Shown: positions 1 through 64,000 of the stretch, one piece after another
How the letters are laid out: the number at the start of each line of letters is the position of its first letter
Position numbering within the stretch: position 1 is the first letter of the stretch
Source: Bacillota bacterium
GTDB lineage: Bacteria > Bacillota > Dethiobacteria > DTU022
NCBI GenBank assembly: GCA_033549065.1
Contig: JAWSUE010000005.1
Span: forward strand, 1-64,000
Direction: 5' to 3'
DNA length: 64,000 nucleotides
Notes under the pieces: generated by a model
What the model saw: the letters and a program-made list of their open reading frames with translations, nothing else
Databases searched by the model: none
Told to the model about the DNA's origin: nothing
Program-made: the position numbers and the translations under genes

Positions 1-212
1 AGCCCTACCGGGTTTTTCGGCTTAGGCCAGAACTCGTTGGTGGCAGTCTCATTGATTGCCACTACTTTACCGAGGTTATCTATAACAATAACACCAGTTT
101 TTATGGTATCGCAGGCCTCTAAGAGCAGGGCAAATTTTTCCAAAGCCAACCCCTCACTGGTTAATGCAATATAGGCTTTTGTGGCAATCGCCAAAATATG
201 CTGGCTATTTAA
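1..212 (-). CDS. PAS-domain protein fragment, runs off left edge
   Basis: On the minus strand a frame is open from an in-frame TAA at about 213-215 to the window edge. Its translation includes GVIVIDNLGKVVAINETA, typical of a PAS sensor domain such as those ahead of sigma-54 or diguanylate cyclase modules. No ATG is present. A TTG at 192-194 is the only plausible start and lacks a clear ribosome-binding site. It may be a gene whose 5' end was lost, or a gene with a rare start. The rest of the protein lies outside the window, so the output domain is unknown. Confidence 0.5.
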
Positions 213-246
213 TTATACCATCAAGTAAGTTTTGGGGACAGGGGAT

Positions 247-507
247 CTAATTCAATGTAGCAGTTTTCATACGCCCGATCACAATTAGTTCCAGGTTTTG
301 TTTTTCAACCAGGCGATAAGTTAACAGGTACTTGTGGTTATGTAAGTCGAACTTGTGGACAAAGACACCTTTTAAATCACCTTTCTTTTCGACGCCTAAA
401 TCTGGATTCTTGATGATGTTTTTTATCACGGAGTCCAGTTCTTTTTTATCGGTGTGGGAAAATTTCTTCACTTTTTGGGCAAAAGATCTTGATTGATATA
501 CTTTCAT
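247..507 (-). CDS. RelE/ParE-superfamily toxin
   Basis: An 86-residue basic protein with the layout of RelE/YafQ-type toxins: an N-terminal helix pair (SFAQKVKKFSHTDKKELD), then strands with KGVFVHKFDLHNHKYLLTYR and a final IVIGRMKT. Proteins of this fold usually cleave mRNA at the ribosome or poison gyrase. I cannot tell which from sequence alone. It lies 5 bp downstream of an antitoxin-like gene in the same direction, the normal antitoxin-then-toxin order, so the pair is probably co-transcribed. The stop codon is TAG. The family call is good; the molecular target is not known. Confidence 0.75.
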   Translation of the reverse strand: MKVYQSRSFAQKVKKFSHTDKKELDSVIKNIIKNPDLGVEKKGDLKGVFVHKFDLHNHKYLLTYRLVEKQNLELIVIGRMKTATLN

Positions 508-512
508 GTGCT

Positions 513-731
513 TTACCCGAAGTGGTATTCGGTTTTATCACCTTTTTCGAGTTCTTCGATGCCAAGCAAAATTTCTTTAACCAAAATGAAGGTTAAATCA
601 GGGTTTTCTTCGATATTTTTACCGAGCATAGCCCAGTATTCGATTTGCCCGGTTATAGAACGGTGTTCAACTGCGCTGTATTTTTTTGCTTCCTCGGCCA
701 ACTTATCAGAAATTCTAATCGCTGTAGACAT
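513..731 (-). CDS. ParD-like antitoxin
   Basis: A 72-residue protein starting MSTAIRISDKLAEEAKKYSA with EHRSITGQIEYWAMLGK in the middle. This matches the ParD-like antitoxin family (short ribbon-helix-helix proteins with a characteristic QIEYWA segment). It would bind DNA as a dimer to repress the pair and neutralise the RelE-like toxin through its acidic C-terminal tail. The toxin gene follows after 5 bp. The upstream AT-rich stretch (about 765-825) contains ATATTGCATATTG-like repeats that could be operator sequence, but this was not resolved. Confidence 0.75.
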   Translation of the reverse strand: MSTAIRISDKLAEEAKKYSAVEHRSITGQIEYWAMLGKNIEENPDLTFILVKEILLGIEELEKGDKTEYHFG

Positions 732-827
732 TTTTAAGGCCTCCCAAAATTATCTGGAATACATTCTTATGATATCAAAAGTAGTAGCAATATACAACAT
801 TATATTGCATATTGCTACAGTTATAAT

Positions 828-2015
828 TTATTCCTGTTCGTCCAGCTTCTTCACAAAGGGTTTCTTCTGATCAAAGACCTCGTGAATGACCGGCATCCAG
901 CGGCTGATCGGTATTCCCTGGGGGCATTTCTCCTCACATTCCCCGCAGGATATACAGTTGGCGGCGCGGATATCCTGCTGTAAAAATCCGTTGCTGTCGT
1001 AAACATGCTTCCACCATTTATATTTACCCCGGGAGGTGTCATACTGGTCAAACATGATGCCGTTGTTGTAGTTGGCAATGTTCTGGGGAATGTCAACGTT
1101 CTGTGGGCAGGGCATGCAGTATCCGCAGTCGGTGCAGGGTATGGTGGTCAACTCCTCGTATCGGGTTCTCACTTCATCGAAAATGGCCAGTTCTGCGGGA
1201 GTAAGAACGCCAATCTCCGAGCGGCCGGCGTAGCTAATATTATCTTTAACCTGCTCCAGGGTGCTCATTCCGCTTAGGACAACCGCTACTTCCGGCTGGT
1301 TCCAGAGCCACTGCAGGGCCCATTCAACGGGATTTCGTTTTCTTTGTGCTTTATCCCAAATCGGTTCGATCGAGGCGGGCGGGATGGCCAGGTTGCCGCC
1401 GAGCAGGGGTTCCATGATGGCCACAGCGGTCCCTTTTTCGGCTGCATAGCGCAGGCCTGCTGTGCCGGCCTGGTTTTCTATATCCATGTAGTTATACTGG
1501 ATCAGGCACATGGGCCAGGGGTAGGAGTCGATGATCTCCTTAAAGGTTTCAAGTTCGCCGTGGAAGGAGAATGCCGGGTAGCGGATACGTCCGTCGGCCA
1601 TGGCTTTGTCAAACCATTCAATGATGCCGAGATCGCGAATCCTGGGCCAGTTATTTTTATTCATACTGTGCAGCAGGTAGAAATCAAGTTGATCCACCTG
1701 CAGTTTGCTCAGTTGTTCGTTCAGGTAAAGGTCAAAATCGGCGGCCGTTTCAACTTTCCAGACGGGCATTTTGGTAGCCAGTTTTACCTTTTCCCGGTAT
1801 CCATCCTTTAATGCTTTGCCGACAACCAGTTCGCTGTCACCATCGTGATAGGCATAGGCTGTGTCGACGTAGTTTACGCCGTGGTCGATGGCATAGCGGA
1901 TCATTTTAATCGCTTCCGGTTCGTCAACTTTGTGCTCTTTGACAGGAAGGCGCATGGCGCCGAAGCCGAGAGCGGATACTTTGAAATCGAGTTTACCGAA
2001 TTTACGATATTGCAT
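828..2015 (-). CDS. Aldo/keto reductase with C-terminal 4Fe-4S domain
   Basis: A 395-residue protein. Residues 1 to about 285 form an NADPH-type aldo/keto reductase barrel with the catalytic set D51, Y56, K82 and H116 (DTAYAYHDG, KLATKMP, YLLHSMN). The last 100 residues carry two cysteine clusters, CTDCGYCMPCP and CISCGECEEKCPQG, of the kind that bind two 4Fe-4S clusters. Such fused reductases are common in anaerobes and probably couple carbonyl reduction or alcohol oxidation to ferredoxin. The substrate is unknown. The gene stands alone, and its start is 16 bp from a 60-bp repeat (2031-2090) that fills part of the promoter region. Confidence 0.9.
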   Translation of the reverse strand: MQYRKFGKLDFKVSALGFGAMRLPVKEHKVDEPEAIKMIRYAIDHGVNYVDTAYAYHDGDSELVVGKALKDGYREKVKLATKMPVWKVETAADFDLYLNEQLSKLQVDQLDFYLLHSMNKNNWPRIRDLGIIEWFDKAMADGRIRYPAFSFHGELETFKEIIDSYPWPMCLIQYNYMDIENQAGTAGLRYAAEKGTAVAIMEPLLGGNLAIPPASIEPIWDKAQRKRNPVEWALQWLWNQPEVAVVLSGMSTLEQVKDNISYAGRSEIGVLTPAELAIFDEVRTRYEELTTIPCTDCGYCMPCPQNVDIPQNIANYNNGIMFDQYDTSRGKYKWWKHVYDSNGFLQQDIRAANCISCGECEEKCPQGIPISRWMPVIHEVFDQKKPFVKKLDEQE

Positions 2016-2030
2016 AATTGATTCTCCTTA

Positions 2031-2090
2031 TAAGTTAATCACAAATTACTCAGAGTACTGTTGATTAACTTTTGTGGGTTGGTCCACTAC
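2031..2090. repeat. 60-bp dispersed repeat, copy 1
   Basis: This stretch aligns without gaps to 2921-2980, with 47 of 60 positions identical by hand count. It contains inverted arms AAGTTAAT (2032-2039) and ATTAACTT (2064-2071) around a core that includes CAGAGTAC. It sits between the divergent reductase and hydrolase genes. Confidence 0.6.
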
Positions 2091-2235
2091 CTTGTGGTGG
2101 AAAACCTTCATCATTTTAATTTCTTCAACTAAATGGTGATAAATTCCTGCAGGTATGCAGAAGGAACTTGTTGTTGGAAAAGTGAATAGTAATCTTTAAA
2201 GCCGATGAGCAGCTGCAAACTTTGGAGGAATGATG

Positions 2236-2865
2236 ATGCCCGATTTACCCCAGACTATCCGGAGTGGTGAACTGAAGCTTGAAGGGGTAATTCAGATGCC
2301 GCCTGCCGGCGTAGAAAAGGCGCCGGCAGTTGTTCTCTGCCATCCTCATCCGCTGTACGGGGGGAATTTGCAGAACAATGTGGTGGTGGCGGTGAGCCAG
2401 ACTCTGGTTAAGCGGGGGTTTATTACCCTGCGGTTTAATTTCAGGGGTGTCGGTTTAAGCGAGGGTGAATTTGATGACGGCCGGGGTGAAAAGGATGACC
2501 TGTGGGCTGCGGTGGAAACAGTGGCAGGATTGCCGGAAGTTGACCGGAACTACTTGGGGGTTATGGGTTATTCTTTTGGCGGTATGGTGGCCTTAGCTGC
2601 AGCAAAGAATATCGATCTGATCCGGGCTGTTGCTGCTGTATCACCCGTGCTGACCGCGGATTTGTTGAACGGTTTTAATAAACCATCTTATTTTATCTGC
2701 GGCACAATGGACCATGTTGTCCAGACTGAACTTTTGATCGGGGAGGCGGAAAAAATGACCCCTCCCGGAGAGGTTGAAATTGTGCAGGGAGTAGATCATT
2801 TCTGGTTCGGCCGCGAGGATATAATGGCTAAAAAGGTAGCTTCATTTTTCGAAAGGACTTTATAA
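2236..2865 (+). CDS. Alpha/beta hydrolase (HPHPxxGG type)
   Basis: A roughly 209-residue serine hydrolase. It has the early CHPHPLYGG segment, the nucleophile elbow GYSFGG, an acid in CGTMDHVV and a final histidine in VDHFWFG, matching the short COG2945-like alpha/beta hydrolases (often annotated as dienelactone hydrolase or esterase). Three ATG codons are in tandem at 2230, 2233 and 2236. The GGAGG at 2224-2228 best suits the third. The substrate is unknown. The gene stands alone and is flanked on both sides by copies of a 60-bp repeat. Confidence 0.85.
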   Translation: MPDLPQTIRSGELKLEGVIQMPPAGVEKAPAVVLCHPHPLYGGNLQNNVVVAVSQTLVKRGFITLRFNFRGVGLSEGEFDDGRGEKDDLWAAVETVAGLPEVDRNYLGVMGYSFGGMVALAAAKNIDLIRAVAAVSPVLTADLLNGFNKPSYFICGTMDHVVQTELLIGEAEKMTPPGEVEIVQGVDHFWFGREDIMAKKVASFFERTL

Positions 2866-2920
2866 AATAATTCTTTTCGAGCAACCGGGTTCAAAGTAAT
2901 TTGGCATGGACCACAGGCAA

Positions 2921-2980
2921 TAAGTTAATAAGAAAATAATCAGAGTACAGTTTGTTAACTTATCTGGGCCGGACGACTAC
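2921..2980. repeat. 60-bp dispersed repeat, copy 2
   Basis: Second copy of the repeat at 2031-2090, same orientation, 890 bp away, 47/60 identical. Inverted arms are TAAGTTAA (2921-2928) and TTAACTTA (2955-2962). Its right end supplies the TAG stop (2977-2979) of the PIN-domain gene on the minus strand. Confidence 0.6.
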
Positions 2981-3453
2981 ATTGAGGATAGAACCTGCAA
3001 GTGGGGAAAATAGCGTTTGTAAAAACCCCGATCACGGGTTAGCAGAGTACCGGCAAGGGTAAAAGCATGACCGCCAATTAAAAAATCAGAAATGATATGC
3101 TGCCGGCAAGTGATTGTTTCTAGACATTTTGGGCAAGTGATGATCTCCCGGCTACCGCAGCCGGCGCACCGCAGTTCAGGCGTACGGTTATCTGTATAAT
3201 CCCGCCAAGCCCTCGATGCTTCCCACAGAGCATCGGGTCCGGAACTAATCAAATTGATACCGGTACTCTGCAATAAATCAGTTAAAACTGCCCTATCATC
3301 AAATTGGCTGGCCAGCTCGCCGAATACCACTTCCGATATAATCAGGCTGTGGTTGCGGCCTGTTTTTTTAAGCAGATTCAGGGAGCTTTCCAGGTGTTTT
3401 TGATCGGGCAGCAGAATGTCAAAAAGTATATTTGTATCAATGGCCGCTGTCAT
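2977..3453 (-). CDS. PIN-domain ribonuclease toxin with zinc-ribbon insert
   Basis: A 158-residue PIN-domain protein. The acidic metal-binding residues are D6 (AIDTNILFD), E46 (GELASQF), D123 (DFLIGGHA) and D141 (LTRDRGFY). Unusually for VapC, residues 96-116 hold C96, C99, C107, C110 and C116 in a CxxC...CxxC arrangement that looks like a small zinc ribbon inserted before the third acidic residue. It overlaps the upstream AbrB-type antitoxin gene by 4 bp, so the two are translationally coupled. It likely acts as a toxin RNase whose target is unknown. The insert may confer RNA or partner specificity, which is inference. Confidence 0.8.
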   Translation of the reverse strand: MTAAIDTNILFDILLPDQKHLESSLNLLKKTGRNHSLIISEVVFGELASQFDDRAVLTDLLQSTGINLISSGPDALWEASRAWRDYTDNRTPELRCAGCGSREIITCPKCLETITCRQHIISDFLIGGHAFTLAGTLLTRDRGFYKRYFPHLQVLSSM

Positions 3454-3671
3454 TCTCCGCGCAATTCCCTTACAATTAAATCACTGCTTTTTGACTGTCC
3501 CAGTAAGCCTACAAAGTGGTCAAACCTGTTGATGTCAACTTCTTTTTCAATAGTATATTCTCCGGCTGTTTCTTTGATTAACAGGTAATCGCCTTTAGCG
3601 AGGCCAAGAGCTTCACGTAGCTGTTTGGGAACAGTAAGCTGCCCCTTAGCAGTTATTTTAACCCTATACAT
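3450..3671 (-). CDS. AbrB/MazE-fold antitoxin (VapB-like)
   Basis: A 73-residue protein beginning MYRVKITAKGQLTVPKQLREALG, the swapped-hairpin AbrB DNA-binding motif, with an acidic C-terminal half for toxin binding. It precedes and overlaps the PIN-domain gene by 4 bp. Upstream, GGAAAT and TTTCCTTAC-type repeats near 3695-3722 (TCCTTACTTAATTGTAAGGA is an imperfect palindrome) are a plausible autoregulatory operator. Confidence 0.8.
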   Translation of the reverse strand: MYRVKITAKGQLTVPKQLREALGLAKGDYLLIKETAGEYTIEKEVDINRFDHFVGLLGQSKSSDLIVRELRGE

Positions 3672-3768
3672 TTATTTAACCCTCCAGGTAAGGATTCATT
3701 TCCTTACTTAATTGTAAGGAAATAACCGGAATTAGTCAAGGGCCTCTGAATTAATGTTGCCGACAAGA

Positions 3769-4728
3769 TTAACTGTCTCCTTCAACGAGTTCCACATAGT
3801 TGCCGTGGACCCAGCCTTCTTTCTGCCCGGGAGTGATCACTTTAAGCCATTGGCCCTGGGTGTCAACAACATCGAGGATTGTTCCCGAACTGAGAATATC
3901 GATTATCAGGTAGGTAATTTCCGGACCGCTCCTTAAGTTAAGATTATCCGGGCCGGTATTGACTACAACTTTGTCACCGGCTTGCGGTGTTCGCGGCCTT
4001 TCGTCCACTTCTTCCGGGCTTTCCAAAAGGGCTGCTATGCGGGTTAAATCACCGGGGTAGACCAGCCTCTCCCGGATTACGCTTTCGCTCATATCTTCTA
4101 TAGTCATTGTTACCCGCGGGACAGCATCCCCGGCAGCCTGAAAGTGCTGATAATGGGCAGCCAGCAAAAAGAGTTCCGAGGCTTTCGTCAAAATGCTGCT
4201 GAATTCTTCCTGGTCCCGATCTATAACCAGGGAGAATTCTGTATATGAACCGTCATAGGACAGATCATAGACGAAAGGATTCTGCCGGCGATCTGTGAAT
4301 GCATCAATCTTTGCTACAAGCTTTTTTTCCGCATCCTCCAGCAGTTTCTCTTTCCCCTGGGGAGTCATTTTGAAGATCAGGGTGTCGCCTTCCCCGGGGG
4401 TTACTTCATTAACACCCTCCATTTCCAGGGCGCGGGCAATGGCCGCTTCAATATCCTGTCCGGCAAAAAGAGCCGAGGGAAGGGCAACCACCATTTCTTG
4501 TTCAGCCGGGGCAAACCTGGCCAATACCCTTTGGAGAAGGCCGGTTTGAGTACCGACAAACCAGATCAGGCCTAGAGCAACAATTAATATTAATAGAAGG
4601 GCCAGGGGAAAGAGCCAGCGTTTTTTCTGCCTGGCCTCTTTACCGGCCCTTGATCTTCTCAGGGGAGTTTGCTTTTCCTCAAAGGATCTTTCTTCACTGT
4701 CAAAATAGTTGTCATCAAATTTATCCAC
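3769..4728 (-). CDS. Membrane-anchored protein with C-terminal SH3b domain
   Basis: A 319-residue protein: a charged cytoplasmic N-terminus, one transmembrane helix at about residues 38-58 (LFPLALLLILIVALGLIWFV), an extracytoplasmic region without recognised domain, and a bacterial SH3 domain at about 250-313 (VNTGPDNLNLRSGP, GWVHGNYVEL). SH3b domains bind peptidoglycan or stem peptides, so this is probably an envelope-associated protein. There is no catalytic domain that I recognise. It is a single gene. Confidence 0.7.
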   Translation of the reverse strand: MDKFDDNYFDSEERSFEEKQTPLRRSRAGKEARQKKRWLFPLALLLILIVALGLIWFVGTQTGLLQRVLARFAPAEQEMVVALPSALFAGQDIEAAIARALEMEGVNEVTPGEGDTLIFKMTPQGKEKLLEDAEKKLVAKIDAFTDRRQNPFVYDLSYDGSYTEFSLVIDRDQEEFSSILTKASELFLLAAHYQHFQAAGDAVPRVTMTIEDMSESVIRERLVYPGDLTRIAALLESPEEVDERPRTPQAGDKVVVNTGPDNLNLRSGPEITYLIIDILSSGTILDVVDTQGQWLKVITPGQKEGWVHGNYVELVEGDS

Positions 4729-4923
4729 CCTGGTTTAACCTCCTCCGGGTAAAACATGAAAACAGTAAATACCGCATATAAACATTCTAACGTATTCCTG
4801 GATAAAAACAAAATAATCCCTTTTTGATAAATACTATGTGCTTTCCGAAATTTAGCAATCCGGTCTCTAAGGGGGTTATTGGGGACAGGTTGATAATTTT
4901 TTAAGATATAATGTAAAATATAC

Positions 4924-4956
4924 TTGACATATAGTATAAAATTTATTACTATATGT
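4924..4956 (+). promoter_or_regulatory. Promoter with embedded 10-bp inverted-repeat operator
   Basis: TTGACA at 4924-4929 and TACTAT at 4947-4952 are separated by 17 bp, a good sigma-A promoter. Perfect 10-bp arms ACATATAGTA (4927-4936) and TACTATATGT (4947-4956) overlap both elements. A regulator bound here would block RNA polymerase. The XRE protein encoded by this operon is the obvious candidate. Confidence 0.7.
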
Positions 4957-4995
4957 TTATAAGATGTTACATTGAATTGAGGGAGCGTGCCAGTT

Positions 4996-5502
4996 ATGAC
5001 TTACCAGGTAAATAAAACAATAACCAATATAGTTTCAGGGGCAGCGGTTCTGATTGCCTACTGCGTCTATGCATTCGGAAGGTATCAGGCCGGTCTGCTG
5101 GCTGCCGATGATTTGAGGGCCTGGGCGATAACCATGCTTGTATTCATCGGTATTGGTGTTGCCGCGGCCATCGTCATTCAGATTGCCTTTCATATTCTTT
5201 TCTCAATCGCTATAGCCATCAGGGAAAACCTTAAAAATGGCACAGTAGATGATAAGGAAGTTGAGAAAACGATAGAGCTGGAAATGGTTGAAGATGAAAT
5301 GGATAAGCTAATCGAGCTTAAATCGTTACGGGTCGGCTTCATCGTGGCCGGAATCGGATTTGTGGCAGCCCTTATCTCACTGGTTTTGTATCATCCACCG
5401 GTGGTGATGATCAATATCCTCTTCTTATCCTTTAGTATCGGTTCTCTGCTGGAAGGATTCACCCAGCTCTATTTTTACAGAAAGGGCGTTACAAATGTCT
5501 AA
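4996..5502 (+). CDS. Four-helix membrane protein, unknown function
   Basis: A 168-residue integral membrane protein. Hydrophobic segments lie at about residues 9-27, 40-68, 108-128 and 133-152, with an acidic cytoplasmic loop (DDKEVEKTIELEMVEDEMDK) between the second and third. ATG 4996 is preferred to the upstream GTG at 4987 because GGGAG (4981-4985) is correctly spaced only for the ATG. The gene overlaps the next (XRE regulator) by 8 bp. Small membrane proteins paired with an XRE repressor are frequent in Bacillota. The role here is unknown. Confidence 0.75.
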   Translation: MTYQVNKTITNIVSGAAVLIAYCVYAFGRYQAGLLAADDLRAWAITMLVFIGIGVAAAIVIQIAFHILFSIAIAIRENLKNGTVDDKEVEKTIELEMVEDEMDKLIELKSLRVGFIVAGIGFVAALISLVLYHPPVVMINILFLSFSIGSLLEGFTQLYFYRKGVTNV

Positions 5503-5716
5503 GAAGAAATTTGTAATCACCAATAATATCAGGAAATTGCGGTTCTTTGCAGATGAGATGACCCAGCAGCAGCTTGCAGAAAAAGCCGGGGTTTCCAGGC
5601 AGACGATCATCGCCATCGAGGCGGGTAAGTATGCGCCTTCCCTGGAACTGGCCTTTCGTATTGCTGATGCTTTCGGGGTTAAGCTGGAAGAGGTGTTCGA
5701 GTACGAAGTCATATAA
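5495..5716 (+). CDS. XRE-family transcriptional regulator
   Basis: A 73-residue protein that is essentially one Cro/CI-type helix-turn-helix: TQQQLAEKAGVSRQTIIAIE followed by GKYAPSLELAFRIADAFGV. It overlaps the upstream membrane-protein gene by 8 bp, so the two are made together. It is the likely repressor acting at the inverted repeat in the operon promoter (4927-4956). It resembles the YozG-like short XRE proteins. Confidence 0.85.
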   Translation: MSKKKFVITNNIRKLRFFADEMTQQQLAEKAGVSRQTIIAIEAGKYAPSLELAFRIADAFGVKLEEVFEYEVI

Positions 5717-5722
5717 CAATAA

Positions 5723-5757
5723 ATATCATTGAAAAACTTAATTTTCAATGATATAAT
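5723..5757 (+). promoter_or_regulatory. Promoter overlapped by a perfect 13-bp inverted repeat
   Basis: TTGAAA (5729-5734) and TATAAT (5752-5757) are spaced 17 bp apart. The arms ATATCATTGAAAA (5723-5735) and TTTTCAATGATAT (5742-5754) form a perfect inverted repeat with a 6-bp centre, covering both promoter hexamers. The position fits autorepression of the following VapB/VapC-like pair. As RNA it could also end the upstream operon weakly. Confidence 0.65.
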
Positions 5758-5779
5758 CCCTTATAAAGGAGATGGTCCT

Positions 5780-6058
5780 ATGGCAATGATTATTGAACGT
5801 TCCAGGATTACCGGTAAAGGCCAGGTCCAGCTCCCGGCCAGGATCAGGCAGGCTGCCGGGGTGAAAGTCGGTGATCAGGTTACATTCAAGATGGGTGATG
5901 ATGGAAAGGTGGAAGTTGAATTTGTAATTACAAGGCCATTAACGAGGTACGCCGGGGCTTTACCAAAAAGGAAGGAATATCCCGGGCTTGATGAGGAAGA
6001 AAGGCTTACCAGGCAGTTGGTAGCGGAAAAAAGGGCTAAATACGATGAACAAGAATAG
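5780..6058 (+). CDS. AbrB/MazE-fold antitoxin (VapB-like)
   Basis: A 92-residue protein. RSRITGKGQVQLPARIRQAA followed by GVKVGDQVTFKMGDDG is the AbrB/MazE DNA-binding fold, and the acidic, charged C-terminus (LDEEERLTRQLVAEK) is the probable toxin-binding tail. The start at ATG 5780 is supported by AAAGGAGA at 5764-5771. The PIN-toxin gene begins 14 bp before this gene ends, indicating coupling. Stop codon is TAG. Confidence 0.8.
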   Translation: MAMIIERSRITGKGQVQLPARIRQAAGVKVGDQVTFKMGDDGKVEVEFVITRPLTRYAGALPKRKEYPGLDEEERLTRQLVAEKRAKYDEQE

Positions 6059-6449
6059 ATCCTGGATTGATGCAAATATTATTCTACACTTTTTACTGAA
6101 AGATGATGAAAAACTTTTTGAAGCTTCTTTCAATCTTTTCGAACAGGCGGAAAAAGGAGATTTAGTTTTACATATTCATCCGTTAACTGTTGCAGAGGTA
6201 ATCTGGACACTTGAGAGCTTTTATGGCTATGAAAAAAATGAGATAGCCGCTGTTTTTGGCGGATTGCTTGAGTCAGAAGGTTTGCAGGTTGAAAGTTTAG
6301 AAGTAGTCAGGAAAGCTATAGGTGATTATGTAGGAGAAAATGTCGATTTTATTGATGCTTTTCTGGCTGCATATGCTGCATTGATAGGTCCTGCAGCTAT
6401 ATATACATTCGATAAAAAACATCTCTCAAAACTGGAGGGAGATCTTTAG
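6045..6449 (+). CDS. PIN-domain toxin (VapC-like)
   Basis: A 134-residue PIN-domain protein: first aspartate in SWIDANIILHFLL, glutamate in TVAEVIWTLE, and the C-terminal acidic pair in VDFIDAFLAAYA and YTFDKKHL. It is expected to be a Mg-dependent endoribonuclease held inactive by the preceding AbrB-fold protein, with which it overlaps by 14 bp. The RNA target is not predictable. Stop codon is TAG. Confidence 0.85.
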   Translation: MNKNRSWIDANIILHFLLKDDEKLFEASFNLFEQAEKGDLVLHIHPLTVAEVIWTLESFYGYEKNEIAAVFGGLLESEGLQVESLEVVRKAIGDYVGENVDFIDAFLAAYAALIGPAAIYTFDKKHLSKLEGDL

Positions 6450-6505
6450 TTAATACCTTGATAGGATCTGTTTAAAAATAGTTTAGCTGATTTAATTGTG
6501 TTATT

Positions 6506-6988
6506 ATGATAAATGACAGGATCAGGAAGCTGGTGAATAGAATGGTCAGGCTTGGTAAACCGGGTATGATTAATTTAAACAAAGCACAAATTGATGATAT
6601 GGTTCGGTATATTGAAAGCCGTGGAGATATAATCGCTTTTTATCTTTATGGTTCACATGGTACTGAGTATCAGACTGTTTTTTCTGATGTTGATTTAGCC
6701 ATACTTCCCATGCCAGCATCAGATTTCGATTTCAATGAAGAATTAAATATAATGTCAAAGCTGAATGATCTGGGCAATAGTGATGATATTAACCTGGTTA
6801 ACCTGAAGAAAGCGCCGGTTACCTTACAAATGAAAGTTTTAGATAGCGGCAGACTTTTGTACTGTGCTGACGCAGTGTTACTTGCTGATTTTATTGAATC
6901 AGTAATTTTGAAATATAGTGATTTTGAACCGGATTTGCGCCTGTTCAATGAAGATTATGACTACAGCCTGAAAAAGGAGTACCTATGA
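6506..6988 (+). CDS. mntA: MntA-type nucleotidyltransferase antitoxin
   Basis: A 160-residue minimal nucleotidyltransferase with LYGSHGTEYQTVFSDVDLAI, i.e. the GS...SDxD signature (G49, S50, D61, D63). Family knowledge: MntA proteins neutralise the partner HEPN RNase by AMPylating its catalytic tyrosine. The next gene is that HEPN partner and overlaps by 4 bp (ATGA). No good ribosome-binding site is seen for ATG 6506, and an internal start near 6542 is possible. Confidence 0.85.
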   Translation: MINDRIRKLVNRMVRLGKPGMINLNKAQIDDMVRYIESRGDIIAFYLYGSHGTEYQTVFSDVDLAILPMPASDFDFNEELNIMSKLNDLGNSDDINLVNLKKAPVTLQMKVLDSGRLLYCADAVLLADFIESVILKYSDFEPDLRLFNEDYDYSLKKEYL

Positions 6989-7407
6989 CTGTTGATCGAG
7001 AAAAGATAAGGCAAAAACTGCATTATATCCGGGAAAAGGTTAACCTGCTCGAGCAGTTTAAAGGTATGGATAAAAGCCGTTTTACTTCAGAGCCTTTTTA
7101 TGAGGATGCAGCTATTCACATGCTTCAAGTTGCTATTGAATCTATGCTAGATATTTGTGCCCACATAATAGCCCGTGAAGGTTGGGGATTGGCCAAAACA
7201 TATGTTGAAATTGTCGAGTTGGCTGCTAAAAATGGGTTGATTTCAGATGATATGGCTGAAGTTTATAAAAATATGGCCAGGTTCAGAAATAGGGTTATTC
7301 ATTTGTACAACCGGGTGGATACAGAAGAAATCCTCAATATTATTAATAACCGCCTTGATGATTTTCAACCCTTTATATCTGCAGTAATTCATAAATATTT
7401 GCCGTAA
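6985..7407 (+). CDS. hepT: HepT-like HEPN ribonuclease toxin (DUF86)
   Basis: A 140-residue HEPN-domain protein of the DUF86 family. The catalytic Rx4H plus tyrosine motif is intact at R101-NRVI-H106-L-Y108 within FRNRVIHLYNRVD. It is an RNase toxin expected to be silenced by AMPylation of that tyrosine by the overlapping MntA gene. The pair lies directly after a VapBC-like locus in the same direction, but has its own upstream gap of 56 bp. Confidence 0.85.
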   Translation: MTVDREKIRQKLHYIREKVNLLEQFKGMDKSRFTSEPFYEDAAIHMLQVAIESMLDICAHIIAREGWGLAKTYVEIVELAAKNGLISDDMAEVYKNMARFRNRVIHLYNRVDTEEILNIINNRLDDFQPFISAVIHKYLP

Positions 7408-7492
7408 TCAATGATGTGCCACCGCTTTAGCTTCCTTTTTTCAGGTATGTTTGGTTACCCGCTTGCTCAAATTCCGTCTTAAAGTATACACT

Positions 7493-7882
7493 TTAACGCT
7501 CGATCATCGCCAGGAAATTTTCGACCAGCCTGGGATTGTAGGTAGTACCACGGCCGGTCTGGAGGATTGCTTTGATCTTATCGTACTTCATTGCTTCCTG
7601 GTAAGGCCGTTTGCTGCGCATGGCGTCATAGACGTCGGCGATGCAGACCATCTGGCTGGCAATGTTGGGCTGCCAGTTCGGCTTGATCAGGGGGTAACCT
7701 GAACCGTCGTATTTAATATGGTGCTCCAGGGCGGCGATCATGGTCAGCTTCGGTATATTCTGCTGGTAACTGATATACTGAGCCCCTTTTAAGGTGTGGG
7801 TTTCCATCAGGGCGCGTTCGTGTGCCGTCAGTGGTCCCGGTTTCTTCAGGATAGTTAATTTAACATATACTAAATTTGCTTG
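7493..7882 (-). pseudogene. HD-GYP phosphodiesterase remnant, N-terminus lost
   Basis: This frame encodes the C-terminal half of an HD-GYP domain: ILKKPGPLTAHERALMETHT, EHHIKYDGSGYP, QMVCIADVYDAMRSKRPYQ. The frame opens after a TGA at 7883-7885 just upstream of ILKKPG, exactly where the HD dyad (HDIGK) should be, so the main metal ligands are absent. An internal ATG at 7805-7807 could start a 104-residue peptide, but it would not be active as a cyclic-di-GMP phosphodiesterase. I regard it as a decayed gene. Confidence 0.7.
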
Positions 7883-7922
7883 TCAAACCAGTTATTGGTA
7901 TTATATGATCAGATGCAAGTAT

Positions 7923-7947
7923 TGTCAGGGGGACGGGGTTGTTGACA
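7923..7947 (+). repeat. REP-like palindromic element, copy A
   Basis: TGTCA (7923-7927) and TGACA (7943-7947) bracket a GGGGGACGGGGTTGT-like core. The same design occurs at both ends of the RAYT unit (23500-23526, 24343-24369) and, inverted, at 27412-27440. It lies 18 bp before the class II aldolase start, between its putative promoter and ribosome-binding site. Confidence 0.6.
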
Positions 7948-7964
7948 ACTAAGGGGGTATCCAA

Positions 7965-8627
7965 TTGGTACGGGAAGAACAGGCCAGGAAAGAGATAGTC
8001 GAGGTAGGCAGGCGTATTTACGAGAAGGGCTTCGTTGCCGCCAATGACGGCAATATCAGTGTGCGTCTTACCGATAGCGAGATACTGACTACCCCGACAG
8101 GGGTGAGCAAGGGTTACATGAGTCCGGAAATGCTCGTTAAAGTAGACCTTGATGGCTGTAAAATAGCGGGCGATTTAAATCCCTCATCGGAGTTGAAAAT
8201 GCACCTTGAGGTTTACAGGATGCGTTCGGATGTCAATGCCGTGCTGCATGCCCATCCGCCGTTAGCAACAGCCTTCGCCGTAGCCGGCCACCCTCTTGAT
8301 AAGTCTGTGCTGCCTGAGATAATAATTACCCTGGGAAGCATTCCGCTGGTCAAGTACGGAACCCCCTCAACGGAAGAAGTTCCCGATAATATCCGGCCGC
8401 ACCTGGAGAAACATGACGCTCTGCTGCTGGAAAACCACGGAGTACTCACCATGGGTGATGACCTATTCAGTGCTTTCTACAAGATGGAAAGTGTCGAGCA
8501 TTTTGCAAAAATAAGCCTCTATGCACGTTTTCTTGGTGGCGAGCAGGAACTATCACCGGGGGAAGTGGAGAAGCTGCTCAAGGTAAGAGAAAATATGGGG
8601 ATAAAGGGTCGACATCCCGACTGTTAA
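7965..8627 (+). CDS. Class II aldolase/adducin family protein
   Basis: A 220-residue zinc aldolase of the FucA/AraD family. The zinc histidines are in VLHAHPPLATAF and LLENHGVLTMG, and GFVAANDGNISVRL is the phosphate-binding start of the fold. The family cleaves or epimerises sugar phosphates such as fuculose-1-phosphate or ribulose-5-phosphate. The substrate cannot be set from context, as neighbours are unrelated. The start is TTG 7965 with AGGGGG about 8 bp upstream. A weak promoter (TTGTCA 7880-7885, TATATG 7902-7907) is possible. Confidence 0.85.
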   Translation: MVREEQARKEIVEVGRRIYEKGFVAANDGNISVRLTDSEILTTPTGVSKGYMSPEMLVKVDLDGCKIAGDLNPSSELKMHLEVYRMRSDVNAVLHAHPPLATAFAVAGHPLDKSVLPEIIITLGSIPLVKYGTPSTEEVPDNIRPHLEKHDALLLENHGVLTMGDDLFSAFYKMESVEHFAKISLYARFLGGEQELSPGEVEKLLKVRENMGIKGRHPDC

Positions 8628-8643
8628 ATTGTTTGTTTCTGCT

Positions 8644-9144
8644 TTACTCTTCCAGGTTAGCTACCTGCATGGATACTTTTTTCTCTCCATTGCAGATCCA
8701 TTGGCTGCCCGTTTCCCGAAAGCCGTGCCTGGCGTGAAAAGCCTGGGATGGTTTGTTGGGCGGAATGGAATTGATCTCACAGCAGACCAGCGGGATATTG
8801 TGTTTGCGGGCATAATCAAATAGGTCTTTGTACAGTAAAGAACCGATTTTTTGGCCCTGGTATTTTTGATCAACCACGATCCGGTCGATATAGAGAAATT
8901 TTTGATGTCTCGCCGTGTGCCATTCATAGTTATCATTGCGATAAGGCACGCCGTCTTTCATAACCAGGATAAAAGCGGCAATATTACCGTCGACAACCGC
9001 CACCTTGTGATAGGCAGAAAGGGAGTGCAGGTGGCGAAGCCTCTCTTCATCCATTACGCTGGTGTATTCCACTTCACTGGCATTCAGTTCGACTATCTCA
9101 GGAAAATCCTGCCCCGTGGCGCTGCGGATTATTACATTTTCCAT
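8644..9144 (-). CDS. GNAT-family N-acetyltransferase
   Basis: A 166-residue acetyltransferase with FLYIDRIVVDQKYQGQKIGS, the acetyl-CoA pyrophosphate-binding loop (Q-x-x-G-x-G/S variant), and a C-terminal FHARHGFRETG. The substrate is unknown. It converges with the aldolase gene (16-bp gap) and shares direction with the CPBP protease gene upstream. Confidence 0.85.
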   Translation of the reverse strand: MENVIIRSATGQDFPEIVELNASEVEYTSVMDEERLRHLHSLSAYHKVAVVDGNIAAFILVMKDGVPYRNDNYEWHTARHQKFLYIDRIVVDQKYQGQKIGSLLYKDLFDYARKHNIPLVCCEINSIPPNKPSQAFHARHGFRETGSQWICNGEKKVSMQVANLEE

Positions 9145-9172
9145 TTCTGACTCCTCCTGAGCAATTTGGTTC

Positions 9173-9895
9173 TTAGAGCAGGATAAACGATAGGATAATG
9201 GTTACCCCGACCATTATCACATTACTAAAGCTGTGCATGATCATCGGGTAATACATACTGCCGGTTTTTTCGTAACAGTCGCCGTAAAAGAGGCCCAGGG
9301 TGAAAGAGAAGATCACCTGAAATGGGCTATAGGTTAACTCGAATGGCGAGAATGAAAAGCCTACGTGGGCCAGGCCGAATATAAAGGCGGCGATGATATT
9401 GGCCACACTTACTCTGCCGTTGAATAGCCTTGTTTTAACAAAGAGGGCAAGAACGGTGATTGCAAATGCTCTGAAGATCAGTTCCTCGGATGGTCCGGAA
9501 AGTAACAGCTGGAAGCCCAGTTGGCCTGATATGTTAACGGCAGTAAGTGGATATGCAAAAGGCTGGAATGAATTGGTCAGTACAGATGTTGCAAAAGCCC
9601 CAACTGTGTATATGCTGAAGTAGAGAATAAATTTATGAACTAATTTTTTACCGATTACCCTGTCGCCCCAACTGAATCCGAAATCAAGAGGTTTAAATTT
9701 ACCTGTAACGTAGATAATGATAAGGAAGATCAGAGCTTGAACGATATGGTGCACCGATACCCATGCGTAAGAGCCGTCAGGGTCGATAGACTGATAGTCA
9801 AAAAGGTTGGCGACTAAACCTGAAAGCCTGGGGACGGCTAACAGCAGAATAGTCAGCAGGATAACCCATAGTATTTTTTTTAGCACCTTGGCCAT
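9173..9895 (-). CDS. CPBP-family intramembrane metalloprotease
   Basis: A 240-residue polytopic membrane protein. All CPBP (Abi/CAAX protease) motifs are present: E137-E138 with R142 (SEELIFRAF), H177 (FGLAHVGF), and H221 with N225 (MHSFSNV). Family members cleave peptides within or near the membrane. In bacteria they are linked to bacteriocin self-immunity or signalling. No bacteriocin gene is visible nearby, so the role is open. Confidence 0.85.
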   Translation of the reverse strand: MAKVLKKILWVILLTILLLAVPRLSGLVANLFDYQSIDPDGSYAWVSVHHIVQALIFLIIIYVTGKFKPLDFGFSWGDRVIGKKLVHKFILYFSIYTVGAFATSVLTNSFQPFAYPLTAVNISGQLGFQLLLSGPSEELIFRAFAITVLALFVKTRLFNGRVSVANIIAAFIFGLAHVGFSFSPFELTYSPFQVIFSFTLGLFYGDCYEKTGSMYYPMIMHSFSNVIMVGVTIILSFILL

Positions 9896-10065
9896 AATTA
9901 CTCCAAGCTTAATTTAATGGTAGCGAGTCATATAAGTCTACCTAAGAATTTTAGCATATTTTTATTGGTCAGAGAAACTTTGATATTTATAATCAGGCAG
10001 GTTTTCCGCAGATTTTATTGAAAATATCAATTAACAAAATATTGTTAATCCGGGAGGAAAGGACT

Positions 10066-10251
10066 GTGAAAAAGTATCAGGTTCTGAGCCTGGAAGAATA
10101 TAACCGGCCGGTCGATGAAGATAAGATTGAAGCGGTAATAAACAGCATGGCCGAACAGGGCTGGACCTTCACCCAGTTAAACAGCGGCGGGGGTGGGGAG
10201 TCCGGCTTTTTTATGTCCTGGGTATACCTGGTTTTTGAGAAGGAAAGATAA
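10066..10251 (+). CDS. Small DUF4177-like protein
   Basis: About 61 residues: KKYQVLSLEEYN, then NSMAEQGWTFTQLNSGGGGE and a final VYLVFEKER. The pattern (short strand, helix ending GW, strand) matches DUF4177. GTG 10066 is chosen because GGGAGG (10052-10057) lies 8 bp upstream; the ATG at 10018 has no such site. An inverted repeat TTAACAA/TTGTTAA (10031-10048) just upstream could be regulatory. Function unknown. Confidence 0.7.
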   Translation: MKKYQVLSLEEYNRPVDEDKIEAVINSMAEQGWTFTQLNSGGGGESGFFMSWVYLVFEKER

Positions 10252-10276
10252 ATCCCTTTAACCTAAAGGAGTGATT

Positions 10277-10534
10277 CTATTCATCCCAATCCGGAACCGG
10301 CCGTTTTTGAACAGCTAACATAGCAGCATTAAACGCTTCGTATATATCATCTTTCTTCTTATTCTTTAAAAATTGCTTAAAGAAATCGTTTGCTTCCAGT
10401 TCTCCTGCTTCTTTGGTAAGAGCATATAAAGCGAATTGGTTCATTGAAATTCCCTGGTTTTTTGCGATTTTTTCAATTCTGGTCTTGAGATCTTCAGGTA
10501 TACGGACCGTAATTACACTCGCTTTACTCATCAT
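10277..10534 (-). CDS. Ribbon-helix-helix antitoxin (CopG/HicB-like)
   Basis: An 85-residue protein. SVITVRIPEDLKTRIEKIA followed by GISMNQFALYALTKEAG is a ribbon-helix-helix DNA-binding fold with the toxin-antitoxin HicB/CopG-like pattern. The C-terminal tail is the likely toxin-binding part. It is downstream of, and overlaps by 11 bp, a PIN-domain toxin gene: toxin first, antitoxin second, the reverse of the usual order. Confidence 0.75.
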   Translation of the reverse strand: MMSKASVITVRIPEDLKTRIEKIAKNQGISMNQFALYALTKEAGELEANDFFKQFLKNKKKDDIYEAFNAAMLAVQKRPVPDWDE

Positions 10535-10961
10535 TTTGCCTCCACAGTTTAATAAAATCTCCGGGAGTAACGACTCTTAACCGGTAATAATGAAGTTCAT
10601 TGTTTGATTTATAATGTTTTACATTTGCCGTAATTAAATATTCACTCTGACTAGCTAATGCTAATTCAATAAACTTGTTGTCAGTCTCATCAAAAAGGTT
10701 TGGCCTAAATAAAAATGATATTCGCTTTTCTAGACCAGTTAAAGCCAGCAGATCTAATATTGCTTGGATGTTTTCTATACTCAGTCCGGTTTCAATCAAA
10801 GTCTTATTTCTTTGCAAAACCTCACAATATTCGAGAAAGACCGGAACTGAAAGGGCCAACTGAACCTTCTCATCTCTTATCAATTTCAGAATTTGGTGAG
10901 AAGCTCCCTTGTTACTGTATAATGCCTGATAAATAACATTGGTATCAACTGTTATAATCAT
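10524..10961 (-). CDS. PIN-domain toxin of a TA pair
   Basis: A 145-residue PIN-domain protein starting MIITVDTNVIYQALYSNKGA, with VFLEYCEVLQR, and a C-terminal DNKFIELALASQSEYLITAN. It belongs to the group annotated as TA toxin component, PIN family (COG1569), and has the expected acidic residues. It is a probable ribonuclease. The antitoxin follows with an 11-bp overlap. Confidence 0.85.
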   Translation of the reverse strand: MIITVDTNVIYQALYSNKGASHQILKLIRDEKVQLALSVPVFLEYCEVLQRNKTLIETGLSIENIQAILDLLALTGLEKRISFLFRPNLFDETDNKFIELALASQSEYLITANVKHYKSNNELHYYRLRVVTPGDFIKLWRQNDE

Positions 10962-11055
10962 ACGCTAATGATAGCATATATGATAGCATCTTTCAAGTGA
11001 TCTATCAATTCAAATCATTAATTGAAATTAATGTAAGATGGCTAGCTCAGATGAT

Positions 11056-11844
11056 TTAATTCCATCTAATTATATTCAAAAACTCCTGGTGGAACTGGCT
11101 ATTTGATACAGCAATTCCCTTGCTTTTCAAATCAAGCAGGTTACCCATGTGATCAGTACATTTTCCACCGGCTTCTTCAAGAATCAGCATTCCAGCCGCA
11201 AAATCCCAGGGGGAAAGCTTATATTCAAAATAGGCATCAAATCGCCCGCAGGCAACCCAGCATAAATCGAGAGCAGCGCTGCCGAAGCGGCGTATGCCGT
11301 GAATATTGGCTTCAAAAAGTTTTTCTATACTCTCCAGTGTTTTGCGCATCATTAAATCCCGGTCGTAATAAAAACCTGTAGCGATTATCGCTTCCTGGAG
11401 GGATCGAGCTTCTGAGACGCTGATGGAAGTGCCGTTCAGAAAAGCGCCGCTGCCTTTTACTGCGGTAAACATTTCATCCCGGTTAGGATCAAAGATTACG
11501 CCGGCGACAACCTGACCCGTCCTGGTATACGCAATCGAAATGCTGAAATGAGGGATGGTATGGGCAAAATTATTTGTTCCATCGAGCGGATCGATTATCC
11601 ATAGGTCTTCAGCGCCTTTGTTTAACAATAAATCCTCTTCCTCGGCAAATATACCGTGTGTGGGAAAATGTTTCCGAATGCAGTCAGTTATTGTTTTCTG
11701 TGCTGTTAGATCAGCTTCCGTAACCAGGTTGCTTTTTGCTTTATCAGAAAAAGGCGTGTTTCCCAGCTTTTCCAGGATAATCTTGCCGGCCTGGCGGGCA
11801 GCTAAAATTGCTACGTCAATTTTCTTGTTTATGCTGGAGTCCAT
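11056..11844 (-). CDS. suhB: Inositol monophosphatase family protein
   Basis: A 262-residue Mg-dependent sugar/inositol phosphatase. The metal-binding motifs are clear: GIFAEEED, WIIDPLDGTNNFAH and SPWDFAAGMLILEEAGG. In bacteria SuhB-type enzymes hydrolyse inositol-1-phosphate and may also help rRNA antitermination. Some related proteins act on fructose-1,6-bisphosphate or PAP. Length and motifs are normal. It is a single gene, upstream of and divergent from the amidohydrolase at 12048. Confidence 0.85.
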   Translation of the reverse strand: MDSSINKKIDVAILAARQAGKIILEKLGNTPFSDKAKSNLVTEADLTAQKTITDCIRKHFPTHGIFAEEEDLLLNKGAEDLWIIDPLDGTNNFAHTIPHFSISIAYTRTGQVVAGVIFDPNRDEMFTAVKGSGAFLNGTSISVSEARSLQEAIIATGFYYDRDLMMRKTLESIEKLFEANIHGIRRFGSAALDLCWVACGRFDAYFEYKLSPWDFAAGMLILEEAGGKCTDHMGNLLDLKSKGIAVSNSQFHQEFLNIIRWN

Positions 11845-11993
11845 CTATAAATCATTCACTTTCTTCTTTTATAATATATTGGCAGTACCTGTAACTATTT
11901 TTTACAAAGCAACCTGTATATATTAATAATATCATAGATAATGAACTTTTATGACCGGGCAAAATGGGCAGAGATAACATAGGATGAACAGCA

Positions 11994-12002
11994 TGTTATA
12001 AT
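11994..12002 (+). promoter_or_regulatory. Extended -10 promoter element
   Basis: TGTTATAAT is an extended -10 box 46 bp ahead of the amidohydrolase start. No good -35 hexamer was found, which is normal for extended -10 promoters. Confidence 0.45.
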
Positions 12003-12047
12003 TAGTAATTGGGTGGAGAAATTTGAGCGCAGGAAAGGATTGATCCT

Positions 12048-13376
12048 ATGTCTTCAGTGCTCTTTCGAGATGCCGTAATTGTGACCATGGATCGGGAAAG
12101 GCGAATAATAAAAGGCAATTTACTGATTGAGGATGACAGGATAAAAGAGGTTAATGCTGTTGATGATCATGCTGATAGGGTCGTCGATTGTTGTGGAAGG
12201 GTTCTTATACCAGGCCTGATCCAGACCCATATTCATTTGGTCCAGGCTCTCTTCAGGGGTCAGGCTGATGATTTATCATTGCTCGATTGGCTTCGCAAGA
12301 AGATCTGGCCGCTTGAAGCTGCCCATGATGCAGATAGTATTTACTATTCGGCGATGCTTGGAATTGCTGAATTATTAAGAGGCGGGACAACATCCATCGT
12401 TGACATGGCTACAGTAAATCATACTGAAACGCTCTTCGAAGCCATAATTGAATCCGGAATAAGGGCGATGAGTGGTAAATGTATGATGGATATCGGTGAT
12501 GATACTCCTGCCGGCCTTTCTGAATCGACCGAAAACTCACTGACCAAGAGTATTCAACTGCTTGAAAAATGGCATGGCAGAGCGAATAACCGTCTGCAGT
12601 ATGCCTTCAATCCCCGATTTGTGCTTTCCTGCAGCGAAGAACTGCTCATTCAGGTGAGGGAACTGGCCAGCCGTTACAAGGTGATGATCCACTCTCATGC
12701 TTCGGAAAACAGGGATGAAATTGCCCTGGTTGAAGAGATTTTAGGCAGGAGAAATATTCTATACTTTGATGATATCGGGCTGACCGGGAATAATCTTATC
12801 CTTGCCCACTGCATCTGGGTAAATGATGAGGAACTGGATATTCTGAGAAGAAGTGGAACGGTAGTAGCCCACTGTCCTTCTTCGAACCTGAAGCTGGGGT
12901 CTGGTATCGCTCCGATTGTGCAGATGTCTGAAATGGGTATAAATCTGTCTCTCGGTGCCGATGGGGCGCCATGCAATAATAATCTGGATCCCTTCCTGGA
13001 AATGCGCACAGCAGCGCTAATTCAGAAACCGATTCACGGTCCTACAGCGCTCCCGGCCGAAAAGGTTTTTGAGATGGCGACCCTGGGAGGAGCAAAGGCG
13101 ATGAATATGAGCGGCGAGATTGGCTCTATTGAACAGGGTATGAAAGCTGACCTGGTTCTGCTGGAGATGAACCGCCCTCATAACATGCCCTCTAAAGGAA
13201 AAAGTATCTACGGGCGCCTTGTGTACGAAACGAAATCAACCGATGTATACATGACCATGGTCGACGGCAATATCCTTTATTATGATGACAGGCTGCAAAC
13301 CCTTGATGAAAGAAACATCCTTAAGCAATCCGACAAGGCGCTTGCCCGCATCCTTGAGCGGGTTGGAGAAAGATGA
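12048..13376 (+). CDS. Amidohydrolase, TRZ/ATZ/SsnA-like deaminase
   Basis: A 442-residue metal-dependent amidohydrolase. Metal ligands and catalytic residues lie in IQTHIHLVQALFRGQ (H61, H63), MIHSHASENRDE, LAHCIWV and LGADGAPCNN. This is the group that includes 5'-methylthioadenosine/SAH deaminase, guanine deaminase and SsnA. It sits at the edge of the purine-type cluster, convergent with ygeW (2-bp gap), and is a paralogue of the ssnA-like gene at 19314 with the same length. A deaminase acting on a purine or other N-heterocycle is the best inference. Confidence 0.85.
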   Translation: MSSVLFRDAVIVTMDRERRIIKGNLLIEDDRIKEVNAVDDHADRVVDCCGRVLIPGLIQTHIHLVQALFRGQADDLSLLDWLRKKIWPLEAAHDADSIYYSAMLGIAELLRGGTTSIVDMATVNHTETLFEAIIESGIRAMSGKCMMDIGDDTPAGLSESTENSLTKSIQLLEKWHGRANNRLQYAFNPRFVLSCSEELLIQVRELASRYKVMIHSHASENRDEIALVEEILGRRNILYFDDIGLTGNNLILAHCIWVNDEELDILRRSGTVVAHCPSSNLKLGSGIAPIVQMSEMGINLSLGADGAPCNNNLDPFLEMRTAALIQKPIHGPTALPAEKVFEMATLGGAKAMNMSGEIGSIEQGMKADLVLLEMNRPHNMPSKGKSIYGRLVYETKSTDVYMTMVDGNILYYDDRLQTLDERNILKQSDKALARILERVGER

Positions 13377-13378
13377 AT

Positions 13379-14362
13379 CTACTTTCCTCCCATCAAAAGG
13401 ACCATTAGTGCTTTTGAGGTGTGAAGGCGGTTTTCAGCTTCGTCGTAGACTATGGAATGAGGTCCGTCGATTACTGCATCTACTACTTCTTTACCCCTGT
13501 CAGCCGGCAGAGCATGCATGTAGTTAACATTTTCCTTGCCGAGAGCGATCTTATCTTCAGTGCAGATCCAGTGCCGGTTAGCTTCGAGAAGGTCACTGCC
13601 CATTTTGTTGTCGGGATCGGTTACCCAGCTGCCCCAGTTTTTAGGAATTACAACATCGGCATCCTCGTAGGCTGCATCCATATCATTGGTTATAGTCAGG
13701 GTGCCCCCATTTTTTTCAGCATTTCCCCGGGCCTGTTCTATGACCCAGTCCGGCAGCTCGTAGCCTTTCGGATAGGCCAACCAGACGTCCATACCGTAGC
13801 GGGGAAACAGCAAGACCTGTGACAGGGGAACAGATATCGGTTTCTTATGGCTTGTGGCGTAGGTCCAGATTATCGACACTTTCTTCCGCTTCAGATCACC
13901 CATCTTCTCCTGCATAGTCATCAGATCGGCGATTGCCTGGAGCGGATGGTACAGGTCGCACTGCATATTAATTATCGGCACTGTTGAATTATCGGCCATT
14001 TCCCGCAGGTACTTGTTTCCGATTTCCCAGAAGCAGTTACGGCAGGCAATAGCATGCCCGTAACGAGACAAGATAATTGCCGTGTCTTTTGCCACTTCAC
14101 CGTGCGAGATCTGCATAGTGCTTGTATCAAGATAATTTGCATGACCGCCAAGTTGGGCGATGCCGGCTTCCATGGAATTTCTAGTCCTGGTTGATTGTTC
14201 AAAAAACATGAGAAACATGGTCTTGTTTTCGAGATAAGGCGTATTGAGCCCCATGGCAAATTTCTTTTTTAGATCATAGGAAACCTCAAGCAGGGTATCG
14301 ATTTCTTCCCTGGTCCATTCCTGTAGTGTTATGAAATGCTTATTTTTAAAACAAGTTTGCAT
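13379..14362 (-). CDS. ygeW: YgeW-type carbamoyltransferase
   Basis: A 327-residue aspartate/ornithine carbamoyltransferase-fold protein. The carbamoyl-phosphate loop is FFEQSTRTRNSME, followed by QISHGEVAKDTA, CDLYHPLQAIADL and HALPADRGKEVVD. HALP and the other variations match the YgeW group, whose transferase substrate is still not firmly known (oxamate/ureido-type candidates). Start ATG 14362 fits GAAGGAG upstream; a GTG at 14371 is less well placed. It is the promoter-distal member of a long minus-strand run from xdhD to ygeW. Stop codon is TAG. Confidence 0.9.
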   Translation of the reverse strand: MQTCFKNKHFITLQEWTREEIDTLLEVSYDLKKKFAMGLNTPYLENKTMFLMFFEQSTRTRNSMEAGIAQLGGHANYLDTSTMQISHGEVAKDTAIILSRYGHAIACRNCFWEIGNKYLREMADNSTVPIINMQCDLYHPLQAIADLMTMQEKMGDLKRKKVSIIWTYATSHKKPISVPLSQVLLFPRYGMDVWLAYPKGYELPDWVIEQARGNAEKNGGTLTITNDMDAAYEDADVVIPKNWGSWVTDPDNKMGSDLLEANRHWICTEDKIALGKENVNYMHALPADRGKEVVDAVIDGPHSIVYDEAENRLHTSKALMVLLMGGK

Positions 14363-14384
14363 ATGGATCACTCCTTCGGGCGAT

Positions 14385-15608
14385 TTATAGCTCCGTTAAA
14401 CCGGCATATTTCCGGCTGTATAGAGTCGGGATAAGGGCGTACATAGCCGCCGCTTTGACCATTTCGTTTTTCCATGTTTTTTCGTTGGGAGCATGGGCCT
14501 GGTCTTCATGTCCCGGCCCGAAACCGACACAGGGGATGCCGAATTGTCCCATAATGGAGACTCCGTTGGTTGAAAATGTCCATTTGTCCAATTGGGGCTC
14601 CTGTCCAAACAGGCCGTTGAATGTATCTACCAGGGTCAATACAGCAGGGTGACTCTCTTCAATCATCCAGGCGGGAAAGTAGGAATCCATCGGATAGACC
14701 AGCCCGGTGTAAGATGGCTGACTGTAATCATACATTTCGACTTCGGCACCGGCTTCGCTGACAGCAGGGAGGTTTTTGACCTGGCGTATTGCTATCTCGG
14801 CGGTTTCGCCGATTGTCAGTCGGCGATCAATGGAGATGGAACAGCCGTCGGCCACGGCACAGCGGGAGGGTGAGCTGAAAAATATTTCTGATACGGTCAG
14901 CGAACCATTTCCCAGGAAATAATGTTCTCCCAGGTTCTCGTTCAGTGCTCTCAGCTCAATCAGGATCGGGGCCATTTTATAAATGGCATTATCGCCCCTC
15001 TCAGGAGCTGATCCATGGCAGCTCAAACCGCGGGTCGACAACTTTATTTCCATCCGGCCTCTCTGTCCCAGGTGGATCCGGCATGATGTGGGTTCGGTCA
15101 GGATTACCAGTTCAGGCCTGATCTTGCTTTCGCCGATAATATACTGCCAGCACAAACCATCGCAGTCCTCTTCCTGGACTGTCCCGGTTACCAACAGGGT
15201 ATAATCTCCCTCCAGTTTAAGGTCCCTGATTATTTTGGCGCCGTATACCAGGGAAGCCATTCCGCCCAGTTGGTCCGAAGCGCCCCGACCGATAATGATC
15301 TCGTTGTCTTCATATCCACTCAATGGATCGTATTCCCAAAGAGCCCGGTCTCCCACACCCACATTATCAATATGGGCATCCATGGCTATAAGATGCTTTC
15401 CATGCCCGATATAGCCCAGGATATTACCCATGGGATCAATTTCGATCCTGTCGAAACCTATCTCTTCCATCTCCTTCTTTATTCTGTTTATCCGTTTTTC
15501 TTCATGGCCGCTTTCGGCAGGTATTGCTATCATTTCTCTTAAAAACTGGGACATGGCTGGCTTGTAGATTTCTGCCCTGCACAAGATCTCTTTATAGTCG
15601 ATTTCCAT
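14385..15608 (-). CDS. ygeY: YgeY family M20 hydrolase
   Basis: A 407-residue M20 metallopeptidase-fold hydrolase. [15 protein letters not shown] gives the first metal ligands, [11 protein letters not shown] the catalytic Glu pair, and [13 protein letters not shown] the C-terminal histidine. YgeY proteins are annotated as selenium-metabolism-linked hydrolases because they travel with Se/Mo hydroxylase genes, and they have been placed in anaerobic purine/uric-acid breakdown. Start ATG 15608 follows AAAGGAG. It is 22 bp from ygeW and 25 bp from the 2Fe-2S subunit gene. Confidence 0.9.
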
Positions 15609-15633
15609 TTGCAGTTTCTCCTTTCGGCGACGA

Positions 15634-16095
15634 TTAATCATCCAGGGCTTTTTGTACAGCCCGGATAATATTCTGATAACCAGTGCAGCGACAAAAATGC
15701 CCTGCAAGTTCTGTTTTGATTTCTTCTGCTGAATATTGTTTGTTCTTACCAGTCATAGCTGTAGCAGTAATTACAACTCCGGGAGTACAAAATCCACACT
15801 GCACTGCCCCTTCGCTGATAAAGGTTTTTTGTACTTTGGATAGTTCTCCGTCCCGGGCAATTCCTTCGATAGTTACAATATCCCTGCCATCAGCCCACAC
15901 TCCAAGGTAGAGACATGAATTAATCGGGGTGCCATCGACAAGTACAGTGCAAGCACCGCATTCTCCTGCTCCGCAGCCCTCCTTGGCGCCGGTAAGGTGC
16001 AACCTTTTCCTGAGCACTTCTAAAAGCGTTTCACCTGTATCAATTTCAAAATCGGCTGTTTTACCGTTTACGGATAATCTGATTTTTTTAAGCAT
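15634..16095 (-). CDS. Xanthine-dehydrogenase-type 2Fe-2S subunit
   Basis: A 153-residue two-cluster iron-sulfur subunit of a molybdenum hydroxylase. [16 protein letters not shown] is the plant-ferredoxin-type cluster, and CGFCTPG with FCRCTGYQN is the four-helix cluster domain. It passes electrons from the molybdenum subunit (16956) to the FAD subunit (16088). Start ATG 16095 has AGGAGG upstream, and it overlaps the FAD gene by 8 bp. XdhC of E. coli is the closest named relative, but the symbol is used inconsistently, so none is given. Confidence 0.92.
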
Positions 16096-16972
16096 TATTA
16101 TTACCTCCTGCCCGGGATACAGCAGTTTTAAGAGCTCTGATTGTCAGCTCCCGGATCAGATGGCGGCGGTACTCGGCGGATGCCCGCCATGAGGATCTGG
16201 GACTGGTTTCTTCCAAGGTCATACTGCCGATTTGCTTAATCATTTCTGCCGAGACCTGATTTCCGCAAGCGAGTGATTCGGCCCGGGGGCAGCGTAGAGG
16301 TGTTGGCCCAGCTACACCCAATCCGATTCGGACCTTTTCAAAGTTTTGTTGTTTATCCAGGCGGCAGGCGACAGCAACACCGATAATGGCCAGGTCCATC
16401 GCTTTTCGTGGAGCAAACTTGATATATGTACCGCTGAATCCGGTATAAGCATCTTCGTCGATGTGAATCGCTGTCAACAGTTCACCGGGGCGCAGATCGG
16501 TCTGACCAGGCCCATGATAAAAATCCTTGACAGGTACCGTCCGTTCAGCATCCTGTGATTGCAGGAGAAGTTTTGCCTCATAGACCAGGAGGGCCGGAGC
16601 GCTGTCTGCAGAAGGGACGCCGTTGCATAGATTGCCGCCGATTGTTGCCATTTCACGAAGCTGAGGCCCGCCGATAGACATAGCCGCCTCAACTAACAGT
16701 GGCAAATTTTCTCTGATCAGTGGATGGTTGGCCAGTCTGCTGAAAGTTACCATGGGACCGATGCTTATGCTGCCGTTATCGAGCCGGTTGATCGTATAGA
16801 GGGGGTTGATATTGCGAATACTGATCAGCCGGACACTCTCTAAGGGGTTATTCCGCATATCAATCAGCAGGTCGGTTCCACCGGCAATAATTTTCCGCTC
16901 CGGTTTTTCTGAAAGCAGCTTTAGCACTTCGATAATCGACTCTGCTTCGATATATTCATCGATCCGGTACAT
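16088..16972 (-). CDS. Xanthine-dehydrogenase-type FAD subunit
   Basis: A 294-residue FAD-binding subunit of a molybdenum hydroxylase. RKIIAGGTDLLIDMRN and QLREMATIGGNLCNGVPSAD are the two FAD pyrophosphate-binding motifs of the family (XdhB/CoxM/YgfM). Start ATG 16972 is preceded by AAGGAGGTG; the frame extends further upstream only as overlap with the molybdenum-subunit gene. It overlaps that gene by 17 bp and the 2Fe-2S gene by 8 bp, consistent with a heterotrimer made in fixed ratio. Confidence 0.92.
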   Translation of the reverse strand: MYRIDEYIEAESIIEVLKLLSEKPERKIIAGGTDLLIDMRNNPLESVRLISIRNINPLYTINRLDNGSISIGPMVTFSRLANHPLIRENLPLLVEAAMSIGGPQLREMATIGGNLCNGVPSADSAPALLVYEAKLLLQSQDAERTVPVKDFYHGPGQTDLRPGELLTAIHIDEDAYTGFSGTYIKFAPRKAMDLAIIGVAVACRLDKQQNFEKVRIGLGVAGPTPLRCPRAESLACGNQVSAEMIKQIGSMTLEETSPRSSWRASAEYRRHLIRELTIRALKTAVSRAGGNNNA

Positions 16973-19295
16973 CAGGAACACCTCCTTGAATAAGGCCGGC
17001 GGCCTTGAAATGTTCAAATGCAATCTGGGGCCGGATCGGTATCCTGTTGATAGCCACTCCCGTTGCATCAAGTATGGCGTTGCGGATGGCCGGCGCCGGT
17101 GATATAGTCGGTGGTTCTCCCAGGGACTTGTTGCCGTAAGGTCCTGTCGGTTCATAAGTTTCTACAAAATCTACCTGTATTTCCGGGGTATCCAGGATGG
17201 TAGGCAGTTTATAATCCAGCAGGTTGTTGTTGAGCGGTTTTCCTGTTTTTCCTTCAAATAGCAGCTCTTCGGAGAGAGCATAACCGAGGGCCATGCTTAC
17301 TCCACCGTGAACCTGCCCTTCTGCAAGCTGCCGGTTGATGATTGTTCCGGAATCATGAACATTGACAATATCTGTAACATCAACCTGGCCGGTTTCGATA
17401 TCTACTTCAACTGCTGCAAAGGTTACACCAAATGAAATGGCATTACTCTGTGCATTATTTGATACATCACTGGTTATCGGTTGGGCGTTTTCCCTGTTGT
17501 AGTAGCTGTAGAGGGCTACTTCGGAAATCGGCATGATCACCTGTGCTGAGTTTTTCGAGTCTTTAAGGACTATAGAGGAATCCCTGATGTCGAGATTATC
17601 CTCGGACAGGCCGGCAATTTCCCGGGCAGCGGATATCACCTTTTCTTTTATCTCGAGGGCTGCTTTTTTAACGGCCATGCCGGATATATAGGTTTGTCTT
17701 GAAGCATAACTTCCCGTATCAAAGGGGCTGATATCTGTATCTTGGGTGGTTACAACATGGACCATATCGGTAGGAATTCCGATCGTTTCGGCTGCAATCT
17801 GGGCCAGGACCGTATCGCTGCCCTGGCCTATTTCGGTGGCGCCGATTTGCAGTTGTACGGAACCATCCTGGTTTAAAATAGCCCGGGCTCCGGCAAGTTC
17901 CATACAGGTCGGATAAGTTCCTGTTCCATAACTTAAACAGGCTATTCCGAGCCCGCGTCGTTTTTGATCGCCTTTTGCATTGATATCTCTGTGCAGGGCT
18001 TTTTTCTCATCCCAGGCGATCATCGCTTTACCTTTTTCCACGCATTCCCTGATCCCGCAGCTTAATATGCGATTACCTGTATTAGGGTCAGTATAGCCGA
18101 CTTTATTGAAGTTTTTCAGGCGCAGTTCGACCGGGTCAATGTTCAGTTTGCGGGCAATATTATCAAGGTGCGACTCGAGGGCAAAAGCTATCTGTGGCGA
18201 ACCGTAAGCGCGCATTGCCCCGGCCACAGGTAGGTTCGTGTAGACAGTTTTCGGAGCGAATTCGATTGCTTCAAAGGAGTAAAGATATTTGAACTTTGAA
18301 CCACCGGCAGCGATAACCGAGTGACCGTGAGAAGCATACGCTCCGGTATTGGAAAAGGCTTCAGTCTTGATACCCAGCAGCTTGCCTTCCTTGGTTACTC
18401 CGGTTTGCAGTTTTATTTTGGTCGAGTGGCGCGTCCGGGTGCAGGCCATGTATTCTTCCCTGGTCAATTCAAGCCTGACCGGCCGGCCTCCTACGGCCAT
18501 GGTCATGGCTGCATTAAGTGGTTCAATGCAGGCATCCTGTTTTCCGCCGAATCCGCCGCCCACGTATGGCTTGATGATCCGGATTTTGCCCCAGGGTATG
18601 CCCAGGGCTTGCCCGACAATACGCCTACAGATATGCGGTATCTGGGTGGAAGATACAATAACCAATCGTTCGTCGCTTTCCATGTAAGCATAGGAAACAT
18701 GGTTTTCAAGGGCGCAGTGCTGGACAATTCCGGTCTCCGTTTCGTCGGTAAAAATGAAGTCGGCTTTTTCCATGGCTTCCCCGAGATCGCCTATAACGTA
18801 ACCTGCAGAACTTAAAACATTGGTGCCACGTTCTTCGTGAACCAGGGGAGCATCCTTGTTCAGTGCCGCATCTATCGTAAAAACCGGCTGAAGTATTTCA
18901 TAATCAATTTCGATCAGTTTAAGCGCCCTGGCCGCTGTAAGATCATCAATAGCCACTACTGCCGCTACTTCATCGCCGACATACCTTGCTTTGCTGGTCA
19001 GGATTGTCTTATCGGCAACATCGCCGTGCCTGGTATCGAGTGAATAAGGGTGACCGGCGGTAGGATAGATATTCCGGGGCACATTCTGATAGGTTAAAAT
19101 TGCCTCGACTCCGGGAAGTGCTTCGGCTTTTGTGGTATCGATACTTTTTATCCGGGCATGAGCGTAAGGGCTGCGAAGCACCTTGCCGACCAGCATGTCG
19201 GCAACAAAGAAATCACCGGTATATTTCGCCTTTCCTGTTACTTTGGCCAGGGCATCTGAACGTTGCGGGCTTTTCCCGATACTGGAACCTGCCAT
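16956..19295 (-). CDS. Xanthine-dehydrogenase-type molybdenum subunit
   Basis: A 779-residue molybdopterin-binding subunit: GKSPQRSDALAKVTGKAKYTGDF opens the hammerhead domain (the run is in two parts around residue 16), PYVGGGFGGKQD binds the cofactor, AYGSPQIAFALESHLD follows, and GEPPTISPAPAIRNA contains the catalytic-Glu region typical of the family (LGEPP). It is the catalytic subunit, hydroxylating a purine or other N-heteroaromatic with water. Subunits are encoded in the order Mo, FAD, 2Fe-2S. Substrate not provable; xanthine or hypoxanthine is likely from context. It is 18 bp downstream of ssnA. Confidence 0.92.
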   Translation of the reverse strand: MAGSSIGKSPQRSDALAKVTGKAKYTGDFFVADMLVGKVLRSPYAHARIKSIDTTKAEALPGVEAILTYQNVPRNIYPTAGHPYSLDTRHGDVADKTILTSKARYVGDEVAAVVAIDDLTAARALKLIEIDYEILQPVFTIDAALNKDAPLVHEERGTNVLSSAGYVIGDLGEAMEKADFIFTDETETGIVQHCALENHVSYAYMESDERLVIVSSTQIPHICRRIVGQALGIPWGKIRIIKPYVGGGFGGKQDACIEPLNAAMTMAVGGRPVRLELTREEYMACTRTRHSTKIKLQTGVTKEGKLLGIKTEAFSNTGAYASHGHSVIAAGGSKFKYLYSFEAIEFAPKTVYTNLPVAGAMRAYGSPQIAFALESHLDNIARKLNIDPVELRLKNFNKVGYTDPNTGNRILSCGIRECVEKGKAMIAWDEKKALHRDINAKGDQKRRGLGIACLSYGTGTYPTCMELAGARAILNQDGSVQLQIGATEIGQGSDTVLAQIAAETIGIPTDMVHVVTTQDTDISPFDTGSYASRQTYISGMAVKKAALEIKEKVISAAREIAGLSEDNLDIRDSSIVLKDSKNSAQVIMPISEVALYSYYNRENAQPITSDVSNNAQSNAISFGVTFAAVEVDIETGQVDVTDIVNVHDSGTIINRQLAEGQVHGGVSMALGYALSEELLFEGKTGKPLNNNLLDYKLPTILDTPEIQVDFVETYEPTGPYGNKSLGEPPTISPAPAIRNAILDATGVAINRIPIRPQIAFEHFKAAGLIQGGVPDVPDR

Positions 19296-19313
19296 GTAAC
19301 CCCAACTCCTTCC

Positions 19314-20642
19314 TTAAAATCGCTGCCATAATTTTTCGGCCAGTTTCCGGGCGGTTCTGTTAACTTTAAGTTCATCAATACCGGTCATTATCCGGTTGTG
19401 CATCAGTATTTTGCCGGCTGCTATGGTTGTATCCACCATGCTCCCTGAAACACCAAACACCAGGTGCCCGTAATAGTTGTCGGCAGTCAGGGGAGTGGGT
19501 GGATCGTAATTGATTGCGATTATGTCGGCAGCGGCTCCGGGTGTAAGTTCACCCAATTTGGGGGCAAAGAAGTTTGACAATATGCGACTGTTGTTGACAA
19601 ACTGCATTCGGGGAACTTCTATCCAACCGATACGGGGATCCCCCTGGCAATGTTTATGCAGAATATGGGCAATTTTCATCCCTTCAAACATGTCGTTGGT
19701 CATCCCATCGGTGCCCATGCCGATGAGCACACCCTTATCGAGCATCTTTACGACCGGTGCGCAGCCGACTGCATTATTCATATTGGACTGTGGGTTGTGG
19801 GCGACGTTCGTCCCGGTTCGGGCAAGCAGGTCCATCTCTTTCTCGCTGATATGGACACAGTGTGCCGCAAGAGTTTTCGGTCCGAGAAGGTCATACTTGT
19901 CGAGCCTCTCAACTACACCCATGCCATACTTTTTACGACAATCTGCCGCGTCCTCTTTACTTTCGGCCACATGGATATGTATGCCGGTGCCAAGTTCCCG
20001 GGCGGCGAGGGCGCATTTTTCCATTGTTTCAGGGCTTATTGTAAACGATGCATGCATGCCAATAGTTGCGGTTATCATCGGTGAATTTTCATGGGTGCAT
20101 TTATTAATAAAAGCGATATTTTCTGACAGGCCATTGTTCATTCTTTCCGGACCATCCCTGTCGCTCACTTCGTAACAGAGATTAACCCTGATCCCGGTTT
20201 CCCCGGCAGCATGGGCGATCTGTTCCAGGCTGCCGCTGATAGCGTTGGGACTGGCATGGTGATCAAGCAAGGTGGTGGTGCCGTTTTTTATAGATCCGAT
20301 AAATGTAACCAGTGCGCTGTAATAGATATCCTCGGGGGTCAGGGCTTGATCGAGCCGCCACCATAGTTTCTTAAGGACCTGGGGAAAGCTGACCGGTGGT
20401 TCTTCTTTCAGGGAGATACCTCTGGCAAATGCACTGTAGGAATGGGTATGAACGGAGGTGAAGCCCGGCATGACCAATTTATTCCGGCAGTCGATGAAGG
20501 AAGCCCGGGGAAAAGTATTTTTAAGTTCTTCAGTGTCTCCGATCCGGGCAATCGTTGATCCATCGACCAGGACAGCTCCGCCCCGAATCACCCGGCAGTC
20601 AGTACCCAAAGTCAATAACGTCCCATTTCCCAGTAACAGCAT
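19314..20642 (-). CDS. ssnA: SsnA-type amidohydrolase
   Basis: A 442-residue amidohydrolase. Metal-binding motifs are TSVHTHSYSAFARG (H65, H67), GIHIHVAESKEDA, LAAHCVHISEKE and MGTDGMTND. Together with flanking xdhD and the Mo-hydroxylase subunits it matches SsnA of the ygfK-ssnA-xdhD cluster, a putative aminohydrolase in purine or uric-acid breakdown. Its ATG overlaps the stop of the xdhD-type gene by 1 bp (TAATG), so translation is coupled. Confidence 0.88.
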   Translation of the reverse strand: MLLLGNGTLLTLGTDCRVIRGGAVLVDGSTIARIGDTEELKNTFPRASFIDCRNKLVMPGFTSVHTHSYSAFARGISLKEEPPVSFPQVLKKLWWRLDQALTPEDIYYSALVTFIGSIKNGTTTLLDHHASPNAISGSLEQIAHAAGETGIRVNLCYEVSDRDGPERMNNGLSENIAFINKCTHENSPMITATIGMHASFTISPETMEKCALAARELGTGIHIHVAESKEDAADCRKKYGMGVVERLDKYDLLGPKTLAAHCVHISEKEMDLLARTGTNVAHNPQSNMNNAVGCAPVVKMLDKGVLIGMGTDGMTNDMFEGMKIAHILHKHCQGDPRIGWIEVPRMQFVNNSRILSNFFAPKLGELTPGAAADIIAINYDPPTPLTADNYYGHLVFGVSGSMVDTTIAAGKILMHNRIMTGIDELKVNRTARKLAEKLWQRF

Positions 20643-23449
20643 TATTGCTCTCCCTTTATTTTTTTTAATTCAGCAGCAATTTTTCTTTTTGTGGCAGGTA
20701 GATCGGTAATCCGTACTCCGGTGGCATTGTTAATGGCGTTGATAATGGCCGGTGCAGTGGGGTTGAGTGGAAGCTCACCCATACCTTTTGCCCCGTATGG
20801 TCCATCCGATTCTTCCTCAACCAGGATGATTTCCATATCGGGAATATCCCTGATCCTAGTAAGGCCGATTTTGGCCAGGTTGTCGGTTATCATATAGCCC
20901 TGTTCCATGATAAATTTTTCGCTCATACCGTAGCCCACACCCATTACTACTGCACCTTCGATTTGGCAGCAGCTGTTTTGATAGTGGATTGCCCTGCCCA
21001 GGTCCTGGGCGGCGATAATTTTTAAGACCTTTACTTCTCCGCTGGATTCATCAACCTCAACGACAGCGGCCTGAGCGGCGTAACAATAGGTGAAGTGAAC
21101 ATTATATTTTTCCAACGGCAGGTGTGCTTCGTGATCAGCCCGCTCACGCAGGGGGTATGTAGTTGGAGCGGTATAGGTATATTCTCCGGCCAGGGAGAAT
21201 CCTGCACGGTTTGCAGTCCGGGCCAGTTCGTGATAGGAGATGAAGCGATCGGGCTGGTCCAGGATAATCAATCCGCCCGGGGCAAATTTGTAATCAATAT
21301 TGGCAAATCCGAAACACTCGGCAATGCATTTTCTGAGGGTGGAATTAAAAATATTGGCGGCTCCCAGTACGGCATGTCCAGAAATATAGGTTTGACGCGA
21401 TGCGGTGGTAATCCCTCCGTCAGGGGTTTGGGCGGTGTCATTTGAAAGAACCTGGAAATCCTCGTAAGGAAGACCTGTTTCCTGTGCGGCCAGCTGCGTA
21501 AGGGCGGTGTCTGAACCCTGGCCCATATCGGTGGCGCCCACCTTGAGAATTAGATTTCCTTCCAGATCAATTTCAATCTTGGCCCCGGCCTGGTCGTTTT
21601 TACCTGCTCCAAGTCCAACATTTTTATAGGCTCCGGCAATTCCGATCCCAATTCTTTTCCCCGGAGTCGGCGCATGCAGCATTTTTTTATAACTTTGCAG
21701 TGAATTTTTAACCGCTTCCAGTGCTTTAAGATAGCCGCAGTCATTATTTATAACCTGTCCGGTGATTGTCGTTTTACCGGAGGCCAGGCTGTTTATTTCT
21801 CGCAGATCAAATGGATCCATCTGCAGCGCTTCAGCCAGTTTGTCCATCTGCATTTCCGAACCGAAGGCAACCTGGGTGGTACCAAAGCCCCTGAATGCGC
21901 CTGAAGGAGGGTTATTGGTGTATACACCGTATGCATCAGTTTTTACATTGGGTATGGAGTACGGCCCGGCGGCAATGATACCTGCCCGAAACACAACCGG
22001 CTTGCTGAGCGATTCATAAGCCCCGGCATCGAGGAATATTTTTGCTTCCATGGCAATTATCCTGCCATCAGCGGTTGCTCCGTGACGGTAGTGCATTTCA
22101 GCGCTGTGCCGCTTTGTGGAGATGATCAGCGATTCGCGACGGGTCAGGGTCATCTTGACCGGCCTGCCGGTAACAAGGGTGCCTAAGGCACAGTGGATCT
22201 GGACGGTCGGTTCTTCCTTTCCCCCGAAAGCACCGCCTGCCGGTGTGTATATAACTCGAACTTTATTGGTGGGCAAATTTAAAGTGGCAGCGATCATATC
22301 CCTGAAAGCATGTGAGCCCTGGCTGGCAGTCCAAACGCTGACTACCCCGTTGCTATCCATTCTCGACACGGCCGCCTCCGGTTCAAGGTAGGCATGCTCC
22401 ACAGCCGGAGTTCTGTATACACCTTCAATAATAACAGCCGCTTCCTTGAAAGCTTTCTCTGTATCGCCCTTGCGGACAGGTATGTGATGTGCCATGTTAC
22501 CTTCCGGGTGAAGGGAAAATGCTTTTTCGACCAGGCCTTCTTTAGCACTGAATATGCCGGGCAGCATCTCGTAATCTACATTTATAAAGGGTAGGGCGGC
22601 TTCGGCTTCTGTTTCGCTCTCAGCCAAAACCAGTGCTACCGGTTCACCGGTGTAACGAACCTGATCACCGGCGAGGACGGGCTGGTGGGGATTGAGGAGG
22701 CCGAAACCATTTCGGCCTGGAATATCATCAGCCAGCAGTATCTTCTTAACGCCAGGTTGGGCCAATGCTTTCTGGATTTCTATCTTTTTGATTCTTGCCG
22801 ACGGATAGCGGCTTAATAGTAATTTCCCGAAAAGCTGACCTTCAAAATTCAGGTCATCGGCATATATAGGCGTTCCCTGCACTTTCGGCAGGGCGTCTTT
22901 TTTTAGGGGAGAAGCTCCGATAAGGGAATTTTCAATTCGGCTATCCCGGGGAAGATCAGATTGACGTGAAAGGATTATCTCGCCCCGTATGTTTTGGGCC
23001 GCAAGTTGAACTGCCCTTACAATTGCTGCATACCCGGTGCAACGACATAGATTAAAGCGGAGGGCTTCCTTGATTTCTTCGGGTGAAGGGTCGGTATTTA
23101 CGTCCAGAAGAGCCTTTGTGGCCATGATCATGCCCGGTGTGCAAAAACCGCACTGGACGGCACCTTCTCGTATAAAAGCCTCCTGTAGAGGGTGGAGTTG
23201 ACCATTCGATGCCAGGTTTTCAATAGTTTCGATTTGGCTTCCAGTCAACCTGTTAATCTTAACTGTACAGGCTCTCTTTGCTTTGCCGTCGATAAGTACC
23301 GTGCAACTTCCGCAGTGCCCTTGGTTACAACCTTTCTTGGTTCCCATCAAACCAAGTTCGCTCCTGAGGTAATCAAGCAAAGAAATATTCCCGGGACCTT
23401 CAACCTGACGGGAAAGACCATTAACTTTAAAAGAGATCGGGCCTGTCAT
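20642..23449 (-). CDS. xdhD: XdhD-type fused 2Fe-2S/molybdenum hydroxylase
   Basis: About 935 residues. An N-terminal 2Fe-2S module (CNQGHCGSCTVLIDGK; CGFCTPGM; LCRCTGYAAI) is followed directly by a full molybdopterin domain (LPKVQGTPIYADD, GGAFGGKEEPTV, GAFRGFGTTQVAFGSE, MGELPLNPTAPAI) with no FAD domain between. This is the layout of E. coli XdhD (about 950 residues). Start ATG 23449 is preceded by AGGTGAGG; a longer reading would run through the transposon end and is rejected. It heads the minus-strand run xdhD-ssnA-xdh subunits-ygeY-ygeW. It likely draws on a partner flavoprotein for electron transfer. Confidence 0.9.
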   Translation of the reverse strand: MTGPISFKVNGLSRQVEGPGNISLLDYLRSELGLMGTKKGCNQGHCGSCTVLIDGKAKRACTVKINRLTGSQIETIENLASNGQLHPLQEAFIREGAVQCGFCTPGMIMATKALLDVNTDPSPEEIKEALRFNLCRCTGYAAIVRAVQLAAQNIRGEIILSRQSDLPRDSRIENSLIGASPLKKDALPKVQGTPIYADDLNFEGQLFGKLLLSRYPSARIKKIEIQKALAQPGVKKILLADDIPGRNGFGLLNPHQPVLAGDQVRYTGEPVALVLAESETEAEAALPFINVDYEMLPGIFSAKEGLVEKAFSLHPEGNMAHHIPVRKGDTEKAFKEAAVIIEGVYRTPAVEHAYLEPEAAVSRMDSNGVVSVWTASQGSHAFRDMIAATLNLPTNKVRVIYTPAGGAFGGKEEPTVQIHCALGTLVTGRPVKMTLTRRESLIISTKRHSAEMHYRHGATADGRIIAMEAKIFLDAGAYESLSKPVVFRAGIIAAGPYSIPNVKTDAYGVYTNNPPSGAFRGFGTTQVAFGSEMQMDKLAEALQMDPFDLREINSLASGKTTITGQVINNDCGYLKALEAVKNSLQSYKKMLHAPTPGKRIGIGIAGAYKNVGLGAGKNDQAGAKIEIDLEGNLILKVGATDMGQGSDTALTQLAAQETGLPYEDFQVLSNDTAQTPDGGITTASRQTYISGHAVLGAANIFNSTLRKCIAECFGFANIDYKFAPGGLIILDQPDRFISYHELARTANRAGFSLAGEYTYTAPTTYPLRERADHEAHLPLEKYNVHFTYCYAAQAAVVEVDESSGEVKVLKIIAAQDLGRAIHYQNSCCQIEGAVVMGVGYGMSEKFIMEQGYMITDNLAKIGLTRIRDIPDMEIILVEEESDGPYGAKGMGELPLNPTAPAIINAINNATGVRITDLPATKRKIAAELKKIKGEQ

Positions 23450-23499
23450 TCGCCTCACCTTTATAAAGTAATTTCGCACAGAAAAGAAAAACTCCTCCT

Positions 23500-23526
23500 G
23501 TGTCAGAGGGACGGGGTACTTGACAC
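23500..23526 (+). repeat. Left inverted end of RAYT unit (copy B)
   Basis: A 27-bp element with GTGTCA and TGACAC tips and a GAGGGACGGGGTACT-like core. It is the exact reverse complement of 24343-24369 and resembles the element at 7923-7947. Confidence 0.75.
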
Positions 23527-23566
23527 GTTTTCTATCTACCGATATATTCAGCAGGGAGGTGTTAAG

Positions 23567-24340
23567 ATGCCGAGACAGGCCAGGAGAAAAAGTAAAAGTG
23601 GGATATATCATATTATTATTCGAGGACTTAACAGACAGGTAATTTTCATAGACGAGAAGGATAATCTACGATTTCTCGAGACGTTAAAGCGTTACAAAGA
23701 AGAATGCGGTTATAAGCTATATGCATACTGCCTTATGGGTAACCATCTTCACCTGCTGATTCATATAGTTGAAGAACCACTTGAGCAGGTTATGAGGCGG
23801 GTCTGTGGAAGTTTTGTGTATTGGTATAACAAGAAATATGATCGAACTGGAAATCTTTTTCAGAACAGATTTAGAAGTGAAGCGGTTGAAGATGATTCAT
23901 ACTTTTTGACCGTGCTTCGGTACATTCATCAAAATCCTTACAAAGCCGGAATTGTAATGGAACATGAAGAATATATATGGAGTAGCTATAACAGTTATCG
24001 ACATCCTGAAACAAATGAATTAAATCTGATTGATAGGGATTTCCCTCTGAAAATATTTGGAAATAATAATGAAAGGGCATTGAAATATTTTATAGAATTT
24101 CACAATCAGCAAGGAAATGATAAATGCCTTGATTTTAAAGATGATATTCGAAAAGGCGATCTTGAAGCAGCAGAAATTATTGAAACCGTATGTGGTGTTA
24201 ACTGTTCAGGGTATCTGAGAAATTTGGAGAAGAAAAAACGGGATTTGATACTAAGACATTTAAAGAAAGAGCATAACCTGACAATCAGGCAGTTAGAAAA
24301 GTTTACCGGGATCAACAGGGGGATTATTCAGAGGGCTTGA
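23567..24340 (+). CDS. REP-associated tyrosine transposase (RAYT, Y1_Tnp)
   Basis: A 257-residue HUH transposase. The HUH motif is GNHLHLLIH, the tyrosine is in RYIHQNPYKAGIV, and IYHIIIRGLNRQVIFIDEKD is the family's typical N-terminus. A C-terminal helical region (about residues 185-257) contains a TIRQLEKFTGINRGIIQ helix-turn-helix-like end. Start ATG 23567 has GGGAGG 7-8 bp upstream. RAYTs act on REP palindromes, cutting single-stranded hairpins, and the flanking 27-bp palindromes are the probable substrates. The gene is intact, so the enzyme may be active. Confidence 0.9.
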   Translation: MPRQARRKSKSGIYHIIIRGLNRQVIFIDEKDNLRFLETLKRYKEECGYKLYAYCLMGNHLHLLIHIVEEPLEQVMRRVCGSFVYWYNKKYDRTGNLFQNRFRSEAVEDDSYFLTVLRYIHQNPYKAGIVMEHEEYIWSSYNSYRHPETNELNLIDRDFPLKIFGNNNERALKYFIEFHNQQGNDKCLDFKDDIRKGDLEAAEIIETVCGVNCSGYLRNLEKKKRDLILRHLKKEHNLTIRQLEKFTGINRGIIQRA

Positions 24341-24342
24341 GT

Positions 24343-24369
24343 GTGTCAAGTACCCCGTCCCTCTGACAC
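24343..24369 (-). repeat. Right inverted end of RAYT unit (copy C)
   Basis: Exact reverse complement of 23500-23526. It begins 2 bp after the transposase stop and ends 18 bp before the ygfK start. Confidence 0.75.
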
Positions 24370-24387
24370 AAAAGGGGTGGTTTGGCT

Positions 24388-26109
24388 GTGGGTGATCGGA
24401 TGAGGGGAATTTCGATCGAGAAGTTGGTGAAATGGGTTTGTGAGGAATATGAAAATGAAAAATCAGTTTTTGGTATTCCTGAGAAACAATTTTTCTACCC
24501 AGCCAATCGTAAGAATGACTACAGCTATTGTGGTGAAGCAATAAGCAGTCCTTTAGGTCCTGCTGCTGGGCCGCATACCCAGTTAGCGCAAAACCTCGCG
24601 GCTGGTTTTCTTACCGGAGGCAGGGTTTTTGAGTTGAAAACGGTCCAGGTTCTTGACAGGCTCGAGTTTCCCAAACCTTGTATTAATGCCGAAGATGAAT
24701 GTTATAATACCGAATGGTCCACCGAACTCTCTATTGAAGAAGCCTATGAAGAATATGTTAAAGGTTGGTTTTTGCTGCACATTCTTTCCCAGGAGCTGTT
24801 TCAAATCAGCAATCGCACGTTCATGTTCAACTTGAGTGTTGGATATGATCTGGCCGGGATTAAATCGGAAAAAGTTGATCGTTTTATTGAAGGTTTGAAA
24901 GATGCATCATCAGTACCGATATTCAGTACTTGTAAAAATGCCTTGATAAAAATGATCAAGCAATTTAGGTTTGTTGATGAAAGATATATTGAAAAAATAT
25001 CGCCGTTGATCTGCAGTACTATAGCCCTCTCAACCATGCATGGATGTCCCCCACTAGAAATTGAAGCGATCTGCCGTTATCTCATACTTGAAAAGGGTTT
25101 ACATACCTCGGTGAAATTAAACCCCACACTGTTGGGTTATCAGTATGTTAGAGATACTCTGGATAAGATGGGTTATAGCTATATTGTTTTAAATGAAGAT
25201 ACTTTCAGCCATGATCTGCTGTATGAAGATGCTGTTCCGATGCTGCAGAAGTTGATCAACTTTGCCGGTAAACATGGAAGGAAATTTGGAGTGAAGCTTT
25301 CCAATACCCTGCCCGTCCAGATTACCGGCGAGGAACTGCCCGGTGAGCAAATGTATATGTCAGGTAAGCCTCTTTATGCATTGACGATTAATCTTGCTTC
25401 GAAATTGGCCGAAGAATTTAAGGGAAATCTAAATATCTCTTTTTCCGGTGGGGCCGATCGCCATAATATATCGGAAATCCTATCAACGGGAATTCGACCG
25501 GTTACGATGGTTACAACTTTATTGAAACCAAATGGTTATGCCCGTTTTAAAAGCCTGGCTGAAATTGTTGACGAGCAGAAACCTGAAGAGCTACCCAGTA
25601 TTGATCTGGACAGGCTAAAGCAAGCAGCAGAAGATTCTATTTCAAACCGGGCTTATCATAAAAAGAGAAACCACCCTGATAAAGTTTATATTAAGTTACC
25701 CATTTTTGATTGTAGAGATTCCTGTGGATTATGTGTGGCAGTATGTCCAAACAGAGCGAACTATTCGGTTCGGGTAAACGATCCAACGTTAAAATATGAT
25801 GAACAGATTCTGCATATAGATGGAATGTGTAACGAATGCGGCAACTGTGCAACCTTCTGTCCGGAAAAAGGAAAACCGTATCTGGAAAAGCTAACTCTAT
25901 TTTGGAACGAGGAAGATTTCAACAGCAGCAATAACTGTGGGTTTCTTCCAGTGGGAGAAAGTATTTGGGAAAAGGTAAAATTTAGAATAAATGATAAAAT
26001 ATATGAGATCAAATTAAGCAAAGCGGAAGACATAGCTGCAATGTCAGGCGGCACAGCATTACTGGAGATGATCAGGGTAGTACTAAGCGAATACCTTTAC
26101 CTGCTATAA
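24388..26109 (+). CDS. ygfK: YgfK-like protein lacking the central flavin/NAD module
   Basis: A 573-residue protein. Residues 1 to about 400 match the N-terminal TIM-barrel-like part of YgfK, putative selenate reductase subunit (GEAISSPLGPAAGPHTQLAQ, FELKTVQVLDRLEFPKPC, INAEDECYNTEWSTE). The C-terminus has two ferredoxin-type clusters, CRDSCGLCVAVCPNRAN and CNECGNCATFCPEKGKP, matching the C-terminal end of YgfK. The E. coli protein is about 1,030 residues. The FAD/NAD (glutamate-synthase-like) region between these parts is absent here. GTG 24388 is the preferred start: AGGGGTGG lies 7 bp upstream, and the N-terminus MGDRMR aligns with the E. coli start. Electrons probably come from a separate flavoprotein. 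Confidence 0.88.
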   Translation: MGDRMRGISIEKLVKWVCEEYENEKSVFGIPEKQFFYPANRKNDYSYCGEAISSPLGPAAGPHTQLAQNLAAGFLTGGRVFELKTVQVLDRLEFPKPCINAEDECYNTEWSTELSIEEAYEEYVKGWFLLHILSQELFQISNRTFMFNLSVGYDLAGIKSEKVDRFIEGLKDASSVPIFSTCKNALIKMIKQFRFVDERYIEKISPLICSTIALSTMHGCPPLEIEAICRYLILEKGLHTSVKLNPTLLGYQYVRDTLDKMGYSYIVLNEDTFSHDLLYEDAVPMLQKLINFAGKHGRKFGVKLSNTLPVQITGEELPGEQMYMSGKPLYALTINLASKLAEEFKGNLNISFSGGADRHNISEILSTGIRPVTMVTTLLKPNGYARFKSLAEIVDEQKPEELPSIDLDRLKQAAEDSISNRAYHKKRNHPDKVYIKLPIFDCRDSCGLCVAVCPNRANYSVRVNDPTLKYDEQILHIDGMCNECGNCATFCPEKGKPYLEKLTLFWNEEDFNSSNNCGFLPVGESIWEKVKFRINDKIYEIKLSKAEDIAAMSGGTALLEMIRVVLSEYLYLL

Positions 26110-26186
26110 AATTGTTTTATGTGTTTTTGACTGTATCTTCAGGATGACGTTTCAGATTTAAATTTTAGATGTTGAGGAGGGTTATT

Positions 26187-27473
26187 ATGGGCGATGAGAT
26201 CAGGTGGATTTTTACCGGTGATATAGGGAAGAAGGAGAGTTTTTGGGGGAAGCCGCTGGATTTAATGGGAGAGATTGCTGTAAAGAATACAAGAAAATTC
26301 ATTAAAAGCTTTCCTCAATATGAAGTTACACCCCTTCGAAGCCTTGGGAACCTTGCTGCATATACAGGGGTATCGGGTATATATGTTAAAGATGAATCAT
26401 ACCGTTTTGGCTTGAATTCCTTCAAAGTTCTCGGAGGAGGCTATGCTATCGGTCGTTATCTGGCAGATAAAATGGAAATAGATCCGGAAGATCTTACTTT
26501 TGAAAAACTTAAATCGGGTGATGTAAGGGATAAACTGGGAGAGATCACTTTCACGTCGGCTACTGACGGAAACCATGGTCGAGGTGTAGCCTGGTCTGCC
26601 CGCCAACTGGGACATCGGGCGGTAATCAATATGCCAGAAGGTTCATCACTAATACGGCTGAAGCATATAACCGATACCGGCGCCGAGGGTAATATTACAG
26701 ATGTTAATTACGATGAGACAGTAAGGATTACTGCGGAAAATGCAAGAAAGCATGGGTGGATAGTTATTCAGGACACTGCATGGGAAGGATATGAAGATAT
26801 TCCTAACTGGGTTATGCAGGGATATACCGTAATGGCCAAAGAGGCTTTGGAGCAGCTGAATCAACTTGGAGTTGAACGACCTACTCATATTTTTATCCAG
26901 GCAGGTGTTGGGTCTTTGGCTGCAGCAGTTATCGGTTATTTTGCTTCGGTATTCGGTAATAAACAGCCTATTTTTGTTGTAGTGGAACCTGATAATGCGG
27001 ATTGTTTCTATCAATCAGCCCTGGCAGGTGATGGCATACCGAGAAATGTTACGGGTGATTTGACAACAATCATGGCTGGTTTGGCCTGTGGTGAGCCAAA
27101 TCCATTCGCCTGGAAAATATTATGGAACCTGGTGGATATGTTCATATCCTGTCCTGATTATTGTGCTGCCCTGGGAATGAGGATCCTGGGTAACCCACTG
27201 GTAGGAGATGCCCAGATCATCTCAGGCGAATCAGGTGCAGTGACTGCCGGTATTCTGACCGAGCTGTTCAGAAATAATGATATGAAGGAAGCCAGGGAAC
27301 AGTTGAAGCTGGATCGTGATTCGAAGATTTTATTATTCAGCACAGAAGGAGATACTGATCCGGAAATGTATAGAAAAATTGTATGGGATGGTGCTTATGC
27401 TATGCCAAAAATGTGTCAACAACCCCGTCCCCGATACACATTAAATCATCTTGCGGCCGACCCTGCCGGATAA
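26187..27473 (+). CDS. dpaL: Diaminopropionate ammonia-lyase
   Basis: A 428-residue PLP enzyme (YgeX/DpaL). K80 in SYRFGLNSFKVLGG is the PLP lysine; FTSATDGNHGRGVAW binds the phosphate or substrate, followed by QAGVGSLAAAV and ISGESGAVTAG. It converts 2,3-diaminopropionate to pyruvate and ammonia and is a core member of the ygeX-ygeY-ygfK-ssnA group. Start ATG 26187 follows GAGGAGG. The last roughly 19 residues are encoded by a REP-like palindrome (27412-27440) and the sequence beyond. Normal family members end near KIVWDGAYAMP, so the tail is an acquired extension. The 3' end overlaps the convergent flavoprotein gene by 33 bp. Confidence 0.92.
   Translation: MGDEIRWIFTGDIGKKESFWGKPLDLMGEIAVKNTRKFIKSFPQYEVTPLRSLGNLAAYTGVSGIYVKDESYRFGLNSFKVLGGGYAIGRYLADKMEIDPEDLTFEKLKSGDVRDKLGEITFTSATDGNHGRGVAWSARQLGHRAVINMPEGSSLIRLKHITDTGAEGNITDVNYDETVRITAENARKHGWIVIQDTAWEGYEDIPNWVMQGYTVMAKEALEQLNQLGVERPTHIFIQAGVGSLAAAVIGYFASVFGNKQPIFVVVEPDNADCFYQSALAGDGIPRNVTGDLTTIMAGLACGEPNPFAWKILWNLVDMFISCPDYCAALGMRILGNPLVGDAQIISGESGAVTAGILTELFRNNDMKEAREQLKLDRDSKILLFSTEGDTDPEMYRKIVWDGAYAMPKMCQQPRPRYTLNHLAADPAG
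27412..27440 (-). repeat. REP-like palindromic element, copy D (inside dpaL 3' end)
   Basis: TGTGTCA (27412-27418) and a GATACACA end (27433-27440) flank a core that, read in reverse, matches the copy at 7923-7947 over 19 bases. It lies inside the coding end of dpaL, directly abutting the convergent flavoprotein stop codon. Confidence 0.6.
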
Positions 27474-28784
27474 GACCACTAAATCGTAAACCGGGGAGAA
27501 TGGTGGGGCATAGGACAGGTCGAGCTGAAATATCTGGTCAAGTGTCATTTTTGCCGTAATTGCTGTTGCATATACATCGATTCTTTTTACACTGTCAACC
27601 GGGCCAAACATCTGAGCGCCAAGGACACGCCCTTCTTTTTTCTCGGCTACCAGAACTGCGGTTAAGAGTCCTCCACCCGGATAATAGTTAGACTTACTGT
27701 TATTGGAGAGTTTGAATTTGAAGGCATCATACCCGTGTTTATCTGCTTCGGCCAAGGTGAGTCCGGTCCGGGCCAGTCCGATATCAAATAGTTTTGTTAT
27801 TGCTGTCCCGAGAACACCGGGAAAGGTTTCACTTTCCACACCACTGATGTTGACTCCGGCGATAACCCCTTCTTTGTTTGCCTTCAAAGCCAGAGCCACG
27901 TAATATGGTTCGCCGGTGATAATATTTTTTGTTTCAGTGCAATCGCCGGCAGCATAGATGTAGGGGTAATTGGTCTGCATCAATTTGTTAACCCTGATTG
28001 CGCCCTTGATACCGGTTTCAATCCCGCAGTTTTTGGCCAGAGTGCTCTCAGGCTCAACACCTGTGGCAACGATAACCAGGTCATAGGTGAACTTGTCGTG
28101 TTCGGTTTCAACTTCTACCAATCCACCTTTTTCCTTAACTGCAGTAACATGCTGGCTGAGATTTAAGATCACTCCCTGCTTTTCCATCTCCTTCTTGGCG
28201 GCGGTGGATAGTTCCTTTTCCAGGTTTCGTGATAAATCCTCCCGGCGGTGAATCAGATGTGTTTCAAGGCCTCTTTCACGCAAAGCTTCAATCATTTCGA
28301 TGGCTATATATCCGCCCCCGATAACTGCACATTTTTTCGGGTTTTCTTTATCGATAAATCGGCGGATCGATTCTGCATCACCTAAAGTGACAGCGTTATA
28401 TATCCGCTCTGAAGGGGTATAGTCAATTCCTGTCCTGACCGGTCTGGCGCCTGTGGAGATGAGCAGGAAATCGAAACTTTCAACCGAAGTTCCTGTCGGG
28501 GTGTCAACTGAGACTGTTTTAAGCTGCGGGTCGATGGAGAGCACCTTATGCCTGGTTTTTAAATTAACTTTTCGTTTTTGGACAGCCTCCTCCGGAGTGA
28601 ATGAGATTAATTGATCGAGGTCTTCAACCAAACCCTGTATATAGTAAGGTATCCCGCAGGCTGCATAGGAGATGTAATCCCGTTTCTCAAATACGATTAC
28701 TTCCCATTCCGGCTGCTGTCTTTTGATCTGGCTGGCTGCGCTCATACCGGCAGCATTACCGCCGATTATTACAACTTTTTTCAT
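27441..28784 (-). CDS. CoA-disulfide reductase-like FAD/NAD(P) oxidoreductase
   Basis: A 447-residue flavoprotein: KKVVIIGGNAAGMSAASQIK is the FAD GxGxxG motif, YAACGIPYYI carries the single redox cysteine of CoA-disulfide reductase/NADH oxidase-type enzymes, CAVIGGGYIAIEMIEALRER binds NAD(P)H, and YIYAAGDCTE closes the FAD site. No rhodanese domain is present. ATG 28784 is best spaced from GGGAGAG. Reaction: reduction of CoA disulfide, oxygen or polysulfide with NAD(P)H. Being next to a YgfK that lacks its flavin module, it could serve as an electron donor, but that is speculation. Confidence 0.88.
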   Translation of the reverse strand: MKKVVIIGGNAAGMSAASQIKRQQPEWEVIVFEKRDYISYAACGIPYYIQGLVEDLDQLISFTPEEAVQKRKVNLKTRHKVLSIDPQLKTVSVDTPTGTSVESFDFLLISTGARPVRTGIDYTPSERIYNAVTLGDAESIRRFIDKENPKKCAVIGGGYIAIEMIEALRERGLETHLIHRREDLSRNLEKELSTAAKKEMEKQGVILNLSQHVTAVKEKGGLVEVETEHDKFTYDLVIVATGVEPESTLAKNCGIETGIKGAIRVNKLMQTNYPYIYAAGDCTETKNIITGEPYYVALALKANKEGVIAGVNISGVESETFPGVLGTAITKLFDIGLARTGLTLAEADKHGYDAFKFKLSNNSKSNYYPGGGLLTAVLVAEKKEGRVLGAQMFGPVDSVKRIDVYATAITAKMTLDQIFQLDLSYAPPFSPVYDLVVLSGRVGRKMI

Positions 28785-28922
28785 CTTCATCTCTCCCGCA
28801 TATTCAGACGTTTTATACAGGTTGGATTTCTTCACCGGAAGAGGTTTTCCTTCAGGGTGAGTTGGATAAAAGAGATAGTGGCTGTAGTTGAAGTTTGGAG
28901 AAAAACATCGATGTAGTTACGA

Positions 28923-29543
28923 TTATTGAGTAGGAACTTGTTTTCTGAGCAGGTTATCGATCCCGATGAGAACGAAGCCGATAATGATGAAGATAACTGA
29001 AAGTGCTAAAAGCCAGGCCAGGGCGTCTTTGAAACCGATTTCACCGATATCCATGAAAAAATAGGTATATACTCCGCTGAAAGCTCCCTGCGAAACCGTA
29101 ATAATCCAGTAGAGAAGGGGGTAAATAACCCAATACTTGATATCAAAAAATTTCATCAGGCCTTTCTGGTCAAACAGAAGCCAGTCGAGAACAAAACCTA
29201 GAGGCGCGATGGTATGGGTAAGGTGATCCTTGAAGGCCAGGCCTTCTTTGAAAAATTCAGTGTAATGAGGTACAAGAACAATATGGAATACAAGACCGGT
29301 TACCAGGATACAGAGCATGACACTGCCTCTGACAATTGCGGAGAATCTGGTAAAACGGGGAATCATTATAAAATAGAAGGTTGTCATGGCAACCAGAATA
29401 TTGCTTTGAATTGAAAAGTAAGAAATGGGGAAGAGATCTTCTTCGACAATAGGTTCAACAAAGGACATGTAGATCCCGTAAAGAACCAGGGCAAGAAATA
29501 GCAGTTTATAGATTACTGACACCGGACGGCTGCTTATATACAT
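28923..29543 (-). CDS. Pr6Pr family membrane protein
   Basis: A 206-residue protein with six predicted transmembrane helices (starting SVIYKLLFLALVLYGIYMSF; later DHLTHTIAPLGFVLDWLLFD). The FxxxHxLTH...P pattern in the fourth segment matches the Pr6Pr (FAR-17a/AIG1-like) family. Eukaryotic relatives include lipid hydrolases; the bacterial function is unknown. It is a single gene in the same direction as the flavoprotein gene. Confidence 0.75.
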   Translation of the reverse strand: MYISSRPVSVIYKLLFLALVLYGIYMSFVEPIVEEDLFPISYFSIQSNILVAMTTFYFIMIPRFTRFSAIVRGSVMLCILVTGLVFHIVLVPHYTEFFKEGLAFKDHLTHTIAPLGFVLDWLLFDQKGLMKFFDIKYWVIYPLLYWIITVSQGAFSGVYTYFFMDIGEIGFKDALAWLLALSVIFIIIGFVLIGIDNLLRKQVPTQ

Positions 29544-29771
29544 CTGCTTCCTCTCTTTGAGTCCAGTTTTCCAAGTTCATTCCATTTTACAATATATATT
29601 GGATGAGTGGTTATTAATTTTCTACTATTATTGTTATTTGTCGCAGATTATTTAAAATAGCATTTTCAGGTTGGGTTTATATGAAAATAGTTAAATAAAG
29701 GGAAATGAGGCTGTTGCGTATAATTAATTGCACAATAAATGAGATCTTCTGGACTGGAAAGGATGGTTTAT

Positions 29772-30134
29772 ATGGATCGCGTTAAATTACAGCAATTAAG
29801 CGGCTGGATGGGCTTTGTGGGCATCATAACGATAATCGGCGGTGTTTTATCGGCAATTGCCGGGGTATTTGCCTTTGTTGTCGGAGCTATCCCCGGTATA
29901 ATCGCTATTATTTTAGGGATTAAATTGCGCAGTGCCAAGCAGTATGCTGATGCCATGCTGGCCGAAACTGTGTCGGAAGAATACTCGGCTAATTTCAATC
30001 AGTTTGTCGGAAATCTGAGTTCATATTTTAAAATTCAGGGGATCTTGATTATTGTCAGCCTGATACTGGGTTTACTGGCCGCACTTTTAAGTATTCTGGC
30101 TTTTATTCCTTACAGGGTGGAAACCTTTTTCTAA
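29772..30134 (+). CDS. Small membrane protein, DUF5362-like
   Basis: A 120-residue protein with two glycine-rich hydrophobic hairpins at about residues 10-48 and 85-113, and a conserved LRSAKQYADAML loop. It looks like the DUF5362 family. ATG 29772 has AAAGG about 10 bp upstream; an in-frame ATG at 29763 is possible. It starts a short plus-strand run with the next two genes. The roughly 228 bp upstream are AT-rich with no further gene seen. Confidence 0.65.
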   Translation: MDRVKLQQLSGWMGFVGIITIIGGVLSAIAGVFAFVVGAIPGIIAIILGIKLRSAKQYADAMLAETVSEEYSANFNQFVGNLSSYFKIQGILIIVSLILGLLAALLSILAFIPYRVETFF

Positions 30135-30175
30135 AATAATATTTTGCAGGTTATTTTTATTGGGGGAGGGCTAAG

Positions 30176-30298
30176 ATGGCCAGAGATTCATTTACTTATG
30201 CAGATGGTTCGAAGTATGAAGATGAAATGAAAAAAGGCCTGGTTGCGAAAAGTGTTCTGGCCTGGCTGGTATTCTTTGGAGTGATGCAGCCATCATAA
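30176..30298 (+). CDS. 40-residue ORF with MORN-like start
   Basis: ATG 30176 follows a strong GGGGGAGGG site, and the frame runs 40 codons to TAA at 30296-30298, which overlaps the next gene's ATG by 1 bp. The N-terminus FTYADGSKYEDEMKKGL resembles one MORN repeat (YxDGxxYxGxxxxG), followed by a short hydrophobic stretch (VLAWLVFFGVM). It could be a real small protein, a truncated gene, or a leader for coupled translation of the CHAP-dockerin gene. Confidence 0.5.
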   Translation: MARDSFTYADGSKYEDEMKKGLVAKSVLAWLVFFGVMQPS

Positions 30299-31350
30299 TG
30301 ATCAGGCGTAAAAGGATTCCAAGAATGCTCTATTCAATAACCGGCATTTTGTTATTTGCGTTAACAATGTTGGTTGTGCTCAGTATATCTGCAGCGGCGT
30401 TGGAAAAGCTTCCGGTGCTCACCAGGGAAGAGTTCGATCTTTGGCCTGAACTGCCTGAATATACGATCTTTAATCCCTTCCCCGGTAAAGGAGGAAACTG
30501 CACCTGGTATGCTCACGGGCGAATGATGCAGCTGGGTTACAGCAAGTATGCTCTGGACAGCATGCGATTCAATGCCAATACCTGGGCCGGGGCGGCAGAC
30601 AGGGGGGCTTATGTTACTGATAGTCCACAGGTCGGTTCGATTGCTTTTTGGGACAGTTATCAGTTTTACGGCAGTGCGCTGGGGCATGTCGGCGTGGTGG
30701 AAGAAGTGAAGGAAAATGGCTCAATTTTGATTAGTGATTCGAGCAGCAGCGGCAGCGCGTACCGGACATTTTCTGTAAGTCCCGGTGATAGCAGGTGGCC
30801 CACTTCATTTATTGTCGTTCCTGAAGGACCCGAAAAGTCTCTCCTCTTTTCCCCGGGGACGATGGTAAGAACAACTGCTTACAGCCTGAATTTCCGCCAG
30901 GAAGGGATAAATCAACCATCACTTCTACTGCCGAAGGATTCCTTAATTATAATAAAAGATCATGTTAGCAATGGTATTTATGCTTCTCGCCCGGGCAGCA
31001 CTTCATCATATTACTACTGGTGGTACGGAACTACGGAATTTGAAGGTGAGATCAGGCACGGTTGGGTGGCAGAAGAATACCTGGAAGCTTCAGGTTTTAA
31101 TGAACCTGCGCCTTCACCTGCACCTAACCCAACACCTGTTCCGGTATACATTTATGGAGATGTGAGTGGAGATGGCACGATAGATGTCCGGGATGTGGCT
31201 TTGATCATGCAGTATAATCTAAATTTAACTTTGCTGGATAATGATCAAAAAATTGCTGCTGACGTAAACGGTGACGGGAAGATAGATGTCAGAGATGTCG
31301 CATTGATCATGCGGTATGCCTTAGGGTTGATTGAAGCCCTGGCTGATTGA
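30298..31350 (+). CDS. Secreted CHAP-domain amidase with dockerin
   Basis: A 350-residue exported protein. A signal peptide or anchor is at about residues 10-34 (MLYSITGILLFALTMLVVLS); a CHAP domain with catalytic C68 (GGNCTWYAHGRM) and H130 (ALGHVGVVEEV) follows; then an SH3-like region at about 185-265, a proline-rich linker, and a type I dockerin at about 287-345 with two calcium loops (DVSGDGTIDVRDVALIM and DVNGDGKIDVRDVALIM). CHAP domains cleave peptidoglycan peptides. The dockerin implies docking to a cohesin-bearing surface protein, none of which is in this window. Confidence 0.88.
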   Translation: MIRRKRIPRMLYSITGILLFALTMLVVLSISAAALEKLPVLTREEFDLWPELPEYTIFNPFPGKGGNCTWYAHGRMMQLGYSKYALDSMRFNANTWAGAADRGAYVTDSPQVGSIAFWDSYQFYGSALGHVGVVEEVKENGSILISDSSSSGSAYRTFSVSPGDSRWPTSFIVVPEGPEKSLLFSPGTMVRTTAYSLNFRQEGINQPSLLLPKDSLIIIKDHVSNGIYASRPGSTSSYYYWWYGTTEFEGEIRHGWVAEEYLEASGFNEPAPSPAPNPTPVPVYIYGDVSGDGTIDVRDVALIMQYNLNLTLLDNDQKIAADVNGDGKIDVRDVALIMRYALGLIEALAD

Positions 31351-32193
31351 TCAGGTAATGATCAGGGCAATAGCGATTATACAGAGAAACACCCCAAACT
31401 TCTGGGTGCGGCTGACCCTCTCCTTCAGGATAATTACTGCCAGCAGAACAGTTACAGCCGGATAGGTGCAGGCCAGCACAGCGGCTATATCAACACGGGT
31501 CAGAGTAGTAGCCGTGAGGTAGAAAATATTGCTCAGCACATCCAGAAAGCCGGCTAAGAGAGCATACGGATTGGCTTTAACCGGGGGGAAGGGCATCCTT
31601 TTTACTGCGAGAAATATTAAAGCTACTGCGGCCGCTGAGAGTTTCCCGAATGCGAGCGGGGTGTAGAGATAACCCGGTTCTATCTGGGCGATGAAAATAA
31701 AAAATCCTCCAAAGCCAAGTCCGGACAGGATTCCAGGTAACAGGCCCCTGTAGCTCTCTTCTCCTTCCACGAAAAGGATTTTTGTTGTCAGCCAGATCCC
31801 CAGGGCGGCGATAATAAAGCCGAGCAGGGTTAATGGATCAGGCAGGCCGGCAACGAAAGCAGTGAAAATAACCGGCGCTGCAGCCGCCACTACACCGGAA
31901 GCTGAAGAGGCGATAGCCGCCCTGCCGATTGCCAGTGCATAATAAAGCATGGCCAGTCCCAGCGCTCCGAATGCCCCGGCCAGGGCAGCAAAGATAATGC
32001 TTCTCATTGAAGGCAAGCCGTCTCTTAAAAGTAACGCCAGCGCCGTAAGAATGATGGTTCCGGTAAGAGAGGATAGCCAGAGAACCTGGAACTGATTGTA
32101 TTTCCGGGTAGCGAAACCTCCGCTGAAGTCAGCTCCACCGGCCATGGCAGAGGCAATTAAAGCGCTTAAGGCGCCGATCAAATGTGAGGGCAA
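31351..32193 (-). CDS. EamA/DMT-family permease
   Basis: A 280-residue protein with about ten transmembrane helices in two EamA repeats (FSGGFATRKYNQFQVLWLSS near the start; LTATTLTRVDIAAVLACTYP and ILKERVSRTQKFGVFLC near the end). Drug/metabolite-type exporter or uptake permease of unknown substrate. Converges on the CHAP-dockerin gene with no gap, and lies 20 bp downstream of the selenoprotein gene in the same direction. Confidence 0.85.
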   Translation of the reverse strand: MPSHLIGALSALIASAMAGGADFSGGFATRKYNQFQVLWLSSLTGTIILTALALLLRDGLPSMRSIIFAALAGAFGALGLAMLYYALAIGRAAIASSASGVVAAAAPVIFTAFVAGLPDPLTLLGFIIAALGIWLTTKILFVEGEESYRGLLPGILSGLGFGGFFIFIAQIEPGYLYTPLAFGKLSAAAVALIFLAVKRMPFPPVKANPYALLAGFLDVLSNIFYLTATTLTRVDIAAVLACTYPAVTVLLAVIILKERVSRTQKFGVFLCIIAIALIIT

Positions 32194-32213
32194 ATTATTT
32201 TACTCCTTTTCGA

Positions 32214-32612
32214 TCAATCAGGGTCAGGTGAGATATCCGGTTCTACCTGGTAAGCATCAGCCAGGCGGTTTGTTCCGTTAAAAACGTCAACAACAAACAT
32301 AATCTCCGATACAGCTTCATTATCCAGTCCAAGCCGCTTCACGGCGGCGGAGTGGGAGTGTATTCAGTATGTGCAGCCGTTTGTTGCCGAAACGGCCAGG
32401 GCAATAATCTCCTTGGTTAACCTGTCCAGCTTGCCCGGCTGGGTTGCCAGTTTTAGCTTGTTCCATGTCGCTTCCAGGTGGTCCGGGTTGATGGCAAGAG
32501 CCTGCCAGAAGTTTGATATGTAGTCCGTTTCCCTTGTTTTCTTGATATCATCGAAAACTTCTCTTACCTTGCCTGTTGCATCTGCATCCGAAACAGTGCG
32601 GAAAAGAGCCAT
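32214..32612 (-). CDS. AhpD-like selenoprotein (in-frame TGA read as Sec)
   Basis: The minus-strand frame codes 82 residues ending ALAVSATNGCTY, meets TGA at 32364-32366, and then continues for 49 more codons as IHSHSAAVKRLGLDNEAVSE and beyond to a second TGA at 32214-32216. The carboxymuconolactone decarboxylase/AhpD family has the redox motif NGCxYCxxxH at precisely this point, so the TGA stands where the second active-site cysteine is expected, giving CTYU-IHSH. A hairpin fit for a bacterial SECIS follows the TGA. AhpD-like selenoproteins with CxxU are known. The full product is 132 residues with Sec83, probably a peroxidase-related or disulfide-type redox enzyme. Read conventionally, it would end after 82 residues and lose its active site. 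Confidence 0.85.
32325..32354 (-). promoter_or_regulatory. Putative bacterial SECIS hairpin
   Basis: On the minus strand, bases 10-39 after the TGA fold as CACTCC-GCCGC, loop CGTGAA, GCGGC, a TT bulge and GGACTG. All positions pair except one C-C mismatch. The loop starts 21 bases after TGA and has G as its second base, within the usual spacing and loop pattern of bacterial SECIS elements. It would recruit SelB at the Sec codon. Confidence 0.7.
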
Positions 32613-32658
32613 TTAAAATCCTCCTTAGTTTATATATAGTTTATTATTACCTAAAACA

Positions 32659-32889
32659 TTACTTTGACACAAGTAAACCTATCCCGATCCAGATTGTCCA
32701 GATACCACCAATCAGGGCGGCTAGTATGATGACAATCCCTAATGCCTTCGCAAAATTCACAGACATAACTCCTCGCCACTGAGGACGAAGGATTAACATT
32801 GGTGCTGTCATGTAGATATAGAGGGCAAATGGAATTGTGAGCAAGAGAATAATACCAAGAACAATAAAAATATAAGAAAACCAGGCCAT
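32659..32889 (-). CDS. Small two-helix membrane protein
   Basis: A 76-residue protein with hydrophobic helices at about residues 3-28 and 46-73 (FSYIFIVLGIILLLTIPFAL; LGIVIILAALIGGIWTIWIG). The ATG at 32889 has an AAGGGAGGG site 7 bp upstream, which supports translation. No family recognised. It lies 46 bp upstream of the selenoprotein gene in the same direction and might be co-transcribed. Confidence 0.6.
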   Translation of the reverse strand: MAWFSYIFIVLGIILLLTIPFALYIYMTAPMLILRPQWRGVMSVNFAKALGIVIILAALIGGIWTIWIGIGLLVSK

Positions 32890-32974
32890 TTTTTTCCCTC
32901 CCTTATTTATTTATACACGAATTTCCGGATAAGTTAAATGAAGCCGGGTTATTTTATGAAAATAAGCTTTGAAG

Positions 32975-32980
32975 TATAAT
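32975..32980 (+). promoter_or_regulatory. -10 box directly ahead of the U32 start codon
   Basis: A consensus TATAAT ends 6 bp before ATG 32987, so transcription would start at or next to the start codon. No ribosome-binding site is visible. The -35 region (around 32952) is weak. Confidence 0.4.
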
Positions 32981-32986
32981 AGAAAC

Positions 32987-34216
32987 ATGGAACTTCTTTC
33001 ACCGGCCGGAAATCTTGAAAAACTGAAAGCAGCAGTTCGCTTCGGGGCTGATGCAGTTTACTGTGGCGCCGGTGCTTTTTCCCTGAGGGCACCGGAAACC
33101 TCGTTTTCACTGGATGAACTTGCTGAAGGGATTTCTTATGCCCGTCGACATGGCAGCCGGGTCTATCTGGCAATGAATATTTTTGCCTTCGACGAAGATT
33201 TCGAAGAGATGATCGACTATTTCAAGCAGGCAGTGGATTTGGGAATAGATGCAGTAATTGTTTCCGATCCCGGCATGCTTTCGTTGGTCCGGGATATGAA
33301 ATCCGGGGTAAAGATTCATTTGAGTACCCAGGCCAATACAATGAATAGCGAAAGTGTGAAGTTTTGGAGAAACCAGGGAGTAGACAGGATTATTTTAGCC
33401 CGGGAACTCAGCCTGGATCAGATCAGCTGGATCAGGAAGAGTGTTCCCGGTATTGAGCTGGAAGTTTTTGTCCACGGGGCAATGTGCATGGCTTTCTCGG
33501 GTCGATGCCTGCTGTCGAAGTTTTTGAATGATCGCTCCGCGAACAGGGGGCTTTGCACACAGCCCTGCCGCTGGGAATATAATATGCGGGAAGTAAACCG
33601 TTCTGAAGATTTAACAATCATTGAGGAAGCGGGAGGTACGTTCATTTTAAATTCAAAAGATCTCTGCATGATCGAACATATCCCTGAGCTTGTTTCCTCC
33701 GGTGTAGACAGTATCAAAATTGAGGGTCGGATGAAGACTGTATACTATGTTGCGGCCACCACCAGGATTTACCGGGCAGCCTTGAATGAATACAGCCGTT
33801 TGGGAGAAGCCTTCAGTTTTAACCCGCAGTGGCTGGATGAACTTGAAAAGGTTTCTCACCGGCCGTACACAACCGGATTTTTTATGCCTGATCGGGAAGA
33901 TGATACTGAATATACGAAGGATTCATCATATATCAGGGGTTATGATTTTGTCGGTATGGTCGAACAGCATATCCCTGAAAAGAATCTAATGCGTATTAAA
34001 GCGAGAAACAGGTTTTCGGCAGGAGACATGCTGGAAATTCTGGATCCTGAAAAAAGTGAAGTTATTCTGATTAAAGTTGGTCGTATAAGTGATACAGAAA
34101 CAGGGGGAGTTCTGGAGGCGGCACATAATAGCTACCGGGTAGATATAAACCTTGCAAACAACCTGAGCACTCATGTAAGCAGTGATTCAATTATCAGGAG
34201 AAAGAGCGATAATTAA
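32987..34216 (+). CDS. U32-family peptidase-like protein
   Basis: A 409-residue U32 protein. The N-terminus MELLSPAGNLEKLKAAVRFG with GADAVYCGAGAFSLRA, the signature ELEVFVHGAMCMAFSGRC and the cysteines of NRGLCTQPCRW are all present. Many U32 proteins (TrhP/RlhA group) are RNA-hydroxylation factors dependent on prephenate and iron-sulfur rather than peptidases. The C-terminal beta-barrel extension (about 330-405) is present. The start has no ribosome-binding site, and a leaderless mRNA is possible. It overlaps the convergent GNAT fragment by 4 bp. Confidence 0.88.
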   Translation: MELLSPAGNLEKLKAAVRFGADAVYCGAGAFSLRAPETSFSLDELAEGISYARRHGSRVYLAMNIFAFDEDFEEMIDYFKQAVDLGIDAVIVSDPGMLSLVRDMKSGVKIHLSTQANTMNSESVKFWRNQGVDRIILARELSLDQISWIRKSVPGIELEVFVHGAMCMAFSGRCLLSKFLNDRSANRGLCTQPCRWEYNMREVNRSEDLTIIEEAGGTFILNSKDLCMIEHIPELVSSGVDSIKIEGRMKTVYYVAATTRIYRAALNEYSRLGEAFSFNPQWLDELEKVSHRPYTTGFFMPDREDDTEYTKDSSYIRGYDFVGMVEQHIPEKNLMRIKARNRFSAGDMLEILDPEKSEVILIKVGRISDTETGGVLEAAHNSYRVDINLANNLSTHVSSDSIIRRKSDN

Positions 34217-34602
34217 TTAATATATCTTTCGGCTAGTTTATCCAATCTGTAATACTCATATGCACAAGTTATTTCAAACCCGCTTTTCTTATACAGAGTT
34301 AAAGCATTCTCATTTTTGCTTTCCACCTCGATTTCAATTGTTGAAAAGCCTCTTACTGTCAAATCTTTGATAATTAGCGTTAGAAGTTCTTTCCCGAATC
34401 CTTTACCCTGAAACTCCGGCATGATCCCCAAACCGTAAATTGAAGCCTTTGGCCTTTCAAAGTATGCCGAGCCGAGGCCGATCCTATTCCCCTCATATTC
34501 GGTACAATATTGACGGCGGCTGTCTAGATAAAAAATATTGTTCAAGATTGCTTTTGTTTCTTCATAATTATCATTGAAAATTGCCTCCCATATTTTATTT
34601 GT
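34213..34602 (-). pseudogene. GNAT acetyltransferase domain without its own start
   Basis: The frame encodes a GNAT domain from ATKAI-like helix through GIMPEFQGKGFGKELLTLII and ENALTLYKKSGFE to the stop at 34213. The open frame extends upstream with protein-like sequence (KIWEAIFNDNYEETKAILNN) to the TAG stop of the flavodoxin-fold gene (34603-34605), with no ATG or GTG. The only internal candidate is TTG at 34545. Either the gene lost its 5' part, or it is translated by readthrough of that in-frame TAG. A GGGAGG site and ATG at about 34580 open a 10-codon peptide in another frame only. Confidence 0.55.
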
Positions 34603-35289
34603 CTAGTTCAGATAGGGACGTGCTTTGTAATCTTCGCATTCGGCTTTCCTGGCATCTTTTTTAATCCGGTAATTCATATACCAGGTAATCAAACGGCGCA
34701 TCAGTGGTGGAAAGGTAAAGGTCAGAAGTTCCTGACTTTTTCCGGGTATCGGTTCCCCTGCCAGTATTGCTTCTACCGCCAGCTGGAATCCTTCGATGAA
34801 TCGTTGACCTTTCGTACCCAGGTCTTCTAAGTTTGCACCGTTAATCATTGGCCCACCGCCAAAAGCTATTCCTCCGCTCCAGGCCATGCCTGTTTGCCGG
34901 GCGAAATAATGGCAGTTTTCCAGTAGGGGCTGGAGGCGTGTTTGATCGGGAAAACCACACTGTCCTACTGCGAAGAATGTTTTCCCCTCGAGTACGTTTT
35001 TGTATTCATCAGCCAGTTTTTCCAACAGCCATATATCTGAGTAGGGTAAAGTATCGGAATAAACAGGAGCAATCAATCCCAGAATATCGCAGTCCGCTAT
35101 TTTTTTAACCAGGATCTGCAGGTCTGTTTTACCATTAAAAAACGGTAAAAGATGGAGTATTTCAGCCTGGTGACCGGATCTTTCAGCAAGCTGTTTTATG
35201 GTCCGGGCAAAAGAGTATGATGTACCGGATTTGCGGGGGCTTCCATTGATCAGAATTATATTTTTCAAACCCGCATTGCTATTATTCAT
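34603..35289 (-). CDS. NADPH-dependent FMN reductase/flavodoxin-fold protein
   Basis: A 228-residue flavodoxin-like protein: NIILINGSPRKSGTSYSFAR is the FMN phosphate loop, LGLIAPVYSDTLPY and FFAVGQCGFPDQ the other cofactor loops. The last 40 residues add a basic helical tail. Start ATG 35289 suits AGAGAGG upstream. It follows a broken flavodoxin-type gene with an 8-bp overlap. The stop is TAG, in frame with the downstream GNAT domain. Probable NAD(P)H quinone or FMN reductase of unknown substrate. Confidence 0.8.
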   Translation of the reverse strand: MNNSNAGLKNIILINGSPRKSGTSYSFARTIKQLAERSGHQAEILHLLPFFNGKTDLQILVKKIADCDILGLIAPVYSDTLPYSDIWLLEKLADEYKNVLEGKTFFAVGQCGFPDQTRLQPLLENCHYFARQTGMAWSGGIAFGGGPMINGANLEDLGTKGQRFIEGFQLAVEAILAGEPIPGKSQELLTFTFPPLMRRLITWYMNYRIKKDARKAECEDYKARPYLN

Positions 35290-35711
35290 TTCTGCCACCT
35301 CTCTGAAGATTGTTGTGGAACCATTCTTTTATGCCAGCTGCGGATAGATCCGGTTCAGTAACCAGGGCAAGGTGGGATGACTGCAGGTTATGGGCATTAT
35401 GGGCCACCAGCTTCTTAAAACTTTCGACCTCATCTTCCGGTAAGTTGCCGGCCAAACCGATGCCGATCAACATCTTGGGTCCATATCGTGAAGGGTGAAC
35501 CATCGTGCACATCATCTTCGAATACACAACGGCCGGGGCTTTTATAAGCGCAGGATCCGCAACTTATACAGTGCTTGATATCCAGGTCTTCCAATCGAAA
35601 CATCTGAAAATCTTCGGATTCCGGTAAGCCATTTTTTATGCCATCAATCAAATTATCTTCATACAAACTAATTTCTTTGGCTGTAAGGCCATTTAAAACA
35701 ACTGTAGACAT
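35282..35711 (-). pseudogene. Broken flavodoxin-family oxidoreductase
   Basis: The first part (from 35711) starts STVVLNGLTAKEISLYEDN and includes the cysteine motif HCISCGSCAYKSPGRCVFEDD of Fe-S flavoproteins (written from position about 46; run limited to HCISCGSC and GRCVFEDD). The continuation HPSRYGPKMLIGIGLAGN to the end at 35282 is in another frame, overlapping at about 35430-35527. Compared with intact relatives the middle (FMN second loop) is missing, so both a frameshift and an internal deletion are likely. Confidence 0.65.
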
Positions 35712-35823
35712 TTTTACCTCCTCATGCCAAAGATCAATAAATATTTTTTCAAAACCAACACTCCTAATCTTTTAAAGCTCCTATGTTATGTGCTATATAA
35801 TTATAGAGTCGCTGCCGGGGTTA

Positions 35824-37215
35824 TTAGAGCAGCCCAAAAATTCTTGCCACAACCGGTATCCAGGCTGCAGTAACCAGCACCCAAACAATGGTGGTTAGAG
35901 AACCGCTAACAAACATATCCCTTATTGAATAGTAGCCCTGCGAGTAAGTAATCAGTGGGACTGCATCAAGGGGGACCAGGAGGCATGCTCCTCCCAAAAA
36001 TGCCAGTGGAATAAATAAGATAACGGGATTTATATTTATTAAAAGTGCCAGGCTATATAATGGTGCGACAAGGATTGTAATTATCGCCGGGGCAATCGGT
36101 ATGGGCAATTTTAGAAGGGCAACGAAGAGGCCGATAACTACCAGCAGCATGAAAAGATCCAGGGTAACAAGCCTGTGTATAAAAAGGTTTACCAGCCAAT
36201 CGCCTAATTCAGCTTTAATCGCTGCCTGACCGATTGAAATTACTCCACCCATCATAATTATGGCGTTCCAGCTGACATCACATGAAAACTCTTCCCACTC
36301 GAGAATTTTTATACCTGGCATGAAAAGCAAAATCATGCCGGCGACAGCAATTAAAGTTAGATTAAGCATTGGCACCCACGAACTGGCAACCCAGAGGATT
36401 ATTACAGCTGAAATAATTACTAATAATTTCTTCTCCTGTATATCCATTTTGCGCGGAATCTCGTCATTCATAAGAAAATCAGTTATTATACTTTTATCTA
36501 GATCTGCCGGTTTAAACAACCTGTTCAAAATCAACCAGCAAACCGGCAAAAGAACTATTGTTACCGGGATGCCAAAAACCATCCATTCCAGAAAACTGAC
36601 TGTTATACCGGAATGTTCTTCTAACAAGCTGAGGGTCAGGATATTTATTGAACTTCCGACGGGGGTCATGATCCCACCGATCATGCCGGCAAAAGGAATA
36701 GATATCATTATCACTTTTCCAAAATCAGCTTTACTCTGTTTGTCTCTCATTTTAGCCAGCAATCCCAGGGCCAGACCCATAAAAAGTGACGTAACAGGAA
36801 CATTTGACATGATAGATGATAGGAGTGCCGTGGCAATCATGAAAACCAGGAGTATTTTGCTTGCACTGTTTCCTGATTTCTTGAGTAAACTTCTGATTAA
36901 TCGCTGAGCAAGAGGAGTTTTAATTATGGCAAAGGAAATAGCAAAGGAGGCCAATACAAAAAAGATAACCGGGTTGGCAAAGTTTGCAAATGCCTCGCCC
37001 AGGGTGTTTACTCCGAATAGTGGTTGCAGGATCATTACCAGTAGGGCTGTTACCGAGAGTGGGACAACTTCGAGAATCCAAAATATTAATCCGATCAACA
37101 ATATTCCCAGGGTTCTCTGGGCGATCTCTGTCAGACCAAACATAGGAGGGGCGAGTGCAGTAAATACCAGAACTATTGATGCGAGTAAAATACCTGTAAA
37201 CATTTTTGTATTCAT
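35824..37215 (-). CDS. SLC13/DASS-family anion symporter
   Basis: A 463-residue membrane protein with about 12 helices of the divalent-anion:Na+ symporter family. Typical pieces are ILEVVPLSVTALLVMILQPL near the N-terminus, GGIMTPVGSSINILTL (an SNT-like substrate/sodium hairpin) and LGGACLLVPLDAVPLITYSQ near the C-terminus. The substrate may be a dicarboxylate, sulfate or another acid. It is downstream of the AOR/alcohol dehydrogenase genes in the same direction, but a terminator-like hairpin lies between. Confidence 0.88.
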   Translation of the reverse strand: MNTKMFTGILLASIVLVFTALAPPMFGLTEIAQRTLGILLIGLIFWILEVVPLSVTALLVMILQPLFGVNTLGEAFANFANPVIFFVLASFAISFAIIKTPLAQRLIRSLLKKSGNSASKILLVFMIATALLSSIMSNVPVTSLFMGLALGLLAKMRDKQSKADFGKVIMISIPFAGMIGGIMTPVGSSINILTLSLLEEHSGITVSFLEWMVFGIPVTIVLLPVCWLILNRLFKPADLDKSIITDFLMNDEIPRKMDIQEKKLLVIISAVIILWVASSWVPMLNLTLIAVAGMILLFMPGIKILEWEEFSCDVSWNAIIMMGGVISIGQAAIKAELGDWLVNLFIHRLVTLDLFMLLVVIGLFVALLKLPIPIAPAIITILVAPLYSLALLININPVILFIPLAFLGGACLLVPLDAVPLITYSQGYYSIRDMFVSGSLTTIVWVLVTAAWIPVVARIFGLL

Positions 37216-37294
37216 ATTTACGCTCCTAACATTTGGATAGTAGATATCGATCAGTTTTATCTATATGATGGTCAAATGAACTTGATAATTTAAA

Positions 37295-37323
37295 AGTTAC
37301 CCGGGCTGTGTAACCCGGGTACT
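37295..37323 (-). terminator. Hairpin after the AOR gene
   Basis: GTTACCCGGG and AACCCGGGTAC pair with one bulged base around a CTGTGT loop, followed on the minus strand by AACTTTTAAATT. Placed 57 bp beyond the AOR stop, it likely ends the alcohol dehydrogenase-AOR transcript. Confidence 0.6.
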
Positions 37324-37379
37324 TTATTTACCGGATACTATTATTGGTCCAATTTGATTTTACGGCTAATTGGTGTTGA

Positions 37380-39254
37380 TTATTTATTCACCAGTTTTTC
37401 TGCTTCTTTATGAAGTCCCAGTTCTTTAAGTCTGGCAGCGGTGGGTGTTCCATCTTTATCCCATCCCCTGACCTCATAATATTCATCGAGCATTTTATTT
37501 AAATCCTCGCGGCTGATTAGCTGCCCCTTTGAGTTGCCTTCGGGGATGGGCTCACTAAGTATTCTTTCCGGAAAAGTATCATCCTTACGGTTTAATCCTG
37601 CTAATATGTTAAATACCCTGGCTACATTGGTGATTCTCTCTCCGACTTTTAGGACCTCATCAGGTGATAGTTCTATTCCAGTCAGCGCTTTTAGCAGGTT
37701 TGCAGTATTATCGGCAGCATCTAAAATAAAGGCCTGCCCGAGGAAGAAGCTGCACATCGGTGCACTGTCACAGGTGGAGGCAGTTATATCCTGGTTATAT
37801 ACCGTTTCCCTGCCTTTGCCTTCAATGGCAAAGCGATCTACCGGGGCAGGAACGGGTATGCCAAATATTTCGTGGTTCGAATAACCACGGTTATGATCTG
37901 CACCTGTGTATGAAGTGGCATAATTTAAACCATGTGCTTTGGCTCCGCGAATGTCGTATGCCGGCATCTCCAATCCCTTTACATGCATGGCAATTTTTTC
38001 TGAGCCTTTGCCTATTTTTTCAGCGGCGATCCTGACTCCGTTTGTCAAAAGGGCTCCAAAGCCTCGACGGTAAGCCATATCGATCAAGAGGTCCATCATT
38101 GCTTTATCGTTACCAAACCTGAGATCTATCCCACCGGTATCCTCTTTGGTCAGAAGGCCTTTTTCATAAAGTTCCATAGCCCAGCCAATCGTAACTCCGG
38201 CGGAGATAGAGTCGAGACCCAGTTCATCACAGAGGCGGTCTCCTGCAATGACTGCATCAAAGCTGTCGATGCCTACGGTTCCTCCCAGGGAATAAACCGT
38301 TTCGTATTCCGGACCTTCCGTCATTATACCGGCATAGTTACCCTCGCGGGCAATACTCATCTGGCTGCAGCCAACAGGACAGTTGTAACAGCGATGACGA
38401 CCTATTTTCATTTCTTCAGCAGCATCCAAACCAAGTTTGTCGAAAGGATCCCACGCACCGGTAGCAGACCAGTTTTTGGTGGCAAATATGCCCATTTCAG
38501 AAGTTACTGCGTAAGCCAGGGGTGTGCCGAACTTGGAAAATTTAGGGTAGGTCACTTCACTGTCTCGCAGGGCTTTTCTCATGCTGGCCAGCGCTTTTTC
38601 GTATGCTTCCGGATCAGCAATGCCAATTTCATTGCTGCCACGTATTGCAATTGCTTTCAGGTTTTTTGAGCCCATGACCGCACCCATCCCTTTCCGGCCG
38701 AGTGCCCTGCGTTCGTTAATTATACAGGCCATATTGGATAGATTTTCACCAGCTGGTCCGATTGCCGCGACACGAATATTTTGGTCGCGCAGATCATCCT
38801 TGATGATCTGCTGGCAGTCAAATGTTCTCGTATTCCAAACTTTATCAGCCGGGCGGAAGATAATTTTATCGTTGTTGATCCAAAGGTAGCTGGGTTTTTC
38901 TGATTTACCTTCTATTATTATTGTATCGTAACCGGCTAATTTCATTTCTGCAGGGAAATATCCCCCGGAAAGAGCCATTCCCACGGCTCCGGTTAATGGA
39001 GATTTAGCAGTTACTGTCATCCGACTGGCGCAGGGAATTGTAGTGCCACAAAATGGACCGGAGGAGAAAATCAACTTATTGTCGGGACCCAATGGATCTG
39101 TGTCAGGCGACACTTCATCAAGTAGAGTTTTTATACCAAAACCGGCACCGCCGATAAAATTCCGGGCCATATCTTCAGATGTCGGTTCAAATGAATATGT
39201 TTGATTACTCAGGTTGATTCGTAGTGTCTTTCCTGTATATCCGCCTTTAAACAT
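37380..39254 (-). CDS. Aldehyde:ferredoxin oxidoreductase (tungsten)
   Basis: A 624-residue AOR-family protein. GGYTGKTLRINLSNQTYSFE and RRALGRKGMGAVMGSKNLK bind the tungstopterin, and RCYNCPVGCSQM provides the first three 4Fe-4S cysteines, with a later cysteine in STCDSAPMCSF. It oxidises aldehydes to acids, or runs in reverse, with ferredoxin. The iron alcohol dehydrogenase gene 56 bp upstream suggests an alcohol-aldehyde-acid route. ATG 39254 (second of two tandem ATGs) is best spaced from GAGGGAG. Confidence 0.9.
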   Translation of the reverse strand: MFKGGYTGKTLRINLSNQTYSFEPTSEDMARNFIGGAGFGIKTLLDEVSPDTDPLGPDNKLIFSSGPFCGTTIPCASRMTVTAKSPLTGAVGMALSGGYFPAEMKLAGYDTIIIEGKSEKPSYLWINNDKIIFRPADKVWNTRTFDCQQIIKDDLRDQNIRVAAIGPAGENLSNMACIINERRALGRKGMGAVMGSKNLKAIAIRGSNEIGIADPEAYEKALASMRKALRDSEVTYPKFSKFGTPLAYAVTSEMGIFATKNWSATGAWDPFDKLGLDAAEEMKIGRHRCYNCPVGCSQMSIAREGNYAGIMTEGPEYETVYSLGGTVGIDSFDAVIAGDRLCDELGLDSISAGVTIGWAMELYEKGLLTKEDTGGIDLRFGNDKAMMDLLIDMAYRRGFGALLTNGVRIAAEKIGKGSEKIAMHVKGLEMPAYDIRGAKAHGLNYATSYTGADHNRGYSNHEIFGIPVPAPVDRFAIEGKGRETVYNQDITASTCDSAPMCSFFLGQAFILDAADNTANLLKALTGIELSPDEVLKVGERITNVARVFNILAGLNRKDDTFPERILSEPIPEGNSKGQLISREDLNKMLDEYYEVRGWDKDGTPTAARLKELGLHKEAEKLVNK

Positions 39255-39310
39255 CATATCACTCCCTCTTTAATGATTAGTGAGCTTTATTAATCATACC
39301 AATTAACTGT

Positions 39311-40462
39311 TTACAAATCATAAGTTTTATATAAAATATTTAAAACAGTTTCCGGGTCAGTTTCTTTTGGAATAAAGTTACCACAGTCATCATGTAATAC
39401 TTCAGGGGCCATCCTGGCGAGTTCATCTTTACTGATATTCAAATCTTTCATTATGGGTAATCCCAGTTTTTTTGTAAAAACCCTGATTTCATTTGCTACA
39501 ACCTTTCCCAGATCTTCCGGGCTTATTTCATCAACATTAATGCCCATTGCTTTTCCGGCTATCTTCACTTTTTCCGGTACTGCATCGGCAACATATTCAA
39601 CAACTTCCGGCAAGGCAATTGCACACAGAGTGCCATGGGAAACATGGAAATATGCTCCCAGAGTATGGGCGATTGCATGACCAAGCTGGGGCGGGGCATC
39701 GTTGAATGCAATCCCGGCGATCATCGCTGCCAGGCTTAAATTACTTCTAATCTCAGGATTGGAAGGATCCATAAGAGCCGCAGGTAAATTATTATACACT
39801 AAACTGATCACCCGTTCCGAAAGAATATCGGAAACCGGGTTGGCCAGGGCTGAGGTCAGAGCTTCTACCCCGTGCGAAAAAGCATCTATACCTGTTACCA
39901 CAGTTAATTCTGCAGGGAGGCCAACGGTGAAACCAGGGTCAACTATGGCCAGACTGGCTACACAGGGAGCTCCTATTACGCCGCTTTTCTTATCGGCATC
40001 TGTATCGGTTACAACACTAATAGCATTGGCTTCGCTGCCTGTACCGGCAGTGGTGGGTATCAAAATCATAGTTTTTCCGGGTTTTAAAGGAATACTTTTG
40101 TCAAAGTATCGGATAATCGGTGATGGGTTGCCCAGAAGAACGTTGATTCCTTTAGCTGCATCCAGTGCGCTACCTCCTCCGACACCAACGATGCTATCGA
40201 TTTCTTCTGCTTTGGCAAAAGCGGCACCTTCCTCAATCATGCTGGCCGGAGGATCTGGCATGACTTTGTCATAAGCTACCGTTTGGATTCCTTCTTTGTT
40301 GATTAAGCTGATAATTCTGTCAGCAATTCCAGATTTCTTGATCACTTTTCCGTGGACAACAAGCACTTTTTTGCATCCCAACTCTTTGACCTTGACTCCA
40401 ACCTGTTCTGAAGCTCCGTGACCGAACATAATCGGAGGCGTTGGGTTAATATTGTAAATCAT
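39311..40462 (-). CDS. Iron-containing alcohol dehydrogenase
   Basis: A 383-residue group III alcohol dehydrogenase. GVGGGSALDAAKGINVLL binds NAD(P), IPTTAGTGSEANAISVVTD follows, and iron ligands are in DAFSHGVEAL and the histidines of LGHAIAHTLGAYFHVSHG. It interconverts an alcohol and its aldehyde, with the AOR gene just downstream as a likely partner. Stop and start regions are normal. Confidence 0.92.
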   Translation of the reverse strand: MIYNINPTPPIMFGHGASEQVGVKVKELGCKKVLVVHGKVIKKSGIADRIISLINKEGIQTVAYDKVMPDPPASMIEEGAAFAKAEEIDSIVGVGGGSALDAAKGINVLLGNPSPIIRYFDKSIPLKPGKTMILIPTTAGTGSEANAISVVTDTDADKKSGVIGAPCVASLAIVDPGFTVGLPAELTVVTGIDAFSHGVEALTSALANPVSDILSERVISLVYNNLPAALMDPSNPEIRSNLSLAAMIAGIAFNDAPPQLGHAIAHTLGAYFHVSHGTLCAIALPEVVEYVADAVPEKVKIAGKAMGINVDEISPEDLGKVVANEIRVFTKKLGLPIMKDLNISKDELARMAPEVLHDDCGNFIPKETDPETVLNILYKTYDL

Positions 40463-40829
40463 TTAGTAACAACCCCTTTCAAATTTTTGTTACATGCCGA
40501 AGCAACCAGAGCCATTTTTCAATTAAATATTAAGGTTTATCAACATACAATCTATTCATTTAAAAACTAACAATGCTCAACTCGCTTGCATTTATAGCAT
40601 ATAAGCAGCAAATGAGTAATTATGCCAGGCAGGGGGTGAACACTAAATATTCTTGTTTGACAAAATGCTACAAATATTATATATCTATATATATAGAGAT
40701 TTCAACTTATTTTTTATGAAGACAAATAAAACAGGCTCAAAGTGGGGGGTGTTAAACAATAACTTCCTAAATTATAGAGAACGGTTACAATGCCATCTGT
40801 ACGGAAAAAATTTACTGGGGGTAAATTGT
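40463..40829. promoter_or_regulatory. Divergent intergenic region with promoter for the Liv operon
   Basis: No gene is seen in these 367 bp. On the plus strand TTGACA (40657-40662) and TATATC (40680-40685) are 17 bp apart, and the -10 is followed by a 12-bp palindrome CTATATATATAG (40685-40696) that may be an operator. A longer imperfect dyad (CTCGCTTGC near 40578 with GCAAATGAG near 40606) lies between the divergent genes. Upstream ATG frames before 40830 lack sites for translation. Confidence 0.5.
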
Positions 40830-42080
40830 ATGGCAAAAAAAATCCTGCTTGTCCTGTTTGTTTTCGGTTTGATATTGACTTTAATCACAGCTGGTTGTGC
40901 TCCTGAAGAAGTAGTACCGGATGAAGAACCGCTGGAGGATAAGGATGTTCTGATTTTTGGAGGTTCGAGATCGCAATCAGGCCCGTTTGCTGTTTTTGAT
41001 GAAGTTGCATTCGGACCAATTTATCGCATGTGGGCAGATGAAGTTAATGAACGCGGTGGTATCTATGTGGAAGAATACGGTAAGCAGATTCCGGTTGAAC
41101 TCCTGATCTATGATGATACATCCGACCTGGGCACAATGACCAGACTTCTGGAAAGACTGATGGTCGAAGATCAGGTAGATTTCCTTCTGCCGCCGGTCAG
41201 TACTGCTTTCCTGAAGACGGCATCCGAGTTGGCAAATGAAAATGGTTATATCCTTCTGGGAGCTGAAGGAGGAGCCAAGGAACTGGAACCACTGATGGCC
41301 AGTTTGCCCTACTTCTTCTCAATACTGAACCATGCAACCCATCAGGTACCAGCCCTGGTCGATATGCTGGCTGATGCCGGTGTCGAATCGGCAGCGATTA
41401 TGTTCATTGCCGATCAGCACGGGATTGAGTATTCAGGGGATGCTGTTCCGCTGCTGGAAGCCAAGGGTATTGAAATTATTTTCTCCACGAGCGTTCCGCC
41501 CGAAGTCGACGATGTTTCGGCTTTGATCAGCGAAGCGCAGGTAGCCGGAGCTGACGCCTTCCTTTCTTTCTGCTATCCGGATCAGAACTTCCTGCTTATG
41601 GGACAGATGATCGAAATGGGATACAGCCCCGATGTTTTACTACTTGGTCCCGGAGGCAACTTCCACTTCTTCCCGGGGATTTTTGGACCTATGGCAGAAG
41701 GTGTTATGTCCTGGGGAGCATGGAATGAAAAGAGTGGCACTGGTGCTGCCGAGTTTTATGAAAAATTCACCGCCTACTACGGAGGAGAAGACTTATTAGA
41801 TTGGTGGGGCCACCTGCCCTATTATTCCTCGCTACAGATCCTGGAGCAGGCAATAGAAAGAGCCGGGACACTCGATCAATCTGTGATCAGGGATATTATT
41901 GCTACCGAGGAATTCGAAACTGTAATGGGAACTATCCATTTTGTAAACGGCCAGCTGCCTGCCGAGGCTTATGTCGGACAGGTTGGCCAGTGGCAAAACG
42001 GAAAGTATGAGGTTATTGCCCCGGCTAACCAGGCCACGGCTGCACCAATGGTTCCCAAGCCCAACTGGGCCGGTCAGTAA
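40830..42080 (+). CDS. Liv-type ABC transporter substrate-binding lipoprotein
   Basis: A 416-residue lipoprotein: hydrophobic signal LLVLFVFGLILTLITAGC with lipobox cysteine, acidic linker, then a type I periplasmic-binding fold of the branched-chain amino-acid/amide family (GGIYVEEYGKQIPVELLIYD, LPPVSTAFLKTASELAN). Start ATG 40830 follows GGGGGT. It heads a complete importer operon with livHMGF. The ligand may be an amino acid, an amide or, given the methyl-transfer genes downstream, a methylated compound. The last is inference. Confidence 0.88.
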   Translation: MAKKILLVLFVFGLILTLITAGCAPEEVVPDEEPLEDKDVLIFGGSRSQSGPFAVFDEVAFGPIYRMWADEVNERGGIYVEEYGKQIPVELLIYDDTSDLGTMTRLLERLMVEDQVDFLLPPVSTAFLKTASELANENGYILLGAEGGAKELEPLMASLPYFFSILNHATHQVPALVDMLADAGVESAAIMFIADQHGIEYSGDAVPLLEAKGIEIIFSTSVPPEVDDVSALISEAQVAGADAFLSFCYPDQNFLLMGQMIEMGYSPDVLLLGPGGNFHFFPGIFGPMAEGVMSWGAWNEKSGTGAAEFYEKFTAYYGGEDLLDWWGHLPYYSSLQILEQAIERAGTLDQSVIRDIIATEEFETVMGTIHFVNGQLPAEAYVGQVGQWQNGKYEVIAPANQATAAPMVPKPNWAGQ

Positions 42081-42131
42081 GTCACAAATTCAAATCGAAG
42101 AATAGCAACTGATTCTTGAAGGGTAACAATG

Positions 42132-42205
42132 ACAGGCTGCCTGAAAGGTGCTTAACTAAAACCGACCATTCATAAGGTAGGTATAATACCTGGAGGGCAG
42201 CCTGT
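42132..42205 (+). other. Long-range hairpin between binding-protein and permease genes
   Basis: ACAGGCTGCC (42132-42141) and GGCAGCCTGT (42196-42205) form a perfect 10-bp stem enclosing 54 bases, inside which is a 13-bp palindrome AGGTATAATACCT (42179-42191). Hairpins in this position often stabilise the binding-protein mRNA or reduce expression of downstream permease genes. Confidence 0.5.
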
Positions 42206-42242
42206 AACTTTACAGATTGCACGGGCGATAGGAGTTGGTTCG

Positions 42243-43112
42243 ATGGCTATTGCAATTATTAATATTCTTGTCAGTGGTTTGGTATTGGGCGGTATTTATG
42301 CCTTGATTTCTGTCGGTTTAAGCATGCAGTACGGAGTTGCCAGGATCTTAAATGTTGCCCACGGTGAATTCATCATGGTTGGTGCTTTCATAACCTGGTT
42401 GCTTTTTACCGGCTACCAGATTAACCCCATCTTTGCCCTCGCTGTCAGTGGGCCTTTTTTATTTTTAATCGGCTACCTGGTTCACCGGTTTCTTTTTAAA
42501 AAGCTCAAAGAAAATTCACCCACTATCGCAGCATTTGAGGGCAATTCAATTTTACTGGCATTCGGAATCATGTTTGTTATCCAGAGCCTGGCAACAATTG
42601 TCTGGGGTTCCCAGGTGAAAGGATATAGCTTCATGGCTTATTCTGTATATCTTGGCGATATCCGCTTTTCTGCAAACCGCCTCATGATCCTTGTATTTGC
42701 AGTTGTTCTTTGCGTCCTCTTCTATCTTTTTCTGACGAAAACACGGACCGGTAAAGCGATCAGGGCTGCTGCTCAGGACCCGGAATCGGCAGGGATCATG
42801 GGTGTTAATATTAATAAAATGCTGGCCCTCTGCTTTGGCCTCGGCGCTTTAATGGCCGGTTTTGCCGGGGTGCTTTTAAGTATGGTTTACCCGATTCAAA
42901 CCACGATGGGCTTACAGTATACCGTAATTGCAATCATCGTCGTTGTCCTGGGCGGGTTGGGCAGTATACCGGGCAGCCTGTTGGGGGGCTTCATACTGGG
43001 CCTCATCGGGGGTATAGTAAATGCGATAGAACCCGGACTAACTCTTGCTGCCTACTATATACTGTTCATGCTGCTTTTGCTCATCCGGCCGATGGGCATC
43101 ATGGGGAGGTAA
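42243..43112 (+). CDS. livH: ABC transporter permease LivH
   Basis: A 289-residue inner-membrane permease, about eight helices, of the LivH type (LVLGGIYALISVGLSMQYGV; RILNVAHGEFIMVGAF; VVVLGGLGSIPGSLLGGFIL). It follows the binding-protein gene after a structured 160-bp gap, has AGGAG upstream of its ATG, and is followed by livM after 3 bp. Confidence 0.92.
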   Translation: MAIAIINILVSGLVLGGIYALISVGLSMQYGVARILNVAHGEFIMVGAFITWLLFTGYQINPIFALAVSGPFLFLIGYLVHRFLFKKLKENSPTIAAFEGNSILLAFGIMFVIQSLATIVWGSQVKGYSFMAYSVYLGDIRFSANRLMILVFAVVLCVLFYLFLTKTRTGKAIRAAAQDPESAGIMGVNINKMLALCFGLGALMAGFAGVLLSMVYPIQTTMGLQYTVIAIIVVVLGGLGSIPGSLLGGFILGLIGGIVNAIEPGLTLAAYYILFMLLLLIRPMGIMGR

Positions 43113-43115
43113 GAT

Positions 43116-44075
43116 ATGAATAATATTGCCTTTATTAAAAATAACAAATTTATTATTCCCCTGATTCTGGTAATAATTTTGGTCTTTTTTGCTTTGGTTC
43201 CAACATTTGCCAGGCCATATACAGTTATATTGCTGACAAGTGTGATTATGTTTATTGTCATGACCGTAAGCTGGACAATTTTTTCCGGATCAACCGGCTA
43301 TATTTCCCTGGCCACTGCGGCTTTTTTTGGCGTGGGAATCTATATGGCAGCGATTTTCAGTAAGATTCTGCCGATTCCTTTAGTCGTACTATTGGGAGGA
43401 GTGGTAAGTTTTCTGCTGGCCTTTTTAGTCGGGGCAATTACCCTCAGGTTACGTGGAGTATACTTTGCCATATTTACTTTCGGCCTGGTTGAGTTGATCA
43501 AGCACGTTACCCTCTGGTGGGAAATAAATATAATTGGGACAAGAGGGCACTTTATACAGCGGGTAGATAACATTTCAGTTTTTTATATTATGCTGACCAT
43601 TCTGGTTTTACTGTTGATTACTACATTTTTTATTCGCAAATCAAAATATGGTCTGGCGCTGACCAGTATAGGCAGCAGCGAAGAAGCGGCTGCACACATT
43701 GGAATTAATGTTATTATGGTAAAAATTTTTACATTTGCCACAAGCGCATTTTTTGTAGGGCTAACAGGAGCAATTATTGCAACCAGGTGGGGTTATATTG
43801 ACCCGTATATTGCTTATAACCCCTTTTATTCTTTTTTACCGGTTCTAATGGCAATATTTGGTGGGTTAGGTAACCTTATCGGTCCGATCCTGGGAGCTGC
43901 TGTCTTTGCTTATCTACAGGAGTACCTGATTACAAGGTTTCCTTACCATTACATGTTGATTTTTGGTACTATAATGGTTATAACTATCCTTTATCTGCCC
44001 AGTGGTTTGATTGGCCTGTTTCAGAAAATCCCTTGGAGAAGTATAGGAGGAAAAAAAGCAGATGCTTCAAGTTGA
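43116..44075 (+). CDS. livM: ABC transporter permease LivM
   Basis: A 319-residue permease of the LivM type (SWTIFSGSTGYISLATAAFF; LRLRGVYFAIFTFGLVELIK; PILGAAVFAYLQEYL). It partners with LivH to form the channel. It overlaps livG by 14 bp. Confidence 0.92.
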   Translation: MNNIAFIKNNKFIIPLILVIILVFFALVPTFARPYTVILLTSVIMFIVMTVSWTIFSGSTGYISLATAAFFGVGIYMAAIFSKILPIPLVVLLGGVVSFLLAFLVGAITLRLRGVYFAIFTFGLVELIKHVTLWWEINIIGTRGHFIQRVDNISVFYIMLTILVLLLITTFFIRKSKYGLALTSIGSSEEAAAHIGINVIMVKIFTFATSAFFVGLTGAIIATRWGYIDPYIAYNPFYSFLPVLMAIFGGLGNLIGPILGAAVFAYLQEYLITRFPYHYMLIFGTIMVITILYLPSGLIGLFQKIPWRSIGGKKADASS

Positions 44076-44775
44076 AGGGCTTACTAAAAGCTTTGGAGGG
44101 TTGACAGCAGTATCCAATGTTGACTTTCACATTGAAGCCGGGGAAATTGTAGGCCTGATCGGTCCGAATGGAGCCGGTAAAACAACTTTGTTCAATTTAC
44201 TTTCCGGCGCACTTGTTCCCCAGGCTGGGAAAATTATTTTTAAAAATGAAAATATTCGGGGGTTAAAACCAAATTATATTTGTCATAAAGGGTTGGCCAG
44301 GACTTTTCAATTAGTCAAGGTATTCCCTGAAATGTCGGTTTATCAAAATATTTTGCTCGGATCCATCTTTGGCAAGCCTGAACAAAAAACCCGTGAAGCC
44401 GCCGAGGAGGAGACAGGGGAAATCCTTGAATTTATGGGGTTAAATGATTTACACCATATTCCTGCCGGCAGTCTGACCCTGGTTAACCAGAAGAAGGTTG
44501 AAGTAGCCAGGGCGTTGGCAACAAAACCTGACCTGTTGTTGATAGATGAGGTAATGGCGGGGTTAAATCAGACTGAAGTGACCCAATCGATGGAGCTGGT
44601 TACCAGAATCCAGGAGAGAGGTATAACCATCGTCATGATTGAACATGTGATGAAAGCGATCATGAATATATGCAAGAGGATCATAGTCCTTCATCACGGC
44701 CAGAAGATAGCGGAAGGAACCCCTGAAGAGATATCCTGCAGTAAGACGGTAATAGAAGTTTACCTGGGAGAGTGA
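44062..44775 (+). CDS. livG: ABC transporter ATPase LivG
   Basis: A 237-residue ATPase. Walker A is GLIGPNGAGKTTLFNLLSG, and Walker B is DLLLIDEVMAGLN. The ABC signature, normally L-S-x-G-Q, reads SLTLVNQKKVEVARAL here, so the serine-glycine core is replaced. The family assignment is not in doubt. The altered signature may mean one ATP site is catalytically weak, with LivF (LSGGE) supplying the other. Confidence 0.9.
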   Translation: MLQVEGLTKSFGGLTAVSNVDFHIEAGEIVGLIGPNGAGKTTLFNLLSGALVPQAGKIIFKNENIRGLKPNYICHKGLARTFQLVKVFPEMSVYQNILLGSIFGKPEQKTREAAEEETGEILEFMGLNDLHHIPAGSLTLVNQKKVEVARALATKPDLLLIDEVMAGLNQTEVTQSMELVTRIQERGITIVMIEHVMKAIMNICKRIIVLHHGQKIAEGTPEEISCSKTVIEVYLGE

Positions 44776-44785
44776 TCTGACTAAA

Positions 44786-45490
44786 ATGCTGGAGATCAGT
44801 AAAATAAATGTTTTCTATGGAAATTCGCAGGCTTTATGGGATGTTTGCCTGAGGATTGATGAAGGAGAGATTGTTGCCCTTGTCGGAGCAAACGGTGCAG
44901 GCAAAACCACGCTGCTAAACACTATCGCAGGTTTGTTAAAGCCAAATTCCGGCGTCATATCTTTTTTGGGTGAAGATATAACCGGTCTGACCCCGGATTT
45001 AGTAGTGGCAAAAGGTATTTCCTATCTGCCTGAAGGTGGCAGACTTTTCCCTGACATGTCGGTTTTGGAAAACCTTGAGATGGGGGCTTACCTCATGGAT
45101 AACTGGAAGAGGAAAAAGGAGATGCTTGGCAAGGTATACGAGATATTTCCTCGCTTAAAAGAACGGGAAAAACAGATGGCTAAAACATTAAGTGGCGGTG
45201 AACGGCAGATGCTGGCCATGGGCCGCTGTTTAATGTCAGATCCGAAGCTGGCCATGTTCGATGAATTGTCTTACGGTATGGCTCCAAAATTGGTCAAGGA
45301 ATCTTTTCAGATCATCGAATCTCTCCGCAAGCACGGTATTACAGTCTTTTTAATCGAGCAAAATGTTAAACAGAGTATGGAAATTGCCGATCGGGCGTAC
45401 CTGATTGAAAATGGCCGTATAGTGAACGAGGGAGCCTGTGACTTTTTGCTCGAAACAGAACATGTGAAAAAAGCATATCTTGGCTTATAG
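44786..45490 (+). CDS. livF: ABC transporter ATPase LivF
   Basis: A 234-residue ATPase of the LivF type. Walker A ALVGANGAGKTTLLNTIAG, signature LSGGERQMLAMGR, Walker B KLAMFDELSYGMAP. It forms a heterodimer with LivG. It ends the importer part of the operon; the next gene follows after 35 bp in the same direction. Stop codon is TAG. Confidence 0.92.
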   Translation: MLEISKINVFYGNSQALWDVCLRIDEGEIVALVGANGAGKTTLLNTIAGLLKPNSGVISFLGEDITGLTPDLVVAKGISYLPEGGRLFPDMSVLENLEMGAYLMDNWKRKKEMLGKVYEIFPRLKEREKQMAKTLSGGERQMLAMGRCLMSDPKLAMFDELSYGMAPKLVKESFQIIESLRKHGITVFLIEQNVKQSMEIADRAYLIENGRIVNEGACDFLLETEHVKKAYLGL

Positions 45491-45525
45491 AGACTTAAAA
45501 AAATTATTTGTGGGGTAAACTAACA

Positions 45526-46041
45526 ATGAAAGATAGCGAAAAGAAACAGTTAGTTGATTTGGCTGAAAAAAAAGCAGTTGAAGCGCAGTTGAGAGATGAT
45601 ACCTGTGCCAGAAGCACTCTGCATGGTTTAAGTTGCGTTTTTCCGTTTATTTCAGAAAAAATGGTTTCTGCCTCATGGGCGTTAACCGGAGGTGTGGCTG
45701 CCAGCAGTGGCAGCTGTGGCGCTCTTTGCAGCGGACTTTTGGCTGTGGGAGCAAAATATATGCCGAGTGTTGCCGAGGCAGAAGAAGGAAGCGAAGAAGC
45801 CCGGAAGAAATTTGAGTATGGCCGTGACAAGTTATTCGAATACCGTGATGCATTTTTAAAAGAATTTGGTGCGCTTACCTGTCCTGGTGTTCAGCAGAAA
45901 ATTTTTGGCCGAAGCTATAACCTGCTTGATGAAAAAGAACTAATGGAATTTTTAAGTATGGAAGGGCATGAAGTTGAATGTGCGGCAGTAGTGGCAAAGG
46001 CCGCCAGGATGGCCGCAGAATTGATTCTTGAGGACGATTAA
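45526..46041 (+). CDS. C-GCAxxG-C-C family redox protein
   Basis: A 171-residue cytoplasmic protein with a cysteine pattern including LRDDTCARSTLHG, SGSCGALCSGLLAVG, ALTCPGVQQK and VECAAVV. It matches the C-GCAxxG-C-C family (putative redox proteins with four or more conserved cysteines), often found near corrinoid and methyltransferase genes. Function is not established. It is co-directional with and 35 bp after livF, and converges on the corrinoid-protein gene with a 1-bp gap. Confidence 0.75.
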   Translation: MKDSEKKQLVDLAEKKAVEAQLRDDTCARSTLHGLSCVFPFISEKMVSASWALTGGVAASSGSCGALCSGLLAVGAKYMPSVAEAEEGSEEARKKFEYGRDKLFEYRDAFLKEFGALTCPGVQQKIFGRSYNLLDEKELMEFLSMEGHEVECAAVVAKAARMAAELILEDD

Positions 46042-46042
46042 C

Positions 46043-46696
46043 TCATAACTGGGAAAGCATAAGCTCTTTACATATTCTGACTCCTGCATCAGCTTCATTC
46101 GCCCAGTAGTCGGTTCCAACCAGATTGGAAACCGGCTCATCAATCTGGCTTCCGCCGATAATAATGTAAGGCTTTTTGGGCCACTTTGCTGTTTCTTCTT
46201 TCAGCAGGGCGATGGTTTCCTTCATGCTGTCATAGGCAGCTGTAATTAACCCGGAAAGACCTATTATATCCGGTTTTAATTTTGATGCTTCGGTTACAAA
46301 ACTACCAGGTGATACATCCACGCCAAGATCGTAAACAGTAAAACCGTGGCAGGTAAAAAGCATCTTAACTATATTTTTCCCCAGATCATGAATATCGTCC
46401 TTGACTGTCCCGAGTAGGATTGTTCCTGATGCTTTTTCTTCGCTTTTGCAGTCCTGTAAAACAGGTTCGATCAGTTCCATGATCTGCCTTAGGATTTCAC
46501 CGGCCATGATCAGTCCGGCTATAAAGTATTTGCCTTCACTGTAACGTTCACCGACAATACGCATCCCTTTCTGGCAATCCTGAACTATTGACAGGGGGTC
46601 TTCCTGTGCATCAAGGCGTTTTTTAACTATGGCAAGGGACTTGTTTTCATCCAGTTCAACAATGTTTGTTATAAGGTCATCCTTTTTTGACTTCAT
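46043..46696 (-). CDS. Corrinoid (B12-binding) methyltransfer protein 1
   Basis: A 217-residue MtaC/MtbC-type corrinoid protein: an N-terminal helical cap (about 1-90) and a Rossmann B12 domain with the axial-histidine motif DDIHDLGKNIVKMLF, then LGVDVSPGSFVTEA and LSGLITAAYDSMKETI. It carries a methyl group between a substrate methyltransferase and an acceptor. Its ATG overlaps the GntR gene stop by 1 bp (TAATG), so regulator and corrinoid protein are made together. Confidence 0.9.
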   Translation of the reverse strand: MKSKKDDLITNIVELDENKSLAIVKKRLDAQEDPLSIVQDCQKGMRIVGERYSEGKYFIAGLIMAGEILRQIMELIEPVLQDCKSEEKASGTILLGTVKDDIHDLGKNIVKMLFTCHGFTVYDLGVDVSPGSFVTEASKLKPDIIGLSGLITAAYDSMKETIALLKEETAKWPKKPYIIIGGSQIDEPVSNLVGTDYWANEADAGVRICKELMLSQL

Positions 46697-47481
46697 TAGG
46701 CCAGAACCTCCCTGTTTCGATAACCAATAGTTGAAGTAAAGCGCAGCCTGTCACCGCGGCATATAAACCATCCCCAGCTTACGGGCTTATCATTGTAATC
46801 GTAGAAAATGTGTTCCAAATTGAAAGCAGCTGTTCCTTCATCTGCCTGTAGAAGGCTGGCCTCATCGTCATTGATAACCGTGGTTTCGATGCTTAGATCG
46901 CCATACTTAAAATCACTGGTTTCGTCACCCTTGAATAGACCGCGCAGAGAAGTGACGCCGAGTTCGGATTCAACGACAGCACGGCCCGGGTCATAAATAA
47001 GGTATTCGCGGTGATAGAGAAGTGGTTCGTCATCACGTGAAAGCAATCTGCGGATATAGATTATCCTTTCATCTTCAGTAACTTTTAACTTCTGTGCCGC
47101 TCTCTGGTCAGCCGATACTATTCTTGCTTCCAGTATTGAAACTTTTGTCCGGTCATCATTAAAAATCTCTTGCAGCTCAAGGAGATGAAAAGAAGCTGAT
47201 TCAAGTTTTATTGGTTTGACAAATGTTCCCCGACCCTGAGCTGTGGCAACTAAACCCTGATCGGAAAGGATATTGATTGCTCTTCTAACGGTCATCGGGC
47301 TGACTTGATACAATTTACAAATCTGTGATTCAGAAGGAAGGCGATCGCCAACCCTCAATTCCCCGGAGGTGATCTGTCGTTTTAAAATATAAACCAACTG
47401 AACATAAGCCGGTTCAAATGAATTGCGGTCAATGCTTTCAGCGGATGTTTCAAAACCCATCCGACTATTTTCTCTTGCCAT
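46696..47481 (-). CDS. GntR-family regulator with UTRA domain
   Basis: A 261-residue HutC-type regulator. The winged helix is AYVQLVYILKRQITSGELRV with GDRLPSESQICKLYQVSPMT and VRRAINILSDQGLVATAQGR; residues about 90-255 are the UTRA ligand-binding domain. Start ATG 47481 is preceded by AAAGGAGATATT. It lies divergently from the corrinoid/methyltransferase operon, with repeated GGTATATT-type sites in the shared 281-bp region. It probably senses the methylated substrate or a breakdown product. Confidence 0.9.
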   Translation of the reverse strand: MARENSRMGFETSAESIDRNSFEPAYVQLVYILKRQITSGELRVGDRLPSESQICKLYQVSPMTVRRAINILSDQGLVATAQGRGTFVKPIKLESASFHLLELQEIFNDDRTKVSILEARIVSADQRAAQKLKVTEDERIIYIRRLLSRDDEPLLYHREYLIYDPGRAVVESELGVTSLRGLFKGDETSDFKYGDLSIETTVINDDEASLLQADEGTAAFNLEHIFYDYNDKPVSWGWFICRGDRLRFTSTIGYRNREVLA

Positions 47482-47541
47482 AATATCTCCTTTTTGCTGC
47501 ATGAATACTTTGCATCTTTTAAAGACGGTGTTTAATTTATC

Positions 47542-47735
47542 TATATGAATATACCATAACTTCACCGAAGAAGAAAGTCAATGGTATGGCTTGACAGAAT
47601 TCCCTATATAAATATACAATATACCTATCAACAACATAAAAACAATTCTGTAATTGACTTCACAAATTAATAAGATTGTTTCATGAAAACCATTAATCAT
47701 TAACTTTTTAAAAGGTTTATCGGTATATATGTATA
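47542..47735. promoter_or_regulatory. Three GGTATATT-type operator-like repeats
   Basis: GGTATATTCATATA (reverse, 47542-47555), GGTATATTGTATA (reverse, 47613-47625) and GGTATATATGTATA (forward, 47722-47735) share a GGTATAT-n-TATA pattern and lie between the divergent GntR and corrinoid genes. They are reasonable binding sites for the GntR/UTRA protein. The core TATATTCATATA recurs exactly at 57791-57802. Confidence 0.5.
47591..47618 (+). promoter_or_regulatory. Promoter of the corrinoid/methyltransferase operon
   Basis: TTGACA (47591-47596) and TATACA (47613-47618) are spaced 16 bp apart. The -10 is inside one of the GGTATATT repeats. The transcript would have a leader of about 135 bases before the TTG start at 47763, in which no riboswitch was recognised. 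Confidence 0.5.
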
Positions 47736-47762
47736 AATTATTTATTAAAGGAGGTTTTGATT

Positions 47763-48398
47763 TTGCAGGGAAAGTTGGTAACTTTACTGTCAGATTTAAA
47801 GGAATCAGAGGCAATTGATTATGTAAATGAGGCCTTGAGTAAAGGTGATGATCCTACCAAATTGCTCGAAGAAGCAAAAGAAGGAATGACCGTTATCGGT
47901 AACAGGTTTTCGAAAGGCGAGTATTTTATCCCCGACCTTATATACTCAGGCGAAATCATGAAAAACATCGTGGGGCTGCTTGAACCAAAGCTCAAGGAAG
48001 CACGAGGTAGTGAAGAGCAGGATTTAGGAAAGGTAATTATAGCAACGGTCGAAGGTGACATCCATGATATAGGTAAAAACCTCGTTGTCTTCATGCTTGA
48101 TGCAAGCGGCTTTAACGTTTATGATCTTGGGGTAGATGTTCCGGTGCAGGATATCGTCGCCAAGATCAAGGAAACGAGCGCTCCTGTCGTTGGTTTGAGC
48201 GGGTTTTTAACCCTTGCTCATGAATCAATGAAGAAAACTGTTGATGCCATAGAATCAGCCGGCTTACGTGATAAGGTTAAGGTAATGATCGGCGGAGGCC
48301 AGATTGACGATATGGTAAAAGATCACATAGGCGCTGATGCTTACGGCTTAGATGCTACTGATGCAGTTAAGTTGGCAAAACAATGGATAGGAGGTTGA
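47763..48398 (+). CDS. Corrinoid (B12-binding) methyltransfer protein 2
   Basis: A 211-residue MtaC/MtbC-type protein with cap domain (VNEALSKGDDPTKLLEEAKE) and B12-binding motif EGDIHDIGKNLVVFML, LGVDVPVQDIVAK. TTG 47763 is chosen because AAAGGAGG (47747-47754) is 8 bp upstream; the TTG at 47757 is too close. It is 3 bp from the methyltransferase gene, so the two likely form a substrate methyltransferase/corrinoid pair. It is a paralogue of the divergent corrinoid gene at 46043. Confidence 0.9.
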   Translation: MQGKLVTLLSDLKESEAIDYVNEALSKGDDPTKLLEEAKEGMTVIGNRFSKGEYFIPDLIYSGEIMKNIVGLLEPKLKEARGSEEQDLGKVIIATVEGDIHDIGKNLVVFMLDASGFNVYDLGVDVPVQDIVAKIKETSAPVVGLSGFLTLAHESMKKTVDAIESAGLRDKVKVMIGGGQIDDMVKDHIGADAYGLDATDAVKLAKQWIGG

Positions 48399-48401
48399 AC
48401 C

Positions 48402-49754
48402 ATGGATAAAAATTGGGAACAGATGACTGCTGCTGAAAAGCAAGAAGTCCAGTTTCAAAAATTGCTTTCTCCGAAAGATCCTGAAGGGAACGACGTAAAA
48501 TTTCAAAGCCCCGAAGCTGAGGCTCTCTATAAAGCAAATATAACCAGAATAAAAGATGCCATACAATTGAAAAAAACTCCGGATAGGGTTCCAGTCACCA
48601 TTTACCCCAGCATGTTTCCCTACTATTTCTCAGGGGTTACCCTGAAAGATGCCATGTATGATTATGATTTATGTGTCTCTGCATTTAAGAAATATATTCT
48701 GGAATTTCAGCCGGATATGCATATCGGAGCCTCCGTGCTTGGTCCCGGCAAATTTTTTGAGTTAATGGATTACAAACTTTATGCCTGGCCGGGTCATGGT
48801 GTTGGAGATAATCACTGTTATCAATGCATTGAGAAGGAATACATGACGGAAGACGAATATGATATTCTTCTTTCCGATCCTTCTTTTTATTTCCAGAATT
48901 TTTACCTGCCCCGTGTTTTTGGCTCTTTACAGGGGTTTTCAATGCTCCCACCGTTCACCGGAATCCTCGAGATGTACGGAGTTGCCTTTAACTTTATTCC
49001 CTATGGTTTACCTCCTGTTCAGGAAACTTATAAAACCCTGTTTGAAGCCGGGGCTGAAGCGTTGAAATGGGCCGGGGCTATGGGCGGTTGTGACGCAGAA
49101 TTAAGAACCCTGGGATATCCCAATATTTTGGCCGGATACAGCAAGGCGCCCTTTGATGTTATCGGTGATACACTTCGGGGAACTCATGGTGTGATGATTG
49201 ACATGTACCGGCGGCCTGAAAAGTTACTTAAGGCACTTGAACAGCAGATACCGATCATGACTGCCATGGGCATTAATACGATGAAAATGACCGGTAATCC
49301 GTTGGTCTTTATGCCTCTTCACAAAGGTGCTGACGGTTTTCTGTCAGATGAGCAGTTTAAAAAGTTTTACTGGCCTCAACTGAAACAGATCGTTGAGGGA
49401 TTGGTTGAAGGTGGATGCGTGCCATGGCTTGCCCTTGAAGGACGCTGGAATTCACGCCTGGAAGTTATGCAGGATATTCCGGAAGGCAAGACAATATTAA
49501 TGATCGACCAGTCGGATATCCAAAAAGCAAAGAAAACGGTAGGTCAAAAAGCTTGCCTGACAGGTAATGTGCCTTCCTCGCTATTGAATCTGGGCACTCC
49601 TGATGATGTGAAGGAATACTGCAAAATGCTCATCGATACTGTAGGCAAAGATGGTGGACTCATTCTGGCCAACGGTGCATTTCTTGATGAAGCAAAACCG
49701 GAAAACGTAAAAGCTATGGTTGAATTCAGCAAGGAATACGGAGTGTATAAATAG
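48402..49754 (+). CDS. Uroporphyrinogen-decarboxylase-like methyltransferase
   Basis: A 450-residue protein of the URO-D/MtaA superfamily used in corrinoid methyl transfer: RVPVTIYPSMFPYYFSGVTL near the N-terminus, DVIGDTLRGTHGVMIDMYRR and MTGNPLVFMPLHKGADGF in the middle, CLTGNVPSSLLNLGTPDDV near the end (a metal-Cys region is not obvious). Such proteins demethylate methoxylated or methylated substrates, or move methyl groups to coenzyme M or tetrahydrofolate. The preceding corrinoid gene ends 3 bp upstream, and AGGAGG precedes the ATG. The substrate is unknown. Stop is TAG followed by TAA nine codons later. Confidence 0.82.
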   Translation: MDKNWEQMTAAEKQEVQFQKLLSPKDPEGNDVKFQSPEAEALYKANITRIKDAIQLKKTPDRVPVTIYPSMFPYYFSGVTLKDAMYDYDLCVSAFKKYILEFQPDMHIGASVLGPGKFFELMDYKLYAWPGHGVGDNHCYQCIEKEYMTEDEYDILLSDPSFYFQNFYLPRVFGSLQGFSMLPPFTGILEMYGVAFNFIPYGLPPVQETYKTLFEAGAEALKWAGAMGGCDAELRTLGYPNILAGYSKAPFDVIGDTLRGTHGVMIDMYRRPEKLLKALEQQIPIMTAMGINTMKMTGNPLVFMPLHKGADGFLSDEQFKKFYWPQLKQIVEGLVEGGCVPWLALEGRWNSRLEVMQDIPEGKTILMIDQSDIQKAKKTVGQKACLTGNVPSSLLNLGTPDDVKEYCKMLIDTVGKDGGLILANGAFLDEAKPENVKAMVEFSKEYGVYK

Positions 49755-49788
49755 TCTGAAATAGGCAGATATAGCATATAAATAAAAC

Positions 49789-49820
49789 GGGGCTATCCTT
49801 ATTTGTTTAAGGATAGCCCC
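49789..49820 (-). terminator. Strong hairpin between convergent genes
   Basis: A perfect 13-bp stem, GGGGCTATCCTTA with TAAGGATAGCCCC, and a 6-base loop. On the minus strand it is followed by GTTTTATTTAT, so it ends the DUF1638 transcript; on the plus strand it is followed by TCTATTCTC and may also stop the methyltransferase transcript. Confidence 0.8.
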
Positions 49821-49851
49821 TCTATTCTCAACATTGTTTATAATGGTTTTA

Positions 49852-50556
49852 TCAGGCAGATGAAATTCCGAATATTTGATCCTGACTGATGAATTCACCG
49901 CAGGTACCCATATCATTAAGAGTTATTTTTTCACCCGGTTTGATCACTACAAAATCTTTTTGCCATTCATTAGTTAAAGCCCGATCCAGGATAGAAAGAT
50001 CACCCTTTATTACTTTATGCTCAAGATTTAATTCAACAGCAATTTTTTTGGTTTCTTCAATAAATTCTGCGGAATCAAAAGCGCCGGTATCAATTACAAT
50101 GAGATGAGTATAATGCTTAAGCATTATGCCGAATATTTTTCGGGTTTTTTCAAGGCCATACTTCTCAATACACTGTAGGTACTCATGCCATATATTATTT
50201 TCGTAACGAAGCCATCCTTTTGTCAGGTAATATGCCCTGGTGTTTTCTTCAATATTTCTACGTTCCCTGTTTCCACCGAGAAACATGGATATGCAATCAT
50301 CAACTTTGGGGATAACAAGTTTTGCATGTTTTGAGGAAAGATGAAGTAGAGAATTACCACATAACCCGAAGAGTAATACAATATAATTATAAACCCCTAT
50401 TTTGTCTATGCATTCCTGTAAATTTTGTCTAAGGCGGTCTGGGTAATTATGTAATCCCGAGTCGATCCAGTATATTTTATGATTAGTTTTAGTTTTACTG
50501 ACTGCCAGATTTATTTCGTCCTCAAGGGTTTTGCAGGCAATTATAGCTGTTTTCAT
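49852..50556 (-). CDS. DUF1638 protein
   Basis: A 234-residue protein beginning MKTAIIACKTLEDEINLAVS, with LLFGLCGNSLLHLSS, PKVDDCISMFLGG, and LIVIDTGAFDSAEF. This is DUF1638, found chiefly in anaerobes next to corrinoid or methylamine methyltransferase genes; its biochemical role is unknown. GGAGGT lies 8 bp before ATG 50556. It follows the MoaD/ThiS-like gene in the same direction. Confidence 0.8.
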   Translation of the reverse strand: MKTAIIACKTLEDEINLAVSKTKTNHKIYWIDSGLHNYPDRLRQNLQECIDKIGVYNYIVLLFGLCGNSLLHLSSKHAKLVIPKVDDCISMFLGGNRERRNIEENTRAYYLTKGWLRYENNIWHEYLQCIEKYGLEKTRKIFGIMLKHYTHLIVIDTGAFDSAEFIEETKKIAVELNLEHKVIKGDLSILDRALTNEWQKDFVVIKPGEKITLNDMGTCGEFISQDQIFGISSA

Positions 50557-50622
50557 TTGTATTACCTCCATGTTAATGCTGTCTATATTGATCCATCTTA
50601 ATACTTGACCGGCTTTCCGATA

Positions 50623-50907
50623 TTATCCGCCGCTTAATAGAGGGAGGATTGAGATATGATCCCCATCTCCCAGTTCTGTTTCGAGACCTTTCAGGAAGGT
50701 GATATCCCGTCCGTTTATCAATATACGCAGTGTTTTTTCACCCTGGTCTGTCCGGGTTAGCGTTACAAGTTCTTTTCCATACTTATCGGCAAGGATGTTA
50801 AGAAGCTCTCCAATGGATGTCCCCTCAGGCAGCTTTATTTCAAGCTTTCCCTTTGTTTGGAGCAGTTTACCGACTTCCGCTACTCCTTTTACCGTAATAT
50901 TGATCAT
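50623..50907 (-). CDS. MoaD/ThiS-family sulfur-carrier-like protein
   Basis: A 94-residue ubiquitin-fold protein ending in Gly-Gly (HISILPLLSGG), with KLEIKLPEGTSIGELLNILA and LRILINGRDI. The GG tail is needed for adenylation and thiocarboxylation in MoaD/ThiS proteins. It could serve tungsto/molybdopterin synthesis for the AOR and Mo hydroxylases, or an unrelated sulfur transfer. No E1-like partner is nearby. ATG 50907 fits GGGGTGA upstream. Confidence 0.8.
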   Translation of the reverse strand: MINITVKGVAEVGKLLQTKGKLEIKLPEGTSIGELLNILADKYGKELVTLTRTDQGEKTLRILINGRDITFLKGLETELGDGDHISILPLLSGG

Positions 50908-51059
50908 TCTAGTCACCCCATCTTAAACCATGTAACATCTTTTTTAACAGTTGGTTATTCCTTTGTCAATATTTCGCTTCAAGCAGGAATCGCGATGCTA
51001 TATATTTAACTATATAATATTATAATATTTTTTTGGACTTTTAACCAGGAGGTATGCAG

Positions 51060-51908
51060 ATGGAAGTCAGATGCAATACACACGGGAAAGATTTGTTATC
51101 TACGAAAGTTTACTTTAGTGATGAAAAGGGGTTTGAGGTTTCTTCGGTTATCGTGATGGGAAAAGAGGAGTGCGCTTTGATTGATACCCAGTGGACATTA
51201 TCAAACGCTCATCGGGTTATCGCTGAAGTGCTTGAAACTGGAAAAGTACTTAAAACTATCTATCTTACCCATGCTCATCCGGATCACTATTTCGGCACCG
51301 GTCATATTGCTGAAGCCTTTCCCGAAGCCAAAGTAATTGCGCTTCCCGAGGTATGTAAGACAATTAATGATCAATTTTTTGGCAAAATGGAACACTGGGA
51401 ACAGGTAATCGGGGTAATTAATGTACCGCGAAAAATCATTAGGATTGAGCCATTAAACGAGCATTATTTTGAGCTGGAAGGGCATAAAATTGAGATTTTG
51501 CCTACAATCATGGGCGATCTTAAGTACAACACGGTAGTTTGGATTCCCTCGATCAGCACGTTATATGGGAGCGATGTTTTATTCAATCAAGCTCATCCAT
51601 TTACCTGCGAGGTTACGGCAGAGGAACGCAGACAGTGGATCAAGGATATTGATCAACTGGAAAGTATGAATGCAGAAGTGGTTATTCCCGGCCATCAGAA
51701 ACCGGGTATGCCCTTCGATGAGAGTTCATTTAGTTTCACGCGCGATTACCTGGTAGCGACTGAGAAAGTCCTCCAAAAAACAGATGATGTTGCAAATTTC
51801 TATTATTCTATGGTTACACTTTTCCCTGAAGCAAATTTGTTTATCAGTAATGAAATGAATGCAAATGTATTCAAAGGAGATCGCGACTGGAATTGGCGAG
51901 AAGATTAA
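51060..51908 (+). CDS. MBL-fold metallohydrolase
   Basis: A 282-residue metallo-beta-lactamase-fold protein. The zinc motif is YLTHAHPDHYFGTGH, with a later SDVLFNQAHP and a final EVVIPGHQKPG. These are general hydrolases (thioesterase or glyoxalase-like). Of the two ATGs at 51054 and 51060, AGGAGG favours the second. It heads a plus-strand pair with the SDR gene (38-bp gap). An MBL next to beta-oxidation genes could be an acyl-CoA or lactone hydrolase, but that is only a guess. Confidence 0.82.
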   Translation: MEVRCNTHGKDLLSTKVYFSDEKGFEVSSVIVMGKEECALIDTQWTLSNAHRVIAEVLETGKVLKTIYLTHAHPDHYFGTGHIAEAFPEAKVIALPEVCKTINDQFFGKMEHWEQVIGVINVPRKIIRIEPLNEHYFELEGHKIEILPTIMGDLKYNTVVWIPSISTLYGSDVLFNQAHPFTCEVTAEERRQWIKDIDQLESMNAEVVIPGHQKPGMPFDESSFSFTRDYLVATEKVLQKTDDVANFYYSMVTLFPEANLFISNEMNANVFKGDRDWNWRED

Positions 51909-51946
51909 ATAGAAGTTCTAATGTTATCAAAGGGGTGATCATCTAA

Positions 51947-52720
51947 ATGAAATTAAAAAATAAAACTGCCCTTGTAACCGGAGCAGGCAGTGGTATTGGC
52001 GCCGCTATAGCAAAAAGGTTTGTTGAAGATGGGGCAAAAGTTTGCATAGTAGGGCGGCGTAAAGAGTATCTCGAGAAGGTTGCCGGAGAGCTCCCTCCCG
52101 GTATGGTTAAACCGTGCCAGGGAGATATATCAAAAACCGAAGATATCAAGATGATGGTTGATGCAGCCATAGGGTTTGGTGGTGGGGTTGATGTACTGGT
52201 AAACTGTGCAGGAGTTAACTACCCCGGTGGTGTGACCAATATCGAACTCGAAGATTGGAAAAAAATATTTGATGTAAACTTAAATGGACCCTTTTTATTG
52301 ATGAGATCTGTTATACCGCACATGATCAAAGCAGGTGGAGGCTCGATCATAAATATCTCCTCGATTGGAGGATTGAGGTGCTTATCCGACAGGGTCGGTT
52401 ACTGCACTTCAAAAGCAGCTTTAATCATGCTTACCCAACAGGCTGCCCGTGACTATGGCAAAGATAATGTGCGCTGTAATGTGGTTTGTCCGGGTTTTGT
52501 TTTTACACCGATGACTGAAGGGCATTTTGGTGAGTTCGGAGAAGTTGACAAATCTCAATTTCGAGCAGTACCTATGGGTAGAGGGGCTCTGCCGGGTGAA
52601 ATCGGAGGTATTTGCAGTTACCTGGCCAGTGATGATTCATCATATATGACCGGATCAGTCCTCGTAATCGATGGGGGTACAACCATTGTGGATCCCTTTG
52701 AGATCGGACTTAACGGTTAA
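51947..52720 (+). CDS. Short-chain dehydrogenase/reductase
   Basis: A 257-residue classical SDR: TALVTGAGSGIGAAIAKRF is the NAD(P) motif, NCAG follows, serine in IINISSIGG, and the catalytic YCTSKAALIM. It resembles 3-oxoacyl-ACP/3-hydroxyacyl-CoA reductases. In this setting an oxidation of a 3-hydroxyacyl-CoA or other secondary alcohol is likely. A hairpin terminator follows. Confidence 0.88.
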   Translation: MKLKNKTALVTGAGSGIGAAIAKRFVEDGAKVCIVGRRKEYLEKVAGELPPGMVKPCQGDISKTEDIKMMVDAAIGFGGGVDVLVNCAGVNYPGGVTNIELEDWKKIFDVNLNGPFLLMRSVIPHMIKAGGGSIINISSIGGLRCLSDRVGYCTSKAALIMLTQQAARDYGKDNVRCNVVCPGFVFTPMTEGHFGEFGEVDKSQFRAVPMGRGALPGEIGGICSYLASDDSSYMTGSVLVIDGGTTIVDPFEIGLNG

Positions 52721-52742
52721 TGCATCTGAAATATCTTTTTTT

Positions 52743-52775
52743 AAAGGTCTGCCGCAAACCAGCGACAGACCTTTT
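52743..52775 (+). terminator. Terminator hairpin between SDR and thiolase genes
   Basis: AAAGGTCTG (52743-52751) pairs with CAGACCTTT (52766-52774), with three more inner pairs (CGC/GCG) and TCTTTAA after it on the plus strand. It separates convergent genes. Confidence 0.7.
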
Positions 52776-52788
52776 CTTTAATAACAGA

Positions 52789-53979
52789 CTACCCAACCTT
52801 TACGACTAGTGCTGCCGCCGTATCACCGGCTGCACAACCGGTGACCAGGGCATATCCGCCTCCTATAATAACTGCTTCTTCTATAGCCTCAATAAGCAGG
52901 CGCGCCACTGTAGGAGCCTGTGGATGACCGAAAACCATGGAACTGCCGTAATTATTAATTGAGGCAGCTTCAACACCGAGTTTCTTGGCCAGGTACATAT
53001 CATTGACGATAAAGGGATTGTGGTTTTTGATTACAGCCAAATCTGTTGCCTTCAGGCCTGCCCGCTCAAGGGCTGTTAAGGCTGATGGAACTGGAGCCAT
53101 CGGCATAAAGGCTTTTTTTGTGCGGGCGAATCCGTAAGAAATAATCTGAATGGGGATCTTGGGATCGGCGCTCAGTTTCGCCGCCTTTTCCCTGGTTGTA
53201 ACTATAATTCCGGCATTTCCATCTGCAGGGTGGGTTTGCGCACCGACAGTTAGAATGCCACCTTCCAGAGTGGGACGTAAACGTTCCAGGGCCTCTTTTG
53301 AAGTAGTTGCCACTCCTTCATCTGTTTCCACCAGCAGAATTTCTTTCCTTGACAGAGTGGCTTCCACCGGGAACATATAACGTTTTTGAAATGCCCTGTC
53401 ATCAGCAAGTGATTTATTATATTGTTCATAGCGGATTAATACAAGCTCATCTGCTTCCTGGCGGGTAAAACCTTCCTCTTTAACAACGTTTTCTGCCGTA
53501 ACGATCATACCGTAACCTGTTGAAGGATCTGCACGCATATTATCTAAATTCCAGTTTTCCGATATGACTTCCCCTCCTGGGCCCAAGGGATTTGGCCAGA
53601 CGGTATGAGGTCCGTTGGAACATCGGTCTACAAGTAAACAATAGGCAGTATCCACGTTGCCTATCTCCACAGCCATGCTTGCGTTAAATACTGTTGTGGT
53701 GGCCGTCGAACACGCCTGCATAATGGTCATTCCGGGAATATCGGGTGCACCCATCATGAAAGCGGCCCAGGTGGCGCCGAAAAAGACACGGTGCTGTCCG
53801 ACGGTGATACCCAGGTACAGGTAGTCTAATTCCTGTGGATTGATATTTTTACTTTCAAACCAGCGTTTGCTGGTTTTAGCACCCAGTTCAATGGCATTAT
53901 CGTTTTGCAAACTGCCCTGCCATTTGCAAAATGGCGAGCTGTAATAACCTTTGTAAGGGATATAGCTCCTGGAAAACAT
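52789..53979 (-). CDS. Thiolase-family protein
   Basis: A 396-residue thiolase. The acyl cysteine is in IMQACSTATTTVFNAS, the histidine in VIKNHNPFIVND, and the second cysteine in LVTGCAAGDTAAALV. The N-terminus is shorter and less typical than acetyl-CoA acetyltransferases, more like SCP-x/aceto-acetyl types of anaerobes. It cleaves a 3-ketoacyl-CoA with CoA. It is 14 bp downstream of the fused dehydrogenase/hydratase gene. Stop codon is TAG. Confidence 0.88.
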   Translation of the reverse strand: MFSRSYIPYKGYYSSPFCKWQGSLQNDNAIELGAKTSKRWFESKNINPQELDYLYLGITVGQHRVFFGATWAAFMMGAPDIPGMTIMQACSTATTTVFNASMAVEIGNVDTAYCLLVDRCSNGPHTVWPNPLGPGGEVISENWNLDNMRADPSTGYGMIVTAENVVKEEGFTRQEADELVLIRYEQYNKSLADDRAFQKRYMFPVEATLSRKEILLVETDEGVATTSKEALERLRPTLEGGILTVGAQTHPADGNAGIIVTTREKAAKLSADPKIPIQIISYGFARTKKAFMPMAPVPSALTALERAGLKATDLAVIKNHNPFIVNDMYLAKKLGVEAASINNYGSSMVFGHPQAPTVARLLIEAIEEAVIIGGGYALVTGCAAGDTAAALVVKVG

Positions 53980-53993
53980 ATTTGCACTCCTTT

Positions 53994-56039
53994 CTATTTA
54001 CCTGAATATTTTGGTGGGCGACCCGGCGGTGATTGTAAACCGGCCAGAGCATCATCTGTTGCGAAAATATCATAAAGCCGGGCCAGTTCCAGTTCTATGG
54101 CCTCTTCAGTTGATACCCCGGATTGAGCATCCATCAGTTCGTTCGCCATCTGCAGGGCGATCGGCGCTTTGGTAGAAACGATACTTAAAGTTTTTTCTGC
54201 CAGCGCAGGATCTACACCCTGCGGCATCTCACCTTTTAATAGTCGACTGATGTTATCACTGCCGCCTAAAATTTTTGCCGCCTTAAATTTTTCCGGAATT
54301 TCTCTTGGCCGATACTTGTCGAATTTTCCATTTGCGATGATGTCTCTGATTGCATTTTCGATATCGGCTTTTTCAACCAGTTTGGTAACAATCCCGAGCG
54401 CATGAGCATCTGCTGCGTTGATTAGTTTGCCGGTGAAAATATAATATTTTGCCAGTTCAAGCCCGAGGTGACGTTCCAGGCGAAACATCCCGCCAAGTCC
54501 GGGGAAAATGCCGATTGCTGCTTCCGGGAAACCGAGAGAACCATTCGGTGTGGCTACAATAGCCTGGCAGGCCAATGCTACCTCGCTTCCGCCACCCAGC
54601 GAAAGGCCATCTAAAAGGGCGATGGTCATTTTGGGTGAGTTTTCGAGCTTTAAGAGTATATCATGTCCTTTACGGGTAAAGGCATAGGTTTTATCGACAG
54701 TTTTGGATTTTATATTATCAACAAAGAACTTGATATCTGCACCGGCGATGAAAGCCTTTCCTGCGCCCCTGATCACGATTGCTTTGACGGAGTTGTTTTT
54801 CTCGGCTTGATCAAAATTCTTTTCCAGCTGCTCCATAACAACCGGGTTTAGCGCATTCATTGCTTCCGGTCGGTTGATTGTTATGTAAGCAAGGTCGCCG
54901 GTTATTTCAAGGTCAACGTATTTAAACTCGAAGGGGGTACCTTTTTCTTTCTGCTTAATCAGAAGCTCCGGCATTTTGAAATCGGGATGCCTATTACTCA
55001 GTTCTTTTACCAATTGATAGGCTTTTTCGATGCCGAGACTGTTTATCAGTTCAAAAGGTCCCTGACGCCATGCCAAACCGATTTTGATTGCCCGGTCGAC
55101 ATCTTCGATAGTAACCACACCTTCGTCTACCTGGGCGCAGGCAACGCCGATGGCAACAGCATAGAGGCGCTCGGCAATGATATCCATCTTGCTCTCATCT
55201 ATTTCGCCTTCCAGTGAAAAATCTGCATTTAAGTCTTCAACCTGATGCCGCAGCAACTCGGGTGGAGCATAAAAATTGCCCAATTCTCTGCCCAGGTTTT
55301 TTGCGCCATGCAATCCGATAACGGTTCCTCCGGACATATTCCAAAGTTCGAAGAGTCCGATTCCGATTCCGAAGGCCCGTTTGGTTCCTTCATTAACAGT
55401 TGGCACATTGGCGATTCCTTCTTCAATAATACGTATAGCTTCCACATACCAGGGAATAAAAATGCGGTTAACACAGAAACCGGGAGAGTCTTTTACCAGA
55501 ATAGGAGTCTTGCCATGCATACTGGTAATCTGGAGAACTTTTTCCCGGGTTTCTTCACTGGTGCCATCGTGAGGGATTATTTCCACCAGGCGGTTTTTGG
55601 CCGGGTGAAAGAAGAAGTGGGTGCCGATAAACCTGTCCTGACGCCTGGTCCACTTTGCCAGGTTGCCCACATAAAAACTGGAGGTATTGGTGGCAAATAT
55701 GGTTTTCGGTTCACAAATTTCATCAAGTTTTGCAAATAACTCGCCTTTAACTTTTTCGTCTTCAAAGATGGCTTCAATTACCAGGTCTGCATCTTTGAGC
55801 TCTTGTAAATCAATGGTACCATTGATCCGGTTCATGATTTCTTCAACCTGCTCCGGAGTGAAGATCTTACGTTCCACCCCCTCCTGTAGGGTTTGCCGGA
55901 TATTGTTCAGACCGCGCTCGATAAATTCTGTTTTGGTATCGACCAGGGTTATTTGCAGTTTCTCCTGGGCCAGTTTTTGAGCAATTCCGCTGCCCATATT
56001 TCCGGCTCCAACGATACCTATTTTATAAGTTTTTCCCAT
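53994..56039 (-). CDS. Fused 3-hydroxyacyl-CoA dehydrogenase/enoyl-CoA hydratase
   Basis: A 681-residue two-domain enzyme with the dehydrogenase first (KIGIVGAGNMGSGIAQKLAQ, TNTSSFYVGNLAK, GTHFFFHPAKN, DSPGFCVNRIFIPW) and the crotonase domain second (about residue 390 on: YITINRPEAMNALNP, AFIAGADIKFF, SLGGGSEVALACQAI). This order is opposite to E. coli FadB. Both steps of beta-oxidation (hydration, then NAD-dependent oxidation) are covered. Start ATG 56039 follows AAAGGAG. It forms an operon with thiolase and CoA-transferase. Stop codon is TAG. Confidence 0.92.
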   Translation of the reverse strand: MGKTYKIGIVGAGNMGSGIAQKLAQEKLQITLVDTKTEFIERGLNNIRQTLQEGVERKIFTPEQVEEIMNRINGTIDLQELKDADLVIEAIFEDEKVKGELFAKLDEICEPKTIFATNTSSFYVGNLAKWTRRQDRFIGTHFFFHPAKNRLVEIIPHDGTSEETREKVLQITSMHGKTPILVKDSPGFCVNRIFIPWYVEAIRIIEEGIANVPTVNEGTKRAFGIGIGLFELWNMSGGTVIGLHGAKNLGRELGNFYAPPELLRHQVEDLNADFSLEGEIDESKMDIIAERLYAVAIGVACAQVDEGVVTIEDVDRAIKIGLAWRQGPFELINSLGIEKAYQLVKELSNRHPDFKMPELLIKQKEKGTPFEFKYVDLEITGDLAYITINRPEAMNALNPVVMEQLEKNFDQAEKNNSVKAIVIRGAGKAFIAGADIKFFVDNIKSKTVDKTYAFTRKGHDILLKLENSPKMTIALLDGLSLGGGSEVALACQAIVATPNGSLGFPEAAIGIFPGLGGMFRLERHLGLELAKYYIFTGKLINAADAHALGIVTKLVEKADIENAIRDIIANGKFDKYRPREIPEKFKAAKILGGSDNISRLLKGEMPQGVDPALAEKTLSIVSTKAPIALQMANELMDAQSGVSTEEAIELELARLYDIFATDDALAGLQSPPGRPPKYSGK

Positions 56040-56110
56040 TATAAATATCTCCTTTCCCAAGATAATTTTTAACTTTGCAATTAGCTAGTCCATATCAAAT
56101 AAGGCGGACT

Positions 56111-57694
56111 TTAACTGCCATATCCTGATTGAATGATTTTCCTTAATTCACCCCATGAGTCAGAAAAAATGTTAACAGGCATGGTTTTCAGGTTGGGTGA
56201 AATTCTTGGTTTAAAGCCCATTTGTGCCAGGACATCTTTTTCCAGATCCACTCCCGGAGCGATTTCAATCAATGTTAAACCTTCTTGCTCGAGAGAAAAG
56301 ACAGCCCTTTCAGTAACGTACAAGGCAGGTTGTTTTATCTTACGAGCATAGCCACCGCTGTAGGTGATCTGATCAACCTTATCGACAAATTTTTGTATTT
56401 TACCCTCATTTATTATGTTTAATCGGTTATTTGCAACTGAAACTTCAAGACCACTGGCAGTGAAAGAGCCGCAGAAAACCACTTTTTTTGCATTTTGGCT
56501 TATATTAATAAATCCCCCGCTGCCGATTACACGGTTACTGAATCTGGTTACATTGATATTTCCATCCTTATCGGCCTGGGCCATCCCCAGGAACGTTAAG
56601 TCAATGCCCCCACCGTCATAATAGTCAAACTGAACATGATGTTCGATTATGGCTTCAGCATTATAGGCATGACCAAAATCAGGTGGGCTCGCCGGAACTC
56701 CGCCTATAGTTCCCGATTCGGTGGTCAGATGCATCAAATCCGCAGCTCTTTCTTCTGCAGCCACGGCAGCAACATCAGCAGAAATACCTATACCGAGGTT
56801 AACTATAGCATCAGGACTGAGTTCCATGGCTGCCCGTCGGGCAATCACTTTGCGCTCGTTGAGGGTTAATGGCGGGAGAGCAGATAAAGGGACCCGGATG
56901 TCTCCGGCGAATGATGGATTAAAGTATACTCCTTCAGTTTGAAAATGGTTATAGGTATCTTTACATTGAACAACATGGTCAATCAATATACCCGGAACTT
57001 TTACCCTTTTAGGATGAATTGTATTTGGCTGGGCTATATATTCAGCCTGTGCGATAACTATTCCACCGCAATTCTTGGTTGCCTGGGCCAGGGGCAGTGT
57101 TTCCAAAAAAATACCTTCTTTATCCATGGTCAGGTTGCCGTTTTCATCGGCAACTGTACCCCTGATTAAAGCAACATCAACCTGGAAGGTTTTATAGAAG
57201 AGATATTCCTCATTTTCGATTTCTATTACCTTAACAATGTCTTCGACAGTTATAGAATTCATTTTTCCGCCTTCAACACGCGGATCGACAAATGTTCCGA
57301 GCCCTACTTTTGTGATCAGGCCGGGTCGCTTGGCAGCTATTTCTCGCCACAGTTGGACGATCACACCCTGGGGAAGGTTATAAGCTTCAATTTTATTCTC
57401 CTCAACCAGCTTGCGCATTCTGGGAGCCTGTCCCATATGCCCGGCGATCCATTTTTTAACCAGACCTTCATAGCCTAAACGGGTTACACCTCTATCCCTG
57501 CTGTCACCTGCTCCTGAACTTGACACAACTGTTAAATCCCTGGGAGCTCCTGTTTCCAGAAATCTTCTTTCCAGTGCCTGGGCTACTTCTTCAGGCCATC
57601 CCGCCAACCCCATCAGGCTTATTCCCAAAGTTGCATTATCCTTGATAAAACTAACAGCCTCGTCAGCAGTCTTTACTTTGGACAATATAATCAT
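56111..57694 (-). CDS. Family I CoA-transferase (propionate/acetate type)
   Basis: A 527-residue single-chain CoA-transferase. The catalytic glutamate is in MHLTTESGTIGGVPASPP, and two fused CoA-transferase halves are recognisable (INVTRFSNRVIGSGGFINIS in the second). It is like propionate CoA-transferase (Pct) or 3-oxoacid transferases. It would activate a carboxylic acid using acetyl- or another acyl-CoA before or after the beta-oxidation steps encoded just downstream. Confidence 0.88.
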   Translation of the reverse strand: MIILSKVKTADEAVSFIKDNATLGISLMGLAGWPEEVAQALERRFLETGAPRDLTVVSSSGAGDSRDRGVTRLGYEGLVKKWIAGHMGQAPRMRKLVEENKIEAYNLPQGVIVQLWREIAAKRPGLITKVGLGTFVDPRVEGGKMNSITVEDIVKVIEIENEEYLFYKTFQVDVALIRGTVADENGNLTMDKEGIFLETLPLAQATKNCGGIVIAQAEYIAQPNTIHPKRVKVPGILIDHVVQCKDTYNHFQTEGVYFNPSFAGDIRVPLSALPPLTLNERKVIARRAAMELSPDAIVNLGIGISADVAAVAAEERAADLMHLTTESGTIGGVPASPPDFGHAYNAEAIIEHHVQFDYYDGGGIDLTFLGMAQADKDGNINVTRFSNRVIGSGGFINISQNAKKVVFCGSFTASGLEVSVANNRLNIINEGKIQKFVDKVDQITYSGGYARKIKQPALYVTERAVFSLEQEGLTLIEIAPGVDLEKDVLAQMGFKPRISPNLKTMPVNIFSDSWGELRKIIQSGYGS

Positions 57695-57790
57695 CCTTCC
57701 ATAGTTAGTATACCGGGGAGTTATAAAATAGAATGATAAAATTAATTTAAGAAGATCAGTTAAACCTTAAATAATTGTCCTGATTTATTA

Positions 57791-57802
57791 TATATTCATA
57801 TA
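57791..57802. promoter_or_regulatory. TATATTCATATA motif between CoA-transferase and MFS genes
   Basis: This 12-mer is identical to the core of the operator-like site upstream of the GntR gene (47542-47553, reverse). It lies in the 200-bp divergent region, otherwise AT-rich and without a visible gene. Confidence 0.4.
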
Positions 57803-57894
57803 TATAACATTATATAACATCCGCGAAGGTTATGCCATTGGAAAAAGAAGAGTGTTTTGTAATCTTTTCTTTAATGATAAACTAATATCGTCGT

Positions 57895-59154
57895 ATGCAG
57901 AAGTTTGAAAGCAGAAATCTGAAAGGAGTAAATAATATTAAAACCAGGAGAAGATCAAATCTTAATGAAAAAAACGGTACTGAAAAACAGGATAAACTGT
58001 GGACAGTTAATTATATCCTGATATGCCTGGTTTCCTTGTTTTTATTTATGTCCTTCGACGGTATGATTCCCACTCTGCCAATATATATTGAGATACGTGA
58101 GGGGTTGGCCGGTTCAGCCGGACTACCTCTGGCAGCTTTAACTCTGGGAGCTATACTTGTAAGGCCCATTGCCGGCAGGGCTCTTGATAAGTATGGACGT
58201 AAAACAATATTTTTCTGCGGTTTACTGCTCTTTTTACTTCCTGCAATTTCTTACATATGGATGCCTTCGGCACAGGTGCTTATTATATCACGCTTCATAC
58301 AGGGCATAGGTTTTGGTATAGGTACTACTGCCATGTTTACCCTGGCTTCCGATATAATTCCTCCGGGCAAAATTGGAGTTGGTATGGGCTATTTTACAGG
58401 CACAATGAGTTTATCATTGGCCATCTCTCCCGCAGTAAACTCATGGATTCTCAGTGAATATTCTTTTCGAACAGTATTTATATTGACTTCAATATTTATC
58501 CTGGCGGCATTCGCGATGGCAATTCAAATAAAATACCCGGCATTCACCCAAAAAGAGCAAATGCCGAAATTAAGATTAATATCGAAGTCCGGCTTAAAAC
58601 CGGCTTTGGTTATCTTTTTTGTTGCATTGAATTTTAGTACTGTTATGTCATTTTTATCCGTTTATGCTGCCACCAAGGGTATCACTGTGGTAGGCGTTTT
58701 CTATACAGCCATGGCTCTGACTTCTTTAATTTTCAGACCGATATCCGGTTATATGGTAGACAGGTATAGAAAAAACGGCTACAACCTGGTTATTATAATG
58801 GGAATAATATTATTGATTACTGCCACGGTAATTATCGCAAACATATCTAATACATATTACCTGGTTCTCGGAGGGCTAGTATATGGTGCGGGATTTGCAT
58901 TTATCCAGCCGACCATGCTGGCTCTGAGTGTCAGGAATCTCCCAATTGAGCAAAGAGGTGTGGCAAATGCCACTTACTGGACCGCTCTTGATTTTGGTGT
59001 CTTTCTCGGCGCAGTCACCCTGGGTTTCCTGGCAGCTTCATTAGGCTATCACATAATGTTTTATGTAACTATAATTCCCCTGATCATCGCCTTTTTTGCA
59101 TACTTCTTATATGATTCGCTGAGCTCCAAAATAGGTAAAGATGATAGCAAATGA
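57895..59154 (+). CDS. MFS transporter
   Basis: A roughly 405-419-residue major facilitator with 12 helices; the family loop is GRALDKYGRKTIFFCG. It resembles drug or small-molecule exporters and also organic-acid permeases. Start is uncertain: ATG 57895 has no ribosome-binding site, while AAAGGAG (57922-57928) points to an in-frame ATT at 57937 that would remove 14 hydrophilic residues. It is just upstream of the pyl operon, though pylT has its own promoter. Confidence 0.85.
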   Translation: MQKFESRNLKGVNNIKTRRRSNLNEKNGTEKQDKLWTVNYILICLVSLFLFMSFDGMIPTLPIYIEIREGLAGSAGLPLAALTLGAILVRPIAGRALDKYGRKTIFFCGLLLFLLPAISYIWMPSAQVLIISRFIQGIGFGIGTTAMFTLASDIIPPGKIGVGMGYFTGTMSLSLAISPAVNSWILSEYSFRTVFILTSIFILAAFAMAIQIKYPAFTQKEQMPKLRLISKSGLKPALVIFFVALNFSTVMSFLSVYAATKGITVVGVFYTAMALTSLIFRPISGYMVDRYRKNGYNLVIIMGIILLITATVIIANISNTYYLVLGGLVYGAGFAFIQPTMLALSVRNLPIEQRGVANATYWTALDFGVFLGAVTLGFLAASLGYHIMFYVTIIPLIIAFFAYFLYDSLSSKIGKDDSK

Positions 59155-59166
59155 AGCTGGATGCTG

Positions 59167-59172
59167 TATAAT
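59167..59172 (+). promoter_or_regulatory. Likely pyl operon -10 element
   Basis: TATAAT 26 bp upstream of the tRNA-Pyl 5' end. No convincing -35 was found. If used, transcription would start about 20 bases before pylT. Confidence 0.45.
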
Positions 59173-59198
59173 AAAAAAAGCTGAAGTTGTTTAATCAT

Positions 59199-59270
59199 GG
59201 GGGGTGGATCGGATTGATCATGCAGACTCTAAATCTGTATAGCCGGGTGGAACTCCCGGACTCCCCGCCA
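59199..59270 (+). tRNA. pylT: tRNA-Pyl (anticodon CUA)
   Basis: A 72-base tRNA with encoded CCA. Acceptor stem GGGGGGT/ACTCCCC (59199-59205 with 59260-59266, one G-U), one base, D stem GATC/GATC with a 5-base loop, one base, then a six-pair anticodon stem TGCAGA/TCTGTA around loop CTCTAAA (anticodon CTA), a 3-base variable region, T stem CCGGG/CCCGG and loop TGGAACT. The short D loop, six-pair anticodon stem, single base between acceptor and D stems, and 3-base variable region are hallmarks of tRNA-Pyl. pylSc follows 40 bp downstream. Confidence 0.95.
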
Positions 59271-59310
59271 CTTAACTATCCGGCTCTAGATTATTATTGA
59301 AATGCGGTGA

Positions 59311-60153
59311 TTGAAAACGTTTGATTGGACGGATATTCAAAAACAAAGATTACAGGAACTTGGAGCAGCGGAAGCCGATTTTACACTCCATTTCAGGAGC
59401 GCTGAAGAACGAAACAGTCGTTACCAGGAGATCGAAACTGAACTGGTGCGCCGGGGTAAGGAACAGCTGCTCGATTATCGCGATCACATTCGCAGGCCGG
59501 CAATCCTGCAGCTTGAGCACTGCCTGGTGGATGTATTAACAGAAAAAGGTTTTTCCCAGGTTACCACACCCCTGCTGCTCTCAAAAGGACTGCTGGCGAA
59601 AATGACTATCACCGAAGAGCACCCACTGTTCAGGCAGGTATTCTGGATAGATTCCAAACGCTGCCTACGTCCGATGCTTGCTCCTAACCTCTACTATGTT
59701 CTGAAGGATTTGCTGAGAATATGGCCACATCCGGTAAGCATATTCGAGATTGGCCCCTGTTTTCGCAAGGATTCTCAGGGAGGAAGTCATATGCAGGAAT
59801 TTACCATGCTCAACCTGGTTGAGATGGGTTTACCCGAAGCGGATCGTCAGAAAAGGATCAGAGAATTGGCTCAACTGGTTATGAATGCTGCCGGAATAGA
59901 AAATTATAGTCTGGAGACAGAGAGTTCTGATGTGTATAAGGAAACTATAGATGTGCTTTGCGGTGACCTGGAGCTTGGCTCGGGAGCAATGGGTCCGCAT
60001 GAACTGGATCTGCAGTGGGGAATTGACGTCCCCTGGGTGGGAATAGGTTTTGGTTTGGAACGCCTGGTTATGGTCCGGCAGGGTCATAATAATATACAGA
60101 AATCGGGTAGGAGTCTTACATACCTTAATGGTATTCGATTAAACCTTAAGTGA
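59311..60153 (+). CDS. pylSc: Pyrrolysyl-tRNA synthetase, catalytic subunit
   Basis: A 280-residue class II synthetase core, equal to the C-terminal half of archaeal PylS. Motif 2 is FEIGPCFRKDSQGGSHMQEF with FTMLNLVEMG, where N168 corresponds to the substrate-gating asparagine of PylRS, and motif 3 is VGIGFGLERLVMV. It charges tRNA-Pyl with pyrrolysine. The tRNA-binding N-terminal part is a separate gene (pylSn, 63364), as in bacterial systems. The start seems to be TTG 59311; a mini-frame ATGCGGTGA directly upstream may affect initiation. Confidence 0.93.
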   Translation: MKTFDWTDIQKQRLQELGAAEADFTLHFRSAEERNSRYQEIETELVRRGKEQLLDYRDHIRRPAILQLEHCLVDVLTEKGFSQVTTPLLLSKGLLAKMTITEEHPLFRQVFWIDSKRCLRPMLAPNLYYVLKDLLRIWPHPVSIFEIGPCFRKDSQGGSHMQEFTMLNLVEMGLPEADRQKRIRELAQLVMNAAGIENYSLETESSDVYKETIDVLCGDLELGSGAMGPHELDLQWGIDVPWVGIGFGLERLVMVRQGHNNIQKSGRSLTYLNGIRLNLK

Positions 60154-60210
60154 TCTATTTAATTGGTGCGCGGGAATAATGAAGCTGGGTAAATCAACAG
60201 GTGAGATTTA

Positions 60211-61296
60211 ATGAACAAAGAGATGAGAGAAACAAAAATCAGGCAAATTAAAGGCAAAGCCAGGGAACTGAAATTTCTTGAAGATGAAGAAATCTTATTC
60301 CTGCTCAATCTTCGTGAAGAGAATGAAACAAAACTACTTTTCAAAGCTGCCCGGGAAATGCGCAGCAGCTATTTCGGTAAAAAAGTATTTCTGTACGGGT
60401 TTATATATTTTTCCACCTATTGCCGTAATGATTGCACATTCTGTTTTTACCGGCGTTCAAATCCCGAGAGTGAAAGATACCGCAAGTCGAGAGCGGAGAT
60501 TATCGATACTGCAGAAAAATTAACTGAATCAGGTGTTCACCTGCTGGATTTGACAATGGGGGAAGATCCTAATTATTTTTCCACCGGCTGTTTTGAAGAG
60601 CTGCTCGAGACGACGGCCCTGGTAAAAGAACTTACCGGAATGCCGGTTATGATCTCACCCGGCGTGGTTCCGAAAGATATTTTAAGTGAGTTTTGCCGGA
60701 TAGGAGTTGACTGGTATGCCTGTTACCAGGAGACACATAACCGGAAACTTTATGAAAAATTAAGGATCCACCAGGATTATGACGAAAGACTCAATTTAAA
60801 ATATTATGCGCATGAGCTTGGTATGCTGGCCGAAGAGGGTTTGCTGGCAGGTGTTGGAGAGACAGCTGAAGACGTGGTTCAGTCCTTCAAGGTAATGAAG
60901 GAACTAGAAGCTGACCAGGTAAGGGTGATGAGTTTTGTTCCACAGAAAGGGACTCCCCTGGAAAATGTTAAAGTTATACCCCGTCTGCGGGAAATGGTGA
61001 TCATTGCCATTATGCGCTTGCTTTTTCCTGATCGGTTAATTCCCGCATCACTTGATGTAGACGGTATTTCCGGTTTGAAAGACCGACTTAATGCCGGCGC
61101 GAATGTGATAACCTCTTTAATACCTCCTGATCAGGGTCTCTGTGGAGTATCCCAGAGTACACTTGACATCAGGGAAGGCGGAAGAACAGTGGCCGGAACT
61201 CTACCGATTTTGAAAAGCTGCGGTCTGGAATCAGCTTCAAAATCAGATTATGCAGAATGGATTAAAAACCGAAAGAAATTATATATTCAAGTATAA
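60211..61296 (+). CDS. pylB: 3-methylornithine synthase (radical SAM)
   Basis: A 361-residue radical SAM enzyme. The CxxxCxxC cluster motif is YFSTYCRNDCTFCFYRR (C71, C75, C78), with LLDLTMGEDPNYF and MISPGVVPKDIL in the barrel. PylB isomerises L-lysine to (3R)-3-methyl-D-ornithine, the first step of pyrrolysine synthesis. AGGTGAG precedes ATG 60211, and pylC starts 20 bp after the stop. Confidence 0.93.
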   Translation: MNKEMRETKIRQIKGKARELKFLEDEEILFLLNLREENETKLLFKAAREMRSSYFGKKVFLYGFIYFSTYCRNDCTFCFYRRSNPESERYRKSRAEIIDTAEKLTESGVHLLDLTMGEDPNYFSTGCFEELLETTALVKELTGMPVMISPGVVPKDILSEFCRIGVDWYACYQETHNRKLYEKLRIHQDYDERLNLKYYAHELGMLAEEGLLAGVGETAEDVVQSFKVMKELEADQVRVMSFVPQKGTPLENVKVIPRLREMVIIAIMRLLFPDRLIPASLDVDGISGLKDRLNAGANVITSLIPPDQGLCGVSQSTLDIREGGRTVAGTLPILKSCGLESASKSDYAEWIKNRKKLYIQV

Positions 61297-61316
61297 TAAA
61301 CCCGGGAGGTCATTAA

Positions 61317-62492
61317 ATGCGTGCTGCTGTTATTGGCGGAAGGCTCCAGGGTCTTGAAGCCGTTTATTTGGCCAGAAAAGCCGGTTGGGATATAGTGCTG
61401 GTAGATATTAAATCTTCAGTTCCTGCTCAGAATATGGCTGACACTTTCTACTTAACTGATGCCCGAAGAAAAGACGAACTGGCGGCAGTTTTGTCCGGAT
61501 CGGACATTATCATACCCGCTCTTGAAAACAGGGCCGTTTTAGCCAATCTCATTGATACTGCAGAAGTGCTGGATATTCCTCTGGCTCTCGACTTAAATGC
61601 ATATGATCTTTCTTCATCGAAAATTGCTTCCGATCAGCTCTTTGAGGATATCGGAGTGGCTTATCCAAAACATTGGCCTGGCTGCTGTTATCCCCTGATT
61701 GCCAAACCAACCGGAGCAAGTGGGAGTGAAGGGGTGATTCGGCTGCAGGATGAATCCGATCTGGAGTTGTTCAGAAAAAAGATAGGTGATGAAGAAGACC
61801 GATGGGTTCTCCAGGAGTATCTTACCGGTCCATCCTATTCTATTGAAATAATCGGCTATAAAGGGGAATATCTACCTTTGCAGGTAACCGGCCTTGAAAT
61901 GGACGATATATACGATTGCAAAAGGGTTCTTGCGCCGGCTGACCTGTCTGAGGAATTAAAGGATCACTTTTCCGCGTTAGCGACAAATATTGCAGAAGAA
62001 ATTAATTTGAATGGTATTATGGATGTGGAAGTGATTTTAAATAAAGGTGTTCTCAAAGTGTTGGAAATAGATGCTCGTCTGCCCAGTCAAACCCCAACTG
62101 CAGTTTTCCATTCGACGGGAATAAATATGCTTGAAACTCTTACCGCGACGTTCATAAATGGTCGGTTGAACAAAGATGTTATAGTTGAAGATAAGAAAGC
62201 GGTTATTTTTGAACATATTTTTGTCTCCCCCGGTAAAATTACTGTTAGTGGGGAACATGTAGTATCTGAAGCTGGTCCGCTGGCCCTTCTGGAAGATTTT
62301 TTCGGTGCTGACGAAGCATTAACCAATTATGCCCCGGGTATGGAAAAATGGATGGCCACATTAATCATAACCGGCAGTGATTCAACTGATGTCCGTAATA
62401 AAAGAGAGTCAGTAATCAAGCGGCTTATGACTGAAATGGATCTAATAGATTATCTGGATCCTGAACCCCGGGTTCAAGATATTAAATCGTGA
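61317..62492 (+). CDS. pylC: 3-methylornithine-lysine ligase (ATP-grasp)
   Basis: A 391-residue ATP-grasp ligase: AVIGGRLQGLEAVYLARKAG at the N-terminus, PLIAKPTGASGSEGVIRLQ (ATP lid), VEVILNKGVLKVLEIDARLP (metal-binding end). It joins 3-methylornithine to the epsilon-amino group of a second lysine. GGAGG is 8 bp upstream of ATG 61317. Order and spacing between pylB and pylD fix the assignment. Confidence 0.93.
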   Translation: MRAAVIGGRLQGLEAVYLARKAGWDIVLVDIKSSVPAQNMADTFYLTDARRKDELAAVLSGSDIIIPALENRAVLANLIDTAEVLDIPLALDLNAYDLSSSKIASDQLFEDIGVAYPKHWPGCCYPLIAKPTGASGSEGVIRLQDESDLELFRKKIGDEEDRWVLQEYLTGPSYSIEIIGYKGEYLPLQVTGLEMDDIYDCKRVLAPADLSEELKDHFSALATNIAEEINLNGIMDVEVILNKGVLKVLEIDARLPSQTPTAVFHSTGINMLETLTATFINGRLNKDVIVEDKKAVIFEHIFVSPGKITVSGEHVVSEAGPLALLEDFFGADEALTNYAPGMEKWMATLIITGSDSTDVRNKRESVIKRLMTEMDLIDYLDPEPRVQDIKS

Positions 62493-62504
62493 GAGGGCGA
62501 TAAT

Positions 62505-63359
62505 GTGACCAGATTGATTTCGGAACAGGTGGTAAATATACCACATACCCTCAATGAGTATGATGAAGATTTGAAGCGAAAAACCAGTTATTCACTAAAA
62601 GAGATCGCTGTGTTGGCTGTCGGAACAGGGGCGGCAATTATCAATCCTGAAGATTATAAGGTCGCCGTTATTCCTGTTGCATCAGGCCAGGGAATCATCA
62701 GCGGGTTTTCTGAAGCAGTACGGGCGATTGCTGTTTACCTGGGATTTAACTCGTACATAACGGAGGCAGCAGACCTGGGTGGTTTGATCGAGGCCTACCA
62801 GGGTAATACCGATGCTATAATCCTGGCAGATGACTTTAATTATGCGGCTATTAATTTAAATAACCGTAAAGTTGCTGACAATACGGGAGCAACTGCAAAA
62901 GGTTATGTCACCGCCCTGTCAAAAATGGCCGGAGGAATTAAAGACAAGGAAGTTTTATTGATTGGAGCCGGACCGGTTGGCATGAGGGCAGCAGAAAACC
63001 TGTGTGAGGCAGGCGCCATTCCGGTAATTTATGATAGAGATAAAAGAAAGGAGCAGGTACTGGCCGAAGGTCTGAAAAAGAAATTTCACATGGGCATCAA
63101 GTTTGGTCTGAGCCTCGGCGAAATCTTGGATAGGGTCACACTAATTTTCGATGCCTCACCGGGAAGAAATTTGATCAAGGCTGATCAGCTTTCAGAAAAA
63201 ACTATGGTTGCCGCTCCAGGCCTGCCCCTTGGTTTCGATCAGGAGGCCTTAAAAATAATTGAGCCCAGGCTGATACACGATCCCCTGCAGTTGGGAACGG
63301 CTGTGATGCTTTTTGATGTTTTCACCAAACCGTTTCATCAGCTATACCTGGAGGAGTAA
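62505..63359 (+). CDS. pylD: Pyrrolysine synthase (NAD-dependent)
   Basis: A 284-residue Rossmann dehydrogenase with VLLIGAGPVGMRAAENLCEA and a helical N-terminal half (VVNIPHTLNEYDEDLKRKTS). PylD oxidises the dipeptide intermediate so that it cyclises to pyrrolysine. Start GTG 62505 has GAGAGGG upstream. It is 12 bp from pylC and 4 bp from pylSn. Confidence 0.93.
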   Translation: MTRLISEQVVNIPHTLNEYDEDLKRKTSYSLKEIAVLAVGTGAAIINPEDYKVAVIPVASGQGIISGFSEAVRAIAVYLGFNSYITEAADLGGLIEAYQGNTDAIILADDFNYAAINLNNRKVADNTGATAKGYVTALSKMAGGIKDKEVLLIGAGPVGMRAAENLCEAGAIPVIYDRDKRKEQVLAEGLKKKFHMGIKFGLSLGEILDRVTLIFDASPGRNLIKADQLSEKTMVAAPGLPLGFDQEALKIIEPRLIHDPLQLGTAVMLFDVFTKPFHQLYLEE

Positions 63360-63363
63360 GGTT

Positions 63364-63690
63364 ATGGACACAGTAAAGAGATATTACCGTAAAAGGGTTG
63401 AATTTTTTCGTCTGCTTCAGAAGATGAAGCTATGGCCTTCCCGTAAAGGCATATTACACGGGATAAAAACTTTTGAGATAAAAGGCAACCAGGCCATGAT
63501 CACTACCCATTGCAACGAGACTTTTCTGGCTTACAATTCAAAGAACAGCAGGGCTGCCCGTTTTTTACGTAACAAATGGAATTTTACCCCCTGCCCAACC
63601 TGCAGGGTTCCGTCCTGGAAACTTGACAAGTACTCCTCGACCCGCTTCAGCCAGTCCTACGGGTCAGATCTGACCGATAACGAATCCTGA
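63364..63690 (+). CDS. pylSn: Pyrrolysyl-tRNA synthetase N-terminal tRNA-binding protein
   Basis: A 108-residue basic protein: TVKRYYRKRVEFFRLLQKMK, then KGILHGIKTFEIKGNQAMIT (tRNA-binding domain), with zinc-binding candidates in THCNETFLAYN and the C-P-T-C pair of NFTPCPTCRVP. It binds tRNA-Pyl and assists PylSc. Start ATG 63364 is preceded by GGAGGAGTAAGGTT within the pylD end. It completes the operon pylT-Sc-B-C-D-Sn. A perfect palindrome GGTCAGATCTGACC (63662-63675) lies near its 3' end. Confidence 0.92.
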   Translation: MDTVKRYYRKRVEFFRLLQKMKLWPSRKGILHGIKTFEIKGNQAMITTHCNETFLAYNSKNSRAARFLRNKWNFTPCPTCRVPSWKLDKYSSTRFSQSYGSDLTDNES

Positions 63691-63779
63691 TTTATTATTG
63701 GAACAGTATAATAAGCTTTTTACAATAACGGATATTGAAGTTATTAAACCATACTAGTTGGAAGGAGGCATCATCTATA

Positions 63780-64000
63780 ATGAAAGATTATATTAATAGG
63801 CTTCAGCCAAAACCGCTGACTGATCTTGTTCAACATCTTCAGGGGATGATTCAGGGCAAGTTATGGCTGAAAGTATTAATTGCCATGGTACTGGGTGTTG
63901 CTACAGGGATTATTTTATCGCCCCAGATTGGGTTGGTGCCACTGAATACTGCTGAAGTTGTAGGCAGTTGGTTGGCTATACCAGGTAACCTTTTCCTTGG
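63780..64000 (+). CDS. Dicarboxylate/amino-acid:cation symporter, N-terminal part
   Basis: ATG 63780 follows GAAGGAGG; 73 codons are visible before the window ends. LWLKVLIAMVLGVATGIILS with IPGNLFL is typical of the first two helices of DAACS (GltP/DctA-like) sodium/proton symporters. The start lies 90 bp after pylSn. A TATAAT at 63707-63712 could give it its own promoter. Substrate not determinable from this part. Confidence 0.8.
   Translation, partial: MKDYINRLQPKPLTDLVQHLQGMIQGKLWLKVLIAMVLGVATGIILSPQIGLVPLNTAEVVGSWLAIPGNLFL

Follow-up and report, generated by a model that had tools for sequence, protein, structure and literature searches.

The presence of pyrrolysine (Pyl) genes in the 64,000-nucleotide stretch of Bacillota DNA analysed here (the window) raises the question of whether the source organism has a working system for inserting Pyl at UAG codons and, if so, which of its proteins receive it and how UAG can also serve as a stop codon.

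An intact pyl operon with a split synthetase

All six genes of the series pylT-pylSc-pylB-pylC-pylD-pylSn were found on the forward strand at positions 59199-63690, with the five protein-coding genes tightly packed after the tRNA gene. The tRNA-Pyl gene, pylT (59199..59270, +), carries a CTA anticodon and encodes its CCA end. It is followed by pylSc (59311..60153, +; 280 aa, TTG start), encoding the catalytic subunit of pyrrolysyl-tRNA synthetase, and by the complete biosynthetic set: the radical SAM 3-methylornithine synthase gene pylB (60211..61296, +; 361 aa), the ATP-grasp 3-methylornithine-lysine ligase gene pylC (61317..62492, +; 391 aa) and the pyrrolysine synthase gene pylD (62505..63359, +; 284 aa, GTG start). 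The last gene, pylSn (63364..63690, +; 108 aa), encodes the tRNA-binding subunit of the synthetase and most likely starts at the ATG at 63364. The five proteins were scored against NCBIfam profiles with curated equivalog or domain cut-offs, and all of them lie well over these values: PylSc (TIGR02367) at 351 bits for a cut-off of 178, PylB (TIGR03910) at 508 for 348, PylC (TIGR03909) at 434 for 248, PylD (TIGR03911) at 250 for 150 and PylSn (TIGR03912) at 125 for 51. The best solved structures were Desulfitobacterium hafniense PylSc for PylSc (3dsq/2zni, E 3e-97), PylB 3t7v (E 5e-86), PylC 4ffl (E 3e-47), PylD 4j43 (E 7e-34) and, for PylSn, the M. mazei-type PylRS N-terminal domain 5ud5. The predicted identities of the Pyl proteins are, on these profile and structure matches, far beyond chance. 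Gene calls, profiles and structures thus confirm the complete bacterial pyrrolysine operon proposed in the first-pass annotation, with the same order, strand and coordinates, as well as its split synthetase, since the PylSc and PylSn domains, both over their cut-offs, are encoded by two distinct genes that lie about 3.2 kb from each other.

Alignment to D. hafniense PylSc shows that the class II motifs are kept in the window's PylSc, and its pocket columns N168, Y209, W242 and R152 are invariant across 13 homologues, so that the active-site residues on which the annotation had made its assignment depend are retained; N168, Y209 and W242 presumably correspond to N346, Y384 and W417 of the M. 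mazei enzyme. In PylSn, residues H32, C50, C77 and C80 align with the zinc-ligand places of 5ud5, and we take this histidine and the three cysteines to be zinc ligands.

The tRNA gene was called by ARAGORN with its CTA anticodon. Its fold has one base between the acceptor and D stems, a 5-base D-loop, an anticodon stem of 6-7 pairs and a variable loop of 2-3 bases, all features listed for tRNA-Pyl (PMC3941956). The D-loop reads GGATT, so pylT does have a GG dinucleotide, which is also found in the D-loop of many bacterial pylT genes. Among 30 homologues, 8 of the 23 helix pairs show two-sided changes that keep the pair. No match to pylT was obtained from Rfam 15 at E up to 1, the generic tRNA family included, and a covariance test with the curated library is therefore uninformative. 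A covariance model was built here from 17 pylT genes, none of which came from the window or its family relatives; with this model pylT scores 94.7 bits (E 3e-23), with all pairs standard and none broken, and the proposed tRNA-Pyl identity holds.

Promoter and terminator scans at the two ends of the operon yielded nothing convincing. Reading the sequence by eye, a TATAAT that might serve as a -10 box lies 27 nt before the tRNA (59167..59172, +); no good -35 element accompanies it, the promoter scan missed it and it is unconserved in relatives, in which no conserved element is evident upstream of pylT. Alternatively, pylT may share a transcript with the MFS gene that precedes it. A beta-oxidation or butyrate-type cluster lies immediately upstream of the pyl region on the opposite strand (52789-57694, -), with genes for a thiolase, for a fusion of 3-hydroxyacyl-CoA dehydrogenase and enoyl-CoA hydratase, and a CoA transferase-like gene. 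Further away, at 16956-23611 (-), two large subunits of the xanthine dehydrogenase type of molybdenum hydroxylase flank an amidohydrolase, in what is likely a cluster for purine or N-heterocycle degradation.

Target methyltransferases in the same genome

Candidate targets were sought across the source genome, an assembly of 61 contigs totalling 2.39 Mb (97.8% complete) that probably derives from a metagenome. Nine genes of the MttB family and three MtbB genes were found, of which two and three, respectively, contain exactly one in-frame TAG, and in all five the frame is otherwise open on both sides of this codon. When the TAG of the MttB gene on contig C3 is read as a residue, it falls exactly on Pyl334 in an alignment to Methanosarcina barkeri MttB (7xcm), the catalytic residue of that enzyme (PMC9842639). 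The TAG of the MttB gene on contig C4 occupies the equivalent position in the same motif, and those of the three MtbB genes share one alignment column. Genes for B12-binding corrinoid proteins adjoin two of the three mtbB genes, and the third is adjacent to one of the MttB genes on C4. MtmB was not found in the genome, and monomethylamine use is for this reason unsupported. One further MttB gene (L006) had appeared to contain an internal TAA; this is the same-frame stop of the upstream gene, hence no recoded codon.

The first-pass annotation had recognised no methyltransferase in the window, had placed the target proteins elsewhere or among new proteins, and had made its reading depend on in-frame amber genes in the genome. 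Such genes are present, and the five targets do lie elsewhere in the same genome; they are of the usual kind, not new.

UAG as a stop codon and as a Pyl codon

The use of UAG was surveyed in the window and 15 further stretches, about 364 kb of the 2.39 Mb genome, where simple codon-based calling yielded 239 genes. With the five Pyl sites set aside, 52 of 234 genes (22%) terminate in TAG. With this share of ordinary stops in the sample, UAG has two meanings in this genome, and a constitutively active system would often read through normal stops. Backup stops are no closer after TAG, with a median extension of 13 codons versus 10 for TAA; the mtbB gene on contig C8 itself uses TAG as its stop, followed by a TAA three codons further. 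A dual meaning of UAG has been published for other bacteria, and bacteria with Pyl are described as handling the codon by regulation, not by codon avoidance (PMC3941956). No regulator was found at the pyl operon; a sigma-54 activator gene adjoins one mtbB cluster, with a periplasmic binding protein gene also near.

Within the sampled 364 kb, mid-gene TAG codons were found in the five methyltransferases only. Three other long in-frame continuations after TAG (C2:170404, C6:89775 and C4:143415) were rejected as Pyl genes: they resemble tandem neighbours in the same frame, and long continuations follow TAA and TGA about as often.

Function of the operon

The gene content and its intactness, the in-frame TAG genes, the TAG position in one MttB and the co-occurrence of PylSc with TAG-bearing MtbB/MtmB in related genomes (see below) were observed directly, and from them we infer expression, tRNA charging, Pyl insertion, substrate use and regulation. 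The proposed mechanism would run as follows. PylB, PylC and PylD would convert two lysines into pyrrolysine, which PylSc, acting with PylSn, would charge onto the amber-decoding tRNA-Pyl. The charged tRNA would then insert Pyl at the single in-frame UAG of the two MttB and three MtbB messages, and the resulting trimethylamine (MttB) and dimethylamine (MtbB) methyltransferases would hand methyl groups to corrinoid proteins. The ambiguity of UAG may be managed, as an analogy with published bacteria suggests, by expressing the cassette on demand, not by purging UAG from the genome. With a probability of roughly 95%, we regard the locus as a functional bacterial Pyl cassette that inserts Pyl at the UAG codons of five methyltransferases, in a genome where UAG is a dual-use codon managed on demand.

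Two other explanations bear on this reading. The operon could be a silent or decaying relic, in which case the TAG-bearing methyltransferases would end early in the source organism. Decay of this type does seem to occur in a related genome (G036), which has a tRNA with a mutated anticodon and broken helices, in which pylSc, pylB and pylC were not found, and which has nonetheless been left with TAG-bearing genes. The window departs from that pattern at each point: its six genes are intact, the active-site and zinc-binding residues are kept and no tRNA pair is broken, and each of the five target genes remains open beyond its TAG, which makes a relic very improbable. The operon could, on the other hand, also serve one or more Pyl proteins outside the methylamine methyltransferases, encoded in the remaining 85% of the genome. 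The scan for mid-gene TAG codons covered only the 364 kb sample and leaves room for such proteins; within it, however, the five methyltransferases stood alone, and the three other continuations, no more frequent than those after TAA, resemble neighbouring genes. We therefore judge additional Pyl proteins improbable, and retain a functional cassette serving the five methyltransferases as the preferred reading.

Distribution and relationships

In the class to which the source organism belongs, PylSc scored over the cut-off in 19 of 98 genomes, and one more has a fragment at a contig edge. Of these 20 genomes, 17 have TAG-bearing MtbB or MtmB genes, counting MtbB fragments, versus 1 of the 78 others (Fisher p 4e-15, a value that overstates independence because the compared genomes are related). 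One scan of species genomes returned 349 PylSc-like candidates, the best 80 of which come from Bacillota, Thermodesulfobacteriota, Myxococcota, Chloroflexota, Aminicenantes and others, so that PylSc occurs in at least four named phyla and in unranked candidate groups. In view of these numbers, the annotation's description of the split synthetase as rare is out of date.

In a PylSc tree, the window's protein falls into a group of 8 rows (support 100/100) with other MAGs of its own Bacillota lineage, the nearest being two MAGs labelled Syntrophomonadaceae; it shares about 71% identity with the closest named MAG and about 60% with Desulfosporosinus. The order T-Sc-B-C-D-Sn is common to many of the loci compared, and pylTScBCDSn is described as one of two arrangements usual in bacteria (PMC3941956). 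Desulfitobacterium, Desulfosporosinus and other bacteria with this layout share the same six genes, the split synthetase and the order seen here, and the window's operon differs from the Desulfitobacterium/Desulfosporosinus type by sequence divergence only, although in many Desulfosporosinus loci pylSc and pylB are separated by an additional stretch of well over 1 kb. Candidatus Formimonas warabiya DCMF (Peptococcaceae) likewise combines a split-synthetase pyl cluster with mtbB and with MttB genes with and without Pyl (PMC6778437), but has 82 mttB genes and 23 Pyl methyltransferases, against nine and five here, where mtmB is absent. The pylTSBCD system of Methanosarcina shares the pathway, the tRNA type and the Pyl position in MttB; its PylS is one fused protein, whereas that of the window is split, and Methanosarcina-type archaea avoid UAG as a stop (PMC3941956), which is not the case here.

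The window's operon is therefore a new and clean instance of a system that is already well known; it is ordinary for its kind and not a new system. Here, in an uncultured Bacillota lineage, a natural genetic code expansion and the enzymes it targets are both available in well-assembled form, in a genome where UAG is still a common stop. The diverged PylSc/PylSn/tRNA set, with a PylSc about 60-70% identical to others, could serve genetic code expansion work, and the related genomes, with their intact, rearranged and apparently decaying cassettes, suit the study of how code expansion is lost.

Altered cassettes in related genomes

In G036 (L157, contig C69), a pylT remnant (190-260) lies directly before intact pylD (425-1267) and pylSn (1286-1648) genes. 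The remnant has the loop CCCCAAA in place of CTCTAAA and broken helix pairs, and scores 62.5 bits; pylSc, pylB and pylC were not found in the genome, in which three MtbB and 5-6 MttB genes still carry an in-frame TAG. The pattern suggests that the pyrrolysine code was lost recently, unless the assembly is at fault. G065 (L138, contig C29:20001-40000) has only pylSn-pylSc-pylC (9764-12107); neither pylB, pylD and pylT nor any TAG-bearing MttB, MtbB or MtmB was found in its genome, and its pyl set is incomplete and without a known target. Both the apparent loss in G036, the oddest case observed in the analysis, and the reduced set in G065 are further from the ordinary than the window, but they rest on fragmented assemblies.

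Rearranged loci were also observed. G032 and G033 (L158 and L159) have a pylT-B-C-D-Sn operon without pylSc, which in both genomes stands alone on another contig (L043 and L046). In G027 (contig C103, L141), pylT, pylSn, pylSc, pylD and pylB are present and the contig stops before pylC is visible; all 12 of its MttB genes lack a TAG, and MtbB and MtmB were not found. Finally, G010, G020, G022 and G075 carry MtmB-family genes that lack a TAG and score 251-339 bits, versus more than 700 for TAG-bearing MtmB; one of these genomes, G022, has pyl genes. The TAG-less genes are possibly a non-Pyl MtmB subfamily with another substrate.
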